DNA of 64,000 nucleotides from Thuidium tamariscinum. Its lineage: Eukaryota; Streptophyta; Bryopsida; Hypnales; Thuidiaceae. Of the stretch, positions 1-64,000 are shown in pieces. Under the pieces are notes generated by a model. It saw only the letters and a program-made list of their open reading frames with translations, was not told where the DNA came from and searched no databases. Every line of letters starts with the position of its first letter. Position 1 is the stretch's first letter. Both the position numbers and the translations under genes were made by a program. The DNA is taken from NCBI GenBank assembly GCA_947034885.2, contig OZ019759.1, positions 13,642,501 to 13,706,500 of the forward strand. Reading direction: 5' to 3'.

Positions 1-103
1 CCTAAACCCTCAATTTCTGTGCTTTGAATTCATCATTTAGTAGAACTCTCAAAATATGGATTCATGATGAACACGACATTGAGAAACTTGTTTTATATGA
101 CAG

Positions 104-3100
104 ATCAACGGAAGGCTCTCATGTGAAGACGAATATGATTCACAACATATACCAGGTTCAGAAGTATGGGTTGTTACCTATTGAACGGTTCAATGAGATG
201 TTGAGGCCGTCAGAGTTGAAGTGGTGTGGACTACCGAAAACCAAGAAGACGTGGTATTCTATGCCACAAGAGGTCTTCACTTCCTTTATTTTCCGGGTGA
301 GATATTCTTTTCCCATGTTTCTTAATTTTCATTTGACTAATGTTTTCTATTAATTTTTGAGGTACTGATTTCAAGTCATTTGGGAACTTGGTTTTCTCAG
401 CAAGAAATATCTCAAGCCGCTGATGCAGCTGCTCGCAAATACAATGAGGTCACTCCAGAGGGCAAGAACACTGCGGAAGGTCTTGCACAAGCAATGAGAG
501 ATGGGGCAAAAGAGAAGACTGGAAAGTTGAACTCGAAGATGTCCAAATTGTTAGCGGTGGCAAATCCAGCTAATACGCTTGGATTTTTGGAAGAAGTAAG
601 TAATTTCTCCATTTCATAATAAAATGAGAAATGTCACTTCAAAATTCCATACAAATCTAATTTTTTTTTCTCTGGTGTAGGTGGAGAAGCATTGGATCTC
701 AAATGAGATTCCTGAGATGACCTTGGAGAAGTTGCAGATGGTTGCAACATGCAATACGACTCCGGCTCATAAAATCAAGTTCTTGAAGTGGTGGAATTCT
801 TCCATCCTTTCATGGGAGTCAAGGTGTTTCCCACCCAAACCAGTATCTGAATTACTACTTGGTCCATTTCTAAATCGATGTGTCTGGTATGCTGGGGTAA
901 GCACTTCTTATCACCACATGCTGCATTCTTGAAATTCGATTTGAGAAAGGCATTCCTATAAATGTTTGAGTATTGAAATTGAACCACTATTGTTTGCTTA
1001 GAATGGTTAATAATTTGTTTATCAATTACAACAGATTGAGGATGCTGCACTTGAATACTTTGAGGCGGTTGTAAGCCAAGACAACATTCCTATCAACATG
1101 AAGCTTCCCTCAAAGCCCGAGACGTTAGTGGACTATTTGGAAGGATGGAGGAGGAAGATTTGGGATCAAGGTTTCATGGCACAGTTGAGAGGAGCTAACT
1201 ACTTCAAGAAAAGTGACAACTTCCACACTTTTGAGGGGGCCAATCATGCTGTGCGTAGGGTTCTCTTTCGGTGAGATCTTCCTAATAATTAACTGTCTTC
1301 ATTCCTACTTATTGCACAACTCTCTGAATTTCAACTTTTTTGTGCTACTTAGTTGTTTTTTTCCGTGATGTTCAATATTTTGGGGGTCCTAGAGGTACCT
1401 CTTGGACATCCGGCGGATCCGTCGGATGTCCAAGAGATACCTCTGGGACCCCCCAATTTCCATCACTGGAATTGAAATAATGACTTTTTAAATGAGATTT
1501 TTCTTTAGGTTCAAATGTGGTTTCTTTTTGTTTTGCTTGTGGATTGTATCTATATTATTGTTTGTCTTCCAAGCTTCTATTACTTACCACATTATTGCTC
1601 ATGGCAGGTACTTCAAGTATGAGCTAGAAGCAAAAGGTGCCATTGAGAAAGCAGACCTTCTTCCATTTCTATCTGGATTTCTTGACCGCAACTCATCGGA
1701 TTGCATGTTCACGGTGAATGAAATTCGCACATTCACCATGGCTCATCTTAGTGGTGGGGGGTGGTACCTTGATTGCCCTATTTCTTATACACATCCATCT
1801 GAGGTAGAGCTGCGGAATTCTTTGGAGGGAATTAGCACCGTGACCATGGAGGTTGATGAGTTTGTTGGCCTCACTGAGAAGCAGAGGCAAAAGGCCATTG
1901 CAAGGAAGGAGACTAATGACAGAAGAAAGGCTGCTCGCATTCAGTTGGCTCTGGAGAACAAGGAGAAGAAAGAAGCCGAGCGTCTTGCAAAGTTAGAGGA
2001 GAAGGAGAAGGAACGGGCAAAAGGGAAGAAAGTAGTAGATGGCAGTGGCGCTCCAGCCTCATCAACATTGGATGAAGGTTCTCAGATGCAAGGTGCATCT
2101 CAGGGAGGATTGAAGAGGAAGGCGGTACTTCCTGACTTCACGGAAGAAGTCATCACTCAAGGGACCCAAGTCATTGCCCTTGGTGATGATGATGATGTCA
2201 CCTCCGAGGAGTTACTATTGGATGTCTCCATTGGAGAAGTGGTAGACAATGAAGGTATACAGGGATCAAATTGTTACACCGAGGTCATGGAGTTTCTGCG
2301 GAAGGTAATCTTTGTCATTGTCACTGTATTGTGCAGTTCAATTGGATCAAGAAAAGAGTATTATTTTGTATTTCTATTCATCAAATTCTCATATATTGAA
2401 GAAATGAACTTGCAGATGGTGGTAGGAAAAGCAAGAGTTTATGGTGGGGTTGTCAATCGGCATCCAGGAGTTGATCTTATGATATTTGACTGCCAAGAGA
2501 ACTTGCCTGTACCAGACATTGGGGGCTCCAAGCACATTCCTTATTGGAACGCAGATAAGGAGTATTTTACCATCTTTCAAGCTTTTGCATTTGCAGACAA
2601 GCATTTGCAGGACAACGGCTGCATTGTTGTGTTCCATTCTTGGGGCCAAGACTCCTTGGAAACCATTGCAGGACTTCTTCAAGAGTACCCAAACATCAGG
2701 AAGATGAAAGAGTGGATGGGCATGAATAGCATGCACCTTACATCAGCAGTTCAACCAGATCAAACGGTATTACTTTCTTAATGTTTGAAAATATTCATTA
2801 GAAGATGAATTAGTTACTTTTTTTGTTACTTATTCTCATGTCACTTTTGCTTGTGCTTGCAGACTTTGAAGTTTGGCATTACACTGTTTGTCAAGCATCT
2901 AGGAGATCGAGGGAAATCAAATTTTCAGTTCAGGCGTTCTCAAACCATGCTGAAAGCCAAGGTAGACCTCCGTCGCGATGACCTGCTCATGAATTACACA
3001 ACGGAGGACACCATGTTGATGAATGACATGGATCGAATGGCTTGGCGCGGAGCTCGAGAGAAGGACGCCCGCTTTATTCAGTTCATCATCGAAGGCACCA

Positions 3101-3796
3101 CTGATGAAGGAGACATAGTACTTGATTGTACTGCATCTACAGGTGAGTTTTGATTTCTTGAATGTCTTGAAACCATCTCTACTTTATGTAGTCAATGATT
3201 ACAAAAATGATTCACCTTCTGGTTTGTGGCAGGTGCATCTATTACTGCATGCCGTGCAATGGGGCGTCATATTGTTGCGTTGGAAGAAGACAAGAGGATT
3301 TTTCAGCACATCCTCTTGCCAATGAAGAAAGTAGATGCTCCAGTGATCGTGGCTCCAAGTTCAGAGGCAGCACCTGTGGTTTTATCACAAGATCAAGATG
3401 CTGTTGTGATTGTGCCTCGGAAGTTCGTTCGGCGCCCTAAACCCTGTAAGTAAGTTTTTTTATATATCCATTTTCTATTTTCATTGTAGTTGGAATGTTT
3501 CATTTATCTAACAATGCATTTGGTGCATATGTAGCAACGACGGAGTAGTCATGGAGGACGAAGTGAAGAAGAGACAAAGACTCATCTCAAGCCCGGAGAA
3601 GCCGTTCGATCTTCCAATCTATGCAGAGCAATTAGCATCAGCGTTTGCTGAGTTTGGTACTTCTAAATCCAAAAAACGCAAACCTTCTTACGCTCTAAAT
3701 GTCTTACAATTCATAGATGGATCAGCGTCTGAGGGTAGAGAGACTTCAGAGTCTTCTAGTGACATGGATTCTGCGACAGAGTCTACTGCAAATTAG
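104..3796 (+). CDS. ParB-like/DNA-methyltransferase-like fusion gene 1 (5' end outside window)
   Basis: Nine exons: 104-296, 401-595, 681-896, 1035-1270, 1608-2304, 2416-2766, 2863-3142, 3233-3449 and 3535-3796, all with GT and AG borders. They sum to one open frame of 881 codons ending in TAG. The first visible exon starts in the third base of a codon, and the paralogue at 30524-35582 shows that one more exon, carrying the ParB-like domain, should lie upstream. Visible parts in order are a helical region, a Lys/Glu-rich stretch near 1890-2040, and a C-terminal domain like the N6_N4_Mtase family. That domain reads FDCQENLP where the family has DPPY (about 2487-2510), and later GDIVLDCTASTG then GRHIVALEEDKR, resembling the family's FxGxG motif and following acidic loop. 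The order, DPPY-like before FxGxG-like, is that of beta-class methyltransferases. The DPPY replacement argues against normal catalysis. No internal stop was found, so this copy may be functional. Function is unknown. Confidence 0.75.
1380..1456. repeat. Large palindrome in intron 4 of gene 1
   Basis: The arms pair almost fully around a GGATCC centre at 1415-1420. Each arm contains its own small palindrome centred on GGTACC (1394-1399) or its diverged partner AGATACC (about 1436-1442). It lies wholly inside the intron 1271-1607 and shares its design with the four palindromes at 28.3-29.5 kb. Confidence 0.85.
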
Positions 3797-4393
3797 ACTC
3801 ATGGAATTGACATATTTCATGAGTCAAACCAGTATGTTTTGATTTTTATTATGATTGGATTTGTGTGCTTTATGGCTATATATTGTTTGCTCTCATGGCT
3901 ATATAGTGTTTGCTTCTATTGCTATATATAGTTTTTTTTATGGCTATAAATTGTTTTTTATTTTTCTCTTGAATCTTGTTATTTGGAATTTTCTATTCAA
4001 TTGAATATCAAGGAGATAGATCGTCACCTACAAATGGGTCTCAATGAAAAAAATGGGAAGTTAACATATACTCCCCTCCAAATGGATCTCAATGAAAAAA
4101 ATGGGAAGCTGAACATATAGTCCCTTCCAAATGGTTATGTATGAATAAAAATGGCAAGTAAAATATACACTTTATCTTCCTTGAAATACAATATATTTTC
4201 ACTAAATATAAATTGAAGAACCCTAAACCAACTCGAACCAAAGACATAATAAATTTGGTGTTGAACAAAGAACTTTAAATCCAACACAAATTCATTATTA
4301 CAAGCTCTTTTGACGGATTTAAGGTTTCTGCGAGAGGAAATATCCAAAATTCCAAATAACCCTCCAAAAGCAGTATACACTATTCAAAACTAC
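3797..4393. other. 3' flank of gene 1, no gene seen
   Basis: AT-rich. It holds short direct repeats of a 'tatggctata' motif (about 3870-3950) and a duplicated stretch around 4028-4120. Gene 2 has a partly similar 3' flank. Confidence 0.6.
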
Positions 4394-4512
4394 GGTCATA
4401 GGTAAATCCACGGTTACAGATCCTCATCCACTTTTTTGGAAAAAAAATCCACTTTTTTGGCCAAAAAAAGTTCCTGCTCACAAGCTCACAGGCTCACACG
4501 CTAGCAACCCTG
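4394..4512 (+). repeat. Dispersed GCTCACA-rich terminal repeat, copy 1
   Basis: Holds 'cggtcatagg', 'aatccacggtta', then a run of GCTCACA-type heptamers ending in GCTAGCAACCCTG. Related copies lie at 36235-36410 (same strand) and 19335-19552 (opposite strand). Each copy sits about 0.3-0.7 kb past the stop codon of a neighbouring gene. Confidence 0.6.
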
Positions 4513-7500
4513 GAGTTGCAACTTCTTGTTTTGTAAACAATATAATGGTCCTTTCTATTGTGGTTTTAATTAAAGCACAAGCTTCCATACTTAAGTGTTA
4601 ACCGCAGCCATTCACCGATACAAAAAGACTATAGGGTGGAAAATGAGTGGAAGAGTAAGAAAGAAATAACTAAAAAATCAATAAATAATTGAATCTCTAT
4701 ATCAACTAAAAACAAAATTCTAACACCAATACTTTAAACACTCTAGACTTTCAATTCTTCATTGACAATGAAAATGAAGAGAGTAGAAGCTCTCTTACCT
4801 TTATTTATTTGTTAGACAAAATAGGAGTTCAATAGAAAATAAATTTGTAAGAAATGGTAGCATTTGTTACAATGTGTTCTGAGCATTACATTGACATATG
4901 TGCTTGATAGCCATTTCTTTTAAACCATTGAAGAGCAAAATTGTACAAGGATTTACCCAAAGTTTTATTATATTTTTACAACATAAAAAGGATTATGAAG
5001 AATAATGTATACCAAATATAGAATGAAATATGTAAATCGAATAGTTGGATTTTTTCATGAAGTCATTCTCAACCCAAATAAATTTTTTTGAAAAGCACCA
5101 ATGTTTGTCTTGCACTTTTCTTTCCAAAGTAAGAAGGTGCTAGGTTGTAAATTGAATTCAGTATCTATTCATTTATTTAATTGACACTTACATTATTATG
5201 AAAAATTCATATTTAGAGAAGTGAAACTTGAATCTTGGAATAATCTTTACCATGTTTCAAACACCACAAAAGTTGTTCATAAGTTTTTCCTTACCCCTTC
5301 AATAACATAGGTGCCATTTTGTAGCGTTTGTTTGACTTCAGAGGATCATAAGAAAACATAAATGTAGTTGTTTCATTCCCTTTTTTTTTGAAACATGGAG
5401 AATTTTTCATTCCCTTTTTTAAAAGACATTCCGTATTCGATTATGAAGACTCTCCAACAGATTTTTTTAGTCAAACTAATAATAATGTTTGTTTTTTATA
5501 TAGTCAAGAAGATGTTGATAGCAGAATCTGCCATCCATGTATATTCTGAGAAATTCAACAAATTGGAAATTCCCCCTTCACAGCACATTTTAAAAACTTC
5601 AGCCCAACTAATGAAATGAAGGTCCTCTACAGTAGTTTGTACTCAAATGGATATTCAGGGAAAATTCTTGAAATGGAATGTTTTATTGCAAAGTGAACTT
5701 CAGTGACTTGTTTAATGTCCATTGCATCCCAATTTTAGAAGTACATAGAAATTGAGTTTTTATTGTGAAATTTGTCTCAAAAATGTATAAACCATGGTTT
5801 TTTTTGGCTTCTTGGTGCTAGCTAGTTCTCACCGGAAAAAATAATCTAGCTAAAAAACACCCCAAAACACCAGAAAACTTGGATGAAATCGCTAGACAAC
5901 TTTGAAATAAAGATATGTTTGTCTAATTTTAGATGAAAACCATACTCTACATCCAAGAATTCGATGAATGTTGCACTATGGAGCTCCCCTATAACATTTC
6001 ATGTCGCCACTATGGCTATTCCCCAAAAATGAAAAAAAACCCTAGTATAGACATGGTGATACTTCCAAATTTTTAGAAATAGTTTTCTATTTCATCTAAT
6101 TTTTTCTTACCTTTCTTTCCGATTTTTTCCATGAAAAATAGTTTTTTCTTAAAAAAAAATTTTCTTGTGAAGTATTTGAAGACATGTACTTTCATCTATT
6201 AAAATAGAAATAAAAAATTTCATGCATATGTGCTTCAAAAATGGTAACAAAATGAGTGTCATGCAAGGACACTTAAAAGCAATGGTTATTGGTCAATGTC
6301 TCGAGGGTTGAAAATTAAATGTCATGTTTTATTACATGATACCTCACAACCAGAGCAACAAAGTGCAGAAAATATGAATGATAGAATTTTGAAGTTTTAT
6401 TTTCTATGATTCAGTTGTACTATACTAAAAATAAAATTAATCCCTAAATGACGTATAGGCCATATTTTGATTAACAAACAAGAAAATCTTTTTGTACAGG
6501 ACAGAAATATAAATATTCATTATTTGAATTAGGGATAAAAAGGAAAATTCTTATAAAGGGTTGTGACATCCTTTGTCAAGTTTTTAATATTTTATAACGC
6601 AATGATTCCCACAAGATCAAAATTTAGGATTTCGAATGCTACCGGTTTATTGTTTAGGGGTTATGATAGAAGGCTAGACTTCTGATATGGCATTTTAAAA
6701 CAAACATGATTGAGAGGTACATTTTGTTGTTTTCGTGTATATTCTAGGAGGTTGCCCTTTGTATAGTGATATGGTATTTCAACTTCAAAATTTCATAACT
6801 AATTCTACAAAGCCCTAAAATAGGGGCATGATTGTAATAACTATTATTTATATACGGTTTAATAGTATTTAACATGAAATGAGCAAAGATTGCTCTACAA
6901 GAAATTGTATTTCTATTTGTAACACTTCATCAAAAATTTAAAAAACAAGATGCCTTCCAATGTCTTGAAAATGGAGGTTCTTTTAAATACAAAATGCATC
7001 TCAATTCATTGAAACTAAGATCAAGTTTATAAGATATTATCCAACATAATTTGTTTAAATAAAAATACTCAAATATCCGTTCTTATGAAGGAAAGTTCTT
7101 GGATCAACATCTGAAATTGATCTTCATCTATACAAAAATTGCATTTGATATTTTCTACAAGAAATTGACATAATATATAAATGAATTCTATAATATTCAA
7201 GCAATTTCTTGGTTATATTTCATCATTTTACACAATAGTCTCTTAAAAATTATAGATGATCAATTTTCAAATTCAAATTGCATAGGTACTTTTTTTGAAG
7301 ATCAAATTTAAATATAAATTATGTGGATTTTTTTAAGGTCTTGAACTTTTTAAATATTGTAAGTGAAATGTCCGAAAGGGTGGAATATTTTTTCTTCCAT
7401 ATTGCCTATTTCTGAAATACATTAAAATTGACCCCGAAATGTCCAAATTATATTTTGGGAGGGCAATGTAGCTATTTTGAACAACTCACTATGAATGGGA

Positions 7501-8968
7501 CTTTTAGTTTTATTTTTTTTCCTTGAAAATTTTCACACAATATATGCCTAAGGAGTAGCTTTGAAATATAACAGTTTTCTTAACTTTTGATTATATGGTT
7601 AATAAACTATTTTATGATATGCAATTTTTATTGCTTAGTAGGTACGTTGAGCACATCAAAAAAATCTCTAGAACTCACTTTCTAAAGAAATAATAATTTG
7701 AAATTGATTTTCAAGGTTTACAAATACATAGAAGTATTTGAATCATTCCATTTGGAGATGAAAGTTATGAAGAGAAGTAGTTTGTGAGCAATTATGGATT
7801 TTCTACACTTCAATAAACTTAGAAGTCATTCATTTAATTCATTTTTCAATATCTTTGGAAAAAAACCCACCATTTGATGTAGATTCTTTATTACAACACT
7901 ACAACCATTGGGATTGATATTTTTTAATTCAATAAATAAATTCATAACAACTTAGTATTTTGAATCATTCTCTACTTCTTTCTACATATTAAAATTTCCT
8001 TTATATTGTACAAAACTAAATGATGTAAAATGACTTTAGTATATAACAAACTTGCCTTGAAGAATTAGTCCAAAGAAGTACAATCATTTTGGAATTTCTT
8101 GATACAAACTTGACCTTGTAAAGTAGGGCTATTTATTTTCTACAAGGTAAAAAACAATTTTTTGTCAATTCAAATGCTATAATCTTACAATGCATACTAT
8201 AAAAGGTTTTGCACATTTTTTCACTTCTTTTTAGACCATCATATGTTGAGATCCTATAGTTACATGTCTCTAAGAAATTAATGCTTTTTTTCTTCTAAAA
8301 TTTGGTACTTGAACAAGAAATTACAAATTTAGAGGAGGAAAGTCAAAAACATTTAGGAAACAAAAAAGAATTTTCTTACATTGACATTATCAAGTGTAGA
8401 ATTCTAAAACAATTATTTATGATGATCACCAAGTTGAAAAGATGAAACAGCCTAGAAAAAGTGCCGAATCTACTCAATACTAAAATATAAAGTATTCACA
8501 AAATTTGTTGCCAAATTTTACCATATTGATGGTTGTAAAAATTCATATGCACATCATCTATGATAGGAAAATGTCATCTACCTCACCCAAATTGCATGTT
8601 AGTCTCTATTACAAAAATTGTGAAGAGGTATCACAAAATTCAATCTTGAATAATAACTCAATAATAAATTCTAGAAAATGTTGTAAGATTTGACCAAAAA
8701 ATATATTTATGAATTTAGATCAACTATTAAACTAATCAATATTAATCAACATATTTTTCGATTAAAATAAATTTTCGAAAATGAGGTGTATGATGTTGTG
8801 AGATTTTGGTAGTTTACCTTGTTAGATTAGCTTATAGGTTCAACCCAAAATAAGAATATGTATTCATGCTCTCATATTTGTAGTTGATGGTAAGAATATT
8901 CCTATAACTAAATTAGCTTAACCACAATAAATATTGAAACTACATTGAAAACTATCTTTTGTATTTTA
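4513..8968. other. AT-rich spacer, no gene seen
   Basis: No convincing coding region on either strand; the longest open stretches are AT-rich and show no motif. It contains one copy of a diverged dispersed repeat (5540-6330). Confidence 0.6.
5540..6330 (+). repeat. Diverged dispersed repeat X, copy 1
   Basis: Runs in parallel with 11040-11560. Both share a block 'cccaactaatgaaatg.aggtcct', a later 'attgca...tgaactt' block, and a distal part with 'gaagta...gacatgta' and 'caatggttat.ggtc'. Similarity is patchy, so the copies are old. Confidence 0.5.
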
Positions 8969-9500
8969 TTGAGTTCTTTCTAAATCAAAGGTTTTGCAAA
9001 TACTATGAGAAGAAGTAAATTAATATAATAAATTAATCTGCAAAAAAGTTATTAATATTTATACATCTTACAAAAGTATCCTACAAAGCAATTGACAGAA
9101 AAGACAAAGAATAAATATATAGATATTATATAGAATCGTAATATTCATTTAATTCTTTCTTTATCAAAGGTTTTGCATATACTATAAGAAGATGTAAATT
9201 GATATAATGAAATATTCTGCAGAATAATTATTAATATCTATACATCTTACATCTTACAAAAGTATCCTACATAGCAATTGATAGAAAAAACAAAGAATAA
9301 ACATCTAGATTTTATATAGCATCTTAATTTTTATTTAATTCTTTCTAAATCAAAAGTCGTGTATATACTATGAAAAAATGTAAATTGAATAAATAAAATA
9401 TTTTGCAAAATAATTGTTAATATTTATACATCTTACAAAAGTATCTTGTATATCAATTGATGGAAAAGACAAAGAATGAAAATCTAAGAATTATATGAAT
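8969..9500 (+). repeat. Tandem repeat, about 182 bp x 3
   Basis: Three successive copies start near 8971, 9152 and 9338 with 'ttctttctaaatcaaa', and each carries 'acatcttacaaaagtatc' and 'caattga..gaaaa.acaaagaa'. The copies differ by scattered substitutions and a short duplication of 'acatctt' in the second. Confidence 0.8.
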
Positions 9501-9599
9501 ATACTAATAGAAATATGAAAAAAAAAATGACTTACAAATAAATTCTAAATATACAAATCCATTGGAAGCATATTGTTTTTATACTAGTTTGATACATAA

Positions 9600-9965
9600 A
9601 TTAATTATAATAATAAAATAGAACCCCAAAATATGAAATATAGAAGAAATTAAAAAATAGAAACCTGAAATTAAACCCTAAAAGAGAATAATTAGAATAA
9701 TAGAAAAAAAAAGAAACCTAGAATTGAACCCTAAAATAGAATAATTAGAAGAAAGTAAAAAAATAAAAACCTACAATTGAACCCTAAAATAGAATAATTA
9801 GAAAAAAAATACATCTAAAAGTGAACCCTAAAACAAAATAATTAGAAGAAAAAGTAAAAGAAAAAACCTACAATTGAACCTTAAAATAAAATAATAAGAA
9901 GAAATAGAAAAAATAAAAATCTAAAATTGAATCCTAAAATAAAATAATTAGAAAATAATAAAAAA
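9600..9965 (+). repeat. AT-rich minisatellite, about 60 bp x 6
   Basis: Six degenerate units, each with a 'gaaccctaaaataaaataattag' type core and an A-rich linker. The ccctaaa inside the unit looks like the plant telomere heptamer, but it is part of a longer unit and is not a telomeric array. Confidence 0.75.
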
Positions 9966-10248
9966 AACAAAAATAGAAGTGGATTAGTTAATTGCTAAGG
10001 TCCAATAATTTTTCTTTCTAGTTTTTTTTCTAGTTTAATTTTTGGAAATAATTTGAGTAAAATAAAGTGAATCATTCATAGCTTAGTTCATCTACTTTGA
10101 AATAACTCTAAGAAATTCATACAAATTTGAAAGACTAACAATATATTTTCTATTTTTAAATAATTCTTTGCACGTGCTTCATATTTTTTTATTAACTTTT
10201 CTTGAATCATAGAAAATTTTAATACCCTAAACCTACATAATAAATGAA

Positions 10249-10395
10249 ATGTCTATGAATACACATATGTATTCTCATATTTGTCCCCTATGTAATAAAA
10301 CCTTCAATTTTGAAGAACAATGGAAAGCTCATGTAGGAGGTAAAAAACATAGAAATATGTTAGATTTAGCTTCTAGAAACATACGAATTCTCTAA
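10249..10395 (+). CDS. Small ORF with one U1-type C2H2 zinc finger
   Basis: A 48-codon ORF from ATG to TAA. It contains CPLCNKTF, then W-K-A-H and GGKKHRN. The spacing is C-x2-C-x12-H-x5-H, exactly that of the U1/JAZ-type finger found in RNA-binding and splicing proteins. I see no intron signals and no neighbouring coding sequence. It may be a captured exon, a relic of a longer protein, or a microprotein. The complete finger in noncoding-like DNA is hard to explain by chance, but expression is not shown. Confidence 0.55.
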   Translation: MSMNTHMYSHICPLCNKTFNFEEQWKAHVGGKKHRNMLDLASRNIRIL

Positions 10396-10990
10396 TTTTT
10401 TCATAATTTTCAGAAATAATATGGTTTCAAAATAGTACTAGTCATGGAATGTTACACTTGGTAGTTTAGGGATTTTTATTATTGAGGAGTACCGTGTTTT
10501 AATGCATTTGAGATGAAATTAGGATGACATGGTCTTATAATAGACCATAGCTCTCCACGTGAGAATTTGAAAAAAGTCATTTTTATGTTGTGTGGAAGTC
10601 CACAGAGTGAGCTTCCTTCTGGTTGCATCTTTGAATATGTAAAGTATTATTTTAGTGATTTTTTTTGATGAATGACCATCTCTATGAAATTGTTACAAAT
10701 TGAAATTTTTTATTTATAGAATGTACTTAATTGTTCTATTTTTACCTACATAAAACATCAAGATATTTATTTTCTTGGGACTTGGCAATTCTCTAGTTCT
10801 CCTACTTAGACAAATTCTCTGTGCAATTCCTTCCATGGGTACCTCCATCTTAAAGGTGTATGTATAAGTCATATTCTTTTAATTTTTTTAAAATCCTTTT
10901 TTTAATTTTAAAGTACTCCCAAATAAATCAAGCAAATGCAACAAATAGTGTAAGTGTTTGTTGCAATCACCCTCTAACTAATATTTGTTT
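10396..10990 (+). repeat. Diverged dispersed repeat Y, copy 1
   Basis: Matches 15120-15830 and 18170-18890 in order: 'cataattttcagaaata', 'gaggagtacc', 'gatgaaatt.ggatga.atggtctt', 'gtgtggaagtc.aca.agtgagctt', 'atgaccatctc.at..aattgtt' and 'gcaacaaatagt'. It begins right behind the zinc-finger ORF; the other two copies have no such ORF in front. Confidence 0.65.
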
Positions 10991-11039
10991 TCATTAATGT
11001 TTAAGGGTTCAAGGGTTTAAATGCATGGTAGTATTTGCC

Positions 11040-11560
11040 ATTTTCGTGTATTTTGAGAAATTTAGTGAATGTGCAATTTCTCCTTGAAAATGACATTTTT
11101 TGAATTTGAGCCCAACTAATGAAATGGAGGTCCTTTACTCGAGTTTCTTCTCTAATTAGAATTTTGGAAAACTTAATTAACTTGAATTTTTTATTGCAGT
11201 TTGAACTTTGGCTATATTTTGAATGTACACGGCAAATCTATTTACACCATGACGTTTGTCATTGTAATGTTCATACATGGTGAAATTTTCAGATTTTCTG
11301 AGATTATTCTCTATTTGAAATCATTCTTTCTTTAGTTTCTCTTAAGGAAATTTTGAAAAATACATTTTTACTCAAAAAATTCTGAATTTTCTATGAAGTA
11401 CAAAGGACATGTAGTTTTATCTTTGAAAAAGTAAATTAAAATTTTTCGTAGACATCTGGCTACAAAATGGCACAAACTGAGTGACAGATTGTGAGCCTTG
11501 AAACCAATGGTTATAGGTCCGGCATTTCAAGGTAAGGGTTAAGTTTGAGGACCATTGTCC
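11040..11560 (+). repeat. Diverged dispersed repeat X, copy 2
   Basis: Parallel to 5540-6330 (see there). It follows repeat Y copy 1 directly, so the two may once have been one longer element. Confidence 0.5.
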
Positions 11561-12548
11561 CTTAACTGTATTACTCCAGAAACGGATAGGGAAACCAATT
11601 GCATGGGGCTGTCTTTTCTATTTCCTCATTTTTTTGTTGCTTTTTTAAAAATAACAAATGGCAGTCTCCATCATATTTAAAAAAAACAAGAGTATAGTGG
11701 CGCCACTCCTATTTTTAGCAGGAAAAAAGACAAAGGAAATCATTCCTTCTCTATGCAAAGAAAATTCCTACTCACTATGTCAGGGTGAAACCGCCTTTCG
11801 ATCCACATTGCTGATATTTCTAGATGTTCATAAATAAATTAGAAGACGAATTTTAGTTCGTGCGTGGAACCACTAGCGTCTTAGTGAAGGTTCATGGTGG
11901 TAGTAGATATTCTAGCAAATGGTCATGGGTGGGGAATTTCCAAGAAAGTGAATCCTTTTCAATTTTTAAGACTGGTAGTGCATGTGTTCTTCTAGTTCAC
12001 TTGTCATGAACTACAAGAAGGGTTTTTGAGTACTTGATGGCATTTTTTTCCAATGAAATGACTTAGTTAGTTCAAATATAGTAGAGCTACAGTATTTTGT
12101 TGCTCATTGCCTTCATGCTCTCGTCGTAGGTGCAGTTATCACTCATCCAAGGATAGCTTGTTAAAATTTTGTTATAGTGGGAAGTATGTTATTGAGTAGG
12201 CAGTTTTAGTGAATTTTTGAGGCGGTCATCCACCGCTGCATAAGAGAAGGGTTTTATAGTGACTTGCAGAAGCTTCAGTAGGGGGGGGGGGCTCCACGTG
12301 GGCAAGGGATCAGAAGAGACTTTTTGTGCGCATTCCAGGAGCACTACAGATTGTCGTCTCCCATGGGTTTCTATCTTTCAAGAAGTCATGCTAATGATAC
12401 AATAACCCAGAAAACCGTCGTTGTTCATATTCCAAACAATTGTTTTCCTACTTTGAGCGTTGTAACCTAGAATGTTGATGTAGTTGTGATTTTGGAAAGT
12501 GAGAGTAGGCTGTATACGTTGCCAAGCAGCCTGGGTTATTGATTTCAG
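11561..12548. other. Spacer before the 12.5-kb ORF
   Basis: Less AT-rich than the DNA to its left and includes a run of ten G at about 12281-12290. No coding region that I can support. Confidence 0.4.
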
Positions 12549-13087
12549 TGGTAGAAGACGATGAGAAGGAGAAGATGGACTTGCGAGGACATAAACGCTT
12601 TCAGCAATTCAATCCGGAGTCTAGTGACGAGGTCTTTCAGCTGTCACCCTTTAAATTAAGGCACACCACAACTTCCTCAAGTGTTGATGTCTTTGTTCGT
12701 TTGTGTCAGTCTAGAGGTCGTGGTTACTCTGGTGTTCCAAGCATTTTGGACAGGAATTTGTATGCCAAGAGATCACGAAGGCAAGATTCAAAGAAACTGC
12801 GTATTGTGCGGTTGGAGACATCGAGTGAAAGTTCTAATGGTGACGATTTCTATAGTCTAGTTTCATTGGTATTAGTGGAGCCGAGACACTCATTTAGAGG
12901 CACTTTCACGCCACACAATCGTAGTACACTGGGCATTAATTCGGGCGCATTGGGTACTGCAATAGAGCGTATGGATTTAGTAACAAGAGATCACGGAAAG
13001 GTCAGTGCAAGTCGTAAAGATCGTTCAACAACGGTCATAAACTTCCTTGCTGGAAGTTGGAATGACCATTCCGCAGTAGCGGAATAA
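12549..13087 (+). CDS. Unrecognised basic, Ser-rich ORF
   Basis: Open for about 178 codons to TAA, preceded by an acceptor-like 'tgatttcag' at 12540-12548, so it may be a last exon. The product begins acidic (VEDDEKEK), then becomes rich in Arg, Ser and Thr, with KRSRRQDSKK and a following SSESSNGDD. GC content is above that of the spacer around it. I recognise no domain. It could be a host gene relic or part of a mobile element. Confidence 0.35.
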
Positions 13088-13690
13088 CGAGTCAGTGAAT
13101 TAGTATTTCAAAGTTTGGAGTGGGTGTATTTTAATAGCTTTCCTTGTTTTTTGGGATACGAAAATCTCTTTGCAATGCCGTCCAGAAACGGAACTACTCA
13201 GTGGCATTGGAATCAAACAAAGTTATTAGAACCACTGTAGTGTGAGCTGAAATTTAATTAAACCCTTACTTGAACATACATAGAGAATTCATGGATGGTT
13301 TATTGAACTGGTAATTACAAGACACTGTATAGGCACCTGAAATGTATAACTTCCTTTTTAAGGGGAAGAGTATTTTTGCATTCATATTTATAAATGTTTT
13401 TCACACTTTTCTAATGGTCTAGGGAATCTTTGTGAAATGAAGATCATTTATGTAGCCAAGAATGAGGACATAGTTCTATCCCAATGTGCATGGGATTAGA
13501 AATTCAGGAATACTGATTTCCATCAAAACACACCGACAAGGATCCTGACGAAATTACGTGAGCCATAACACCTGTAAATGACATCTGTAAGACTGTTTTG
13601 TCAGTAGAAGAAGAATTGATGTGTGTAGGAAAGGCCGAAGTAGGTATTCAAAGTGTATAGTGTATCACTAGAGAGTATAGAATGTGCACT
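13088..13690. other. Spacer, no gene seen
   Basis: Mixed-composition DNA between two convergent weak ORFs; no motif or repeat recognised. Confidence 0.4.
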
Positions 13691-13975
13691 TCATTTTCCA
13701 AGAGTTCGCGCCTTCTTATGTCGTAGTGTTTTGGAAAGTTCGTTAGATGATTCTATAGAATTCGAATAAACGGAAGTTCGGAACAGAGGAGCATCACCTT
13801 TTCTTTTTGTCTTAGAAGAAGCTACTGCCCGTGGAAGCGAACAGCTCTGGAGAGGTAGTGAAACGTCATGATCTTCAAAATGGCATCTTGTTCTATAGGA
13901 AATCGAGTTCTTATTGACAGAACTAGTAGAGGCGCATAATATCTTACGGTGAAATCCTCGTACAAGTGAACGCAC
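13691..13975 (-). CDS. Weak unrecognised ORF
   Basis: About 95 open codons on the minus strand, with a basic, Ser-rich product (for example SSKTKRKGD and IESSNELSK). It converges with the ORF at 12549-13087 and has a similar composition. No domain or splice border supports it strongly. Confidence 0.2.
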   Translation of the reverse strand: MRSLVRGFHRKILCASTSSVNKNSISYRTRCHFEDHDVSLPLQSCSLPRAVASSKTKRKGDAPLFRTSVYSNSIESSNELSKTLRHKKARTLGK

Positions 13976-15119
13976 TTCAGGAAACCATCCTACATCTTTT
14001 TCATGTTTTTACTATCTTCTCATTGTCAGCCAAGTCTCAGAGCACTGAAGGGTTAAGCCTATTTTCAAAGTAATAGTAATTTCAAAATCTGTAATAAAAT
14101 TTGTAAAAGTAGAACATCCATCGCACTTATGAACTTTCTTTACAATTTGGTTGTACTTTAGGTCAGCAAGAAATTCAATCTATTTAAGGAATGCATTACC
14201 ACCCTTTACAGTTTGCAGCATACTGCAATTTGAAGAAGGTAAATGTGATAATTGTGATTCAAGATTTCCTTCTTTTTTTGACTTATTTTAGTAAAATTAG
14301 ATTTGAAAAACTAAGGCCTAGATTTGCTGTATTTTTTTTTTTGAACAAATTTGATGTATTGTTTTCATTTCAATGGAAATTGTCCATGTATTTCAAAAAA
14401 ATTTAAAAAAATTCCGTCCATTTTTTGAACCAAAATTTTAGGAAAGGAAGGGGACAGTGATTATCTTTCATAAGTACTCAAAGATGACAACATTTGAGAA
14501 AGCGCGTGACAAGGCAAGTTGTGTAGGGTTTTTTTTGTTTTTTTGTTTTTATTTCAAACCAATGGGAACCCATTGTATTAAAAGAAACTCAGAACAAAGT
14601 AATTTTTTTTTGGCAGAAGGCCTTGATTTCTAAGTTGAATATAATCATGAAAAGGAAATGAATTAAAAAAAAAAAAAAGGAGTTTCCTTCATTTACTCAC
14701 ATGTGCAATGTCGTTGCAAGAAACATTTTTTATTTTGGCTCAATAATGCCAAATTTGATGAATTGTATGGCTTCTTGGAGTTTTTTTTGGATATAGAGAA
14801 ATAGGGGTAATTATAAAAACAATGAGAATTTTGTGTCTCTTGAAATTTAGACCTAAGAAAATGTAATTGTGAAAGTTATACAGAAAGAAGGCAATGTGGA
14901 GAATACACTATGGAAATAGACACTTGGAACCATATCTGATTTTTTTAAATTATTAAAAAAATTGCACAACATAAAGAAAGGAAATCCATTTTCCCTAATC
15001 CAAAGATGATTTTCTTCAACCATTTATATTGAATACAAAAATAAGTTTTGTTTCATACAAGTGCACAAAGGTAGACCCCTTTGAGCACATGTGAAAGGTT
15101 GATCTCATGAAGCACTTGT

Positions 15120-15830
15120 ACCGTTTTCCATCACATGTCTCATGTTGCTCTATTTTGGACCTTGACTTTTGCATTTTCACTCCAAATGACTAAAGATTTT
15201 TAGACAAGGTACTCATAACTATCATACAGCTTACATATTTTTTTCATGATTTTCTCCAATATTTTCAAAAGATAATAGTATTGATAATTGAATGTCCAAA
15301 AATACAATTTGTATGTTTGCAGTACTATGGAGTACCTTTTTTTTAAATTATTTTAAGATGAAATTTAGATGAGATGGTCTTCCAGTAGAATTGTAGCTAT
15401 ACAAATTTAATTTTTGAAAATAGTTTATTTTATATGGTGTGGAAGAGTACAAAGTGAGCTTTTTGTTGCTTATATTTTGAATAGTATAAAATATTATTAT
15501 TTTTTTTTTTGGAGAATGACCATTTCCATAAAGTTGTTGGAAATAACCACTCTTTTTTTAAGAAAAAATCATTTATGCTATTTTTCCTTACTGAAAACAT
15601 GAAGGTATGTATTTTCTTGAGGTTTGGTAGTTTTCAAGTTCTCCTACTTAATTGTTTTGTATTCAATTACTTCTGTGGGTACCTTTGTCTTAAAGGTGTA
15701 TACGTAAGTTGTATCATTAAGAATATTTAAAATTAGTTTTCTAATTGAGTAGTACACAAAAGAAAGTGAGGATTGCTGTTGCAGAACTTGCCAAACAATA
15801 CAAGTGTTTTTTACAATTTCCTTAAAGTCA
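15120..15830 (+). repeat. Diverged dispersed repeat Y, copy 2
   Basis: Collinear with 10396-10990 and 18170-18890. Shared marks are 'gcacttgtac', 'aaatgactaaagattt', 'gtggaag.gtacaaagtgagctt', 'gaatgaccat.tccat' and the motif before 'tctcctactta'. Confidence 0.65.
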
Positions 15831-17526
15831 GACGCAATTTATTGTTTTCGAATAAATACTTTGAGTTTTTTTTTGACTTTCATGAAATTCCTTGTATACC
15901 AATTTTCAGCAAAAAAATAACAATTTGGAAACCCCGAAATAAAATGACAATCTCTGAAATGGCCAAGGTAGACATTCAATGAGGACCTGTTTAGAGACAT
16001 TCAAAAAAGTTTCAAGAAGTTCTAAGAAAATTACAATGTGTCTTCTTTTTTAATCCCGAAGATTCACTATTCGGGAAGTCTGTTGATAACATGTAAAAAG
16101 CACCTATTATTAACGGGCTATGTAGATGATTTTTGGAATTTAGAAGATGCTTACTTTACTTAAATTTTTGAAGGGTGCTTCTTTCATATAACCTATCTTT
16201 TATTTTCATTGTTATGGTTGCCAATTTTTTGTATCATATGTTCATCATGAAAACATCATGATACGAAGTTGTAACAGCAATGACAATATATTCTCAAGCA
16301 AATATAGAATATATCAATAAAATAAAACAGAAATTTCTATTTTTTCAAGCGAATTCTCAAAACGCTATTGTAAACCAGAACCTTTATGTCAAAGAAATTC
16401 ACTCAACCCTAATTGTCCACTCACCTCAATATTGAATCTTGAACCGAACAAATAGGAGTACCTACTCAATGCAAATATCATTCATTTACAAGTTCATTCA
16501 CCAAAATTTAAATTTGCATGTACAATAAGCATATAGAATTCTAATCATCTCTTAATGAACCATAGATTTTTACATCTCTGTGAATTTAGTGTACAATAGA
16601 TGGATTCATATGATACTGAGTATAATATGGGAAGTCCAAGGTTTTCAAGGGTAATTTTAGCAAGGCTATTTTAGAAAGAAATTAGATAAAATATTGTTTT
16701 TTTGTAACCATTCATTATTTTTGAAGAATAAAAGCCCTTCACATAGATGCTAGTATACACTGAATATTTGTATTAAATTTAGATCAAACCTAATTAAAAT
16801 TACCCTTCATTAGTTTGCACGTTCACATTTAAAAAACAAGGAATGCCACCTTCCTTGAATTTCTATGTGTACCATCATTTCAAGTTTCATATAACATAGA
16901 CAAAGAATGCAAAAGTTATGAGTGAAGGACCATTTCTAGAAGGTGAATGTGCCAAAAAATAGGAAAAATTCCTCTTATACTGAACTACATGAAATTGTCA
17001 ATCTTGCATTTAGATCAATGAGTATGAAATTATGAATTATTCATATTTGTTGATGATTTTGCAGTATGTATTATAAAATGAATTATTACTAGAAGAACAA
17101 TATTTTTAGTAAACAAAACAATGTTGGATTGCTACCCTTGACTTAATTGTTGAAAAGAAAGGAATTTATGCTATGGAATGCAGAAATTTGCATTTGCAAT
17201 AGAAAAGTGAAGTGAAGGAACCAAATATTGTTTTGTTATCTAAAACATACTTTTCTACTAGAGTAAGTAATCCTTTATGTTATACTATTTCAATATTTGT
17301 TCCATAAATTATAGTCACTACATGTGCATTGCTTTATTGCATATAAACATTTGCATTAGTTTTTCAAAAATGAATGAAAGCATCTTCACAGTTTTGTATT
17401 TTGAATCATTGGCTACTACATTTTATCTAGTACTTCTCTCTCCTATGTGGTATAATGGAAACCCATTAATATTTTTTATGGGTAGTGTACTACAGTGAAA
17501 CAAACCCTTACGGATCTTTAACCTCT

Positions 17527-17590
17527 AACTGCCCAATTGACCATATATGGTCGATTTGAAATTTCACGCCCATTTCCGAATGGGCAGTTA
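17527..17590. repeat. Nested small palindromes
   Basis: TAACTGCCCA (17527-17536) pairs with TGGGCAGTTA (17581-17590). Inside are a perfect GACCATATATGGTC (17539-17552) and a hairpin over GCCCATTT...AATGGGC (17568-17586). Role unknown. Confidence 0.55.
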
Positions 17591-18169
17591 AATTCTTGTG
17601 ACCGTTTAAAAAAAATTCGGGTAGTTTTAAATGTTAACTTTTGAGAACTTTCATTTGTCACTAAAAAAAGTACATATTCGATTATTGAGAGGTCTTCAAA
17701 GGCATACATGTACTATAAGTGAAGTGTAAAGCTTGCCAATTTTACTTCATTTCCTAGCTTTATGCAGTTTCATTGAATTTGCGATCTAAAAAATTGTACA
17801 TATTCATCTACTTTGAAAATGGTCCCAATGGAAAGAAGGAAGTGTTTTCATAATATTCACCATTGAAAATTTAAACATACAACTATTAATTTGGAGTTAT
17901 ATGCAATTTCTTCTTGTAAAAATAATTGCATTTTAACAATTGTAAGGGGGATTGTGTAATGAATTTAATAGCTTTTCATGTAAAATTAAGTTTTTTGGAA
18001 GTGCATTTTAGTGTGCTAACACTTTTTGTAGTTGTTCATGTCATCTCAAATCCCCAAAGAAACTTTTATGCAAATTTGAGAAACATTGTGGAAAAAGGCA
18101 GAATACTAAATATAAAAAATGTATTGTTCTCTTGTTATAAGGGTGAATGCAAGAAACACTTGTACTATT

Positions 18170-18890
18170 TTTCGTCACAAGCTAAGTGCTGATCTGTTTT
18201 TTGGCCATAACTTTTTCATCTTTGCTCTAAATGACTCAAGATTTCTAGAGAAGGTACGCATGTCTATCATACACCTTACATAATTTTTTCATAATTTTCA
18301 AAAATATTTTAATACTAAAATAGTACTAGTGATTAAATGTCACAAATGAGAATTTGGAGGTTTTTAGAACTAAGGAGTACCTTTTTTTAATGATTTTAAG
18401 ATGAAATTTGGATGAGATGGTCTTCTAGTAGATTTACATCTCTCCACATGAATGATTTTGAAAAAAGTTATTTTTATGTGGTGTGGAAGTCTACAAAGTG
18501 AGCTTCTTTTTGCTTGAATTTTGAAACATATAAAATATCATTTTGGTGGTTTTTTTAGTCGATGACCATCTCCATAGAATTGTTGCAAATGGCCACTTTT
18601 TATTTTTTGTATTTACTTATTTTTACTATTTTTCCCAAATTAAAACATGAAGGTATGTATTTTCTTGAGGATTGGCGCTTTTTAAATTCTCCTACTTAGA
18701 GAATTTTTCTATCAATTTCCTTTGGTGAAAACCTTCATCTTAGAGGTCTATACATTGTTCATATTTTTCAAATTTTTTTCAAATTAATTTTCTAATTTTA
18801 AAGTACTCCAGAAAAAGTCATGAGTATTGTAGTAAAACGCAACAAATAGTATAGGTGTTTCTTGCATTCACCCATAATCTCACAACTCCA
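18170..18890 (+). repeat. Diverged dispersed repeat Y, copy 3
   Basis: Collinear with the copies at 10396 and 15120 and the best preserved of the three. Direct orientation. Confidence 0.65.
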
Positions 18891-19334
18891 ATGCAATTTT
18901 GTGCTCAAAATTTGTGTACCTACTAATAAACAAGCTCTTTAAACATCTATGCGGTTAGATTTTGGAAAAAAATCATTTTGCTTCACTAGGGATGACTACA
19001 AGTCCATGCACTTTTTCCATAATCAAAACACACTCGACAAGGCTTGGGCATTTAGGGGTTAAGTACTGTAGACTAGATCTTCAATTGGAGCAGGCAAAAC
19101 AATTGTAAAAAAAGGTATAAATATAAAAGGAAGAGTACACCAAAGATGTAGGTAATTTCACATTGTGAATTGAAATCATAATGATTCTTAGTAAGAAGAA
19201 GTATATAACAACATATGCCAATGTATGGGGTCTTCAAATTCATTTAGAAAAAATTCATTTGTATTCAATCTTTACTTTTGACAAAATACATACATTTTGG
19301 ACATTGCTAGGAATTTGTAGACGTAGTTTAAAAA

Positions 19335-19552
19335 ACAACGACGCTAGCGTTCGAGCGTGGAGCGGTGAGCCTGTGAGTTGCGAGCGGGAAACTTGTGAGC
19401 GGTGAGCATGAAGTAGCCTTTTTTTTAGAAATTTGGACTAGAATTTTTTTTCAATCAATTTTTTTTCCAAAAATCAGCAAAAAATTACTATTTATAGTAA
19501 ATTTTGCTACCTATGACCGTGTCTCCTATAACCGTGGATTTTCATGAAATCT
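19335..19552 (-). repeat. Dispersed GCTCACA-rich terminal repeat, copy 2 (inverted)
   Basis: Read on the minus strand it holds 'atccacggttatagg', 'cggtcataggt', GCTCACCGCTCACAAG, CAACTCACAGGCTCAC and CGCTAGC, in the same order as at 4394-4512. It lies about 320 bp past the stop of the minus-strand transposase gene. Confidence 0.55.
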
Positions 19553-19870
19553 CATATTTTTGGACCATTGATAATGTCATCTATACATTTGAGTTTTAGG
19601 ATTTAGAATCCGGAAGGGAGATAAAAAACAGGCCAAACACTTCAAATACAAAAGTAAGTGTGCCTTGTTCTAGGGGTTAGGATTTTTTTGGAGTTAATAA
19701 AATGAAAATAGGAAACTTTAAAAACTGGATAGAAAAAGAAAGTTTTCATATACATGTATTGCAAAGAAAGTCAATGTTCATGATTGGACTCCATCACTTC
19801 TTTATTTCATTTGCAGCGCATGGAGAAGAATACAACATGAATGTACTACACTCCAAATAACTAATCATAT

Positions 19871-22800
19871 CTACTTTGAAATAATGATGATTCCTGCTCG
19901 AACTAGGAGTACCTTCAACTCATTAAAGCTATAACTAGGTGCATGAATGAATTTGTCATCATGGATATCCATCTTGCAAAAGTACCTATACAAATAATAC
20001 AAGTGCTTACAATTCACGTATTGTGCTCGGCCTCCCACAACAGATACTATCATATTGACAAAGTCAGGGCATGTGCATGTAGGGAATGTACCCATAGTAA
20101 CTCGATATACGTTTTTGTTGGACTCCACTCCAGTCTGCAGCACCACTATTGCACCAAGTCCTGGAAGAGGTACAAGGGTCACTCCTAGAATTTCCCCTCT
20201 AATATTTGAAGCACTTTCCCATTTGTTGCGTTGCTCTACGGTTGGAGGATTTGCAAGTCTTTTGATAGTTCGGTTGTTCCTCACTGTAGGGTGCACATCT
20301 GCATTTGGTGGACATGGTTGGGTGAAGAAGATAGGCTCAAAAATCTTAGACATGGCAAAAAATTCACGTGGTGACAATGTAGGCAATTCTTGAAGCTGGA
20401 AGCCGGCATGTTGTAATAGTAAGGTTTCTTCACGATTCAAATTGGTCCCCGTTAGAATAGGCCAAATTTCAGGCAACTCTAGCCTATCAATGGCCCACTT
20501 CCTCTTTGTACCTTTCACGCATCGTTCAATGTCATCCCAACAAAACCAAAAGTCCACGACCACCGGGCGCTTAGTTCCATATTCTTCTTTCCTACCGCGA
20601 TAAGTAGGAGCAGGGGTCCTTTTCCACCCTTGGCAATCCTTGAGGTACACTTGATGTTTGATGTCCATTGTTGAGCCCAGCATCTTGCATTTGATTTGTG
20701 GCTGATCCTTGCAATGTGCCACTTGGATGTGTCACAATCGGTTTCAAATGCTACTGTCACATAATTGAAGGTATTAACTTCATTGCAATTCCCAATGCCT
20801 TCCATTGAATTTTCTGCAACCTTTGTAGACCTAGTTCTGACCCGGGGTTGGGAAAAGTTGACTTTGTCTGGTCTATGTGAATCTCCAGCATCACCGATAG
20901 GTACATCAAGCCTCCTCTTTGTGCTCCCAAAAAATTCTTTTCCTTCTAGATGAAGTACTCGAGTTCCCACACCATATGCTTTTGGCAATGTATTCAATGC
21001 CTCAACAATTTTTTTTGGACACCCACTGCGCCTAGCCGCCTTCAACCTCAATTCTCCCTTTGATGGTCTTGACCCACACGTATATCCTCTAAGGTATGCT
21101 CGGTAGTTTGTCATTTGCATCCAAGCCCGAATACTGTCATCACATGTGGCATCGAATAAATTGTTTCCTTTTTTCCCCGACATTTGTAGCCACTTGTTAT
21201 GGATCGTTTCCGATAGATTACAAAAAGGCATGTCTGTCATCTCTTCTAAAGTAAGACCCTACAATTCCAACCACAAGTAGACATGAATCAAAATACAATT
21301 CACTATTATTATACAAATTATATCTGAAATTTCTCTCTATACTTCTAAGAATTTCAGTATGGTTTAGGGCTTAGGGAAGTACAATCACAAAGAAGAAACA
21401 AATAGTATTTATTTATATAAATTACAGAATCCAAATATCTCACTAGAGAAACAAAATTGGAAACATAGTACCGTCAACTAGTACTTCAACCTAAGCCCAA
21501 TTTTGACCCTTATAACATTATATTTTTCTATAATTAACTAGGTTAGGGAATCCGTCGGATCCGACGGATTTGATATATAATATCATTTTATAGTACAGTG
21601 AAAATACTAAATGATTGAAACTTCAAGCAATTAGCACTTCCATGAATGCCTTATTGTAAGATTTATAAAAAGTACACTTATAGCCGTTGCAAGCAACAAG
21701 TACCTCATTGATTCCCTACACTACTTCCTTTAATAAATCTTCCAATTCTCTACTATAAATTATCTTTCAAAAAAATTTAAAATTATTTGTATTCAAATTT
21801 TTAATTACAAAGACATTAAAAGTAAAAAAAAATCATCTCTTCTACATAATTGAAGTGAACAATTGTCTAATTAAATAAGAATACAAAATATAATTTGAAA
21901 ACCAAAATAAGATCCACATACCATTGTCATGAAGCCTCCCCACTGTAAATAACGAAAATGCCAAAATGCCAACCAATGCTTGAAGTGATGAAGTGAGTCT
22001 TCTGTTATAGCTCCAGATGATAACCACCATGACCGAATTGCAAGATAGTGCACCTCCGCTTCATCCAAAGTCTTGGATTCTTTGTACTGCTTACATAGTG
22101 CAATGTGTTGATGTTGTAATCCTTGCTTGATGTGTTTCTGGGTGTGCTTTTGAAGAGAATTACTCCAATGCAGTAGGCATGTTCTCTCACAATTCTTCAT
22201 AATGTCATTTGCGGAGCCACTGCCATACACAATGCGAACTGCATTCCAATTGGCCATTGCGCTATCTGCCATAAATCCTTTAAAATTTGGCTTAGTCACT
22301 CCGTATTTCTCCATTATAGCATTCAGTGACCTCTAGAACTGTACTTGAATCTCTGTATCTTCTGATTGCATATCGCACACTGCAATGGTCATGACCTTCT
22401 TGTACTGAGAGTCGTACACGTGGCATGCCATGGTGGTCCAGTCCTTCACGCGCTTCACGTGGTCGAACATCATCCACGCATTCTGTAGATCACCTTCAGG
22501 TTGCATACGCCTTACCAAGTCCACTCCACTTCCAGGCCCTTCAGTGAGCATTTTGAATACATAAACCTTCTCTTTGCCTTAGCCTGGGAAGACACTGTCG
22601 TGTATGAACTCGAACTTCGATTCCTTCTTCATAGTCATAATGTTGTCAATGACCCCTCCTTGGTTGTTTGAGCGGAATGAGGAGATGATATTCCGTATGC
22701 TAGGACTACTTAGAAACTGGAAGCGATCCATGACCTCTTCCATTTCCTCTCCCTTCAATATCTTCTTTTTTCCTTCTCCGTGGTGAAAAAGGTGGTTTGT

Positions 22801-24081
22801 AAGGAAGTCTTTGCTAGCGGATAAAGCTATGGCAGAGTTTGTAGCTGAAGGAGTTTTGGCAACTTGTTCTGCTATTAGTTCAGTAATTTCATTTGTAGAA
22901 TCTCTATACATGCCTTTTGCTACTGGGTGAGTGTGGTTTCCTAGGTGAATAGTAGCCCTAGTCATATTTGGGTTATGACTGTAGCAGTAGTAAATTCTAG
23001 CATCACAAGTGCTGAGGCATGTAGGTATTGTTTTGCAAACTTTACAAACTAGTTTGCAATCTTTTGGTGGAACGACTCCTACTGTAAAAGGAAAAATTGT
23101 AGAACCTATCCATTTTGTTTCATTTTTCCTAGAAGTCCTAGACAAATATTCGCAGCTAGGGTTTTCACAAATAAGATGGCCAACATAGAATGACTTACGA
23201 AACTTCAAATTGTCCGAGTTGTGGATGTTTGTTGTCACTAGCTTACACCACCCATGTCCGTCGTACCGCTTGTCCATTCCCTCCAAGTTCTTAGCTGCAG
23301 ATGAAGAAGAAGAGGCCCGACATGGCGGTAGTTCAAAGATGGCATCTCCGTCGTAAGTAGGTGGTAGGAACTCCACTTGGTGGTGCTTCACAATGTTCAT
23401 ATCTAATGTTGAAAGTTCGTTTCTTGAACGGTGAAGACCAGAAAGTCTCTTCAAGCACTTCATAATACTGGTTATACTAGCCACACTTGGATGACAAACT
23501 TGTTGTGAGAAGGTACGTTGCTCAGAAGTACTAGTGGAAATGTTCTGTATAGAGTACGTAAGACTGGTGTCATTGGATTCTTTCTTGACGAAGGAAGGTT
23601 CCATGTCAAGAATCAAGGAAGGAAACTCGCCTTCTGACTCACTAGATAGTTCTACAATAGTCCCCAACAACTCTACCATTGCTTCAGTAGGCAATTCATT
23701 TCGTGTCAATGTAGGGAAGCATTCTATAGGAGCGGTAGGATTAGCACTCTCAGGTCCAAAAGATTTGTTCACTGTAGAATTATCAGACTGGCGACTTGCT
23801 ATCTCAGTGGACGAAGCTAACATGGACAAAGGGAGACCGTAAGCCCTATAGTTCCCAAGACCTAGATACCAACAGTGCCCTTCATCAGAGAGACATTTTG
23901 AAAGTGGGATTGACTGAAGTAATTCACCAGACTCAGAATGGCGCTCTTCTTCAACATAGATAGATGACTCTACAAACTTGAATCAAACATGAAGCAAGTG
24001 GCTAAATACAGTAGCACGACCTCCTAGGTCTAAAGGAAAGACTAACGGAACCTGATGACCATCTACACGAATGCTTGCCAT
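19871..24081 (-). pseudogene. MULE-like transposase with SWIM zinc finger, decayed
   Basis: Runs from ATG at 24081 in two large exons, about 24081-21922 and 21258-19871, with a GT donor at 21921 and an AG acceptor at 21259. From the N terminus: a Cys/His-rich region with C-x4-C and C-x2-C pairs and GNHTHP (about 23170-22930); a MULE core with MTIAVCD, then ADSAMANWNAV, then a CERTCLLHW block (about 22400-22140); and a C-terminal SWIM finger, CTCPDF...CKHLYYLYR (about 20080-19970). Such proteins cut and paste Mutator-like elements; domesticated relatives (FAR1, MUSTANG types) act as regulators. The frame stays open from 24081 to 21922 except for three stops: TGA after HLLHV (about 23980), TAA at 22581-22579 and TAG at 22335-22333. 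A frameshift lies near 20725. I saw no terminal inverted repeats of this element. Confidence 0.8.
21546..21570. repeat. Short palindrome with GGATCC centre
   Basis: ATCCGTCGGATCCGACGGAT, perfect, inside the intron of the transposase gene. Same core as the larger palindromes elsewhere. Confidence 0.8.
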
Positions 24082-24545
24082 GTCGCTCACAATCGACTAT
24101 AAGATAGAAATGTAGGTAAAAATGGCTTGAGAGAGTGAAAAAAAAGACATATGGGTTTATATAGGGTTTTCAAGGGTACAGTGATTATTTGTAAATGATG
24201 GAAGCAAGGACAATATGGGTTTAGGGTTTAAGGGTAGAGGAGCTATAAAGTTTAACAATAATTTCAGATGTAAACATTACATTAGAATTAGTGAATACAA
24301 GGTTTGTACTACAATCATTACTTAGTGTAATAAAATGTAGCACCTGAAATTTTCCATGTACTATTTAGGTTTTCAATTCTAGAATGATCTTATCTGTATT
24401 GAAGTCTAGGGGACTTAGATATTTTGGCGTTGGAATTCTGGCGATTATTGAAATAATTACTATGCTTGCAACTCGTTTCAAACAGCTCCAAGTCTCCAAC
24501 AGATCTCATTCAGTACATGAATCTGTAATTCTACTGACATTGACG
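24082..24545. other. 5' flank of the transposase gene, no gene seen
   Basis: AT-rich, with 'tttagggttt' at 24221-24231. No clear TATA box or TSS can be fixed. Confidence 0.4.
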
Positions 24546-24771
24546 GCGTTCTCACATCAAGTTGCCTCGGGCAATGCGAATTTCGAATTTCAAGAATTGC
24601 GGGCGTTGTCCCGTCAAGTTGCCTCGAGCAGTGCACATTACGAATATCAAGAATTGCTGGCGCTATCCTCTCAAGTTGCCTCGAGCGGTGCACATTACGA
24701 ATATCAAGAATGCCAGCGCTATCTCATCAAGTTGCCTTGGGAAGTGCAATTTTCAAATTTTGAGAATTGCC
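24546..24771 (+). repeat. 57-bp minisatellite, four units
   Basis: Unit starts are at 24546, 24603, 24660 and 24716, so spacings are 57, 57 and 56 bp; each has 'tcaagttgcct'. Because 57 is a multiple of three, one frame reads a 19-residue repeat of the type QVASSxAHYEYQE, which shifts frame in the last unit. The lost base and the openness of several frames suggest a minisatellite rather than a real protein. Confidence 0.75.
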
Positions 24772-25056
24772 GACGCCGGAATTGATATGTCATATGACAT
24801 GCGTGAAGTTCAAAGGCGGCGGAACGTAGAGAAGTATACAAGGGAGTCTTGCAACATAGGAATTCATTTCGTTGTCACCTTTGGACTTTGGAGTGGAGCT
24901 CTCATTTCTGTTTAGAGCAGGAGTACCTACTTGTTCTATATGCACATGATTTTAGAACACTCAAGTGCACTTTCTATCCTTTCAGAGCGAAGCAAGAGTC
25001 ATAGTAAACACTGCTCTTTCTTCTATTCTTCTAGAAAAGCTTTGAGAAGAGCCAAG

Positions 25057-25251
25057 ATGACTCGTGCGAAGAAGACCCTGTCAAAGCGAGGACGTGGTCA
25101 GTCGAGTGAGTCCTAGAGGTCTCATTCTATCGAGGGAGAGGGACGCGACTATTTGACAAGTACTGAGGTCCAAAATACTGATCCTATGCAAGAGTACCTA
25201 GAGGAAGTGCACGCCGAGGACGAGGGCCCGAAGTCACGAGATACGTCTAAT
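25057..25251 (+). pseudogene. First-exon-like segment with an in-frame TAG
   Basis: ATG begins MTRAKKTLSKRGRG. The frame runs 65 codons to a GTAAGT donor at 25252, with one TAG at 25114-25116. The second half is acidic (EEVHAEDEG). It resembles in design the two first exons at 26850 and 27208, which start MARTTRSR and MVRTMRSR. It is probably a relic of the same gene family. Confidence 0.45.
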
Positions 25252-26849
25252 GTAAGTCTATCGCGCGCATCCATTTAGCCTTTTCCATTCCTAGTTGTAA
25301 GCATTGTAAACATTGAATCAATTCAATGAATAGCAGGTCTTAGGGTGCCAACATAATTGTCATTAATTATTTGGTCAATTACAGAAATTGAAGGGGATGC
25401 AATTGTACCAAGTAGAAAAAGAGGAGCCATTCTTGTGCATGATGTTTGAATGCCAACTATGAGAGCATTGTCAGGACATTGTTTAGAGTAGAAATGACAG
25501 AGAGGATTGAGTGGGTTTTTGTAATCCATATGAACATTGAGTTCTAATTAAGGCTTAGGGTCAGAGGAGAAGTTCAGACATTCTATTGTATAAATAAAAG
25601 AAATTCCCTGAGTACTATTTCAACAAAGCTTAGACATTTTCTTATATTCATTGGAACCTACAGTGGAAATTGAGAGATTTAAATATCAGTATAGGGATTT
25701 GGGTATTGGGTCTTACACCGGACTTTGCAACCATGCAATAGAGGCTCAAAAATAGACATGAGAATTCTAGAGAAGTCACTTCTCTCTTATGATGGAGCTT
25801 CATGTGATTTGTTTTTTATTCTTCAATGTATGGTTGGAAAACAATACACCCTAAATTCCATACTAAGTGTCTAGGTGTCCACAAATTTACTTCAAAATAA
25901 AAATAGGTAAAAGAACTACTATGTTGAAAGTAAATAAAAATCTGAAATAATGATAAAATCAAGCATTCACCAGGTGGTGGTAAGATACACTTCAAGAAGT
26001 GAGCTGTCAATGACTTTATAAATAGAGCAATGCCATTTTTTGGATTTACTCTACATATTTTTAAAAATATGCATAGATGCTTTCCCAAGTGCCTACGATC
26101 AAAAAAAGGAATTATAGTTGAATTTGTGTTTGAGAATTTATAAGTAATTCAATAATGATTAAAAAAATATGAACCAACTTCTGTTAGACTCTACATTCAT
26201 TTTTCTTTGATAGAAAAATATTTAAAAAATATTTTAAGCACACTAAATACACCCTAAAGCCGGATCAGTCCTAAGGTGATCGGTTTGTAAGCATCCCGAA
26301 TTCATCCAAAATCAGATTTTGGATTTTGGATCGACGAGGCAAAGTCTTGTACCCAAAATCAAGCATGCCTATGATCAAGAATAGCCTGGATCATGAATAT
26401 TCCTCGAGGAATGTTGGGAGAATTTCCTCCATACTTTCTCAAATTCTGAAGAGGCAGGGAGTCCTCACCTACCAAATTGAATGCTCTCAGAAAATTCCAA
26501 AAGTATCCGGGAATAACACAGCGGCACCCAATTGAGTGCCTTCACTGGAATCTTGAAAGTCAATGATTTCCAAAAGTTTTGTTCAGTCCCTAAGTCGGAT
26601 CCTGCGCGCCGCCTCCATTCTAGCGCGTCCCTGTTCCATCCCTCACTTTCACCACCGAAAACCAGCAATCAATAAGGACTTTGGAAGCTCCTTCCAGATG
26701 ACGATAGTGTTGGAATGGTGGCGGCTAAGGCTTTCGCTGATTTGTGCTCCGAGCTTCCTTTTCAAACTGGTTTTTGAATGCAAAATCTCCTGCTGTGACA
26801 CTCGCCTTTCACTCAGTCCTCGCCGAGGTCTCATTCACTCTTGTTGCAG
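25252..26849. other. Spacer, no gene seen
   Basis: AT-rich up to about 26260, then more GC-rich. It holds a small palindrome around 26306-26326 and a half copy of the GTCGGATCC core at about 26584. Confidence 0.45.
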
Positions 26850-29800
26850 ATGGCGAGGACTACCAGGAGCCGGGCGCGAGTTGGAGAGAATCCTGATGAG
26901 CAGGTGGCGCAGCATGAGGTAAGACGGGCTCACCGATTCAGTTTTTCCTTGTGCACAGCTGGGAGAGAGCACAGACTTGGTGTGCGGTCTTGCAATGTGT
27001 TGCATTCTTGTAATTCGCGGTAGTGATGAGAGAGATGTGAGCCTTCAACTAAGATCTGGAGATCTGAATCCAAGAGACTATCAAGGCAAGAGTGCGCGCC
27101 AAGCCTCCGAATCCTCACTTGAGTTCCTTGTCACAAGTCTTGAGTTGCGAACGACCAAAACTCAAATTCCATTCAGTCATTCTCATGCCCGTGGGACCGT
27201 GTTGCAAATGGTGAGGACGATGCGCAGCCGACAGCAAGTTGCTGACAGTGTGGACAATGAAGAGGCGCACTATGAGGTAGCATTCTCTCAAACCCAAATT
27301 TTGTCTTATTTTTTGATGAGTTCGAGGAAGCAGGTACAGATTCATTGCCCATCTTGTGTGGCGCGAGTGCGTGAGAGAAATGGGGCACGTAGTCTTTGAG
27401 ATGAGATGGCGGTTTTAGAATAATCGCATGCCACGCTTGCGCTGTGCGTCGCAGGGTGCATCTCAGGGGGGGGGGTTTGGAACTCTACGGAGTGCGTAGC
27501 TCACGCGCACAAAGGAACTCCCTACGCGTCCTGTGCATGTCTCGGGCGCTGCACGTGGCACTCCCCTAAGCCCGCGCCACGGACGCGCCAGGTACGTTCC
27601 GTGCCCGCACAATGGACGTGCTAGGTATGTGGCAAGACGTGCCAGGTACGCTCCGTGCTCGCGTCACAGACATGCCGCGCACACGCCAGGTACGCGCCGT
27701 AGACGCGTCACGGACGCGCCAGGAGTGGGTGCCCGGGCCAGAGTGGGTGCGAGAGTGGGCGCCAGAGTAGGTGCCCGCGCCACGGTCGCGCCGAGCACGC
27801 GCCACGGACACACTGTGCCTGCGCCGTGGACGCACCAAGGATGTACCGGGAAACAAAAGTCAAGTTTTTGAGTTAGAAGCGCCGCGTCTGCGCCGTGCCT
27901 GCGCCACGGACACGCCGCGGATGCACTAAGGTCGCGTCGTGCCTGCGCCGTAGGCGCACCAGGGATGCACCGGGAAACAAAAGTCAAGTTTTCCTTCAGT
28001 ACAGACGTACGCGTAGTATTCATTAGTACTCCAAGGTCAATGTAGAATTTTTGGTGAATCCTTAAGGCGTCAGAATTCGAGTTAGAAGCGCTGCGGACGC
28101 GCCACGGACACGCCGCGGACGCGCCGTGCACGCGCTAAGGTCGCGCCACGGTTGTGCCAACCACGCGCCACAGACGCGCCGAGCCTAGACTGTGGACGCA
28201 CCAGGGATGCACCAGGAAAAAAAAGTGAAGTTCTCGTCCAGTACACGTAGTATTCATAAGCACTCTAGGGTCAATGCAGTCGAGGGTTAATTTTTGGTGA
28301 CTCCTTGAAGCTTCAGAATTCAAGTTAGAATGCGTGTATAGAAAAAAACAGTGGGCTCCGTGGGTACCACGGAGCCCACTGCAAAACCAAGTCGGATCCG
28401 ACTTGGTTTTGCGGTGAGCTCCGTGGTACCCACGGAGTTCACTGATTTTTTGAAATCGTCCTTAGTTTCCAAGAACCAAGGAGCAGGTCAGTCCGAATAT
28501 GACAAATTCTTTGAGAATCCTTAGAAATGGAAACCGAAATCGGACTCGCGCATCTTGTAACTGAGGCTTCCGTGTGATCCTTGCCGTGTATCTTCAAGTG
28601 TAGATATCTTTTGCAGTGGTTTTCAAGAGAGCTAAATTATAGCTTCATTGTAGGCAGCTCAAAAAAAAGAGTGACGTCTATGGGTAGCACGGGGCTCACC
28701 GCAAAACCAAGTCAGATCCGACTTGGTTTTTCAGTGAGCCTCGTGGTACCCGCGGAGGTCACTCTTTTTTTTGTGTCCACATTATTGTTTGAGATCGTAC
28801 GAGCGGGTCCGAGATAAAAATCCCCATAAACTTGAATCTGACATTAGTGGCGTCGAGAAATTTGTTGTTTGCCTCCCGTTGCAAATGTTGCCACGATCGG
28901 GTTTCTGAGTTCTCTCGAGTACTGATATCAGCTTATTCGATAATCTTGCAATGTTGAATCAAACCGTGACTGTAGGTACTTGTAGAAAAGGAGTGTGAGC
29001 CTTGGGTACTACGAGGCACATCGGAAAACCAAGTCGGATCCGACTTGGTTTTACGGTGTGCCTCGTGGTACCGGCGGCACCTACTCTTTTTTTTTCATTT
29101 TGAAAATTTATTGAGGTCAGTAGCTCCCGGTTGGTTCTTTTCTTGAGTTTGTGTTTTCTTCCTGTTCGAAAGAATCTTGGTTGGCACTGCAACTAACTCA
29201 CAGTGCTGCCCAAGTTTATTCTTTTAGTTCACCTTCAGGACCCTGATATCGTCACAGACGTTGACTAGATGAAGCCCTTGGTGTCTTGCTGTGGGGCTCT
29301 CAGTATTTGAATTTGTATCTCTCCGTAGCCGAAGAAGCCAGATTTGTTTCATTTTTAGCCCCCAACATATGAGATTTCACTTTAAGACTATGATCATGTT
29401 TGGCCTTCATTAGAATTTGTAAATATTTCGAGAAAAATGGGTTATTCTGGGGTACTACGAGGTGATTTTGAAAACCAAGTCGGATCCGACTGGGTTTTCA
29501 GAGTCACCTCGTAGTACCCAAGAATTCATATCTTTTTTTAACTTTTTTATTTGATTATGTTTTGATACTTACATAAATTTCTCTTTGTTCAGACTTCTGT
29601 TGCAGATAAAAGTGTTGGTAAGGAAAGTGAAGAATTGAAGCAACAGGTACACTTACAATCATAGTGGTGAATTATCTTGAAGTAATGTCTTGATTTGCTA
29701 ATGATTTTCATAAAGTGACCCCAAAGACATGATTTAAATGATAGGAAATATTTAATTTGAATTTAATTTGAAACTAGAAATTTAGCTAAATACATTGTTT

Positions 29801-30305
29801 ATATTTTATTGAATCATTTTTTTGCAAATGAATGCTAAGTTTAATCTTTTGTGTCCAGGGTGGCCAAGGACGGGGCAAGCGTCAGAAGGTTTTATCTTTA
29901 GAGGAAGAGAGTCCTGTGAAGCAGACTGTCCCTGATATGGACGTTGGTGGACCATCCAAGCCCCAGATGTGGCCACAGCTAGGGGTGTCCATTTCACTTG
30001 ACCAAAGTGATGCAAACCAAAATTTGGTGAGTTTTGATGACGTCATGGATGCTACGGAATATGCCGTTGACGCATTTGAAACAAGTGTGCTTAGTGGGAC
30101 TAGGGGCAATGGCCCATGGTTCTCATCTTTCAACTCTGAGGAAGAGTATCCCTCTGATTATGAGCTCTCCAACTCTAGTAGTGTAGAGTTTTTCGATTTG
30201 TACACAGGGGAGAGTGTGGTGAATATGGACTTGTTTCAGTCCGATGAAATCATCATCCTCAGCTCTGATGAGGATGAGGATGAGGATGTTCAAATCATAG
30301 ACTAG
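26850..30305 (+). CDS. Small acidic-protein gene, three exons
   Basis: Exons 26850-26918, 29593-29646 and 29859-30305, all phase 0 with GT/AG borders, give an open frame of about 190 codons. The start is basic (MARTTRSRARVG). The middle exon is 18 codons. The last exon has GQGRGKRQK, then a Ser/Asp/Glu-rich C terminus ending in SSDEDEDEDVQIID. I recognise no domain; basic plus acidic tails could suit a chromatin or nuclear binding protein, which is inference. The large second gap contains an alternative first exon, a GC-rich minisatellite and four palindromes. It ends 218 bp before gene 2 on the same strand; the exon at 30524 also follows an acceptor-like TAG, so joint or alternative transcripts with gene 2 are possible. 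Confidence 0.55.
27208..27276 (+). other. Duplicate first exon of the acidic-protein gene
   Basis: Starts MVRTMRSRQQ and ends in HYE before a GT at 27277. It is 69 bp long and in phase 0, exactly like 26850-26918 (MARTTRSRAR...QHE). Either could splice to 29593. Confidence 0.55.
27500..28330 (+). repeat. GC-rich, CpG-rich degenerate minisatellite
   Basis: Short units of the type 'gcgccacggacgcgcc' repeat irregularly. A longer motif, 'gatgcacc.ggaaacaaaagtcaag', recurs near 27840, 27966 and 28206. Open frames here on both strands are an effect of the repeat. This is by far the most CpG-rich stretch of the left half. Confidence 0.75.
28350..28443. repeat. Three-part palindrome 1
   Basis: The centre (28381-28412) is a perfect 32-bp palindrome around GGATCC at 28395-28400. 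Each flank (about 28351-28379 and 28414-28442) is its own palindrome around GGTACC, and the flanks also pair with each other. Confidence 0.9.
28661..28772. repeat. Three-part palindrome 2
   Basis: Outer arms AAAAAAAAGAGTGAC and GTCACTCTTTTTTTT pair. The centre is a near-perfect palindrome around AGATCC; a GGTAGC/GGTACC pair lies in the flanks. Confidence 0.85.
28985..29092. repeat. Three-part palindrome 3
   Basis: Same plan as the two copies to its left, with a centre around GGATCC near 29037-29042 and A-rich/T-rich outer ends. Confidence 0.85.
29444..29526. repeat. Palindrome 4
   Basis: Arms 'ggtactacgaggtga' and 'tcacctcgtagtacc' pair perfectly around a GTCGGATCCGAC centre. Slightly shorter than its neighbours. 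Confidence 0.85.
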
Positions 30306-30523
30306 GTGGAGTTTTGTTCTCAAAAACACTATATACCAGGCCAGGCTTTATATTTATTCAAGCTACTTCATTTTTGTAGATGTATTTGACAATCCAATTG
30401 CAAGTACTATTTTCCACTTGAAGTAAACTATTTTTCTTGTTGTTCCAACACTTTCATTGCAATTCATATTGTTTTTGTTTTCTATGAACATTCCATTTAT
30501 TGAACTTGGAATTGTTCTTCTAG

Positions 30524-33500
30524 ATGGACATTTCCCCAGCCAAAACCATGGAAGTGGAAACAATATTCGAAATGCCTTCCTCTCAAAACCAGAGACAACC
30601 AAAGATTGAGCAAGGAGAAGGAGAAGGAGAAGAAGGAGAAGACATGGACATTGTCATTCAAGACCGTCAGGAGGAGAAGGTGATGTCAGAGGAAGAACTC
30701 CGGCATATTCAAAAAGGTGATGTTGTGAAGCTTTTGGGACAACTTCGGATGAAGCCTGAGGAGGTATTTCGAATGCACATACCATTGTGCAGGCTTGTGG
30801 CAATGCCAATGGTCAGACCCGCATTGGCATCTGATATCCTGCAGCTAGAGCAAGAGTTTGCAGGTGGAGGGTACCGAGATGGTGCTGCGGTATTCTATGT
30901 GTCAGCTACAAACGAAGATGGGAACACTGAAGAGTTCACCCAACAGGAGATGGATAGTTGGGACCCCATTTGGAAGGAGAAGAATGAAGTTTTCAAACAG
31001 AAGTTCGAGTCGAAGCCAAAGCTTCAATTCTTGAAGAACTTGAAGATCTTCATTTGCGATGGGAACCACAAACGAATTGCTTGGATGAATTACATCTCTA
31101 AGCACTCGGAGGAGCACTGCAATGTCAATTCTATCATGTTAGACACGAAAGGTCGGAATGAACTTGTCATGCAAGTCATGCATGACGTAAACAAGTAAGT
31201 TCTTTCTTTCATATTGTTTCTATTTTTCAAAGAAATATTCAATTTGAATGTTGTACTTTCTTGAAGGTAGTTTAGATCTTTGGCTTATATTGCATTGAAT
31301 GGTTTTCAGGTCTGTAGAAGACTCCCACGTGAAGACGAACTTGGTACACACCTTGTACCAAATTCAGAAGTACGGAATGCTACCCATAGCAAAGTTTGCA
31401 GCTTTACTTAGGCCTATAGAGAAGAAGAGGTGCCTTGAGCACAAGGTCACTAAAAAATGGTATTCAATTCAACCCGAGGTCTTCACCTCTTTCATCTTCC
31501 GGATAAGGTCTTTCAACTTGTTTTTGATAAATATATTTTTATTTAAAAAAATCATCAATGTCCATATTGACTTCACATCTATCTGGGTTTCTTGTGCAGC
31601 AAGAAATTTCACAAGCTGCAGATGCAACTGTAAGAAGGTACATGGAGGCCACACAAGAGATTGGAAGTGTACCACTACAGGCAGCCGAAGCAATGAGGTT
31701 GGGAGCAAGGGAATGAACAAAGGCGGCCATGGTGAAGATGTTCAAATTGCTAGCGGTGGCCAACCCAGCGAACGGAGAGGACTTCCTTAAAGAGGTACAA
31801 TTCAGTAATTAGTCTCCAACTACACTTAAATTGTTCAAAAGACAGTTCAAATCCATATTGAAAAACTAACTGAAATCTTCTTGTAGGTGGAAAAGCATTG
31901 GGGCAATTACGAAGTGCCTGAAATGACTTTGGAGAAGCTCCAGTTGGTTGCCACCTGCAAGATGACTGCAAAGCACAAGACAAAGATACTTCAATGGTGG
32001 AACTCTTCTACTTTTTCACGCGAATCAAGGAAGTTGCCACCAAAACCTGTCTCCGAACTCTTACTTCCTCAATTTCTGGTGAAGTGCACTTGGTACGCTG
32101 GGGTAAGTGTTCAATATCTTTTCAAGAGTGTTTTTGATATTAGGGGAATTCCAGACCCTCTATGATGCCTTTAAAATGGCATCAGTTGGGGTCCTTCATT
32201 GAATTTGAAGGTGTACTTAGCAAAGACACACTCTACCTTTTTCCTGTAATTTTCCTGTATTTTGACACTACAATTTTTCTGAAGGTAAATGATTTTAATT
32301 AGATAACTAGACTTTAGGTACTACTTGTCACTTGAATTATAGTACCATAATCGGTTTTTCTTGCTAGCGACAAACAATAAACAATTAAGTAGTAATGGTT
32401 TATGAGTTTCTCAACTTATTAGTGAGAATGTATTTTCTTAAATATGATAGGTACTTTATATTCTAGAAGTTTGCACAATCTAATTCCTTTCATTGAATAA
32501 TAAAACACTTGGTAGTTGTTTTCATTAAAATATTTGGTAATACAACTGAACTTTTTGACTATATCCCATTTTTTAGATAGAAGATGCTGCAGTGGAGTTC
32601 TTCGACAAAATTGTAAAGGAAGACAACCTTTCCATCAACTACAACATAAAACCAGAACCAGAGCGGCTACCAGAGTACATAGAAGGATGGAGGCAAAAGA
32701 TTTGGGAACATGGCTTCATGAATTACTTCAAGGGCCAGAAGTACTTCAAGAGGGGCCAAACTTTTTCATCTCACGAAGGTTCTAACGCTGTAGTGCGCAG
32801 AGTCCTTTATCGGTATGTCATTTTCTTTACTACTTGGAATTTTGTGGCATCATTGTATACTTTGTAATTATAGAAATTCTATAGCATCATCTACTTCATT
32901 ATAAATCTTGAATTCGTATTGTCTTAGCTACTTTTCCACCCTTCAAAGGATTGCAATTTACAACTTCCATGATATATTTTGCTCTTACTCTTTCATTTTG
33001 AGATTGAACAGTGTTCCATATAACTCATTATGATTGAATTACAGGTACTTCAAGTTAGAGCTTGAAGCAAAGGGGGCCATTGCAAAACTGGACATCCCTC
33101 AATTCCTTCCACGCTTCCTCGACCGCAACTCGCCTTCATGCATGTTCAGCCCACATCAATTGCGCACCTACACTACTGCTCATTTCTTTGGCGCGGGTTG
33201 GTACTTGGACTGCACACTGGAGTTCACTCATAATTCGGAGGTTCAGCTCAAGGCATCATTGGAGGGCAAGGGGATAGTAGATTTGGAGGCTGTTGACGAG
33301 TTCATTGGCATGGATGATGATGCCAGGAGGAGGGCCATCAACAAGAGGGATGCACTGGACCGAAAGAAAGAAGTGAAGAATCAACTCATCGTGGAGGCCA
33401 AAGAGAAAAAGCAAGCGGAGAAATCAGCAAAGAAGGCAGAGAAAGAGGCGGAGAAGGCGGAGAAAGAAGTGGAGAAGGAGAAGGAAGAGAAGACTAAGGC

Positions 33501-35582
33501 CAAGGGAAAGAAGAAAGTGGAAAAGAAAGGGCAAGTCTTAGCTTCCTCCACTGTGGATCAAACACAAGGCGGAGTACCAAGGAAAGTCACCATCTCACAG
33601 CTCACTGAAGATGTCATTTCACGAGTCACACAAGCCATGGTCCTCTTCAACGATGATGTGCCAAAGACTGAGGATTTAATCCTTAATATTTGCATTGAGG
33701 ACATCGCCATGGATATGGGGGACAAAAGACAGGGTGTCTACGACGAGGTCTTGAAGTACTTGGTTAAGGTGATCTCTTCGAACATCTTTGCTAAAATTTA
33801 TTTTACTTGTTGTCAATGATATGAATGCTATGTACCAAAGTTGCTATAATAAAACATTGAAGACAAATTTCTATATGGTCTACAATTACATTTTGTATTT
33901 AAGAATTTTGTATTTGAAAAAATTAGTAAGACAAGAAGGCAGAATTTACAATTCCGTCAGATCCGACGGAATCACATAAACCTTTATTTTGTTCTGTATT
34001 TCCCTACTCAACATTACTATATTCATATGGTTTTGTTTTCTCTAGAAATTGTTGAAAATATTGAGAAATGTAATTTCTTTTTCAGCTCAGACTTTTATTA
34101 AAATGACCCTAAAATTCCTAATGTTGTACTAAATATTATGAATCTACTTTAAAAGATAGAAAAGTATGCAATACTAATATATTGAAATTCTATTGAAATA
34201 TGCTTTTGCAGATGGCAGTGGGCAAAACTCGCATGTTTGAAGGTGTCGCAAATGCAAGGGCTGGTGTTGATGTCATCTTTATTGACTGTCCAAAGAACTT
34301 GCCTGTGCTAGGCATTTCTCTTACGTCGAAGGAGGTGCCAAATTGGAATGCGGATTTAGAAGCTAATGCTTTGCAATCCGCATGCACCTTTGGAGTAGAG
34401 CATCTGCACGATGATGGATGCATCATTGTGTTTCACTCCTTCAGCATTGCATCCAGGGAAGATCTAGCAGGAGTTTGTGAAGCATTTGACTTCAAGAAGA
34501 AGAAGGACTGGCTAGGCATGAACTGCATGCATCTCACCTCGCCAATGGACACCACAAAGACGGTAATTTCAGTACAGATGCTTAAGTTTTTGTCACCTAT
34601 TTTCTTTTAAAATTCTATTCATTGATCTCTAATGTTCTTGTGTCATATATGTTGCAGACACATAAGTTTGGAGTCACTCTCCTTGTCAAGGACCTCAAAG
34701 CAAAAGGCGAATCCAAATTTTCTTTCAAGCATACTGAGATGATGAAGAAGGCTGGGGTGGATGTCGAGAATGAAGACATGCTGATGAATTACATGCATGC
34801 AGATGACATCTCCATGAATGGGAAGAAGCCATGGAGAGGCCCACGTGAAAAAGATCCAAGGTTCTTCACCCTCCTCCTTGAAGCCACAAGCAATGAAGGC
34901 GATGTCATTGTGGACTGCACGACATCCACAGGTTTGTCTTCAATTTTAATATTTCACACTTCTATGTCATTGTAACAATTTTGTCACCTCTCTAACACAT
35001 TTTTTTTACATGAATGCCCTAGGTGCTTGCATTTTGGCTTGTAGAGGAACTGGACGCAACATTCTAGCTTTTGAGGGGGACAAAGATGTTTTCAATGCCA
35101 TTTTGAAGCCCATGAAGAAGTCATCACCCTCAATGGTAGTGGCTCCAACCCCCGAGACAATAATGGACTTGACAATGGATGTGCAAGACGCGCCTATTGT
35201 GCCTCGCAAGTTTGTTCGCAAGGGAAAATCTAGTAAGTAAGTGGAAACTTCTTTTATTCTTTATTATTTTTTTTCATATCACATTTGCAAAGACTAATAT
35301 AATGTCTTCAATTTTTGCAGAGGTTGTGGATTGATCTTGAGAGAGGTCATGGAACAAAATCAAAGGCTTGTAGTTAGTCCAGAGAAGCCTTTCAAGCTAC
35401 CACTGTATGTTGAGCAGATGGCAAGTGCCTTTGCAAATTTTGGTTGTTCCAAATCAAAACAACGCAAAGACACTTACGCCCTCAATGTCTTATAGTTTAT
35501 AGATGCTTCTGCATCTGAGGGACGGGAGTCTTCAGAGTTGTCTACAGGGTCAGATTCAGTGACTGAGTCCACAGCCACTTAG
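30524..35582 (+). pseudogene. ParB-like/DNA-methyltransferase-like gene 2, full length with three lesions
   Basis: Ten exons: 30524-31194, 31310-31502, 31600-31794, 31887-32102, 32577-32812, 33045-33768, 34212-34562, 34658-34931, 35023-35236 and 35321-35582. They total 3336 bp, or 1111 codons. Five exons have exactly the length of their gene 1 partners, and the other differences are multiples of three. Residues about 85-225 resemble a ParB N-terminal domain, with RPALASDILQLEQEF and DGNHKRIAW at 179-187. A Lys/Glu-rich region spans about 600-665. The methyltransferase-like part has FIDCPKNLP near 768 in place of DPPY, and GDVIVDCTTSTG near 942-953 for FxGxG. Bacterial and phage proteins often join ParB and N6_N4_Mtase domains, so an ancient transfer is likely (inference). 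Lesions: donor AT instead of GT at 31503, TGA at 31714-31716, and TAG at 35493-35495 where gene 1 has CAA (Gln). The decay looks recent. Confidence 0.75.
33953..33974. repeat. Short palindrome with GATCC centre in gene 2 intron
   Basis: ATTCCGTCAGATCCGACGGAAT, with one mismatch, inside the intron 33769-34211. A half-decayed relative, ATTCCGTCGGATCC, lies at about 35814-35827 in the 3' flank of gene 2. Confidence 0.75.
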
Positions 35583-36234
35583 ATTCTTGAGATTGACTAA
35601 TCTCTTGAATCTTACTATTGTGTATTATTTGGATTTTATTTGGATTGGATTTGTGTGTTTTATGGCTACTTCTGGAAGTCTCGAATTTCTCTTTCTATTT
35701 ATTTGATTTTTGTTTTGAAAACATCTAAGGCAATGGCTCTTGCTAGTTCTCCCAAAACCTACACCAAAAATAAATAAATAAATAAATTTTGAGGCAAGAA
35801 GGCAACACGTACAATTCCGTCGGATCCAACAAACCCTTACATATTGACCATCCAATTCTTTCTCTTCATTATACATCTCAAAATCAATCTTCTTTCAACA
35901 ACACCTAGATTGACTTATTTAGTGAATGAGTTGCATCAAGTTAGAGTATTTCCAATTGATGCCTTTTGTGATTTCAAGGTTTGGGTATTTATGAGATATT
36001 CTTTTCTGTTTTCATTTTGCCTTCACATTCCTTAATTTATCTCTATATAAAAAAGATTTAATATTCTAAATTACAGCTAATCGACAATATAAACCTAAGT
36101 GCTTTGATTCTCACAATTAGATTTTATATCCCTACTCTTGTATATACAATGTCCATGATCATAGGTGTATGCAAAGAGAAAATGAAGAAGAAAACAAAAA
36201 GTGACTTCTGTAGTCACATCTTTGAAATAGACAT
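35583..36234. other. 3' flank of gene 2, no gene seen
   Basis: AT-rich; includes a 'tttatggcta' block also found after gene 1, in keeping with a duplication that covered gene and flank. Confidence 0.5.
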
Positions 36235-36410
36235 TATATTTTCTTCGTCGCCTAAACGTTGAAAGTCCACGATCATAGGTACTAAACTCTAATTTTTGTT
36301 ACCCTAAAATCCACGATCATAGGTGGTCAACTCAAATTTTTTTCAAAATAAATTTCCCGCTCACAAGCTCACAAGCTCCTGTTCCCCCGCTCGCTTGCTA
36401 GCAACCCTGT
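36235..36410 (+). repeat. Dispersed GCTCACA-rich terminal repeat, copy 3
   Basis: Two 'ccacgatcataggt' blocks, then CCGCTCACAAGCTCACAAGC and GCTAGCAACCCTG. Same order as 4394-4512, and about 0.65 kb past the stop of gene 2. Confidence 0.6.
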
Positions 36411-37000
36411 TAGTCACATTAGTCACAATTGAACATATCTCCCAAATTCTTTGTTTTTTCTATTTCAATTTTCTTTGAAAATCTCCAAATACTTCTAATG
36501 CATCCTAATAGAGGATATTGACATTTGAAGTTGGACAAGTGACCTCGAATTTTATTTATTTTTGGGTTGTAAGTCAAAACCATCAAAAAATTGCACAAAA
36601 TTCTAAAAGTATCATATGCTTTCAAAAATTTGTAAATAGGTGTTATATTTAATGCCAAGCACGTAAAAAAAATTTATAAAATTTTAGTTGCTTATGCAAA
36701 AGTTGTGGCTAATTTATGACATTGTAATGAATGTAACTAATGTCGTTAAGGGGCATTAGTCACATTAGTTGCAATTGAATAAATCTGCCAACATCCTTGA
36801 TTCTTCTATTCAAGTTTTTTTGTGAAATTTTTCAATAGATGCAATGCATCACAATAGAACATATTTACATATGAAATGAGACAAGTTAACTTTAATTTTA
36901 TATATGTTTGGGTTGAAAGTTAAAACGATGAAAGAATTGCAAAAAAACTCTAAAAGTGTCTAATGCCCCTATGCATTTGTAATTTTGTGAGAAGGGATTT
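36411..37000 (+). repeat. Two-copy tandem repeat, about 344 bp
   Basis: 'agtcacattagt..caattgaa' occurs at 36413 and 36757, and the following 200 bp stay similar ('attttatttat.tttgggttg.aagt'). Confidence 0.65.
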
Positions 37001-37075
37001 TAGATTATATAGAGCATATATAATAGTTCTTATGTATTTTCATTACAAGAACCCTCCAATGAATACTTACAAACA

Positions 37076-38270
37076 TGTTTTTGTGAATTAAATCTTGGGC
37101 TATGGTAATTGTATTTGTATAGGTATTTTACTAGTTTACTTTGGCCACAGTTTTTGTCAAAATCATATCTTGATAAACTTTAAGTCTAAATCATCCTTCA
37201 TTTATTTGATTTTGGTTCAAACCTATATATCATGTAGAGTATAAATTTAAGTCCGAGAATGGCATGTTTCTTAAATTTTATTTTCTCCAGTAGACCACTC
37301 ATAAGTTAAAACTTGTATTTTTATTGTAAGTTGTGAAGCTTTCTTGTTTTTAGTTTTTGGCATCTTCAATTCTAGGATCTTGCATCCTTGGTATAGACTA
37401 TAGATTGTATAAAAATGTATACATAAAAAAAAAATTTCTACTAATCTCCTAAATGATTCATAACCAATTAAAACTACTGAACATTTCTTAGACAATGAAA
37501 TTTGGCTTCCTATATTCTTTCTTTTGAAGACAATTTGAAATGCAGTAGGATCAAACTTTATAAAATTTTCTTTAGCATCTTTTAGACAAGTGAAGTAGTG
37601 AAATAAGTGAATTTAGGAATGACATTCATTGCAAGTATAGTAAAGTACATGTATGGAAGTGAATTCAATACTTTCACATAATCAACTCTTCTATCTTGAA
37701 TAAAAACTTTTAGAAATCACAAGAGCAAGTGAAAAATTTAGATTAAAAGTAAAATCTCAAATTCACATTAAATTGCATTAAAATACTTTTAGCATTCGAA
37801 GACTTTTGAATACATCTTTCAATATAATTTTAAAAAATGCAATTGCTATTATCCAGTTTGTACTTTGTACTTGTTTCTTCAACTTAATCTTCATACCTAA
37901 TTACCTATCAATGCACTTTAGAACAAAAGTATAATAAGAAATGAAAACTTCAATCTTCAAGGCATAATTAATTGGTTCAATTTTGTACAAGCCTACAACT
38001 CTACAAGTAATGCATTGCCAAACAATAATAAATGCTCTAAACCCCGTAGAACATTGAAAACAAAAGTAAACAAATACGTAAGTAAGTGAAGTCTACAAGT
38101 GAAGTACCTTATGAGTATGATTTAAAAAAATAAATTGAATCAACAATGTAAATTTTATACCACACTTTACCAAGATATGATTCCATGACAAAATCCATAG
38201 CCAAAGTAAACTAGTAAAATACATATACAAATACAATTACCATAGCCCAAGATTTAATTCACAAAAAAAG
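37076..38270. repeat. Inverted repeat with arms of about 110 bp
   Basis: 37076-37190 is matched on the opposite strand by about 38156-38270. Shared blocks are 'gaattaaatcttgggctatg' and 'actagtttactttggc'. The 0.97 kb between the arms is AT-rich without coding sequence. It could be a non-autonomous foldback element. Confidence 0.7.
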
Positions 38271-39553
38271 TCATAGGTAATCTTAATTGAAATGAACTAA
38301 AGGGAATATTATACTATGAGGTCACTTTAAGAGGAAATATTTATGAAGAAGGGATAGATGAAGGGGCTAAAAAATTTTAAATGTCGCAGCACAGGAGGAT
38401 TGGACTTGCTACCCACCCTTCCATTCTGGTTTAGACTTAAAGTAAATTTGTAAATAAGAGAGGACAATAGAGTTTAGAATATGATAAGGTAGGATTAGGT
38501 AAGTGTGCTTGGGGTTGTTGTAGTAATCTTTGTTCTGATTTCCGGTTATTAGTAATCTAGCAACCAAATCTCTGTGGAAACGATAAACGAGTCATTTTTG
38601 GGCCATTTTCGGTTTTAGAGAAGAAACTTGACTTTCCTGTGCTGCGACATCTAGACAGAATGGAAGCTTACAACCTACCCTCTAAATTTTAGAGTGTCAA
38701 GAGTGCCACTTTAGAAAGAAAGAAACAAAACAACATACCAATCCTATTAACTAGGCCTCCCTCACAACTAAACCAGATAGATATCCAGTCTAACAAGTCA
38801 CGCAAGGAAACTTTAGTCAAAAATCTAACTTACACTACAACAAGGGCCTACTGGATTAGTCTAAACTCTGGGTAAAATCTAGAACGGGCGGATTAGGAAG
38901 TTGTCACCTTCCCATCACGTTTCCAGTTAACCAAAGAACCTATCAACCGCTTAAACTGGAGTTGTCCAGAACATCAATGGCTATGACTCGAAGTGATTGG
39001 AACTATCTTTAGGTACCGGGAACACGAACTGATCGCACAAAGGGATTAGGAATCTACCATCACACTCAGACTTCACTTACATTCCTAAGAATCTGAATAA
39101 ACCCAATATCCGGGCACACTTTCTCCCTACCTATTCCTACAACTCTACTGAACATACAACAACATAACATGCCATCTCAGTACACGCAGCCACAAAGAAG
39201 TGAATTAGAAAAGCTGACTCGAATTGCACAATGCTAGGAAAATAAGGTATGAGAATGTACACTAACAAACTGAAAACCAACACCTAAATAGCTTACAACC
39301 CAAGGGAAACTACAGCCCAAGGGAAATTAAAACTAACCACAAGGAAATGACATGTGTCATTCGCCTTATCCTATCCTGAGTTGACTTTCACTGAAGTCCA
39401 GAACTGCCCATAAAAAGTGGATCTCAGATCCAAAAAATCCGGATCCAATGGAATCCAAAATTACCTACTCACCTACAAGAAACTCGGAAAATACTTTCCA
39501 CCCAAAACTTAGGTTCTTAGCCGTTGCCCTAACTTTCCTACCTAACCCTAAAG

Positions 39554-41629
39554 CTATTTTCTTGGCCACTTCCTTGGAGTCTCTCCCAATTTGGCGGCGC
39601 CCTTTCTTACTGGTTGTTTACGGGCAGAACCGGAAGTCTTTGCACCTTTGCGCTTCTTCGCCTTGGAGGATCGTGCCTTCAGTTGGGCTTTTACCTTTCT
39701 GGTCATGGCCAACTTAGCATCCGGATCGGAATCCGATTCTAAGTCTTTATCTCCTGATCCAGAGTTGGACTCCTCAACCTCCTCCTTCGACTCTTCTTCT
39801 TTGTCTATGTCGACCGAAATTGGCTTCTTCTTCTTTTGGGAGTCTGTCATCTTACTCTTGATCTGGACTAGGGTGGGGGCACTAGAAGAAAACTGCGTTA
39901 GTAATCAACAAAACGCGTGGGCTGAAATGCGTTGAATTCCACGTTTCTAACACAAAAAACTGCGTTGGAATGCGTTGGAACGCAGTTTTTTGCACTAGAA
40001 ACGTGGAACTCAACGCATTTCAGCCCATGCGTTTTGCTGATTACTAACGCAGTTTTCTTCTAGTGGGGAAACTGTTGGAGTTTTTCTTTGTGGAGTTCCT
40101 ACACTCCCTTCACATGCTTGTGGCTGACTCCGAATCAATGATCCTAGTGTAGACTCATGCTCAGTTCCGGATTCAAGTACAATGCTTGCCTTGGTAGGTG
40201 TGGTGATTACCACATCTTCCGAAGGTTTTCCGGTTTTCTCTTTTACCATTGGTGTTGACTGTTTCACCTTTGGTAGTGCTGGCTTAGAGGAAGTAGCTTC
40301 TTTTGCTTTCTTTGGTTACGATTTAGGTTCCAGTTGAAAGGGTGGACTAACCTCTCCTATGACTTCCCTCATCTGAACCAATAACTCTTCCATCTTCAAG
40401 TTGAAGGAAACTAGGACGTTAATGACTTTATCTCCTAGCTTTCCTATCCCTTTCAAGACCTTCTCATTAAAGAGTTTGGACTTGTTCAAAACCTTTGCCG
40501 GAGTGTTGATGAATTCCTTAATCCAATCAAGGATTTCTAGTGACTGAGTTGAGATTTTCCGGTTACGCTCACTCTCTTGCTTTTGCTCACTCAGCTCCTT
40601 TTTAAGGGAGAGCAACTCATCTGTCAACTCGTGATATCTAGCCTTTCCGGCCTTCCCGTCAGCGTCTTGTATCAAGTTCCAGATTTACTCTACACACTTA
40701 GTCCCAGGAACATCTCCCAACAGCTTACACACATTTTTCAAGGTATTTCTCTCTCTCTCATACTCCTCTCGGACTTTAGTGAGTTCCCCTATTATTGACC
40801 CTAAAGGGTCGTTGTTCCAGACTGAGTCCTTCTCTTTTTCCTTCTCTATCTTGACCTTTGTCTTTCCTCTCTTTTCCAGTTCCGATTTCCCTGATGAACC
40901 AGAAATCTTAGTCTTTCCCTCAACTTCTTCCATCTCATCATTTGAGTTTGACTTCATCCCATAGGCTAACTTAACCTCTTGAACCATATACTCTTGCCTC
41001 TCTTGTGCCCTCATACAATCTTGGGAATGATACAAGTGGAAGAAGAAAGGAGAAATGTTGGAAGGCTTAGTGTTACCCACTCCTTTGCACAACTTAGTGA
41101 CATAATCTCTCAAGACTAACCCCCAGTCTACTTTCCGGTCTTCGAACAGTGCTCTAAATATTGTGTTCCCTAATGTAATGGTCATCTAGGTACCCCTATC
41201 CAGACTAAAAATTAAAACCAGAAACTCCAACACTCTTCTCTCCCATGCATCCTTGCACTCATTCATGGTATAACCATCCTTTGCATGAGGTGCGTTCCGG
41301 AACTTACCCACCACAAACTTATCCGTCCGGGATGCAAGTCCTTCCCCTTCTCTGGAAAAGCCGTAAACCTCCCTCTAGACACCAGCAGTCTATTTGTCCG
41401 AAAACACCCTTAGAGTCTTCCTCCACTCGTTCGGCTATTGGTGCAGTACCTCCTGCACCATCACCTCGTCCTTGAAGTTCCAGGGTCTCTCGATCAATCC
41501 GGCGTAGCCCATTTGGCTAAGATCCTCCACTAGATCTCCCCTCTCTTCTGCATCTTTTGGAATGACCGGAACAATGTTTCTAAGAGACACCTTGGTGGGG
41601 ATCTCCTCCTCAGCCTCACTTCCAGACAT
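39554..41629 (-). pseudogene. Element protein, copy 1, decayed
   Basis: Homologous throughout to the ORFs at 44245-46136 and 57839-59518. ATG at 41629. Stops replace residues present in copy 2: Q to TAG (41437-41435), W to TAG twice (about 41395-41370), R to TAG (about 41190), and Q to TAA (about 40685). The C-terminal third, with TPQRKTPTVSP and DSQKKKKP, is split by the MITE at 39880-40065. Confidence 0.75.
39880..40065. mobile_element. CACTA-type MITE
   Basis: 186 bp with long inverted repeats: CACTAGAAGAAAACTGCG at the left and its complement ending CTAGTG at the right. A 3-bp target duplication, ggg, lies at 39877-39879 and 40066-40068. The repeats run inward for more than 60 bp and share CACTAGAAGAAAA with the CACTA end at 47833, so that family probably mobilised it. 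Inserted in coding sequence of element copy 1. Confidence 0.92.
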
Positions 41630-42287
41630 AGCTGCACTCTATAGCACTTGTTTTCTCTCTCTCTCGAAATTCTCACCAATATCCCTCGTACTGCTTACTA
41701 GCTCCCCCGGGAACTAAAACTTTTGCAAAAACCAGAAAGTTGGAAACCTCCTTGAGCAACACAAACGCACATTCGGAATCTCACAAGCTCAAAACTCTCC
41801 AAGAAAACTCAATAATGGAATCTGAAACCTTGAGTGTCCAACCTAAAACCCCCCACTCAGATTTCTTCCCATTCCGACTGTTGGGTCATGATGTTCTTGT
41901 TGATCTAGTCATTAGATCCTACCGTTCCCAATAATCTAACCGTTGGGTCCTACCGTTTCTAGATTCCCGGTACAAAATCTACTAGCTCCCGATGTGCCCT
42001 AGCCTGTTTCCGATAGTCTAATTATAATTTCCGTTAGGATTGACCTTTGGTTCTAATCTGAATTCAAACTTTCCTAATCCAGATAGGTATTCCAGTTCTG
42101 GTTCCGCTAAAAAGATAATTCCTCTTTTAGCTAATTTATCTCCTTACTATTTCCCGATCTTTCGGTTTTCATTACTATACTATAACTTTGGATATAGACT
42201 AGAAAATCAAAAATATATATGACAAATCAAAAAAATAAAACCTATTTTATACTTTCTAGACTAAAAATGACTTTTTGGGTTGTGACA

Positions 42288-43005
42288 CTAAATGCCACGG
42301 CCCTAGGGCAAACCTGATCACGCTCAAAGCAAATACAAATCCCAACACCCAACCCCCCCCCCTAAACCCCAAGAGGTTGTCTGATCAAGGGTGGGGCTCG
42401 GGCCACATCGATTCACGAATACCACATTCACAAACTCAAAATTTAGATGATGAGGCCCCCTGGTTTCTTGGGCATACTCAATGCAAGTACAAATCCCAAC
42501 ACCCGACCCCCCGAGATGTGGTCTCGGCCCCAAGAGGAATGTCGCGGGGGGAAGAGGGGAAGGGCCACATCGATTCATATAGTCAACATGTCACACATTC
42601 TGTCTAGACGCCGCGGCCTTAGGGCAGACCTGATCACGCTCAAAGAAAATACAAATCTCAACACTCGACCCCCCTACATGTGGTCTCGGCCCGAAGAAGC
42701 TATCTGATGGGGGGGCGGGGCTCGGGCCACATCAATTCACGAACACAACATTGACAAACTCAAAATTTAAATGACAAGGCCCATTAGCTTTTTAGACACG
42801 CTCAATACAAGTACAAATCCCAACACCCGACCTCCCAAGATGTGGTCTTGGCCCTCAAAGGACATCCAGGGGGGCAGAGGCTCGAGCCACATCGATTCAC
42901 AAACTCTACATTCACACATTCTATCTAGACACCACGGCCCTAGGGTAGACCCAATTAAGATCAAAGCAAATACAAATTCCAATACCCCAAAACCCCCAAT
43001 GTGGT
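42288..43005 (+). repeat. 160-bp satellite, left part
   Basis: About 4.5 monomers. The 'tgtggtctcgg' landmark recurs near 42517, 42677, 42841 and 42999. Landmarks within a monomer are 'cgggccacatcgattca', 'acacccgacccccc' and 'gccctagggca'. It continues at 46807 after element copy 2. Confidence 0.85.
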
Positions 43006-46000
43006 TGTCGTAGCACAGGAAAGTCAAGTTGCTTCTCTAAGACCGGAAATGGCCCTAAAGTGACTCGTTTATCGTTCCCACAGAGATTTGGTTCCCAGAT
43101 GACTAATATCCGGAAATCAGAACAAGGAGCACCACAAAACCCCAAGCACACTTATCTAATCTTACCTTATCATATTCTAAAACTCTACAGACCTCCCCTA
43201 TTTACAAACTTACAGAATCCAAACCGGATTGGAGAGTAGGTAGCAAGTCTAGTACTCCTACATCCTAAGGTACTTTCCGGTTTTTCCTAGTAACCAGTGT
43301 CCGGAATCGAGTTTAACCTCTGAACAAAGAGGGATCTGCGTATTGTGATTAAGGAAGGAAGCTTACAACCTACCCTCTGCATTTTAGAGTGTCAAGAGTG
43401 CCACTTAAATAAAGAAACAACAAAACAGCATCAATCCTATTTAACCTAGTTTCCCTCACAACTAAACCGGATAGCTATCTGGCCTAGCAGGTCACGCAAG
43501 GAACTTTAGTCAAAATCTAACTTAAACTACAATGACGGCCTACTGGGTTAGTCTAAACTCTGGATAGAATCCGGGACGGGCGGATTGAGAAGTTGTCACC
43601 TTCCCTACACATTTCCGGTTACCAAAGAACTTGTCTACCGCTTGAACTGGAGTTGTCCGGAATCATCAATGGTTATGGCTCCAAGTGATTGGGACTATCT
43701 TTAGAGGCCGGAAAACCAGAACCGATCGCACTGAGGGATTAGGAATCCACCATCACACACAGATTGCACTTACTCTCCCAAGAATCCGGATAAACCCAAT
43801 ATCCGGGCACACTCTCTCCCTACCTATTCCTGCAACTCTATAGAACATACACCAACAGGTTCACCCACTAGAATACACGCCGCCACCTCAATGTGAACTA
43901 GAAAAGTTGATTTGAATTGCACAATGCTAGGAAAAGAAGGTATGAAAATGCACACTAACAAACTGAAAACTAACACCTAAATACTTTACAACCCAAGGGA
44001 AACTACAGCCCAAGGGAAATCAAAGCCAACCACAAGGGAATGACACGTGCCATTTACCTTATCCAACTTTGAGTTGTCTTCCACTAGAGTCCAGAACTGT
44101 CCGTAAAAAGTGGATCTCAGATCCAGAAAATCCGGATCCAGTGGAGTCAAAATTACCTACTTACCTAAAAGCAACTTAAAAAGTGCTTTCTACCCAAAAC
44201 TTAGGTTTTCAGCCACCTACCTACTGCTGGACCTAACCCTAAACCTATTTCCTTGGCGGCTTCCCTGGAGTCTCTTCCATCTTGGCGGCGCCCTTCCTTG
44301 GTGGTTGTTTCTGGGCAAAACCGGAAGTGTTTTTGCGCTTCCTCGCCTGAGAGGATTTGGCCTTCAATTGGGCCTTGACCTTCCTTGTTATGGCGAACTT
44401 GGCATTTGGATCAGAATCAAATTCTAACTCCTCACTTCTAGATCCAAAGGTGGACTCTTCATCCTCCTCCTCTGATTCTTCTTCTTCCTCTTCCTTGACC
44501 GGAATCGGCTTCTTCTTCTTCTTCTGAGAGTCTATCACCTTGCTCTTAACTTGGGTGGAAATGGGTGAAACTGCTGGATCCTTGCTTTGTGGAGTTCCCA
44601 CACTTCCTTCCCGATGCTGTGATTGACTTCTAGTTAATGAGCCTGGTGTAGACTCATTCTCAGTTCCTAATTTAAGGACAACCTTTGCCTTGGGAGGTGT
44701 GATCATAACCACATCCTCTGAAGGATTTCCGGTTTTTCCTTTCACTAAAGGAGTTGTCTGCTTGCCCTTTGGCAGTGGTGGCTTAGAGGGAGTAGCCCCT
44801 GTTGCTTTCCCCGGTTCCGGTTTAGAATCCGGTTGGAGGGGTGGACTAACTTCTCCCATAACTTCCCTCATCTGCACCAACAACTTCTCCATCTTCATGT
44901 TGAAAGAAACTAGGACGTTGATAACCTTATCCCCTAGCTTCCCTACATTTTCTAAGACCTTCTCATCAAAGAGTTTGGCCTTATTTAAGACTTCTACCGG
45001 AACGCTGATAAACTCTCTAATCCGGTCAAGAGTCTCTACTGACTGAGGCACTGAGCTGAGATCTTCCGGTTACGCTCACTTTCCTGCTTCTGCTCACTCA
45101 GCTTTGTCTTAAGGGAGAGCAGTTCATCCATCAACTCCTGATACTTAACCTTTCCGGCCTTCTCCTTAGCGTCTTGTATCAGATTCCGGATCTGCTCTAC
45201 ACACTCAGTCCCGGGAACATCTCCCAACAATTTACATACCTTTTTCAAGGTTCCTCTCTCTCGCTCATATTCCTCATGGACTTTCGTGAGTTCCCCAATG
45301 ATTGACCCTAAAGGGTCATTTTTCCAGACAAGGTCCTTCTCTTTCCCTTTTTCTACTTAAACCTCTGTCCTCTTTCGCTTTTCTGGTTCTGTTTTCCCTT
45401 TCGAACCGGAAAGCTCAAACTTTCTCTCAACTTCCTCCATCTCATCATCTGAATCAAACTTCATCCCATGGGCTAGTTTTACTTCCTTAATCGTATACTC
45501 TTGCCTCTTTGATGCCCTCATGCAGTCTTGAGAATGATAGAGATGGTAGAGGAAAGGAGAGATACTGGAGGGTTTAGTTTTGCCTACTACCTTGCACAAC
45601 TTCCCGACGTACTCTCTGAAGACTATCCCCAAGTCTACTTTCCGGTCACCGCTCAGCGCTCCAAAAATCGTATTCCCCAGGGTGAGAGTCATCCGGGTTC
45701 CCCTATCTGGACTAAGAATTGGAACCAAGAACTCCAACACCCTTCTCTCTCTTGCATTTTTGTAGTCACTCACGGTGTACCCATCCTTAGAGTGAGGTGC
45801 TGCCCGGAACTTACCCACCACGAACTTGTCAATCCGTGAGGTAGAGCCCTCACCATCCTTGGCAAAACCGTAAACTTCCCGCCAGACTCCAGCCGTCCAC
45901 TTGTCCGGAAGCACCCTCAAGGTCTTCCTCCACTCGTTCGACTGTGGGTGCAGAACCTCCCGCACCATGACATCGTCCTTGAAGTTCCAGGGCCGCTCGA

Positions 46001-46806
46001 TCAATCCAGCGCAACCCATCTGACTGAGGTCCTCCAATAGGTCTCCTCTCTCCTCTACGTCTTCCGGAATAACCGGGACAATGTTCCTCAGCGACACCTT
46101 GGTGGCGGTCTCCTCCTCAGCCTCACTTCCAAACATGGCTGCAATCTGAAACACTCGATCACACTCTCCAGAAAACCCACACCACAATCTCTCACACAGC
46201 CCGACTAACTCGCCCGATAATTGAAACACTAACGAAAACCGGAACACCGGTAATCTCCTCCAGCAGCACCAACGCGCACATACAACCTCCCAAGCTCAGA
46301 GCTCACCAAGAAAACACAAGAATGAGGTTTGAAACCCTAAGTGACCAACCTTAAAGCCTCCACTCGGATTTCTCTCTCGTTCTCGACCGTTGGGTAACGG
46401 AGTTCCCGTTTGATCTGACCGTTGAATCTTGCCGTTCCTGATTTCCCGTGAATCTGACCGTTGAATGGCACTTTTCCTAAATTTCCGATACAAACCCTAC
46501 TGGCTCCCTGTGGACCTTAGCATGTTTTCGATAGACTAGTTATAGTTTTTGATATCCCTGGCGTCAAGCTCTGACCTAGTTTCAGACTTTCCTAATCCAG
46601 ATGGGTATTCCGGTTCCGGTTCTGGTAAAAAGACAATCCCTCTCTTAACACTATTATCTTCTTACTGTTTCCCACTATTCCGGTTTTCCTTGTTACACTA
46701 TAACTCTGGATATAGACTAGGAAAATCCAAAATAAATATGAAAAATCGAAAAAATAAAAGCTATTTTATACTATCTAGACTAATGATGGATTTTAGGGTT
46801 GTGACA
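43006..46806 (-). mobile_element. TGT...ACA element, copy 2, with intact ends
   Basis: 3801 bp from TGTCGTAGCAC to GGGTTGTGACA, bordered by the 5-bp target duplication GTGGT at 43001-43005 and 46807-46811. It sits inside a satellite monomer. The two ends are imperfect inverted repeats (TGTCGTAGCAC against TGTCACAACCC). No LTR: the first and last 300 bp are unrelated. One large minus-strand ORF and no reverse transcriptase, integrase or known transposase motif. Confidence 0.85.
44245..46136 (-). pseudogene. Element protein, copy 2, nearly intact
   Basis: About 630 codons from ATG at 46136. The N-terminal 250 residues carry the family's conserved block, including VIERPW-like RPWNFKDDVM, HSKDGYTVSD, LTLGNTIFGALSGDRKVD and SISPFLYHLYHS. 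This resembles the conserved domain annotated as 'putative plant transposon protein', from memory and not confirmed. Then come an acidic stretch, coiled-coil-like sequence with leucine spacing, and a Lys/Glu-rich C terminus. Lesions are TAA at 45359-45357 and a frameshift near 45050. Function unknown. Confidence 0.7.
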
Positions 46807-47695
46807 GTGGTCTCGGCCCTGAGAGGCTGTCTGATGGAAGTGGGGCTCGGGCCTCATTGATTCATGAATACAACATTCACAAACTCAAAATTTAGATGAT
46901 GAGGCCCTCTGGCTTCTCGGTCACACTCATTGTAAGTACAAATCCCAATATCCGCCCCCCCGAGATGTAGTCTCGGCCCCGAGAGGGACGTCGAGGGGGG
47001 AAGGGGCTCGGGCCACATCGATTCATGAAGTCAACATGTCACATATTCTGTCTAGATGCCGTGGCCCTAGGGCAGACCTGATCATACTTAAAGCAAATAC
47101 AAATCCCAACACCCAACCCCCTTACATGTGGTATGGGCCTCGAGAGGCTATTTAATGGGGGGTGGGGCTCGGGCCACATCGATTCATGAACACAACATTG
47201 ACAAACTCAAAATTTAAATGACGAGGCCCCTTAGCTTCTCGGTCACGCTCAATGCAAGTACAAATCCCAACACCCGACCCCCCGAAATGTGGTCTCGGCC
47301 CCGAGAGGGACGTCGAGGGGGGCAAGGGCTCGGGCCACATGGATTCATGATCACAAATGGCACACATTTTGTCTAGATGCCGCAGCCCTAGGGCAAACCT
47401 GATCATGCTCAAAGAAAATACGAACCCTAACACCCGACCCCCCGAAATGTGGTCTCGGCCCCGAGAGGGATGTCGAGGGGGGCAAGGGCTCGGGCCACAT
47501 CGATTCACAATCACAAATGGCACACATTTTATCTAGACACCATGGCCCTAGGGCAAACCTGATCATGCTCAAAGAAAATACGAACCCCAACACCCGCCCC
47601 CCCTACATGTGGTCTCGGCCCCATGAGCCTGTCTGATGGGGTGTGGTTCTCGCGCCATATCGATTCACGAACTCAACATTCACATACTCAAGTTG
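46807..47695 (+). repeat. 160-bp satellite, right part
   Basis: About 5.5 monomers; landmarks near 46807, 46965, 47128, 47289, 47449 and 47610 give a period of 160-161 bp. Before element copy 2 entered, it was continuous with 42288-43005. Confidence 0.85.
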
Positions 47696-48084
47696 GAACG
47701 GCGGGGACTGAGGCTCATAAGCCTGCCTACCCTAAAATCCAAAATGGATAAGCAAACCTAATGCCATCATTAATCTTGCTTTTGTAATTCAATACAGTTT
47801 TGAGGGAAAAATTCAGTTTGTGATGCACCTGTCACTAGAAGAAAAACCTGTTCACTACAATCAACTCAAGTACAACTATGTGTCCTATACGACTACTTTG
47901 CAACTGTAGCCCTCTATATTTGCACCAAAGTTAACTTATATGCTTTTGTTGACGCAAGGTAGTTGTAAAATGAGGAGTACGGTCACATAAGTGTAACAAA
48001 GGAATTACTGTGAGGTATTCTACATCGAATTTTCATCACAGTTGTCGATGTGGACAATGCTAGTATCCAACTAAGAAACAACTA

Positions 48085-48235
48085 GAATGCAACTAAAGAA
48101 CAATTGTCATGCAACTAGAGAACAACTATCATGCAACTAGAAAATGTCTGAAATGCAACTTCAGAATGATTGGCATGCAACTAGATAACAACTACAATGC
48201 AACTAGGAAATGACTATAGAGTAATTAATTAGAAA
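48085..48235 (+). repeat. CACTA subterminal repeats
   Basis: ATGCAACTAG-type motifs repeat about every 20-24 bp close to the 47833 end. In CACTA elements such arrays bind the element's own DNA-binding protein. Confidence 0.7.
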
Positions 48236-48659
48236 CAATTAGATTGTATAAAAATCATTGATAATATTGACTAGAATTTGACTAGAATTCCACTATAGAA
48301 GAACTAGAATTTTTCCACACAACAAATACAATGTGGGTTCTTTGTTGAAATTTGTTATACAATTCTAAATTTGTGACTATAAATTCACTATATGTAGGAT
48401 GCAATCAAACATTTCTATACACCACGTCAATTTGAAGTTAGAGAAGCTAATTGTACATTTCTAAAGACTGAATAAGCATGCCTTACAATATTAATCACCT
48501 ATAGTCTATAAAAAAAACACTTCATTTCTAATCATCTTTTTTTTCTAAAACAAACAAACAGTTGCATACTCTTGTATATTAAATCCGTTTAAAATAAAGA
48601 ACACTATGAACATAGTGTCAAAGTTGAGAACAACAAACTAATGTTTTCCAAAAATGTTT

Positions 48660-49340
48660 TCAATATCTTGCACATGCTAAGAGAATATCTTGTACAAATA
48701 ACTCTATAGCTCCAACCATAGAAGGAACAGTAGGAAGAAGAAGCACATCCTCTGGAGCAACCAGACCAGAAGCTTGTGTAGTGGTGCTTACAAACACATC
48801 TGAAGTGTCTACAAATTCTCGTCGAGCACAATCTTCTTTATGCAATACCACTTTCCAACCTTCTTTCCTTACATCATCAGTAAAGAATACTTGAGTTGCT
48901 TGACTTGAAAATATAAAAGGATCAAGCATCCTATGCATTTTGTAATGGAAGTTCACTATATGGAAACCAGCGTCATCCTTAATGTATGTTGGATTTCCTC
49001 GATTGTCTGTTTTCTTCACCCATTCACACCGCATTAGTATCACAGGGTTGGTGAGACATCCGTAATCTAGTTTCAAAATATCTTTCAATACTCCAACATA
49101 GTGCATTGACACGTCTTCAAGATCAGGAGATGGAATTTGAAATACAGATGAAACACCACAATCATGTATTAGCAATTGGTTGGAGGTATTATCATCTATT
49201 CTAAAATGGTTCCCAAAAGCTTTCATATGGGAATATTGATGTGCCTTCTGCGATGGTTCTTAAGATAATAACATTCTATCTCTATCTTCTAAAGTATAAG
49301 CATCACCATTATTATTGTGAACAACCATTTTTATCCATAC
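48660..49340 (-). pseudogene. DUF4216-like part of CACTA transposase
   Basis: An open stretch from 49226 to 48660 has GVLKDILKLDYG, VILMRCEWV, GFHIVNFHYKMH, PFIFSSQATQVFFTDD and WKVVLHKEDC, the order seen in DUF4216. Upstream sequence to about 49340 stays in frame (CEIDPSTSPLDVWIKM) apart from a TAA near 49262-49260. DUF4216 is found after the Tnp2 domain in plant CACTA transposases. Confidence 0.8.
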
Positions 49341-49494
49341 ATCAAGTGGTGATGTGCTTGGATCTATTTCACACTCTTCTTTCCACTTTTTGCACATGCA
49401 TGACAAAAATTACATACAACGAAGAATGTTAAGATTTTTAAGTAGCAAATACTACAATTGCTCAACTCTATCTAATTACCTCAGACAATAATTT

Positions 49495-49740
49495 TGTAGT
49501 GACAATAGTTGCATATTAGTTGCATATTACTAGCATACTAGTTGCATGCTAGTTGAATATTAGTTGCATACTAGTTGCATGCTAGTTACGGTTGTATACT
49601 AGTTGCATGTTAGTTGTATGCCACTTGCAAACTAGTTATGGTTGTATACTAGTTGCATGTTAGTTGTATGCCAATTGGAAACTAGTTGCATACTAGTTCC
49701 ATGGTAGTAACTAGTTTGCTTGCTCGTAACTAGTTTGCTA
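49495..49740 (+). repeat. GTTGCATACTA minisatellite inside the CACTA element
   Basis: About 20 units of a 10-13 bp motif such as CTAGTTGCAT, the reverse complement of the motif at 48085-48235. It lies between the DUF4216- and DUF4218-like segments. Confidence 0.8.
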
Positions 49741-49853
49741 TTCAAACTAAAGTTGTTTCACTTGCAACAAGTCCTTGTTTTTTTAATGGATTTTGTAAAA
49801 TGAAGTGGCTAGTACAACTTACTTGGCAAGTGGCTCCAAAATAGAAACATTGT

Positions 49854-50736
49854 TCAGCACATAATATGTGTTGCATCGCGCAATGCAATAGACATTACAT
49901 ACGATTGACTTGCACCCTCAAGAACTTCTTCAGCATTACCAAATTCTTTCTCTGCATCCCATACATGCCTCTTCACAACATCAAAACTTTGCAAATACTC
50001 TGTTACAAAGCCAAGGCATTCTTCCTTCAAGTACCCTTCTGCCATACACACCTCTCGCCTAGCCATGCTTCGGACATAATTCTTCAATGTTTTCATATAT
50101 CTTTCAACTGGATACATCCACCTTGTACTCACTAGTCCACACAGATCAAGTTCTTGTACTAGATGACATGGAAGGTGTGTCATTATGTCAAAAAATGATG
50201 GTGGAAATTCCATCTCTAGTAGAGCCATACTTCTAGCCACGTCTAATTGAAGAGATTCAAACTCTGCTGGATTGTAAACTTTTGTGCATATTCTCCTATA
50301 AACCTTGCGCATCTGCATGATGGTCATACAAGGACCAGGCTTCAAGAGCCCCCTTAATGCCAATGGCATCAACTGTTGCATCAAAACATGATAATCATGT
50401 GATTTGAAGCTTTCAAATTTTTTAGCCTTTATATGTTTCCCAAATGATCAAGAGTACCCTAAAGGAAGCTGCACAGAGGCAATAATGTCTGCAAATTGCT
50501 CATACTCTTTCTCAGAGAGAACATATCCTGTAGTTGGTTTCAACATCTTGCCAACTTTGCGAGGATTTGGTGTTAGCCACAAGTGCTTTCATATGCCTCT
50601 TCTTTGTAGATCTTGTTGTACTTTTACTGTATCTTTTTTCCTGCTTCATGTTTTCAAAAAATTCTTGGCAAGATTCATCTCACAATGCATGACATCCAAT
50701 GTATAGCGGATAAGAAGTCTCTGGCCATACAAATAG
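49854..50736 (-). pseudogene. Tnp2 end and DUF4218-like part of CACTA transposase
   Basis: From 50384 to 49854: HVLMQQLMPLALRGLLK, then LEMEFPPSFFDIMTHLPCHLV, STRWMYPVERYMKTLKNYVRS and AEGYLKEECLGF, clear marks of DUF4218. Toward 50736 the strand reads YTLDVMHCEMNLAKNFLKT, like the DVMH..KN motif of the Tnp2 domain. The catalytic Tnp2 part should lie further upstream but is cut off where element copy 3 begins. Confidence 0.85.
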
Positions 50737-52930
50737 TCTTGTAGCACAAGAAAGCAAAATTCCTTCTTTAAGGTGTTAGAATGTACTAAGTTAACCTTAA
50801 AGTGACTTGTGTATCATTCCCAAGAGATTTAGTTTGTAAGCCTACGATTATCTGGATAAGTATACTAATTATCACAACAAAATCCAAGCAAAAAGTCTAA
50901 TCCGGATCTGGTCTAAGCATTCCCTAAATCTTACTTCTGCCTGGAACAAGATCACACTTTTGAATGCAGAGAGTTTCCTCTCCACTTATACTCACATGTT
51001 TAGATTTTTCTTATTACTCTTTCTGAATATGGAATCTTAGACCGGAAACTAAGATTCTTCTAACTTTTGTCCCAATTTCCCGAAACTGGAGTCCAATCTT
51101 GTTCCTAAATAAGTCACCAATTGTAAGTTTAACCTCTATAACAAGAGGGATCTGCTCTTTTGGGCGTTCAAGAAGGAAGGTTACTCCTACCCTTCAAGTT
51201 TTAAAGTGTCAGAAGTTCTACTATAAAAATAAAAAGAAGAAAAACAACGAAATAAATTCTACCAGACTGGAATACTTCACAATTAGCCCGGAATGGATCC
51301 GGTCCAACAGGTCACGCAAGCACTCCTGTCTGCTCCTAACAATTACTACAACGACAGATTACTGAGTTAGTCTTGAATCTTGGCTGAATAAGGGCGGCAG
51401 TTTAGATGGGAGAGCTATATCCTTCACAAGTCCTTCTTTCATCTAAAGAGACCTCATTACTTTTCAGTTGGCATTTGGCCAGATTTTTCTGATCTCAAAC
51501 CCAGACTCTACGAGTGTCTATCTCTAACAATTACTACCCAAACCTGCTCCAAACTATACTGAGAGATCCCACACAAGCTTCCTATCAAAACCAAATTCAC
51601 TTCAATTCCAGAGACCGAATAAACTCAATATTCAGGTGCACTTTCTCTCTACACAAGGTTGCAATCCTAACCGTCCCAACAAGACTTTTGACAAGGTCAA
51701 GCGTACACAGTCCACTTCAGAGTGAATAAAAAAGAGTTTGATTTGTATTTGCAACACAAAAACTTGCGAAAACAAGATATCAAAATGCACACCGGATTCA
51801 ACTACAACCTAGATTTAAATACTAAACAACTACAAGAATATCCTAAAAGTGCAGGTGGAATCAACATCCTCAAAGAATGCCACGTTGCATTCCCTTACAA
51901 CTTGAGCTCGTTGACTTCCACTAAAATCCAAAAATACAACCAAAAGTAGATCTCAGATCCTATAAACTTGGATCCGGTCTAAGTTTAAAAAGTCTATCCT
52001 AAATATATCCTATTGTAGCTAACCATTAGTCGCCTTCCCTATCTACCTAAACTTACCTACCTACTTCTTCATTCGCTTGGTAGGCGAGGTGCCTTTCCAG
52101 GTTGGCTACTTCTTTTCGGTTGGAGGCCGGAACATTCGGACCGGCTTCGCCTTTGGCTTAGCCTTGCCTCTTGCCTTAGCCTGACTCTGTCTTGTCTCTG
52201 CCAGCACCTGATCAGCGTCCAAGTACTGATTCGACTCATCATCGGATTTGGACTCCTCCTCCGAGTCTTCATCTTCTTTGTCACTTCCGTATTCTTCCTC
52301 CTCCACCCGGGCTTTCCTCTTCACCAATTGGGGCTCTGGATTTTTCTGCTTGATCAATCCGGTGATGAGTGGTGGGTGAATTGCCTTGCTCTGCGGCGTC
52401 AGTTCTTCTCCCTTTTCGATGATCCGAACCGGGCCCTTGACTGGTGATCCTAATCCTGATCCTATCTTTAGTATGGGCCAGAATGGGATGGGAGCCTTCA
52501 CAACTTCTCCTGCCCTCTGCTTGACAAACATTGTTGGTGAAGACTTAGACAAGGAGAGGCCGCTCAAGTCTATAAACTTGGGCTCCCTCCGTGTTAGGGA
52601 GACGCTCTTGATAGTCTCTTATGGCTCACTTGGTTCCGGATCCAATCCCTTGGACTTCTCGGGCTCGGTTGCCTTCGATTCTTCGGTTCTGGTTTACTGG
52701 CTTGGCTCTTGAGTCGCCACATCCTCAGCCCCCTTCTCTTCTTCCTTAGGCGGCTCTGCTACCACGTTCTCCTCCGTCTCCGTTGTTGGTGTCGGTTGGG
52801 GCTCCAACTCCTCTTTTGTCGTTGCTTCTGGTCTTGGCATTGAGATGGCGCTCTCCCTTACAACATCGTATTCAATAAAATGAGAGTATTCCAATGAAAT
52901 GAGAGACAAGCTCACACTACAAATTACAAA
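50737..52930 (-). mobile_element. TGT...ACA element, copy 3, truncated
   Basis: The left end, TTGTAGCACAAGAAAGC near 50739, matches TGTCGTAGCACAGGAAAG of copy 2. Collinear blocks follow ('aagtgact.gt.tatc.ttccca.agagattt', 'gggatctgc', 'aagg.ttac.cctaccct'). Only the C-terminal half of the ORF remains, and no GGGTTGTGACA end follows, so the right side is lost. It interrupts the CACTA transposase. Exact borders are uncertain. Confidence 0.65.
52069..52850 (-). pseudogene. Element protein, copy 3, C-terminal half
   Basis: Reads PRPEATTKEELEPQP..., then TPQSKAIHPP, VKRKARVEEEEYGSDKEDED and a Lys/Arg-rich end. The order is that of the C-terminal half of copy 2. Broken by a stop and frame change near 52570-52690. 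The conserved N-terminal block is missing. Confidence 0.6.
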
Positions 52931-53929
52931 CTTCAGAAATTTTTCTAATAATTACTATTGCATAAGTAATGCAATGACATACGAAATAAATATTCTTGAC
53001 CTAGCCTTCCTAAAAGGCAACAAGTTTTATACAATGGAATCATTGAAAATCCAAATATATTACATAAATGCTTCAACTTATACACCATTTGCACTCAATA
53101 CATATGTAGAAAAGGCAAGAGCAATATCCAAAGCCCTATATGTTTTAGTTCATAAGAAATCATTAAAGAAATTTTAGAAATATCACCTCAAAACAAGTAC
53201 AAAAAATTCTAGAAACATTTCTCTACACAAATCCAAGAGCTTGACAATTGTAAGATTGAATCCGTAAAGCATAGCACTATCAATTATGAATACAAAATGT
53301 ACAATATTATGTATAATTGATGCGACCGTCACACTCTCAATGGTTTAAGCATCTCATCTCCCCTGACTGCGATGGGCTTGTGAATAGAGGCTTCAGAAGA
53401 TGAAGTCATGGTTAGAAAAGAAGAAATTACAAGAGAAGTTCTAACATAAATCTCCACAGAGAAATCATAGATTCAATAACATCCAAATGTCGCCCGCAGT
53501 TCCTCGAATGGCAATTCCAAACACATTGATCTAAATTGCCACTCATGAAACTGCTAAGAGTGACGCATGGATGTTATCACTTCTACAATTTCTGTGCAAA
53601 GATCTAAGTTGGAGCCCATCTTCCAATTCCTCCCTTTCTAACCATGAATTATGTTCTAAAGCTTCTACTGAGAAGGCTATCACAGTAGAAAAAGATGAGA
53701 TACTTTAACTATCTAGCTTGTATTTTTTACGGTTTGCATGAAATGGTTTCAGCATATTTTTCTAACATATTATCATTGTTTTATGAAAGTAGTCATAAAC
53801 TATACTATCTACACACAACATATTATTCCCGGCTATACATTAGTAGTGTCTCAAAAAAGTCTGTGAATCACGGACAACAGATTATGTATATCTAAGAAAC
53901 TATGTATCTATATATATATACATCAATCA
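52931..53929. other. AT-rich spacer, no gene seen
   Basis: No motif, splice pattern or repeat that I can support. Confidence 0.5.
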
Positions 53930-54292
53930 CTATACATAAGATGTACTCTTTAGTTTTGCCATGGCCTCCAAAATCTCTGGTCTCCGACTATATCCAATTG
54001 CAATCTGTCCAGCTTTGCGAATTTCATCCCTCCGCAATTTCCTCAACGACCGATCCTCCCACGAATCCCATGATGGAGACGATGAGTGGCTACAAAACGG
54101 CCATTGTTTCTTCATCTTAAACTTCTCCCCATGAGACTTGGACAGCACTCTGGACAGACTTGACCGAATAACAGAGCAGGTCTTGATTGGCACTTGTTTG
54201 ACTTCAATCATTGGGGTCAAATTCCCCGACGTCACAATAGGGTAATTTGCATCACCATAAAGCTTCCTTTGGGTTCCCTTGTCTGATGCCAA
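53930..54292 (-). CDS. Unrecognised ORF downstream of the FCP1-like gene
   Basis: About 120 open codons ending KLKSTSYV. The product is basic and Ser-rich (SSLSRVLSKSHGEKFKMKKQ, then RKLRRDEIRKAG). It may be a last exon of the FCP1-like gene or of gene 3. An upstream open stretch at 54555-54298 in another frame (SSEDSFCDYGQYF-like) could be a preceding exon. No family recognised. Confidence 0.3.
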   Translation of the reverse strand: MASDKGTQRKLYGDANYPIVTSGNLTPMIEVKQVPIKTCSVIRSSLSRVLSKSHGEKFKMKKQWPFCSHSSSPSWDSWEDRSLRKLRRDEIRKAGQIAIGYSRRPEILEAMAKLKSTSYV

Positions 54293-54910
54293 TGGATCTA
54301 CCGAAGGCTCTCAAGATTGCAATGGCGAGGCCAAGCAGACACAAGCAGGCAAGGCTTCCAATCTGGAGGACTATTGACTTTTCCATCCTCCATGGGTTTG
54401 GTAGAAAAATCCATGGAAGAATTCAAGGTCGGAGCAGAGCCGAGGAAGTTCCCAGTGCTAAAGATGAAGTATTGTCCGTAGTCACAAAAAGAATCCTCAG
54501 AAGCACAACAAGATAAATGACCTCGAGGTTCATGGCTGTCTAAGACGACTAGCATCTGAAAGCAACAAGAAACAATAGAAAATCCTTAAGCACTAGAAAT
54601 TCACAACAACAATAGAAACAACATAGTAAGTTAAAGTGTTACTAAATTCACAATCTGTGTAGGTACAAGTACCAAACTATGAATCAGCTCGACTTGAGCT
54701 GAAATGAGAATAAATAAGAAGAAGCGTCGTAGAATCAGCTTGACTAGAGCAAGAATAAAAAAAAAAAATAGGAGCAACATAAATTGATACAGATCATCCC
54801 CGCTTGAGCTAAGATAAAACTTCAAAAATTCCAACTAAAATATTGAATGTGCTACAGATTAACTCATCCCAAGCTAAACTCCATACCTCGACAAGTTCCC
54901 CTAACTAACA

Positions 54911-56030
54911 TTGTGTGATCCTCGAACAACCTCCATCAGCTTGTCATACTCTTGATGGCCCCTTTCGTCACAAAGCATTCGTTGCCCGATTCTTCCATTT
55001 TTATTGTCTCAAAAAGACTTTAATCCCACGTCACAATAGACATACAACTGCTAAAACCAAGGAAGTAGTGTTCCGAGAAGGAAATTGTCCTTCTCCCCAT
55101 TTCCCTTGTAATTCCAAAACTCTGTAAGAACTACATTTGCGAGCGGGTTCATAACGTGCTTTTGAGGACTGTCATCTACTATCACAGTATTATTAGAAGT
55201 AAATCCCCCCCGTGCATATGCATACAAGACGTCTAGGTTCTTTAAAAACAAGTCCTTATCTGTTCCGGGTTCTTTAAAAGATGTAAGCCTTCCAGATTTA
55301 TCCCTACACTTTACGATCTTACATATGTCCTGTCCAAGCACAAGGACAAGCATTTTCCCATCACGAAAAAGATATTTACAAATATCATAAGTGGTGGATT
55401 TTTTCATTGAACTCCACACAGATATGAAAGCTATCTTTTGTAATTCACTAAGGAACGTGGAACAATTTGGTCTGACGAAAACAGCCTTTGGTCCTACAAC
55501 CGCGACCATTGTGGCCGAATGCGGGTCGGATTGTTTGTTGAATTGCTTGATAGACCCCTTCGATTTCCAATCTTCTGCGATACAGAGTACGCCATTGAGA
55601 TCCAGGATGACGCGAATCCACTTCTCTATGCCCCTGGACCTCAATGGCCAATGAACACCTTCTGATTCCCCCCCACGTGATACTGGAGGGTCGGATCCCT
55701 GCTAAAAAACCTAGTACACCACAGCCATTTATCAAAAGAAACTGGCACATTTGTGGTTTACAATGCAAATCCGAATAACAACATCATTTCAGAAGATAAG
55801 GAACAATCAACACCTAAGTACAGAAAGGTAGAGAGAAATTTTACCTCCCATTGTGTTCTATCAGAAGGCTCAGCTCTAGTTTCTTGAGCACCAGATAAAG
55901 AAGTCAGTGCAATAATGTCTTCATTACATGGAATTGAGACGCTTTCAATCTTGTCGTCAACTGGGAGAATGATTTGAACAGGACACGGAGTATATGGTAC
56001 GGTGGAAGGCTCTACAATCTCATGCGGTTA
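54911..56030 (-). pseudogene. FCP1-like (HAD family) phosphatase domain, decayed
   Basis: Two exons, about 56030-55845 and 55698-54911, joined in phase 0. The second carries RVILDLNGVLC, the plant-type variant of the FCP1 DxDGTL motif, then FVRPNCSTFLSEL and ISVWSSM (the middle motif region), and VIVDDSPQKHV (the final aspartates). This is the catalytic part of FCP1/SCP-like protein phosphatases, whose best-known substrate is the RNA polymerase II C-terminal domain. Two in-frame stops break the end: TAG at 55053-55051 and TGA at 55011-55009. Sequence after them is still family-like (QLYVYCDVG, then YDKLMEVVRGS). The key aspartates are intact, so a shortened product is possible. Confidence 0.7.
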
Positions 56031-57229
56031 CCCAACATTTACAGATTCTGTGATATAGAAATATAAGGAAACACCTCTGTGAGAATAAAATATATACACT
56101 CAAAACTGAGATTTTAAATACATAAAGTCTCCAAAACAGAAAGACTCCGCGGTTATCCCCACTGGTTGTAAGGCTCCGCCAACAGAGAGTCTGCAACTAT
56201 AAAAACAAAACAACTAACCTGCTCTATATACAATCTAGCTCGAGTCCGGCTGATAAGCAAAAAAACAAAAATTAGGTTGTCATTGGGCACAACCTGCAGG
56301 TGGATCTCCGGTGGTTAAGGAAGCATTTCCGATTTCCATCGGAGATGCATCCAAGGGCAGGTTGTGCCCAATCTCTGGCTCCTGCGCAGGTGCTGACGTA
56401 GCCTCCAAATCTCCACGCTTGCGCTCGGTGATGATGGCCTCTAGCTCCTTGTCCAAAGAGGTCTCTGGAAACTCGTCATCGACTGGAGGCCTTGGTATAG
56501 AAACTAGAGACTCCAAGGGCAGAGGAGCTGATAAGGGAGATTCGATTGGCAACGGTGGAGGTGTTGCTACATGCGATTGAACTGGAATTGGTGAAGGTGC
56601 TCTATCCACACCATGCAAGCTCGTCGCATTGCTGTTGTTGGAACCAGTTGCTTGGCCCTGCATGATTTGAGGGAACACTAGGTTTGGAGGTTCAATGGTT
56701 GCCATAGGCTGAACCCTAGCTTGCTTCACAAGAATTTGCAATAAATCCCTGTTAGTCTTGGACTCCTCTCGAATCCAATCCTGCGTGCTCTTATGCATCT
56801 CCAAGTTATGGAGTCTGTCTTAATTTGTGCCAAGACAAGATCTGTTTGCTTCTGTTGATTCTCTGTCTGCCTTTGCTGATTTGCCGCTTGCTGTTGCAAG
56901 AGCACAATAGACTCAGCGTTCGTCTTCTGAATTTCAGCAAGTTGTACCACCACACTCGCAATAGTGTCCCTCTTTCTTTTCTTCTGTGGCCTTCAAGATG
57001 GTGCAGGGCTTCTCAGCGCTAGTGGTACTGGCGGAAGAGATTGTGCTGCGATGAGGGGGGACACTCCCATGGGTGGGGGCATTGAGGAAGCTACAGAGCC
57101 GTGCACATCTCCTACACCACGACTTGTTGGCATGGGGAAGTCCTCAAGGCCAACATTGTGGCAAGGCATATTTTTGATTTTTTTCCGTTTAGCAGGTTTT
57201 GGGAATGGAAGTCAGGAACTTAGTAACCG

Positions 57230-57478
57230 GAATTTCTCATGGAACGGGTGAAATCTTGCAATAGTACCGGATAATTTTGTAGTGACCGGTCACGGAATAA
57301 ATCCGGTTCATGATAACGGAAGTCCGGATCGGAAAGGATTCCGGACCCTTTCCGGAGAGGAACGGATTCTATCCGGATTCAATTCTTGATCCGGACCGGA
57401 CCTTTTCCGGACTTGGACCGATCGGATAGGAACGGGAACGGATGATCAGGATCGGAAGACCGGATCCATTTCGGGAAA
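57230..57478. repeat. Subterminal CCGGA/CGGAT-rich array, 5' side
   Basis: Dense repeats of TCCGG, CCGGA and CGGATC on both strands. The same motif crowds 59540-60620 and is frequent in copies 1 and 2. It may be a binding site for the element's protein (inference). Confidence 0.6.
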
Positions 57479-57479
57479 C

Positions 57480-57487
57480 TATATAAG
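57480..57487 (+). promoter_or_regulatory. TATA box of the element gene
   Basis: TATATAAG, 352 bp before the ATG at 57839. Transcription would start near 57515 and leave a GC-rich leader. Confidence 0.55.
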
Positions 57488-57838
57488 GCCTGACATTTTC
57501 AGTTGGCCCATTTGCTCTCAAGCGCCTCGTTGTGTGTTTTTCAATCCTCAGCGTTTTTCGCCTTTTTTTGTGAGTTTGTCTTTTTGCACGTGTTTGGTGG
57601 CGCGACTTCCTATGGTGCGGCTGTCAGTGTTTGCGGCTGGTGTTAGTCAGAGCGGGCAGTTGTCAGCAGCGCGGGTTTCAGACTGTGCGCTGAAGCGCTG
57701 GTGTGCGCGAGAGGACTGTGTGTGTTCTGTGCAGGTGGTTATTACGGGTGGATTGCCTTTGTGTTTGTATTGTGAGTGTGTGTGAGGAACGGGACGTGCG
57801 GCTAGGAGGGAAGTGAGGTAGTTTTCCGGATAGTTGCC

Positions 57839-59518
57839 ATGCCGCAGCTACGCCAGAAGAGGAACGAGTCCACCACACCCCTGCCCCCAGGGATACGATT
57901 GAAGAAAGTAGTTCCGCTCATCCCTTCTACAGAGCCGGAGAGAGGTAATCTGATGGCCGACCTAACCACCATGGGTTGCCTAGGGTTAGCAGAGATACCT
58001 TGGGGGTTCAAGGAGGAGAAGATGGTGAAGGAACTGATGGGGAAGGTGTCGAATCAGTTCGACAACACTGAGCGGGGTTTGTCTCACACATGGACGGAAG
58101 AGCACTGGAGGACCGTGTACGGATTCAAGCACCAGGGGCACGGACCGGCCGGGAGGAAGGTAGACTTCCTCCAAAACAAGTTTAGTGGCACCCCTCACCC
58201 GAAGGACGGATACCGGATCATGGACTGCAACGAAGACAGGCATAGACGCCTGTTGAAGTTTCTGCTTCCGGTCCTTCATCCGGAAAAACCAACCCGGATC
58301 ACGATCGGCCTGGCCAACACCATTTTCGGTGCTCTGATCGGAGACCGGAAAGTAGACTGGGGCCGGATCATCCATGAGCTGGTCGGCCGGTTACTGAGGA
58401 ACCTCACAGGGAGCAGGGCAACCCCGATCTCTCCCTACCTCTTCCACCTCTATCACAGCTTACAGCTCCTCACGGATACGGAGGAAAAGACTTGGCGCGC
58501 TCAGGAGATAGTCCTGAAGTACGGAGAGTCGGAAACGGATGACGAGGAGACCCCCTCCGATTCCGACTCGGAAGAGGAGGACAAAGATGAGGAACCGGAA
58601 GCTCCTCCCGTGAAGCGGTATAAATCAACACCGCCGAACACGAGAGGATCACCTCCGGTCCGACGGAATCCAGCCACGGAGGACAGACCGGGACCGTCAG
58701 AACCGGGGCCATCCGAACCGGCACCAAAGGAGAAGGGCCCCAAGGATCCGTTCGACAAATTGACGAAGATCTTGTGTGACATCCGGGCAGATTGGGAGAT
58801 CAAACGGATTACCCTGGAATCTATCGCGGCTATGGTTAATGGCCAACCGGATAGAGATCTTCCGGGTGTAGTGGGAAATTGCATTGCCTCCCCCATGGAT
58901 CTCGCCAAGTTGGAGGCGGAAAACCGGAAACTTCAGGATGAAGTTGACGGTTTGAAGGCGGAACTCCTTGTCCTCAGGGACAACGAGACCGCTACCAAGG
59001 AAATGGCAGCGGAGACCGTCAAAGTGGCGGAGCACGTGAAGGCGACGTTCGGGGAACCCGGATCGGCAGTCATCAAGGCTCGCCTGTTTGACGAGGAGGT
59101 GCACAAGGAGAAGAAACTATCCGGAAGCCGGATAGCTCGGATCCTTACCAACTTCTCCGATCGGGTGGAGGCAACTCTGGTGCAAGTTCGGGAGGCGGCC
59201 GACCGGATGGAAGATTGCAGCCGGAGGCTGACGGAAATTCCGGTCAGACTCTCCGATCTGTCTCTACCGGATCTTTCTGAAGGGTTGCCTCAAAGGCCAG
59301 GGAAGGACAGGACGCCGCAATCCAAGAAGTCGGGGCGAGCGTCAACGGGTAACCGGGAGGCGGCAATTCAGTTGTCGGAGTCTCCTGTGAGTCCGGATAC
59401 TGGAGCACCGGTTGCAGTAGACGGAGAACGGAATCGAAACCTCACTGAGGTTTTCGAACAGATCGGCAGGGCAGAAAGCCCAACTATAGGTTCTAGGGTA
59501 GCAGGGCCGGATACGTAG
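57839..59518 (+). CDS. Element protein, copy 4, complete
   Basis: 559 codons with no lesion, ATG to TAG. Residues about 20-235 hold the conserved block: VVPLIPSTEPERGNLMADL, EIPWGFKEEKMVKEL, HPKDGYRIMD, ITIGLANTIFGALIGDRKVDWG and ISPYLFHLYHS. An acidic linker (DDEETPSDSDSEEEDKDEE) and a Pro-rich region follow, then a long charged helical part likely to form a coiled coil (about 305-460). I see no DDE, RNase H, reverse transcriptase or zinc-finger motif. The conserved block resembles plant transposon proteins of unknown function; DNA binding plus oligomerisation is a guess. The codons are far richer in G and C than those of the interrupted host gene, so the insertion looks recent. Confidence 0.8.
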   Translation: MPQLRQKRNESTTPLPPGIRLKKVVPLIPSTEPERGNLMADLTTMGCLGLAEIPWGFKEEKMVKELMGKVSNQFDNTERGLSHTWTEEHWRTVYGFKHQGHGPAGRKVDFLQNKFSGTPHPKDGYRIMDCNEDRHRRLLKFLLPVLHPEKPTRITIGLANTIFGALIGDRKVDWGRIIHELVGRLLRNLTGSRATPISPYLFHLYHSLQLLTDTEEKTWRAQEIVLKYGESETDDEETPSDSDSEEEDKDEEPEAPPVKRYKSTPPNTRGSPPVRRNPATEDRPGPSEPGPSEPAPKEKGPKDPFDKLTKILCDIRADWEIKRITLESIAAMVNGQPDRDLPGVVGNCIASPMDLAKLEAENRKLQDEVDGLKAELLVLRDNETATKEMAAETVKVAEHVKATFGEPGSAVIKARLFDEEVHKEKKLSGSRIARILTNFSDRVEATLVQVREAADRMEDCSRRLTEIPVRLSDLSLPDLSEGLPQRPGKDRTPQSKKSGRASTGNREAAIQLSESPVSPDTGAPVAVDGERNRNLTEVFEQIGRAESPTIGSRVAGPDT

Positions 59519-59539
59519 GTGTTAGATTTTCCTGTTTTT

Positions 59540-60620
59540 GTAGTTTTTGACTTAGGAACGGATCAGGAAGTAATTCGGTCCGGTTTAGGAACTTAGAGCG
59601 GGTTGGAATCCGTTCCGGTTCAGATGTAGGTAGGAACGGATCCGCCGAGCGTTAATTGCGGCGGACTTGTATGGCACTTTTTGCTTTTTGCCCATTATTT
59701 AAGTCAGTCCCCTCGCGGTGGACTGGGAGTCTTTCCCTTGCAATTTTCTTGTGTTTTCTATTTGCGCTCTCGTTGTTGTGTCTCTCCCGTTTTTGGCAGG
59801 GTTGTACGGCAAGGCGTTAGGGCGATGCGAGCGGATTCGTGAAGGAGATTCTCCCCTTAAGTGTTTATTCCTTGTGTATGTGAGCGGATAAGGAAGAGTT
59901 GGGAGTGTGTTTAGTTCCTCAATACTTCTAGGACTTAGAATTCCGGGTGGGATAACCGTTGCTAGGCTGGGCGGATAGGGAGGGATTCCTTAGGCGCGCC
60001 AGAACTCCTGGGTGGGAAATCCGGTTGAGTGTCCAAACTCCTGTGAGGTCTCACTGCCTTAGTGGTAAGCGGAAGAGTCTTAGTTGACATTGGAACGGAC
60101 GGGTACACTTGTAGCCATCTAGCTCCGCACGGATAGGAAGTAACCTTTCGGTCGTTGTAGTATGAGAGGATCGTACGGGGGGTCTTTGCGTGACCTGTAG
60201 CCAGATTGCTATCCGTGCTGCTGTGAGAGATCAAACCGGATCCGGGCTAGATTAGGAAGTTAGAGGATAGGAAAGTGGGTCTTCAGCCACTATAAGTCAC
60301 GGAAGGAGCGGTGGGCCTACCGCTCACAAAATCAAGCGGCGACCCCTCTGATGGTAAAACAGAGGTAAAACCAAACCAGATTAAGGAACGGGTATGAACG
60401 GATCATCCGGAACGGATTGGTCCAGAGAGAAAACTAGGAGTGGAATCCGTTAGGGAGCGGATCCGTTGTAGTCTGGCGGAGCGGCTAAGTTCCAGAAAAC
60501 CGGAAAACCGGAGGAGTGGATTCGTTCCGGATCAGGTTAGTAGAATATTAGTTTTGAACGGGATAACGGGCTGTTGTCTCGGATTGTTGGTGGGTTTCCG
60601 GTTCTAGATCTAGGACCGGA
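59540..60620. repeat. Subterminal CCGGA/CGGAT-rich array, 3' side
   Basis: Noncoding tail of element copy 4 with many GGAACGGATC, CCGGAT and GGATCCG motifs. A second TATA-like 'attatttaag' is at 59693-59702. Confidence 0.6.
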
Positions 60621-63600
60621 TTATAGAGATTTGGAGCTGTCCTATCTTAATCGCTTAACTAAGCCAGATACTTCACAGAATCTCGTGGGTTCGATCTTTA
60701 GAGTCACTTAGTTATACTCTACAGTGATTTTTGTGAGTATAACGGGGAATTTACTTACCCTGTGTTGCGACAAACATCATCATCATAATCGTCATCTTCT
60801 ATCTCCTCGTCATTGGAGGATAAATCTTCGACCTCATCAAAGACAAGAGCATCCTTTCGTTTCAAATTCTTCTACGGGGAGTCCAGGCTAGACCGCAGAC
60901 GCATATGAGACAAAGAAGGCTCTCTTTGCACCCCACTAACACTGCGAGCTTTGGGCAGACGATAGCCACTTGCAAGAAAGTCGTTTTTGTCAAGGAATAA
61001 AGCCTTTGCACAAATCTCTTCCCAATCATAGGAATCCTCCAGCTTCCCGCATGTATACACATCCACACAACTCATTTGCACATACGTTTAGCATATGAGA
61101 TTACTCACTACATAATACTAATCAGAAGAGTTTATTAATGACAGATGATGGATGGATCAACTCGAACCGAGCTGAATTTCAATCAAACTCTCACTATTGC
61201 CGGGGATGTCAGCTTCCCCCCCGCGAACGTTGAGAACAAATAACTTCCAGGACTACAGAATTTTCTTACAATCCACAAATAAAATTCCATTCGCAATTTG
61301 GTGTTGTAGATTTGATACTCAAGCTCACCGTAAGCACGCCCTTTCGTATATCTAGCTGTCTCTGGCACGTCAAACTCGGGCAGAATTTTTACGTAAGATT
61401 CATTGTCGGGGTGCTGGAGAAACATTAAGAGCACTTTCTTGGGTGCTTTTGCTGTTGTCTGATCTTCTAGGCGATTGAATTTGCTAGAACTATATAGGTT
61501 GTAGTCGATAGTGTACGCCTTCATCTGATCATTAGACTCCACGAAGTTCAAGATCTGAGCTTGTTCTTTCTCATCTGCACAAATGAAAAGCTAAGAACAA
61601 AGATTGAGGAGAGCCGGCTTCTTCACTTTGTGCATTGAGGACATGACCTCAACAAAGTATGGAGTGTCAACAGTAGACCTCTCTTTTCGGTCACCTCCTG
61701 GCAAATTACGGAAATCAATTACACCGAGTGGCATTTGCTTAACTGTTTCGGGAGTCCAAGCATCGGTAGGCCATTCAGAATACATGTTTGAACTCGTGTT
61801 ATATGTTCAATAGTGACCCTTTGCTGTTGGTCGCATGAACTTTTTCCTATACTCAAGGAAAACCTTGAAGAACTCATATGCCTGCTCAGACAGTTCCACG
61901 CACGACTTATTCTTCGAGCTCACAAGCTTTGCCTTTGCGAAATAAGCCTCTCCTCGTCGGTCTAAGAGAACGTCCATCGTTGCCTTTGTGATGCATCGGT
62001 CTTTTTTAAAAGACTTCCAGTTCTCCAAAATAACTTCGTTGTTTGCGTTTAGGAGACCAAGCTGTGGGGTGATCTGATGAAGCTCTCTCTTTACAAGATG
62101 TTTGCGCTTTCACCTCTCCACCCACTCCTTCGTGGTGAAACAACTATTGAGGTTTGAAGAAATTGCCTTAATAGTCACCTTCGGATATATGTACTTCCGT
62201 TCTTTGCCAGACTGATTAAGGATGTGCATTGCTAATTTCTTAAGTTCATCATAGCTTAAGTTTCCAAGGAATTTGAAGAACTCCCGACTAAGCATGCAGC
62301 TCTCAGGGTTCCAATCCTTTCTGGCATTGAAAAACTTACAAGTGTCTGGATTCATAAGTTCTCCATGCACAATGGTTGTGATAACTTCACTCCAAAGTTT
62401 GTAGACATCATCTGGAGCGGTGATAATTTTAAGCTCAGTTGTGAGCTTGAGCTTTTCTTCTCTATCCTTTTTCTTCTTGAGTTTCAGATTCTTGTTCGCA
62501 TCAATCATGGAAAACCAAACATACACTGCTTTCTCAAACTCCTGCAATATCACCACAACCAAATAAAGAGAATGAAAATCAGCTCAATTCGAGCTGATGC
62601 ATAGAGCGTTCTATGTAACCATCGGACAAATGTTTATAGAATCAGTAATCAGCAGCATATGTCAGAAAGGCATTACGAAGACAGGTCATGACTCACATGA
62701 AATTTCTGGGCATTTTGATGACTGTCGATTGTGCGACGAGCAATAGTGCTTTGTCCAACTGAAGCTGCTTGGAGTATGTTCTTTGGGGAGCCCATATCTT
62801 GCCAAATGGATCGAGCACCAAGAATATTGGTAGCCCAAGATGGCAGAATAGCCACGAAGTGGTTGACACGATTATAGAACGCTGAAATGAACCGAAGTTT
62901 CTCTTCATCAATTGTCCACACCACAAAACAATTCCACTTTTGAAAGGGCTTCCTAGTTTCCTCGTCAATTCCATTCTTGTCATCCATCATCCACTTGCTA
63001 GCAACAACGCTGTGTTGACCATTGATGACGTAGAACGTCCCGTTCTCGATGTCTTCCCACTTGTCAGGTTTAGTGGTTATTCCCACGGGCATAGCACACA
63101 ACGTTTGCTTCGTGCTTTTATCAGGTATATTTAGAAGGTAGTTGACCATGTCCTTGATCAATCTCTTGTAAACAACACTAACCTTTGTGTAATCGTGCTT
63201 GCGTTCAGTGGCAGTTGAGTGGGGAACATTCTGCATTTCTTCTTCGTAATTGCCCTCAATCACTCCTGACAGCTCCGATGACTTAGGGGGCAGCTTGGAC
63301 GCAGATGCTTCTGTTGCTTTTCCTTTCTTCTGTGACTGACTTTGCACCCGCTTCGTTGTACTCCGCTGTGGCTTACTCGCGCCCGTTTTGGATGGCTCTA
63401 CAATTTTAGAGCTTCCAGTAACACCTTGGTTCACGACCTCAATGGATACAGAACGAGGTTTAGACATCTTCTTCTGCATCTCTAACTTCCCCTTCAATGT
63501 ATTGAAATCATTGAAAAGTGATCGAATTTTTGAGCACAACTGCTTCCATAAAAGTGGTGTGCCATCTGCGTTCTACCACTCCTTGTTATCAATCTTCCTT

Positions 63601-64000
63601 TCCAGTTCCTTGATCTCTTCACGAAAAGGTATTGGTTCCATACTTACAAGGAGTTCTGTCATTGTAAATGGGATAAGCTTTGAGTCCAAGCAAATTGCAA
63701 AATGATACTAATCCATACTATTAGTATCATGAAGCATTGTTACACACTTGATTTTGATCATTGGATGGGTGTCGGTTTCGATGTCCTTGACCTTCTCATC
63801 GAAGGAGAGGTTTATGTACGTCTGAGACTTCTTGAACTTGAAAACAAAAATGATCTAGTTTGTAAATGGAACCAAAGACAGACTCCAGCCTTCCACCTCT
63901 TTGGGCTCTTTAAACTCCCTCAACCAGAATGTCATCTTGCATATCGAGTTCTTCTGGACATTGCAGCTCACATTTTTTGAAGTACATTTCCAGTTTTTCG

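Follow-up and report, generated by a model that had tools for sequence, protein, structure and literature searches.

A multi-copy moss mobile element carrying a ParB-like and degenerate methyltransferase-like accessory gene and clusters of long palindromes

Gene 2 and the mobile element that carries it

We analysed a 64,000-nucleotide stretch of the Thuidium tamariscinum genome (contig OZ019759.1, positions 13,642,501 to 13,706,500), referred to here as the window. Gene 2 (30524-35582) is the plus-strand accessory, or passenger, gene of a multi-copy mobile element. Its 10 exons total 3,336 nt, equal to 1,111 codons plus a stop, and the exon chain proposed in the initial annotation was confirmed together with its landmarks in exons 1, 6 and 7; the window copy, however, is not intact, with a stop in exon 3, a lost exon 2 donor and an early stop in exon 10.

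30524..31194, plus strand: gene 2 exon 1, ParB-like part with DGNHKRIAW; possible splice acceptor immediately 5' of the ATG
31310..31502, plus strand: gene 2 exon 2; GT donor lost in the window copy
31600..31794, plus strand: gene 2 exon 3; interrupted in the window copy by an in-frame TGA (31714-31716)
31887..32102, plus strand: gene 2 exon 4
32577..32812, plus strand: gene 2 exon 5
33045..33768, plus strand: gene 2 exon 6, Lys/Glu-rich stretch; open in the window copy
34212..34562, plus strand: gene 2 exon 7, holding the position of methyltransferase motif IV; DCPK here, DCPENLPV commonest
34658..34931, plus strand: gene 2 exon 8
35023..35236, plus strand: gene 2 exon 9; the motif I position straddles the exon 8/9 junction
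35321..35582, plus strand: gene 2 exon 10; cut short in the window copy by an early TAG (35493-35495)

The element is laid out with the accessory gene on the plus strand, a divergent transposase-like gene on the minus strand, and three to four long palindromes in the noncoding DNA between them.

19336..36409, no strand: mobile element 2, 17,074 bp, containing gene 2; its two ends are common to three other copies
19336..19400, no strand: left terminal inverted repeat, imperfect, beginning CAACGACGCTAGCG
36345..36409, no strand: right terminal inverted repeat, imperfect, finishing GCTAGCAACCCTG
21922..24084, minus strand: exon 1 of the transposase-like gene, limits set by homology to copy B; two in-frame stops here
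19871..21258, minus strand: exon 2 of the transposase-like gene, with a C-terminal SWIM-like CxC..CxH; frame-broken here
29859..30305, plus strand: final exon of another plus-strand gene, encoding an acidic sequence (..NLVSFDDVMDA..LSSDEDED); element 1 and the L071 subfamily have counterparts

Three fetched copies (A, B and C) share both termini with the window copy and are flanked by unrelated DNA, and the four compared copies measure 16.0-17.3 kb. Direct repeats of 9-10 bp border two of the four (10 bp exact in copy C, 9/10 in copy B) and are absent from the ends of the window copy and copy A. MULEs are described as making target duplications of 8-11 bp, a range into which the repeats of copies B and C fall. 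The putative identity of the minus-strand partner gene as a transposase is assigned from motifs only, namely DDE, CxxH and NxxE, which we read by eye. Copies B and C both keep exon 1 of this gene open for 741 aa, and exon 2 stays open for 462 aa in B and for 431 aa in C. The joined catalytic region had no Pfam match to a MULE transposase profile, a SWIM profile matched below cut-off (E 0.15), and none of the profiles searched supports a transposase identity. A Pfam search with the last exon of the second plus-strand gene likewise gave no match.

We examined how often these components recur across the 363-Mb genome. For exon 7 of gene 2, 150 copies, the window copy among them, were scored out of 617 candidates, and a search with the right end of element 2 yielded 40 scored copies out of 168 candidates. 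For 111 of the 150 scored methyltransferase exons, a transposase-like exon lies upstream on the opposite strand within 40 kb (median distance 12,961 bp); the remaining three arrangements of strand and side account for 3, 3 and 0, and 200 trials of random placement averaged 2.9, never exceeding 7. A host gene family was considered and rejected: the copies are scattered across the genome, and all four that were compared have their element ends in common. The initial annotation, which had described a eukaryotic gene family with three members in 64 kb, therefore used the wrong frame for what is a transposon accessory gene, and its count was too low as well as including a gene 3 that is not detectable as a member.

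105..3450, plus strand: gene 1, exons 2-9; exon 1 upstream of the window, cut by a stop
4500..4512, no strand: right end of element 1, the terminal 13 bp identical to that of element 2

Gene 1 is a real paralogue of gene 2, as had been proposed, with DCQE at the motif IV position and 45-69% identity over seven exons; for exon 3 the match requires an out-of-frame translation. None of the seven exon profiles made from genes 1 and 2 hit gene 3 (minus strand, 61186-61590). The minus-strand frames beside it (62676-63572 and 61810-62109) gave chance-level matches (E 4.1 and 5.4), and two frames of the region had no match in Pfam. Gene 3 does have an NGQHS string followed by an FAGGK string, the same order as the gene 2 motifs, and may thus be a remote analogue.

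Domains of the predicted accessory protein

Beta-class N6/N4 methyltransferases carry a catalytic DPPY-type motif (motif IV) and a SAM-binding FxGxG motif (motif I). In a profile search the whole methyltransferase region of the gene 2 family matched Helicobacter DpnA (5hfj and 5hek) at E 1.6e-5, with motif IV preceding motif I and both aligning in order; the two halves of this match taken alone gave E 0.053 and 5, neither significant. CcrM matched at E 0.052, and of the eight PDB chains with E no higher than 1, five are DNA methyltransferases and three are unrelated. Among PHROG methyltransferase profiles the best match was phrog_67 (2.6e-7, in two of three members), and phrog_6952 was matched by all three. 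Pfam PF01555 matched at 0.0046, below its own cut-off, and 34 of the 39 plasmid records matched by the methyltransferase region are annotated as DNA methyltransferases. No relatives of exons 7-9 were found in viral contigs by a pattern-limited scan with tblastn confirmation at E up to 1e-3. The degenerate beta-class fold that had been suggested is thus supported by the DpnA and PHROG matches and by the order of the motifs.

In this predicted domain, different residues, themselves conserved and under purifying selection, have taken the place of both the catalytic motif IV and the SAM motif I. Three aligned members have DCPE, DCPK or DCQE at motif IV and TASTG or TTSTG at motif I, where the Phe and first Gly are missing; gene 2 itself reads DCTTSTG across the exon 8/9 junction, in agreement with the initial annotation. 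That annotation also had DPPY becoming DCPK, which describes the window copy but not the family: among 30 exon-7 copies, 24 have DCPE, 3 DCPK (one printed one residue off), one DCLE and one DYPE, and DPPY was not found, one row being on the wrong strand. The commonest replacements are DCPENLPV and CTASTG, in which motif IV retains its Asp and Asn and motif I its final Gly. Pooled pN/pS for exon 7 is 0.124 over 24 of the 30 copies, five loci having been dropped because of their length and one because it has a stop; for exon 1 the median is 0.264 over 45 pairs.

The N-terminal domain is plausibly ParB-like, in view of its motif, its position along the protein and a published analogue. The ParB/sulfiredoxin superfamily is marked by a DGxHR motif, and in 12 exon-1 copies the D, N and H of a DGNHR-type motif are invariant, with the G and first R each present in 11. 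The ParB-like assignment leans on this conserved motif; profile matches to ParB were not significant. Neither Pfam, PHROG, NCBIfam nor PDB profiles gave a ParB match to gene 2, the PDB search yielding just weak, irrelevant hits. An hhalign comparison of exon 1 with ten bacterial and phage ParB-type proteins scored 21.1, equalled by 5 of 200 column-shuffled controls and hence not significant, and comparison with two ParB subgroups gave 22.9, aligned at the motif, and 14.6, aligned elsewhere, as against 90.3 for the subgroups with each other. PF02195 had no match in a six-frame search of this genome and a single weak one in seven phage and plasmid records. Pattern-limited scans of viral contigs and prokaryote genomes (tblastn E up to 1e-3) found no relatives of exon 1.

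Long palindromes and the proposed role of the protein

28337..28456, no strand: long palindrome 1
28658..28775, no strand: long palindrome 2 (28682-28751 at a stricter setting)
28997..29080, no strand: long palindrome 3
29441..29528, no strand: long palindrome 4
1376..1459, no strand: palindrome in gene 1 intron 5

Palindromes of 70-126 bp, mostly GGATCC-centred, cluster in the central noncoding region between the divergent genes, about 7-9 kb from either element end, and their symmetry is kept while their sequence diverges. In the aligned palindromes 92.7% of cells are paired, 20 of 44 pairs have changed on both sides, and covariation is 0.410 versus 0.156 when shuffled. Element 1 and the L071 subfamily have palindromes of different sequence at the same position, the number of palindromes varies between copies, and the surrounding sequence hardly aligns among the three subfamilies. 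Half-sites of 9 bp occur 34 times in 66.8 kb within the four copies versus once in 72.2 kb outside; at 25 of 30 other loci the counts are 25 in 41.5 kb inside and 0 in 37.5 kb outside. The exact half-sites of element 2 are absent from the palindromes of element 1, and the shared core is therefore limited to the central GGATCC or GGATTC.

These palindromes could be docking sites of the accessory protein. They could also serve otherwise, as transposase sites or hairpin RNA, and their symmetry could come from arm-to-arm conversion. Our preferred reading, to which we assign a probability of roughly 0.45, is that the accessory protein would no longer methylate, would bind DNA, probably at the palindromes, and would aid its own element. 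Once bound, it might shield the divergent promoter from host silencing, or assemble the transposase complex, in a VANC-like manner, and the target sites and binding domain would diverge jointly between subfamilies. The loss of the enzyme motifs in a protein conserved across a large family argues that selection keeps binding rather than methylation. We thus infer a sequence-specific DNA binder of an anti-silencing type; the earlier suggestion that the protein reads or opposes methylation would thereby gain a mobile-element rationale. A more specific version, in which a bacterial-type ParB-methyltransferase has turned in a plant-like genome into a dead ParB-like reader that would load on fast-evolving GGATCC-centred palindromes lying between the two divergent promoters of the element, with anti-silencing akin to parS/ParB, is offered tentatively and is on balance doubtful.

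A role as structural or transposition co-factor, binding palindromes or ends and aiding synapsis or excision with no part in silencing, is rather unlikely: the linkage of the transposase-like gene in most copies and the extra open reading frames described in several MULEs would suit such a role, whereas the central position of the palindromes, far from either end, speaks against it. Less probable again is a methyltransferase with an unusual active site that puts 4mC or 6mA on its own element, the role proposed for the Ectocarpus protein, whose authors predict activity (accessible text of PMC12477816); the kept fold and purifying selection would fit, but DC[PQ][EK] stands in place of DPPY and 27 of 30 copies share DCPE or DCPK. 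Because motif IV still has its Asp and Asn and motif I its final Gly, the protein may keep residual or altered activity. That the palindromes are nested mini-elements or hairpin sources hitch-hiking in the element, with no relation to the protein, is the least probable reading, being in keeping with their size, symmetry and varying number but at odds with their shared place in three subfamilies, their compensating changes and the rarity of the half-site outside the compared elements (once in about 110 kb).

Under the preferred reading of an accessory protein bound at palindromes, the clusters supply concrete sequences for binding tests and let one ask whether a second sequence-specific kind of anti-silencing exists beside VANC.

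Comparison with known systems

Transposon-borne ParB-methyltransferases are little described in the literature searched. A multi-exon plant family had been called unexpected in the initial annotation, but a transposon precedent is published: the accessible text of PMC12477816 describes Sola1-1_Ec32 of Ectocarpus, a giant DNA transposon (21.5 kb) with a ParB-methyltransferase accessory gene, and similar proteins in green and red algae. As in the moss element, the accessory gene lies on the strand opposite the transposase, and its product, likened here by description, is a 1,104-aa protein with ParB-like and N4C/N6A methyltransferase domains, close to the 1,111 codons of gene 2. It differs in belonging to a Sola1 element and in a methyltransferase predicted to be active, with self-marking of its own DNA raised as a possibility, whereas motifs IV and I are replaced in the moss family, which in addition has 617 exon candidates and long palindromes.

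VANC of the Arabidopsis VANDAL elements is likewise an accessory protein of a plant DNA transposon, and the noncoding DNA of these elements likewise holds fast-diverging repeated motifs; its targets, however, are tandem repeats with short motifs rather than long palindromes, and the accessible part of PMC10398659 does not call it ParB or methyltransferase. The bacterial ParB-methylase Bce_0392, also likened by description, fuses a ParB domain to an adenine methylase, but the ParB part is reported to act as a nickase (accessible text of PMC5512222). Finally, the adenine methyltransferase DpnA is collinear in sequence over both motif regions and differs in having DPPYN and an FMGSG loop where the moss protein has DCPEN-like and TASTG sequences. 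What is new here is the catalytically degenerate, high-copy version of such a gene, together with clusters of 70-126-bp palindromes between divergent genes.

Gene 2 and its degenerate methyltransferase domain

The ten-exon chain that the initial annotation proposed for gene 2 (30524-35582, plus strand) is borne out by the sequence and its translated pieces, but the window copy is not intact: the donor after exon 2 is lost, exon 3 contains an in-frame TGA and a TAG comes early in exon 10. Summed by hand, the exons comprise 3,336 nt, or 1,111 codons plus a stop, with GT/AG-type junctions throughout except for that one donor. An additional 5' exon is possible, as a potential splice-acceptor AG lies immediately 5' of the exon 1 ATG; no such exon was found. 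In other genomic copies of the element, the gene carries stops in exons 1 and 5 (copy A), in exon 1 (copy C) or nowhere within the exons compared, exon 6 left out (copy B), and the ~60% identical gene of L071, a copy of a diverged subfamily, has one stop in the first part of exon 10. Translation yielded the motifs described earlier, namely DGNHKRIAW in exon 1, a Lys/Glu-rich stretch in exon 6 and DCPK in exon 7; the exon 8/9 join reads DCTTSTGA.

PHROG and PDB profile matches likewise support a degenerate beta-class methyltransferase fold with replaced catalytic motifs. The joined exons 7-9 matched seven PHROG families (E 6.2e-6 to 0.055; best value 2.6e-7 with three members), each of which carries the annotation methyltransferase or DNA methyltransferase. 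Pfam N6_N4_Mtase, proposed earlier as a check, also matched these exons (E 0.0046), but under its cut-off, and NCBIfam CcrM (E 0.0019) fell far under its own. The adenine methyltransferase DpnA ranked first in the PDB profile search (1.6e-5), collinear over motifs IV and I, with neither half significant alone (E 5 and 0.053); the eight chains at E <= 1 comprised five DNA methyltransferases and three unrelated proteins. Matches to plasmids by tblastn were weak (best E 0.01), and in 34 of the 39 records the matched site has a DNA methyltransferase annotation.

Across three aligned members, motif IV reads DC[PQ][EK]N in place of DPPYN, and motif I D-C-T-[AT]-S-T-G in place of D-P-F-x-G-S-G. Thirty exon-7 copies gave FIDCPENLPV (23), FIDCPKNLPV (2) and, once each, FIDCPENLPM, FVDCLENLPV, FIDYPENLPV, IDCPKNLPVP (printed one residue off) and a wrong-strand row; DCPE or DCPK is present in 27 of the 30. 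Pooled pN/pS for exon 7 was 0.124 (24 of 30 copies), a value to which young copies contribute constraint inherited from their source copy and in which pooled pairs are non-independent; dN/dS between subfamilies over exons 7-8 was 0.11-0.21 (the four of six pairs that were not saturated). Because both ratios are low, the replacement of these motifs looks like constraint rather than drift.

The ParB-like domain of the initial annotation fared less evenly. Its DGNHR motif is conserved in 12 exon-1 copies with 60-81% identity to the first (D, N and H invariant; G and R in 11 of 12 each), but no ParB match to exon 1 was found in the Pfam, PHROG or NCBIfam libraries, and a PDB profile search returned nothing relevant. 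With hhalign, comparing exon 1 with ten ParB-type proteins from bacteria and phages gave 21.1 at the motif, a value that 5 of 200 column-shuffled controls reached; two ParB subgroups gave 22.9 (at the motif) and 14.6 (elsewhere), compared with 90.3 for subgroup versus subgroup. The order strand, helix, strand, DGNHR, strand, N, judged by eye, is what we would expect of a ParB/Srx domain, and exon 1 pN/pS had a median of 0.264 (range 0.10-0.36; 45 pairs, ten copies). A ParB-like domain is likely but unproven.

The mobile element and neighbouring frames

Gene 2 sits within a mobile element. Window positions 19336 and 36409 are alignment limits shared with the three flanked copies A, B and C, and the ends are inverted repeats of one another, imperfectly matched (CAACGACGCTAGCG.. 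and CAGGGTTGCTAGC..). Direct repeats of 10 bp border two of the copies, exactly in C and at 9 of 10 bp in B; none flanks the window copy or copy A. Searches of the source genome (363 Mb in 19 contigs, of which 11 are large) scored the best 150 of 617 candidates for exon 7 (window copy counted, all E < 1e-42) and the best 150 of 597 for exon 1. The window's contig (C11, 17.5 Mb) held 47 of these best 150 exon-7 copies, or 2.69 per Mb, against 0.15-0.52 per Mb on the ten other large contigs. C11 is the smallest large contig, with a scored-copy density ~5-18 times that of the others; a sex chromosome is one possibility, a low-recombination chromosome another.

Two further features of the element lie upstream of gene 2:

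28337-29528: four long palindromes with zero spacer, between the divergent genes of the window element
29859-30305, plus strand: last exon of a third gene, with an acidic tail

The acidic exon has counterparts in element 1 (a related element cut by the window start) and L071, representing two other subfamilies, and no match in Pfam. The minus-strand gene has two exons, open for 741 aa in copies B and C (exon 1) and for 462 aa in copy B and 431 aa in copy C (exon 2); both are broken in the window. Its N-terminal half runs from a Cys/His-rich zinc-finger-like stretch through D, ADSxxANWNA and CLLHW to NLSE, and its C-terminus reads CTCPDF..CKH, motifs by which we take it to be a MULE-like DDE transposase with a SWIM finger. 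Pfam returned SWIM alone (E 0.15, under cut-off) and nothing for the joined catalytic region; NCBIfam and PDB gave no matches. Between copies B and C, exon 1 of this gene has pN 0.045 and pS 0.136. Repeats offset by ~57 bp occupy 24540-24780, near its start.

A stretch of transposase-like exon 2 was also searched for in the genome (best 150 of 872 candidates scored). In 111 of the 150 scored methyltransferase cases, a transposase-like exon lay upstream on the opposite strand at a distance of up to 40 kb (median distance 12,961 bp), against 3, 3 and 0 cases for the other three arrangements and a mean of 2.9 (maximum 7) in 200 random placements. Since both sets are the best 150 of 617 and of 872, the 39 unlinked methyltransferase exons need not be without a partner.

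The third family member of the initial annotation, gene 3, was not upheld, as no exon profile ties its sequence to genes 1 and 2. Its locus (61186-63572, minus strand) includes FYVINGQHSVVASKWM within open pieces and, farther along, a stretch whose last residues are FSTFAGGKLT, in the order of genes 1 and 2 (ParB/DGQHR-like, then methyltransferase-like); judging from these strings, it may represent a second, remote family with the same architecture. A 570-aa open frame at 57806-59515 (plus strand) has a C-terminal stretch, LPQRPGKDRTPQSKKSGRAST.., that recurs within a frame of another copy, L070, and for this reason probably belongs to another mobile element.

Palindromes between the divergent genes

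Each of copies A, B and C has three palindromes in the same stretch as the window's four (arms searched up to 60 bp; measured lengths, 70-126 bp, vary with the setting). The 13 align gap-free, with 92.7% of cells pairing, changes on both sides in 20 of 44 pairs and a covariation score of 0.410, against 0.156 for shuffled and <=0.094 for slid partners; as the aligned copies are related to one another, and several are nearly duplicates, these figures count sequences rather than events. GC-rich repeats with 11-22-bp spacing precede the palindromes at 27570-28215.

The equivalent stretch of element 1, which lies upstream of the window (L103), contains three palindromes whose arms span 60 bp (95, 95 and 85% complementarity), centred on GGATCC in two and GGATTC in one, and the L071 subfamily (stretch L104) has one in the same place (60-bp arms, 88%, GGATCC). 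At BLAST E <= 1e-3, L104 had no match to window 24001-30600, L103 matched the window over a single 26 bp away from the palindromes, and L103 matched L104 over a single 20 bp at a palindrome centre. The surrounding sequence is hardly alignable between subfamilies; position and symmetry are therefore kept while sequence diverges. The count for a 9-bp half-site (GTCGGATCC or GGATCCGAC), with a full palindromic site contributing two, is 34 in the 66.8 kb covered by four element copies and one in 72.2 kb outside; of another 30 loci, the 25 whose end was found gave 25 in 41.5 kb inside and 0 in 37.5 kb outside. Exact half-sites number none in L103 and one in L104. Beyond the two elements, the window has one long palindrome, at ~39910-40035 (about 39970); it is unrelated (60-bp arms, 88% complementary, 10-bp spacer).

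Proposed role and known systems

The protein is best explained, from its sequence, as a DNA-binding accessory factor, since a conserved methyltransferase fold lacking the catalytic motifs is carried by a transposon. The palindromes are the obvious candidate sites, given their enrichment in the element and their position between its divergent genes. The protein would bind DNA, putatively at these palindromes, and by analogy may counter silencing of its own element; protein and palindromes would then diverge together.

As a kind, ParB-methyltransferase accessory genes of transposons are already known; among the top-ranked literature matches, we found none from a bryophyte or other land plant. 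For the proposed role, the closest parallel appears to be VANC, a transposon-coded protein reported to bind repeated, fast-diverging motifs in the noncoding DNA of its own element and to induce loss of silent chromatin marks (PMC10398659).
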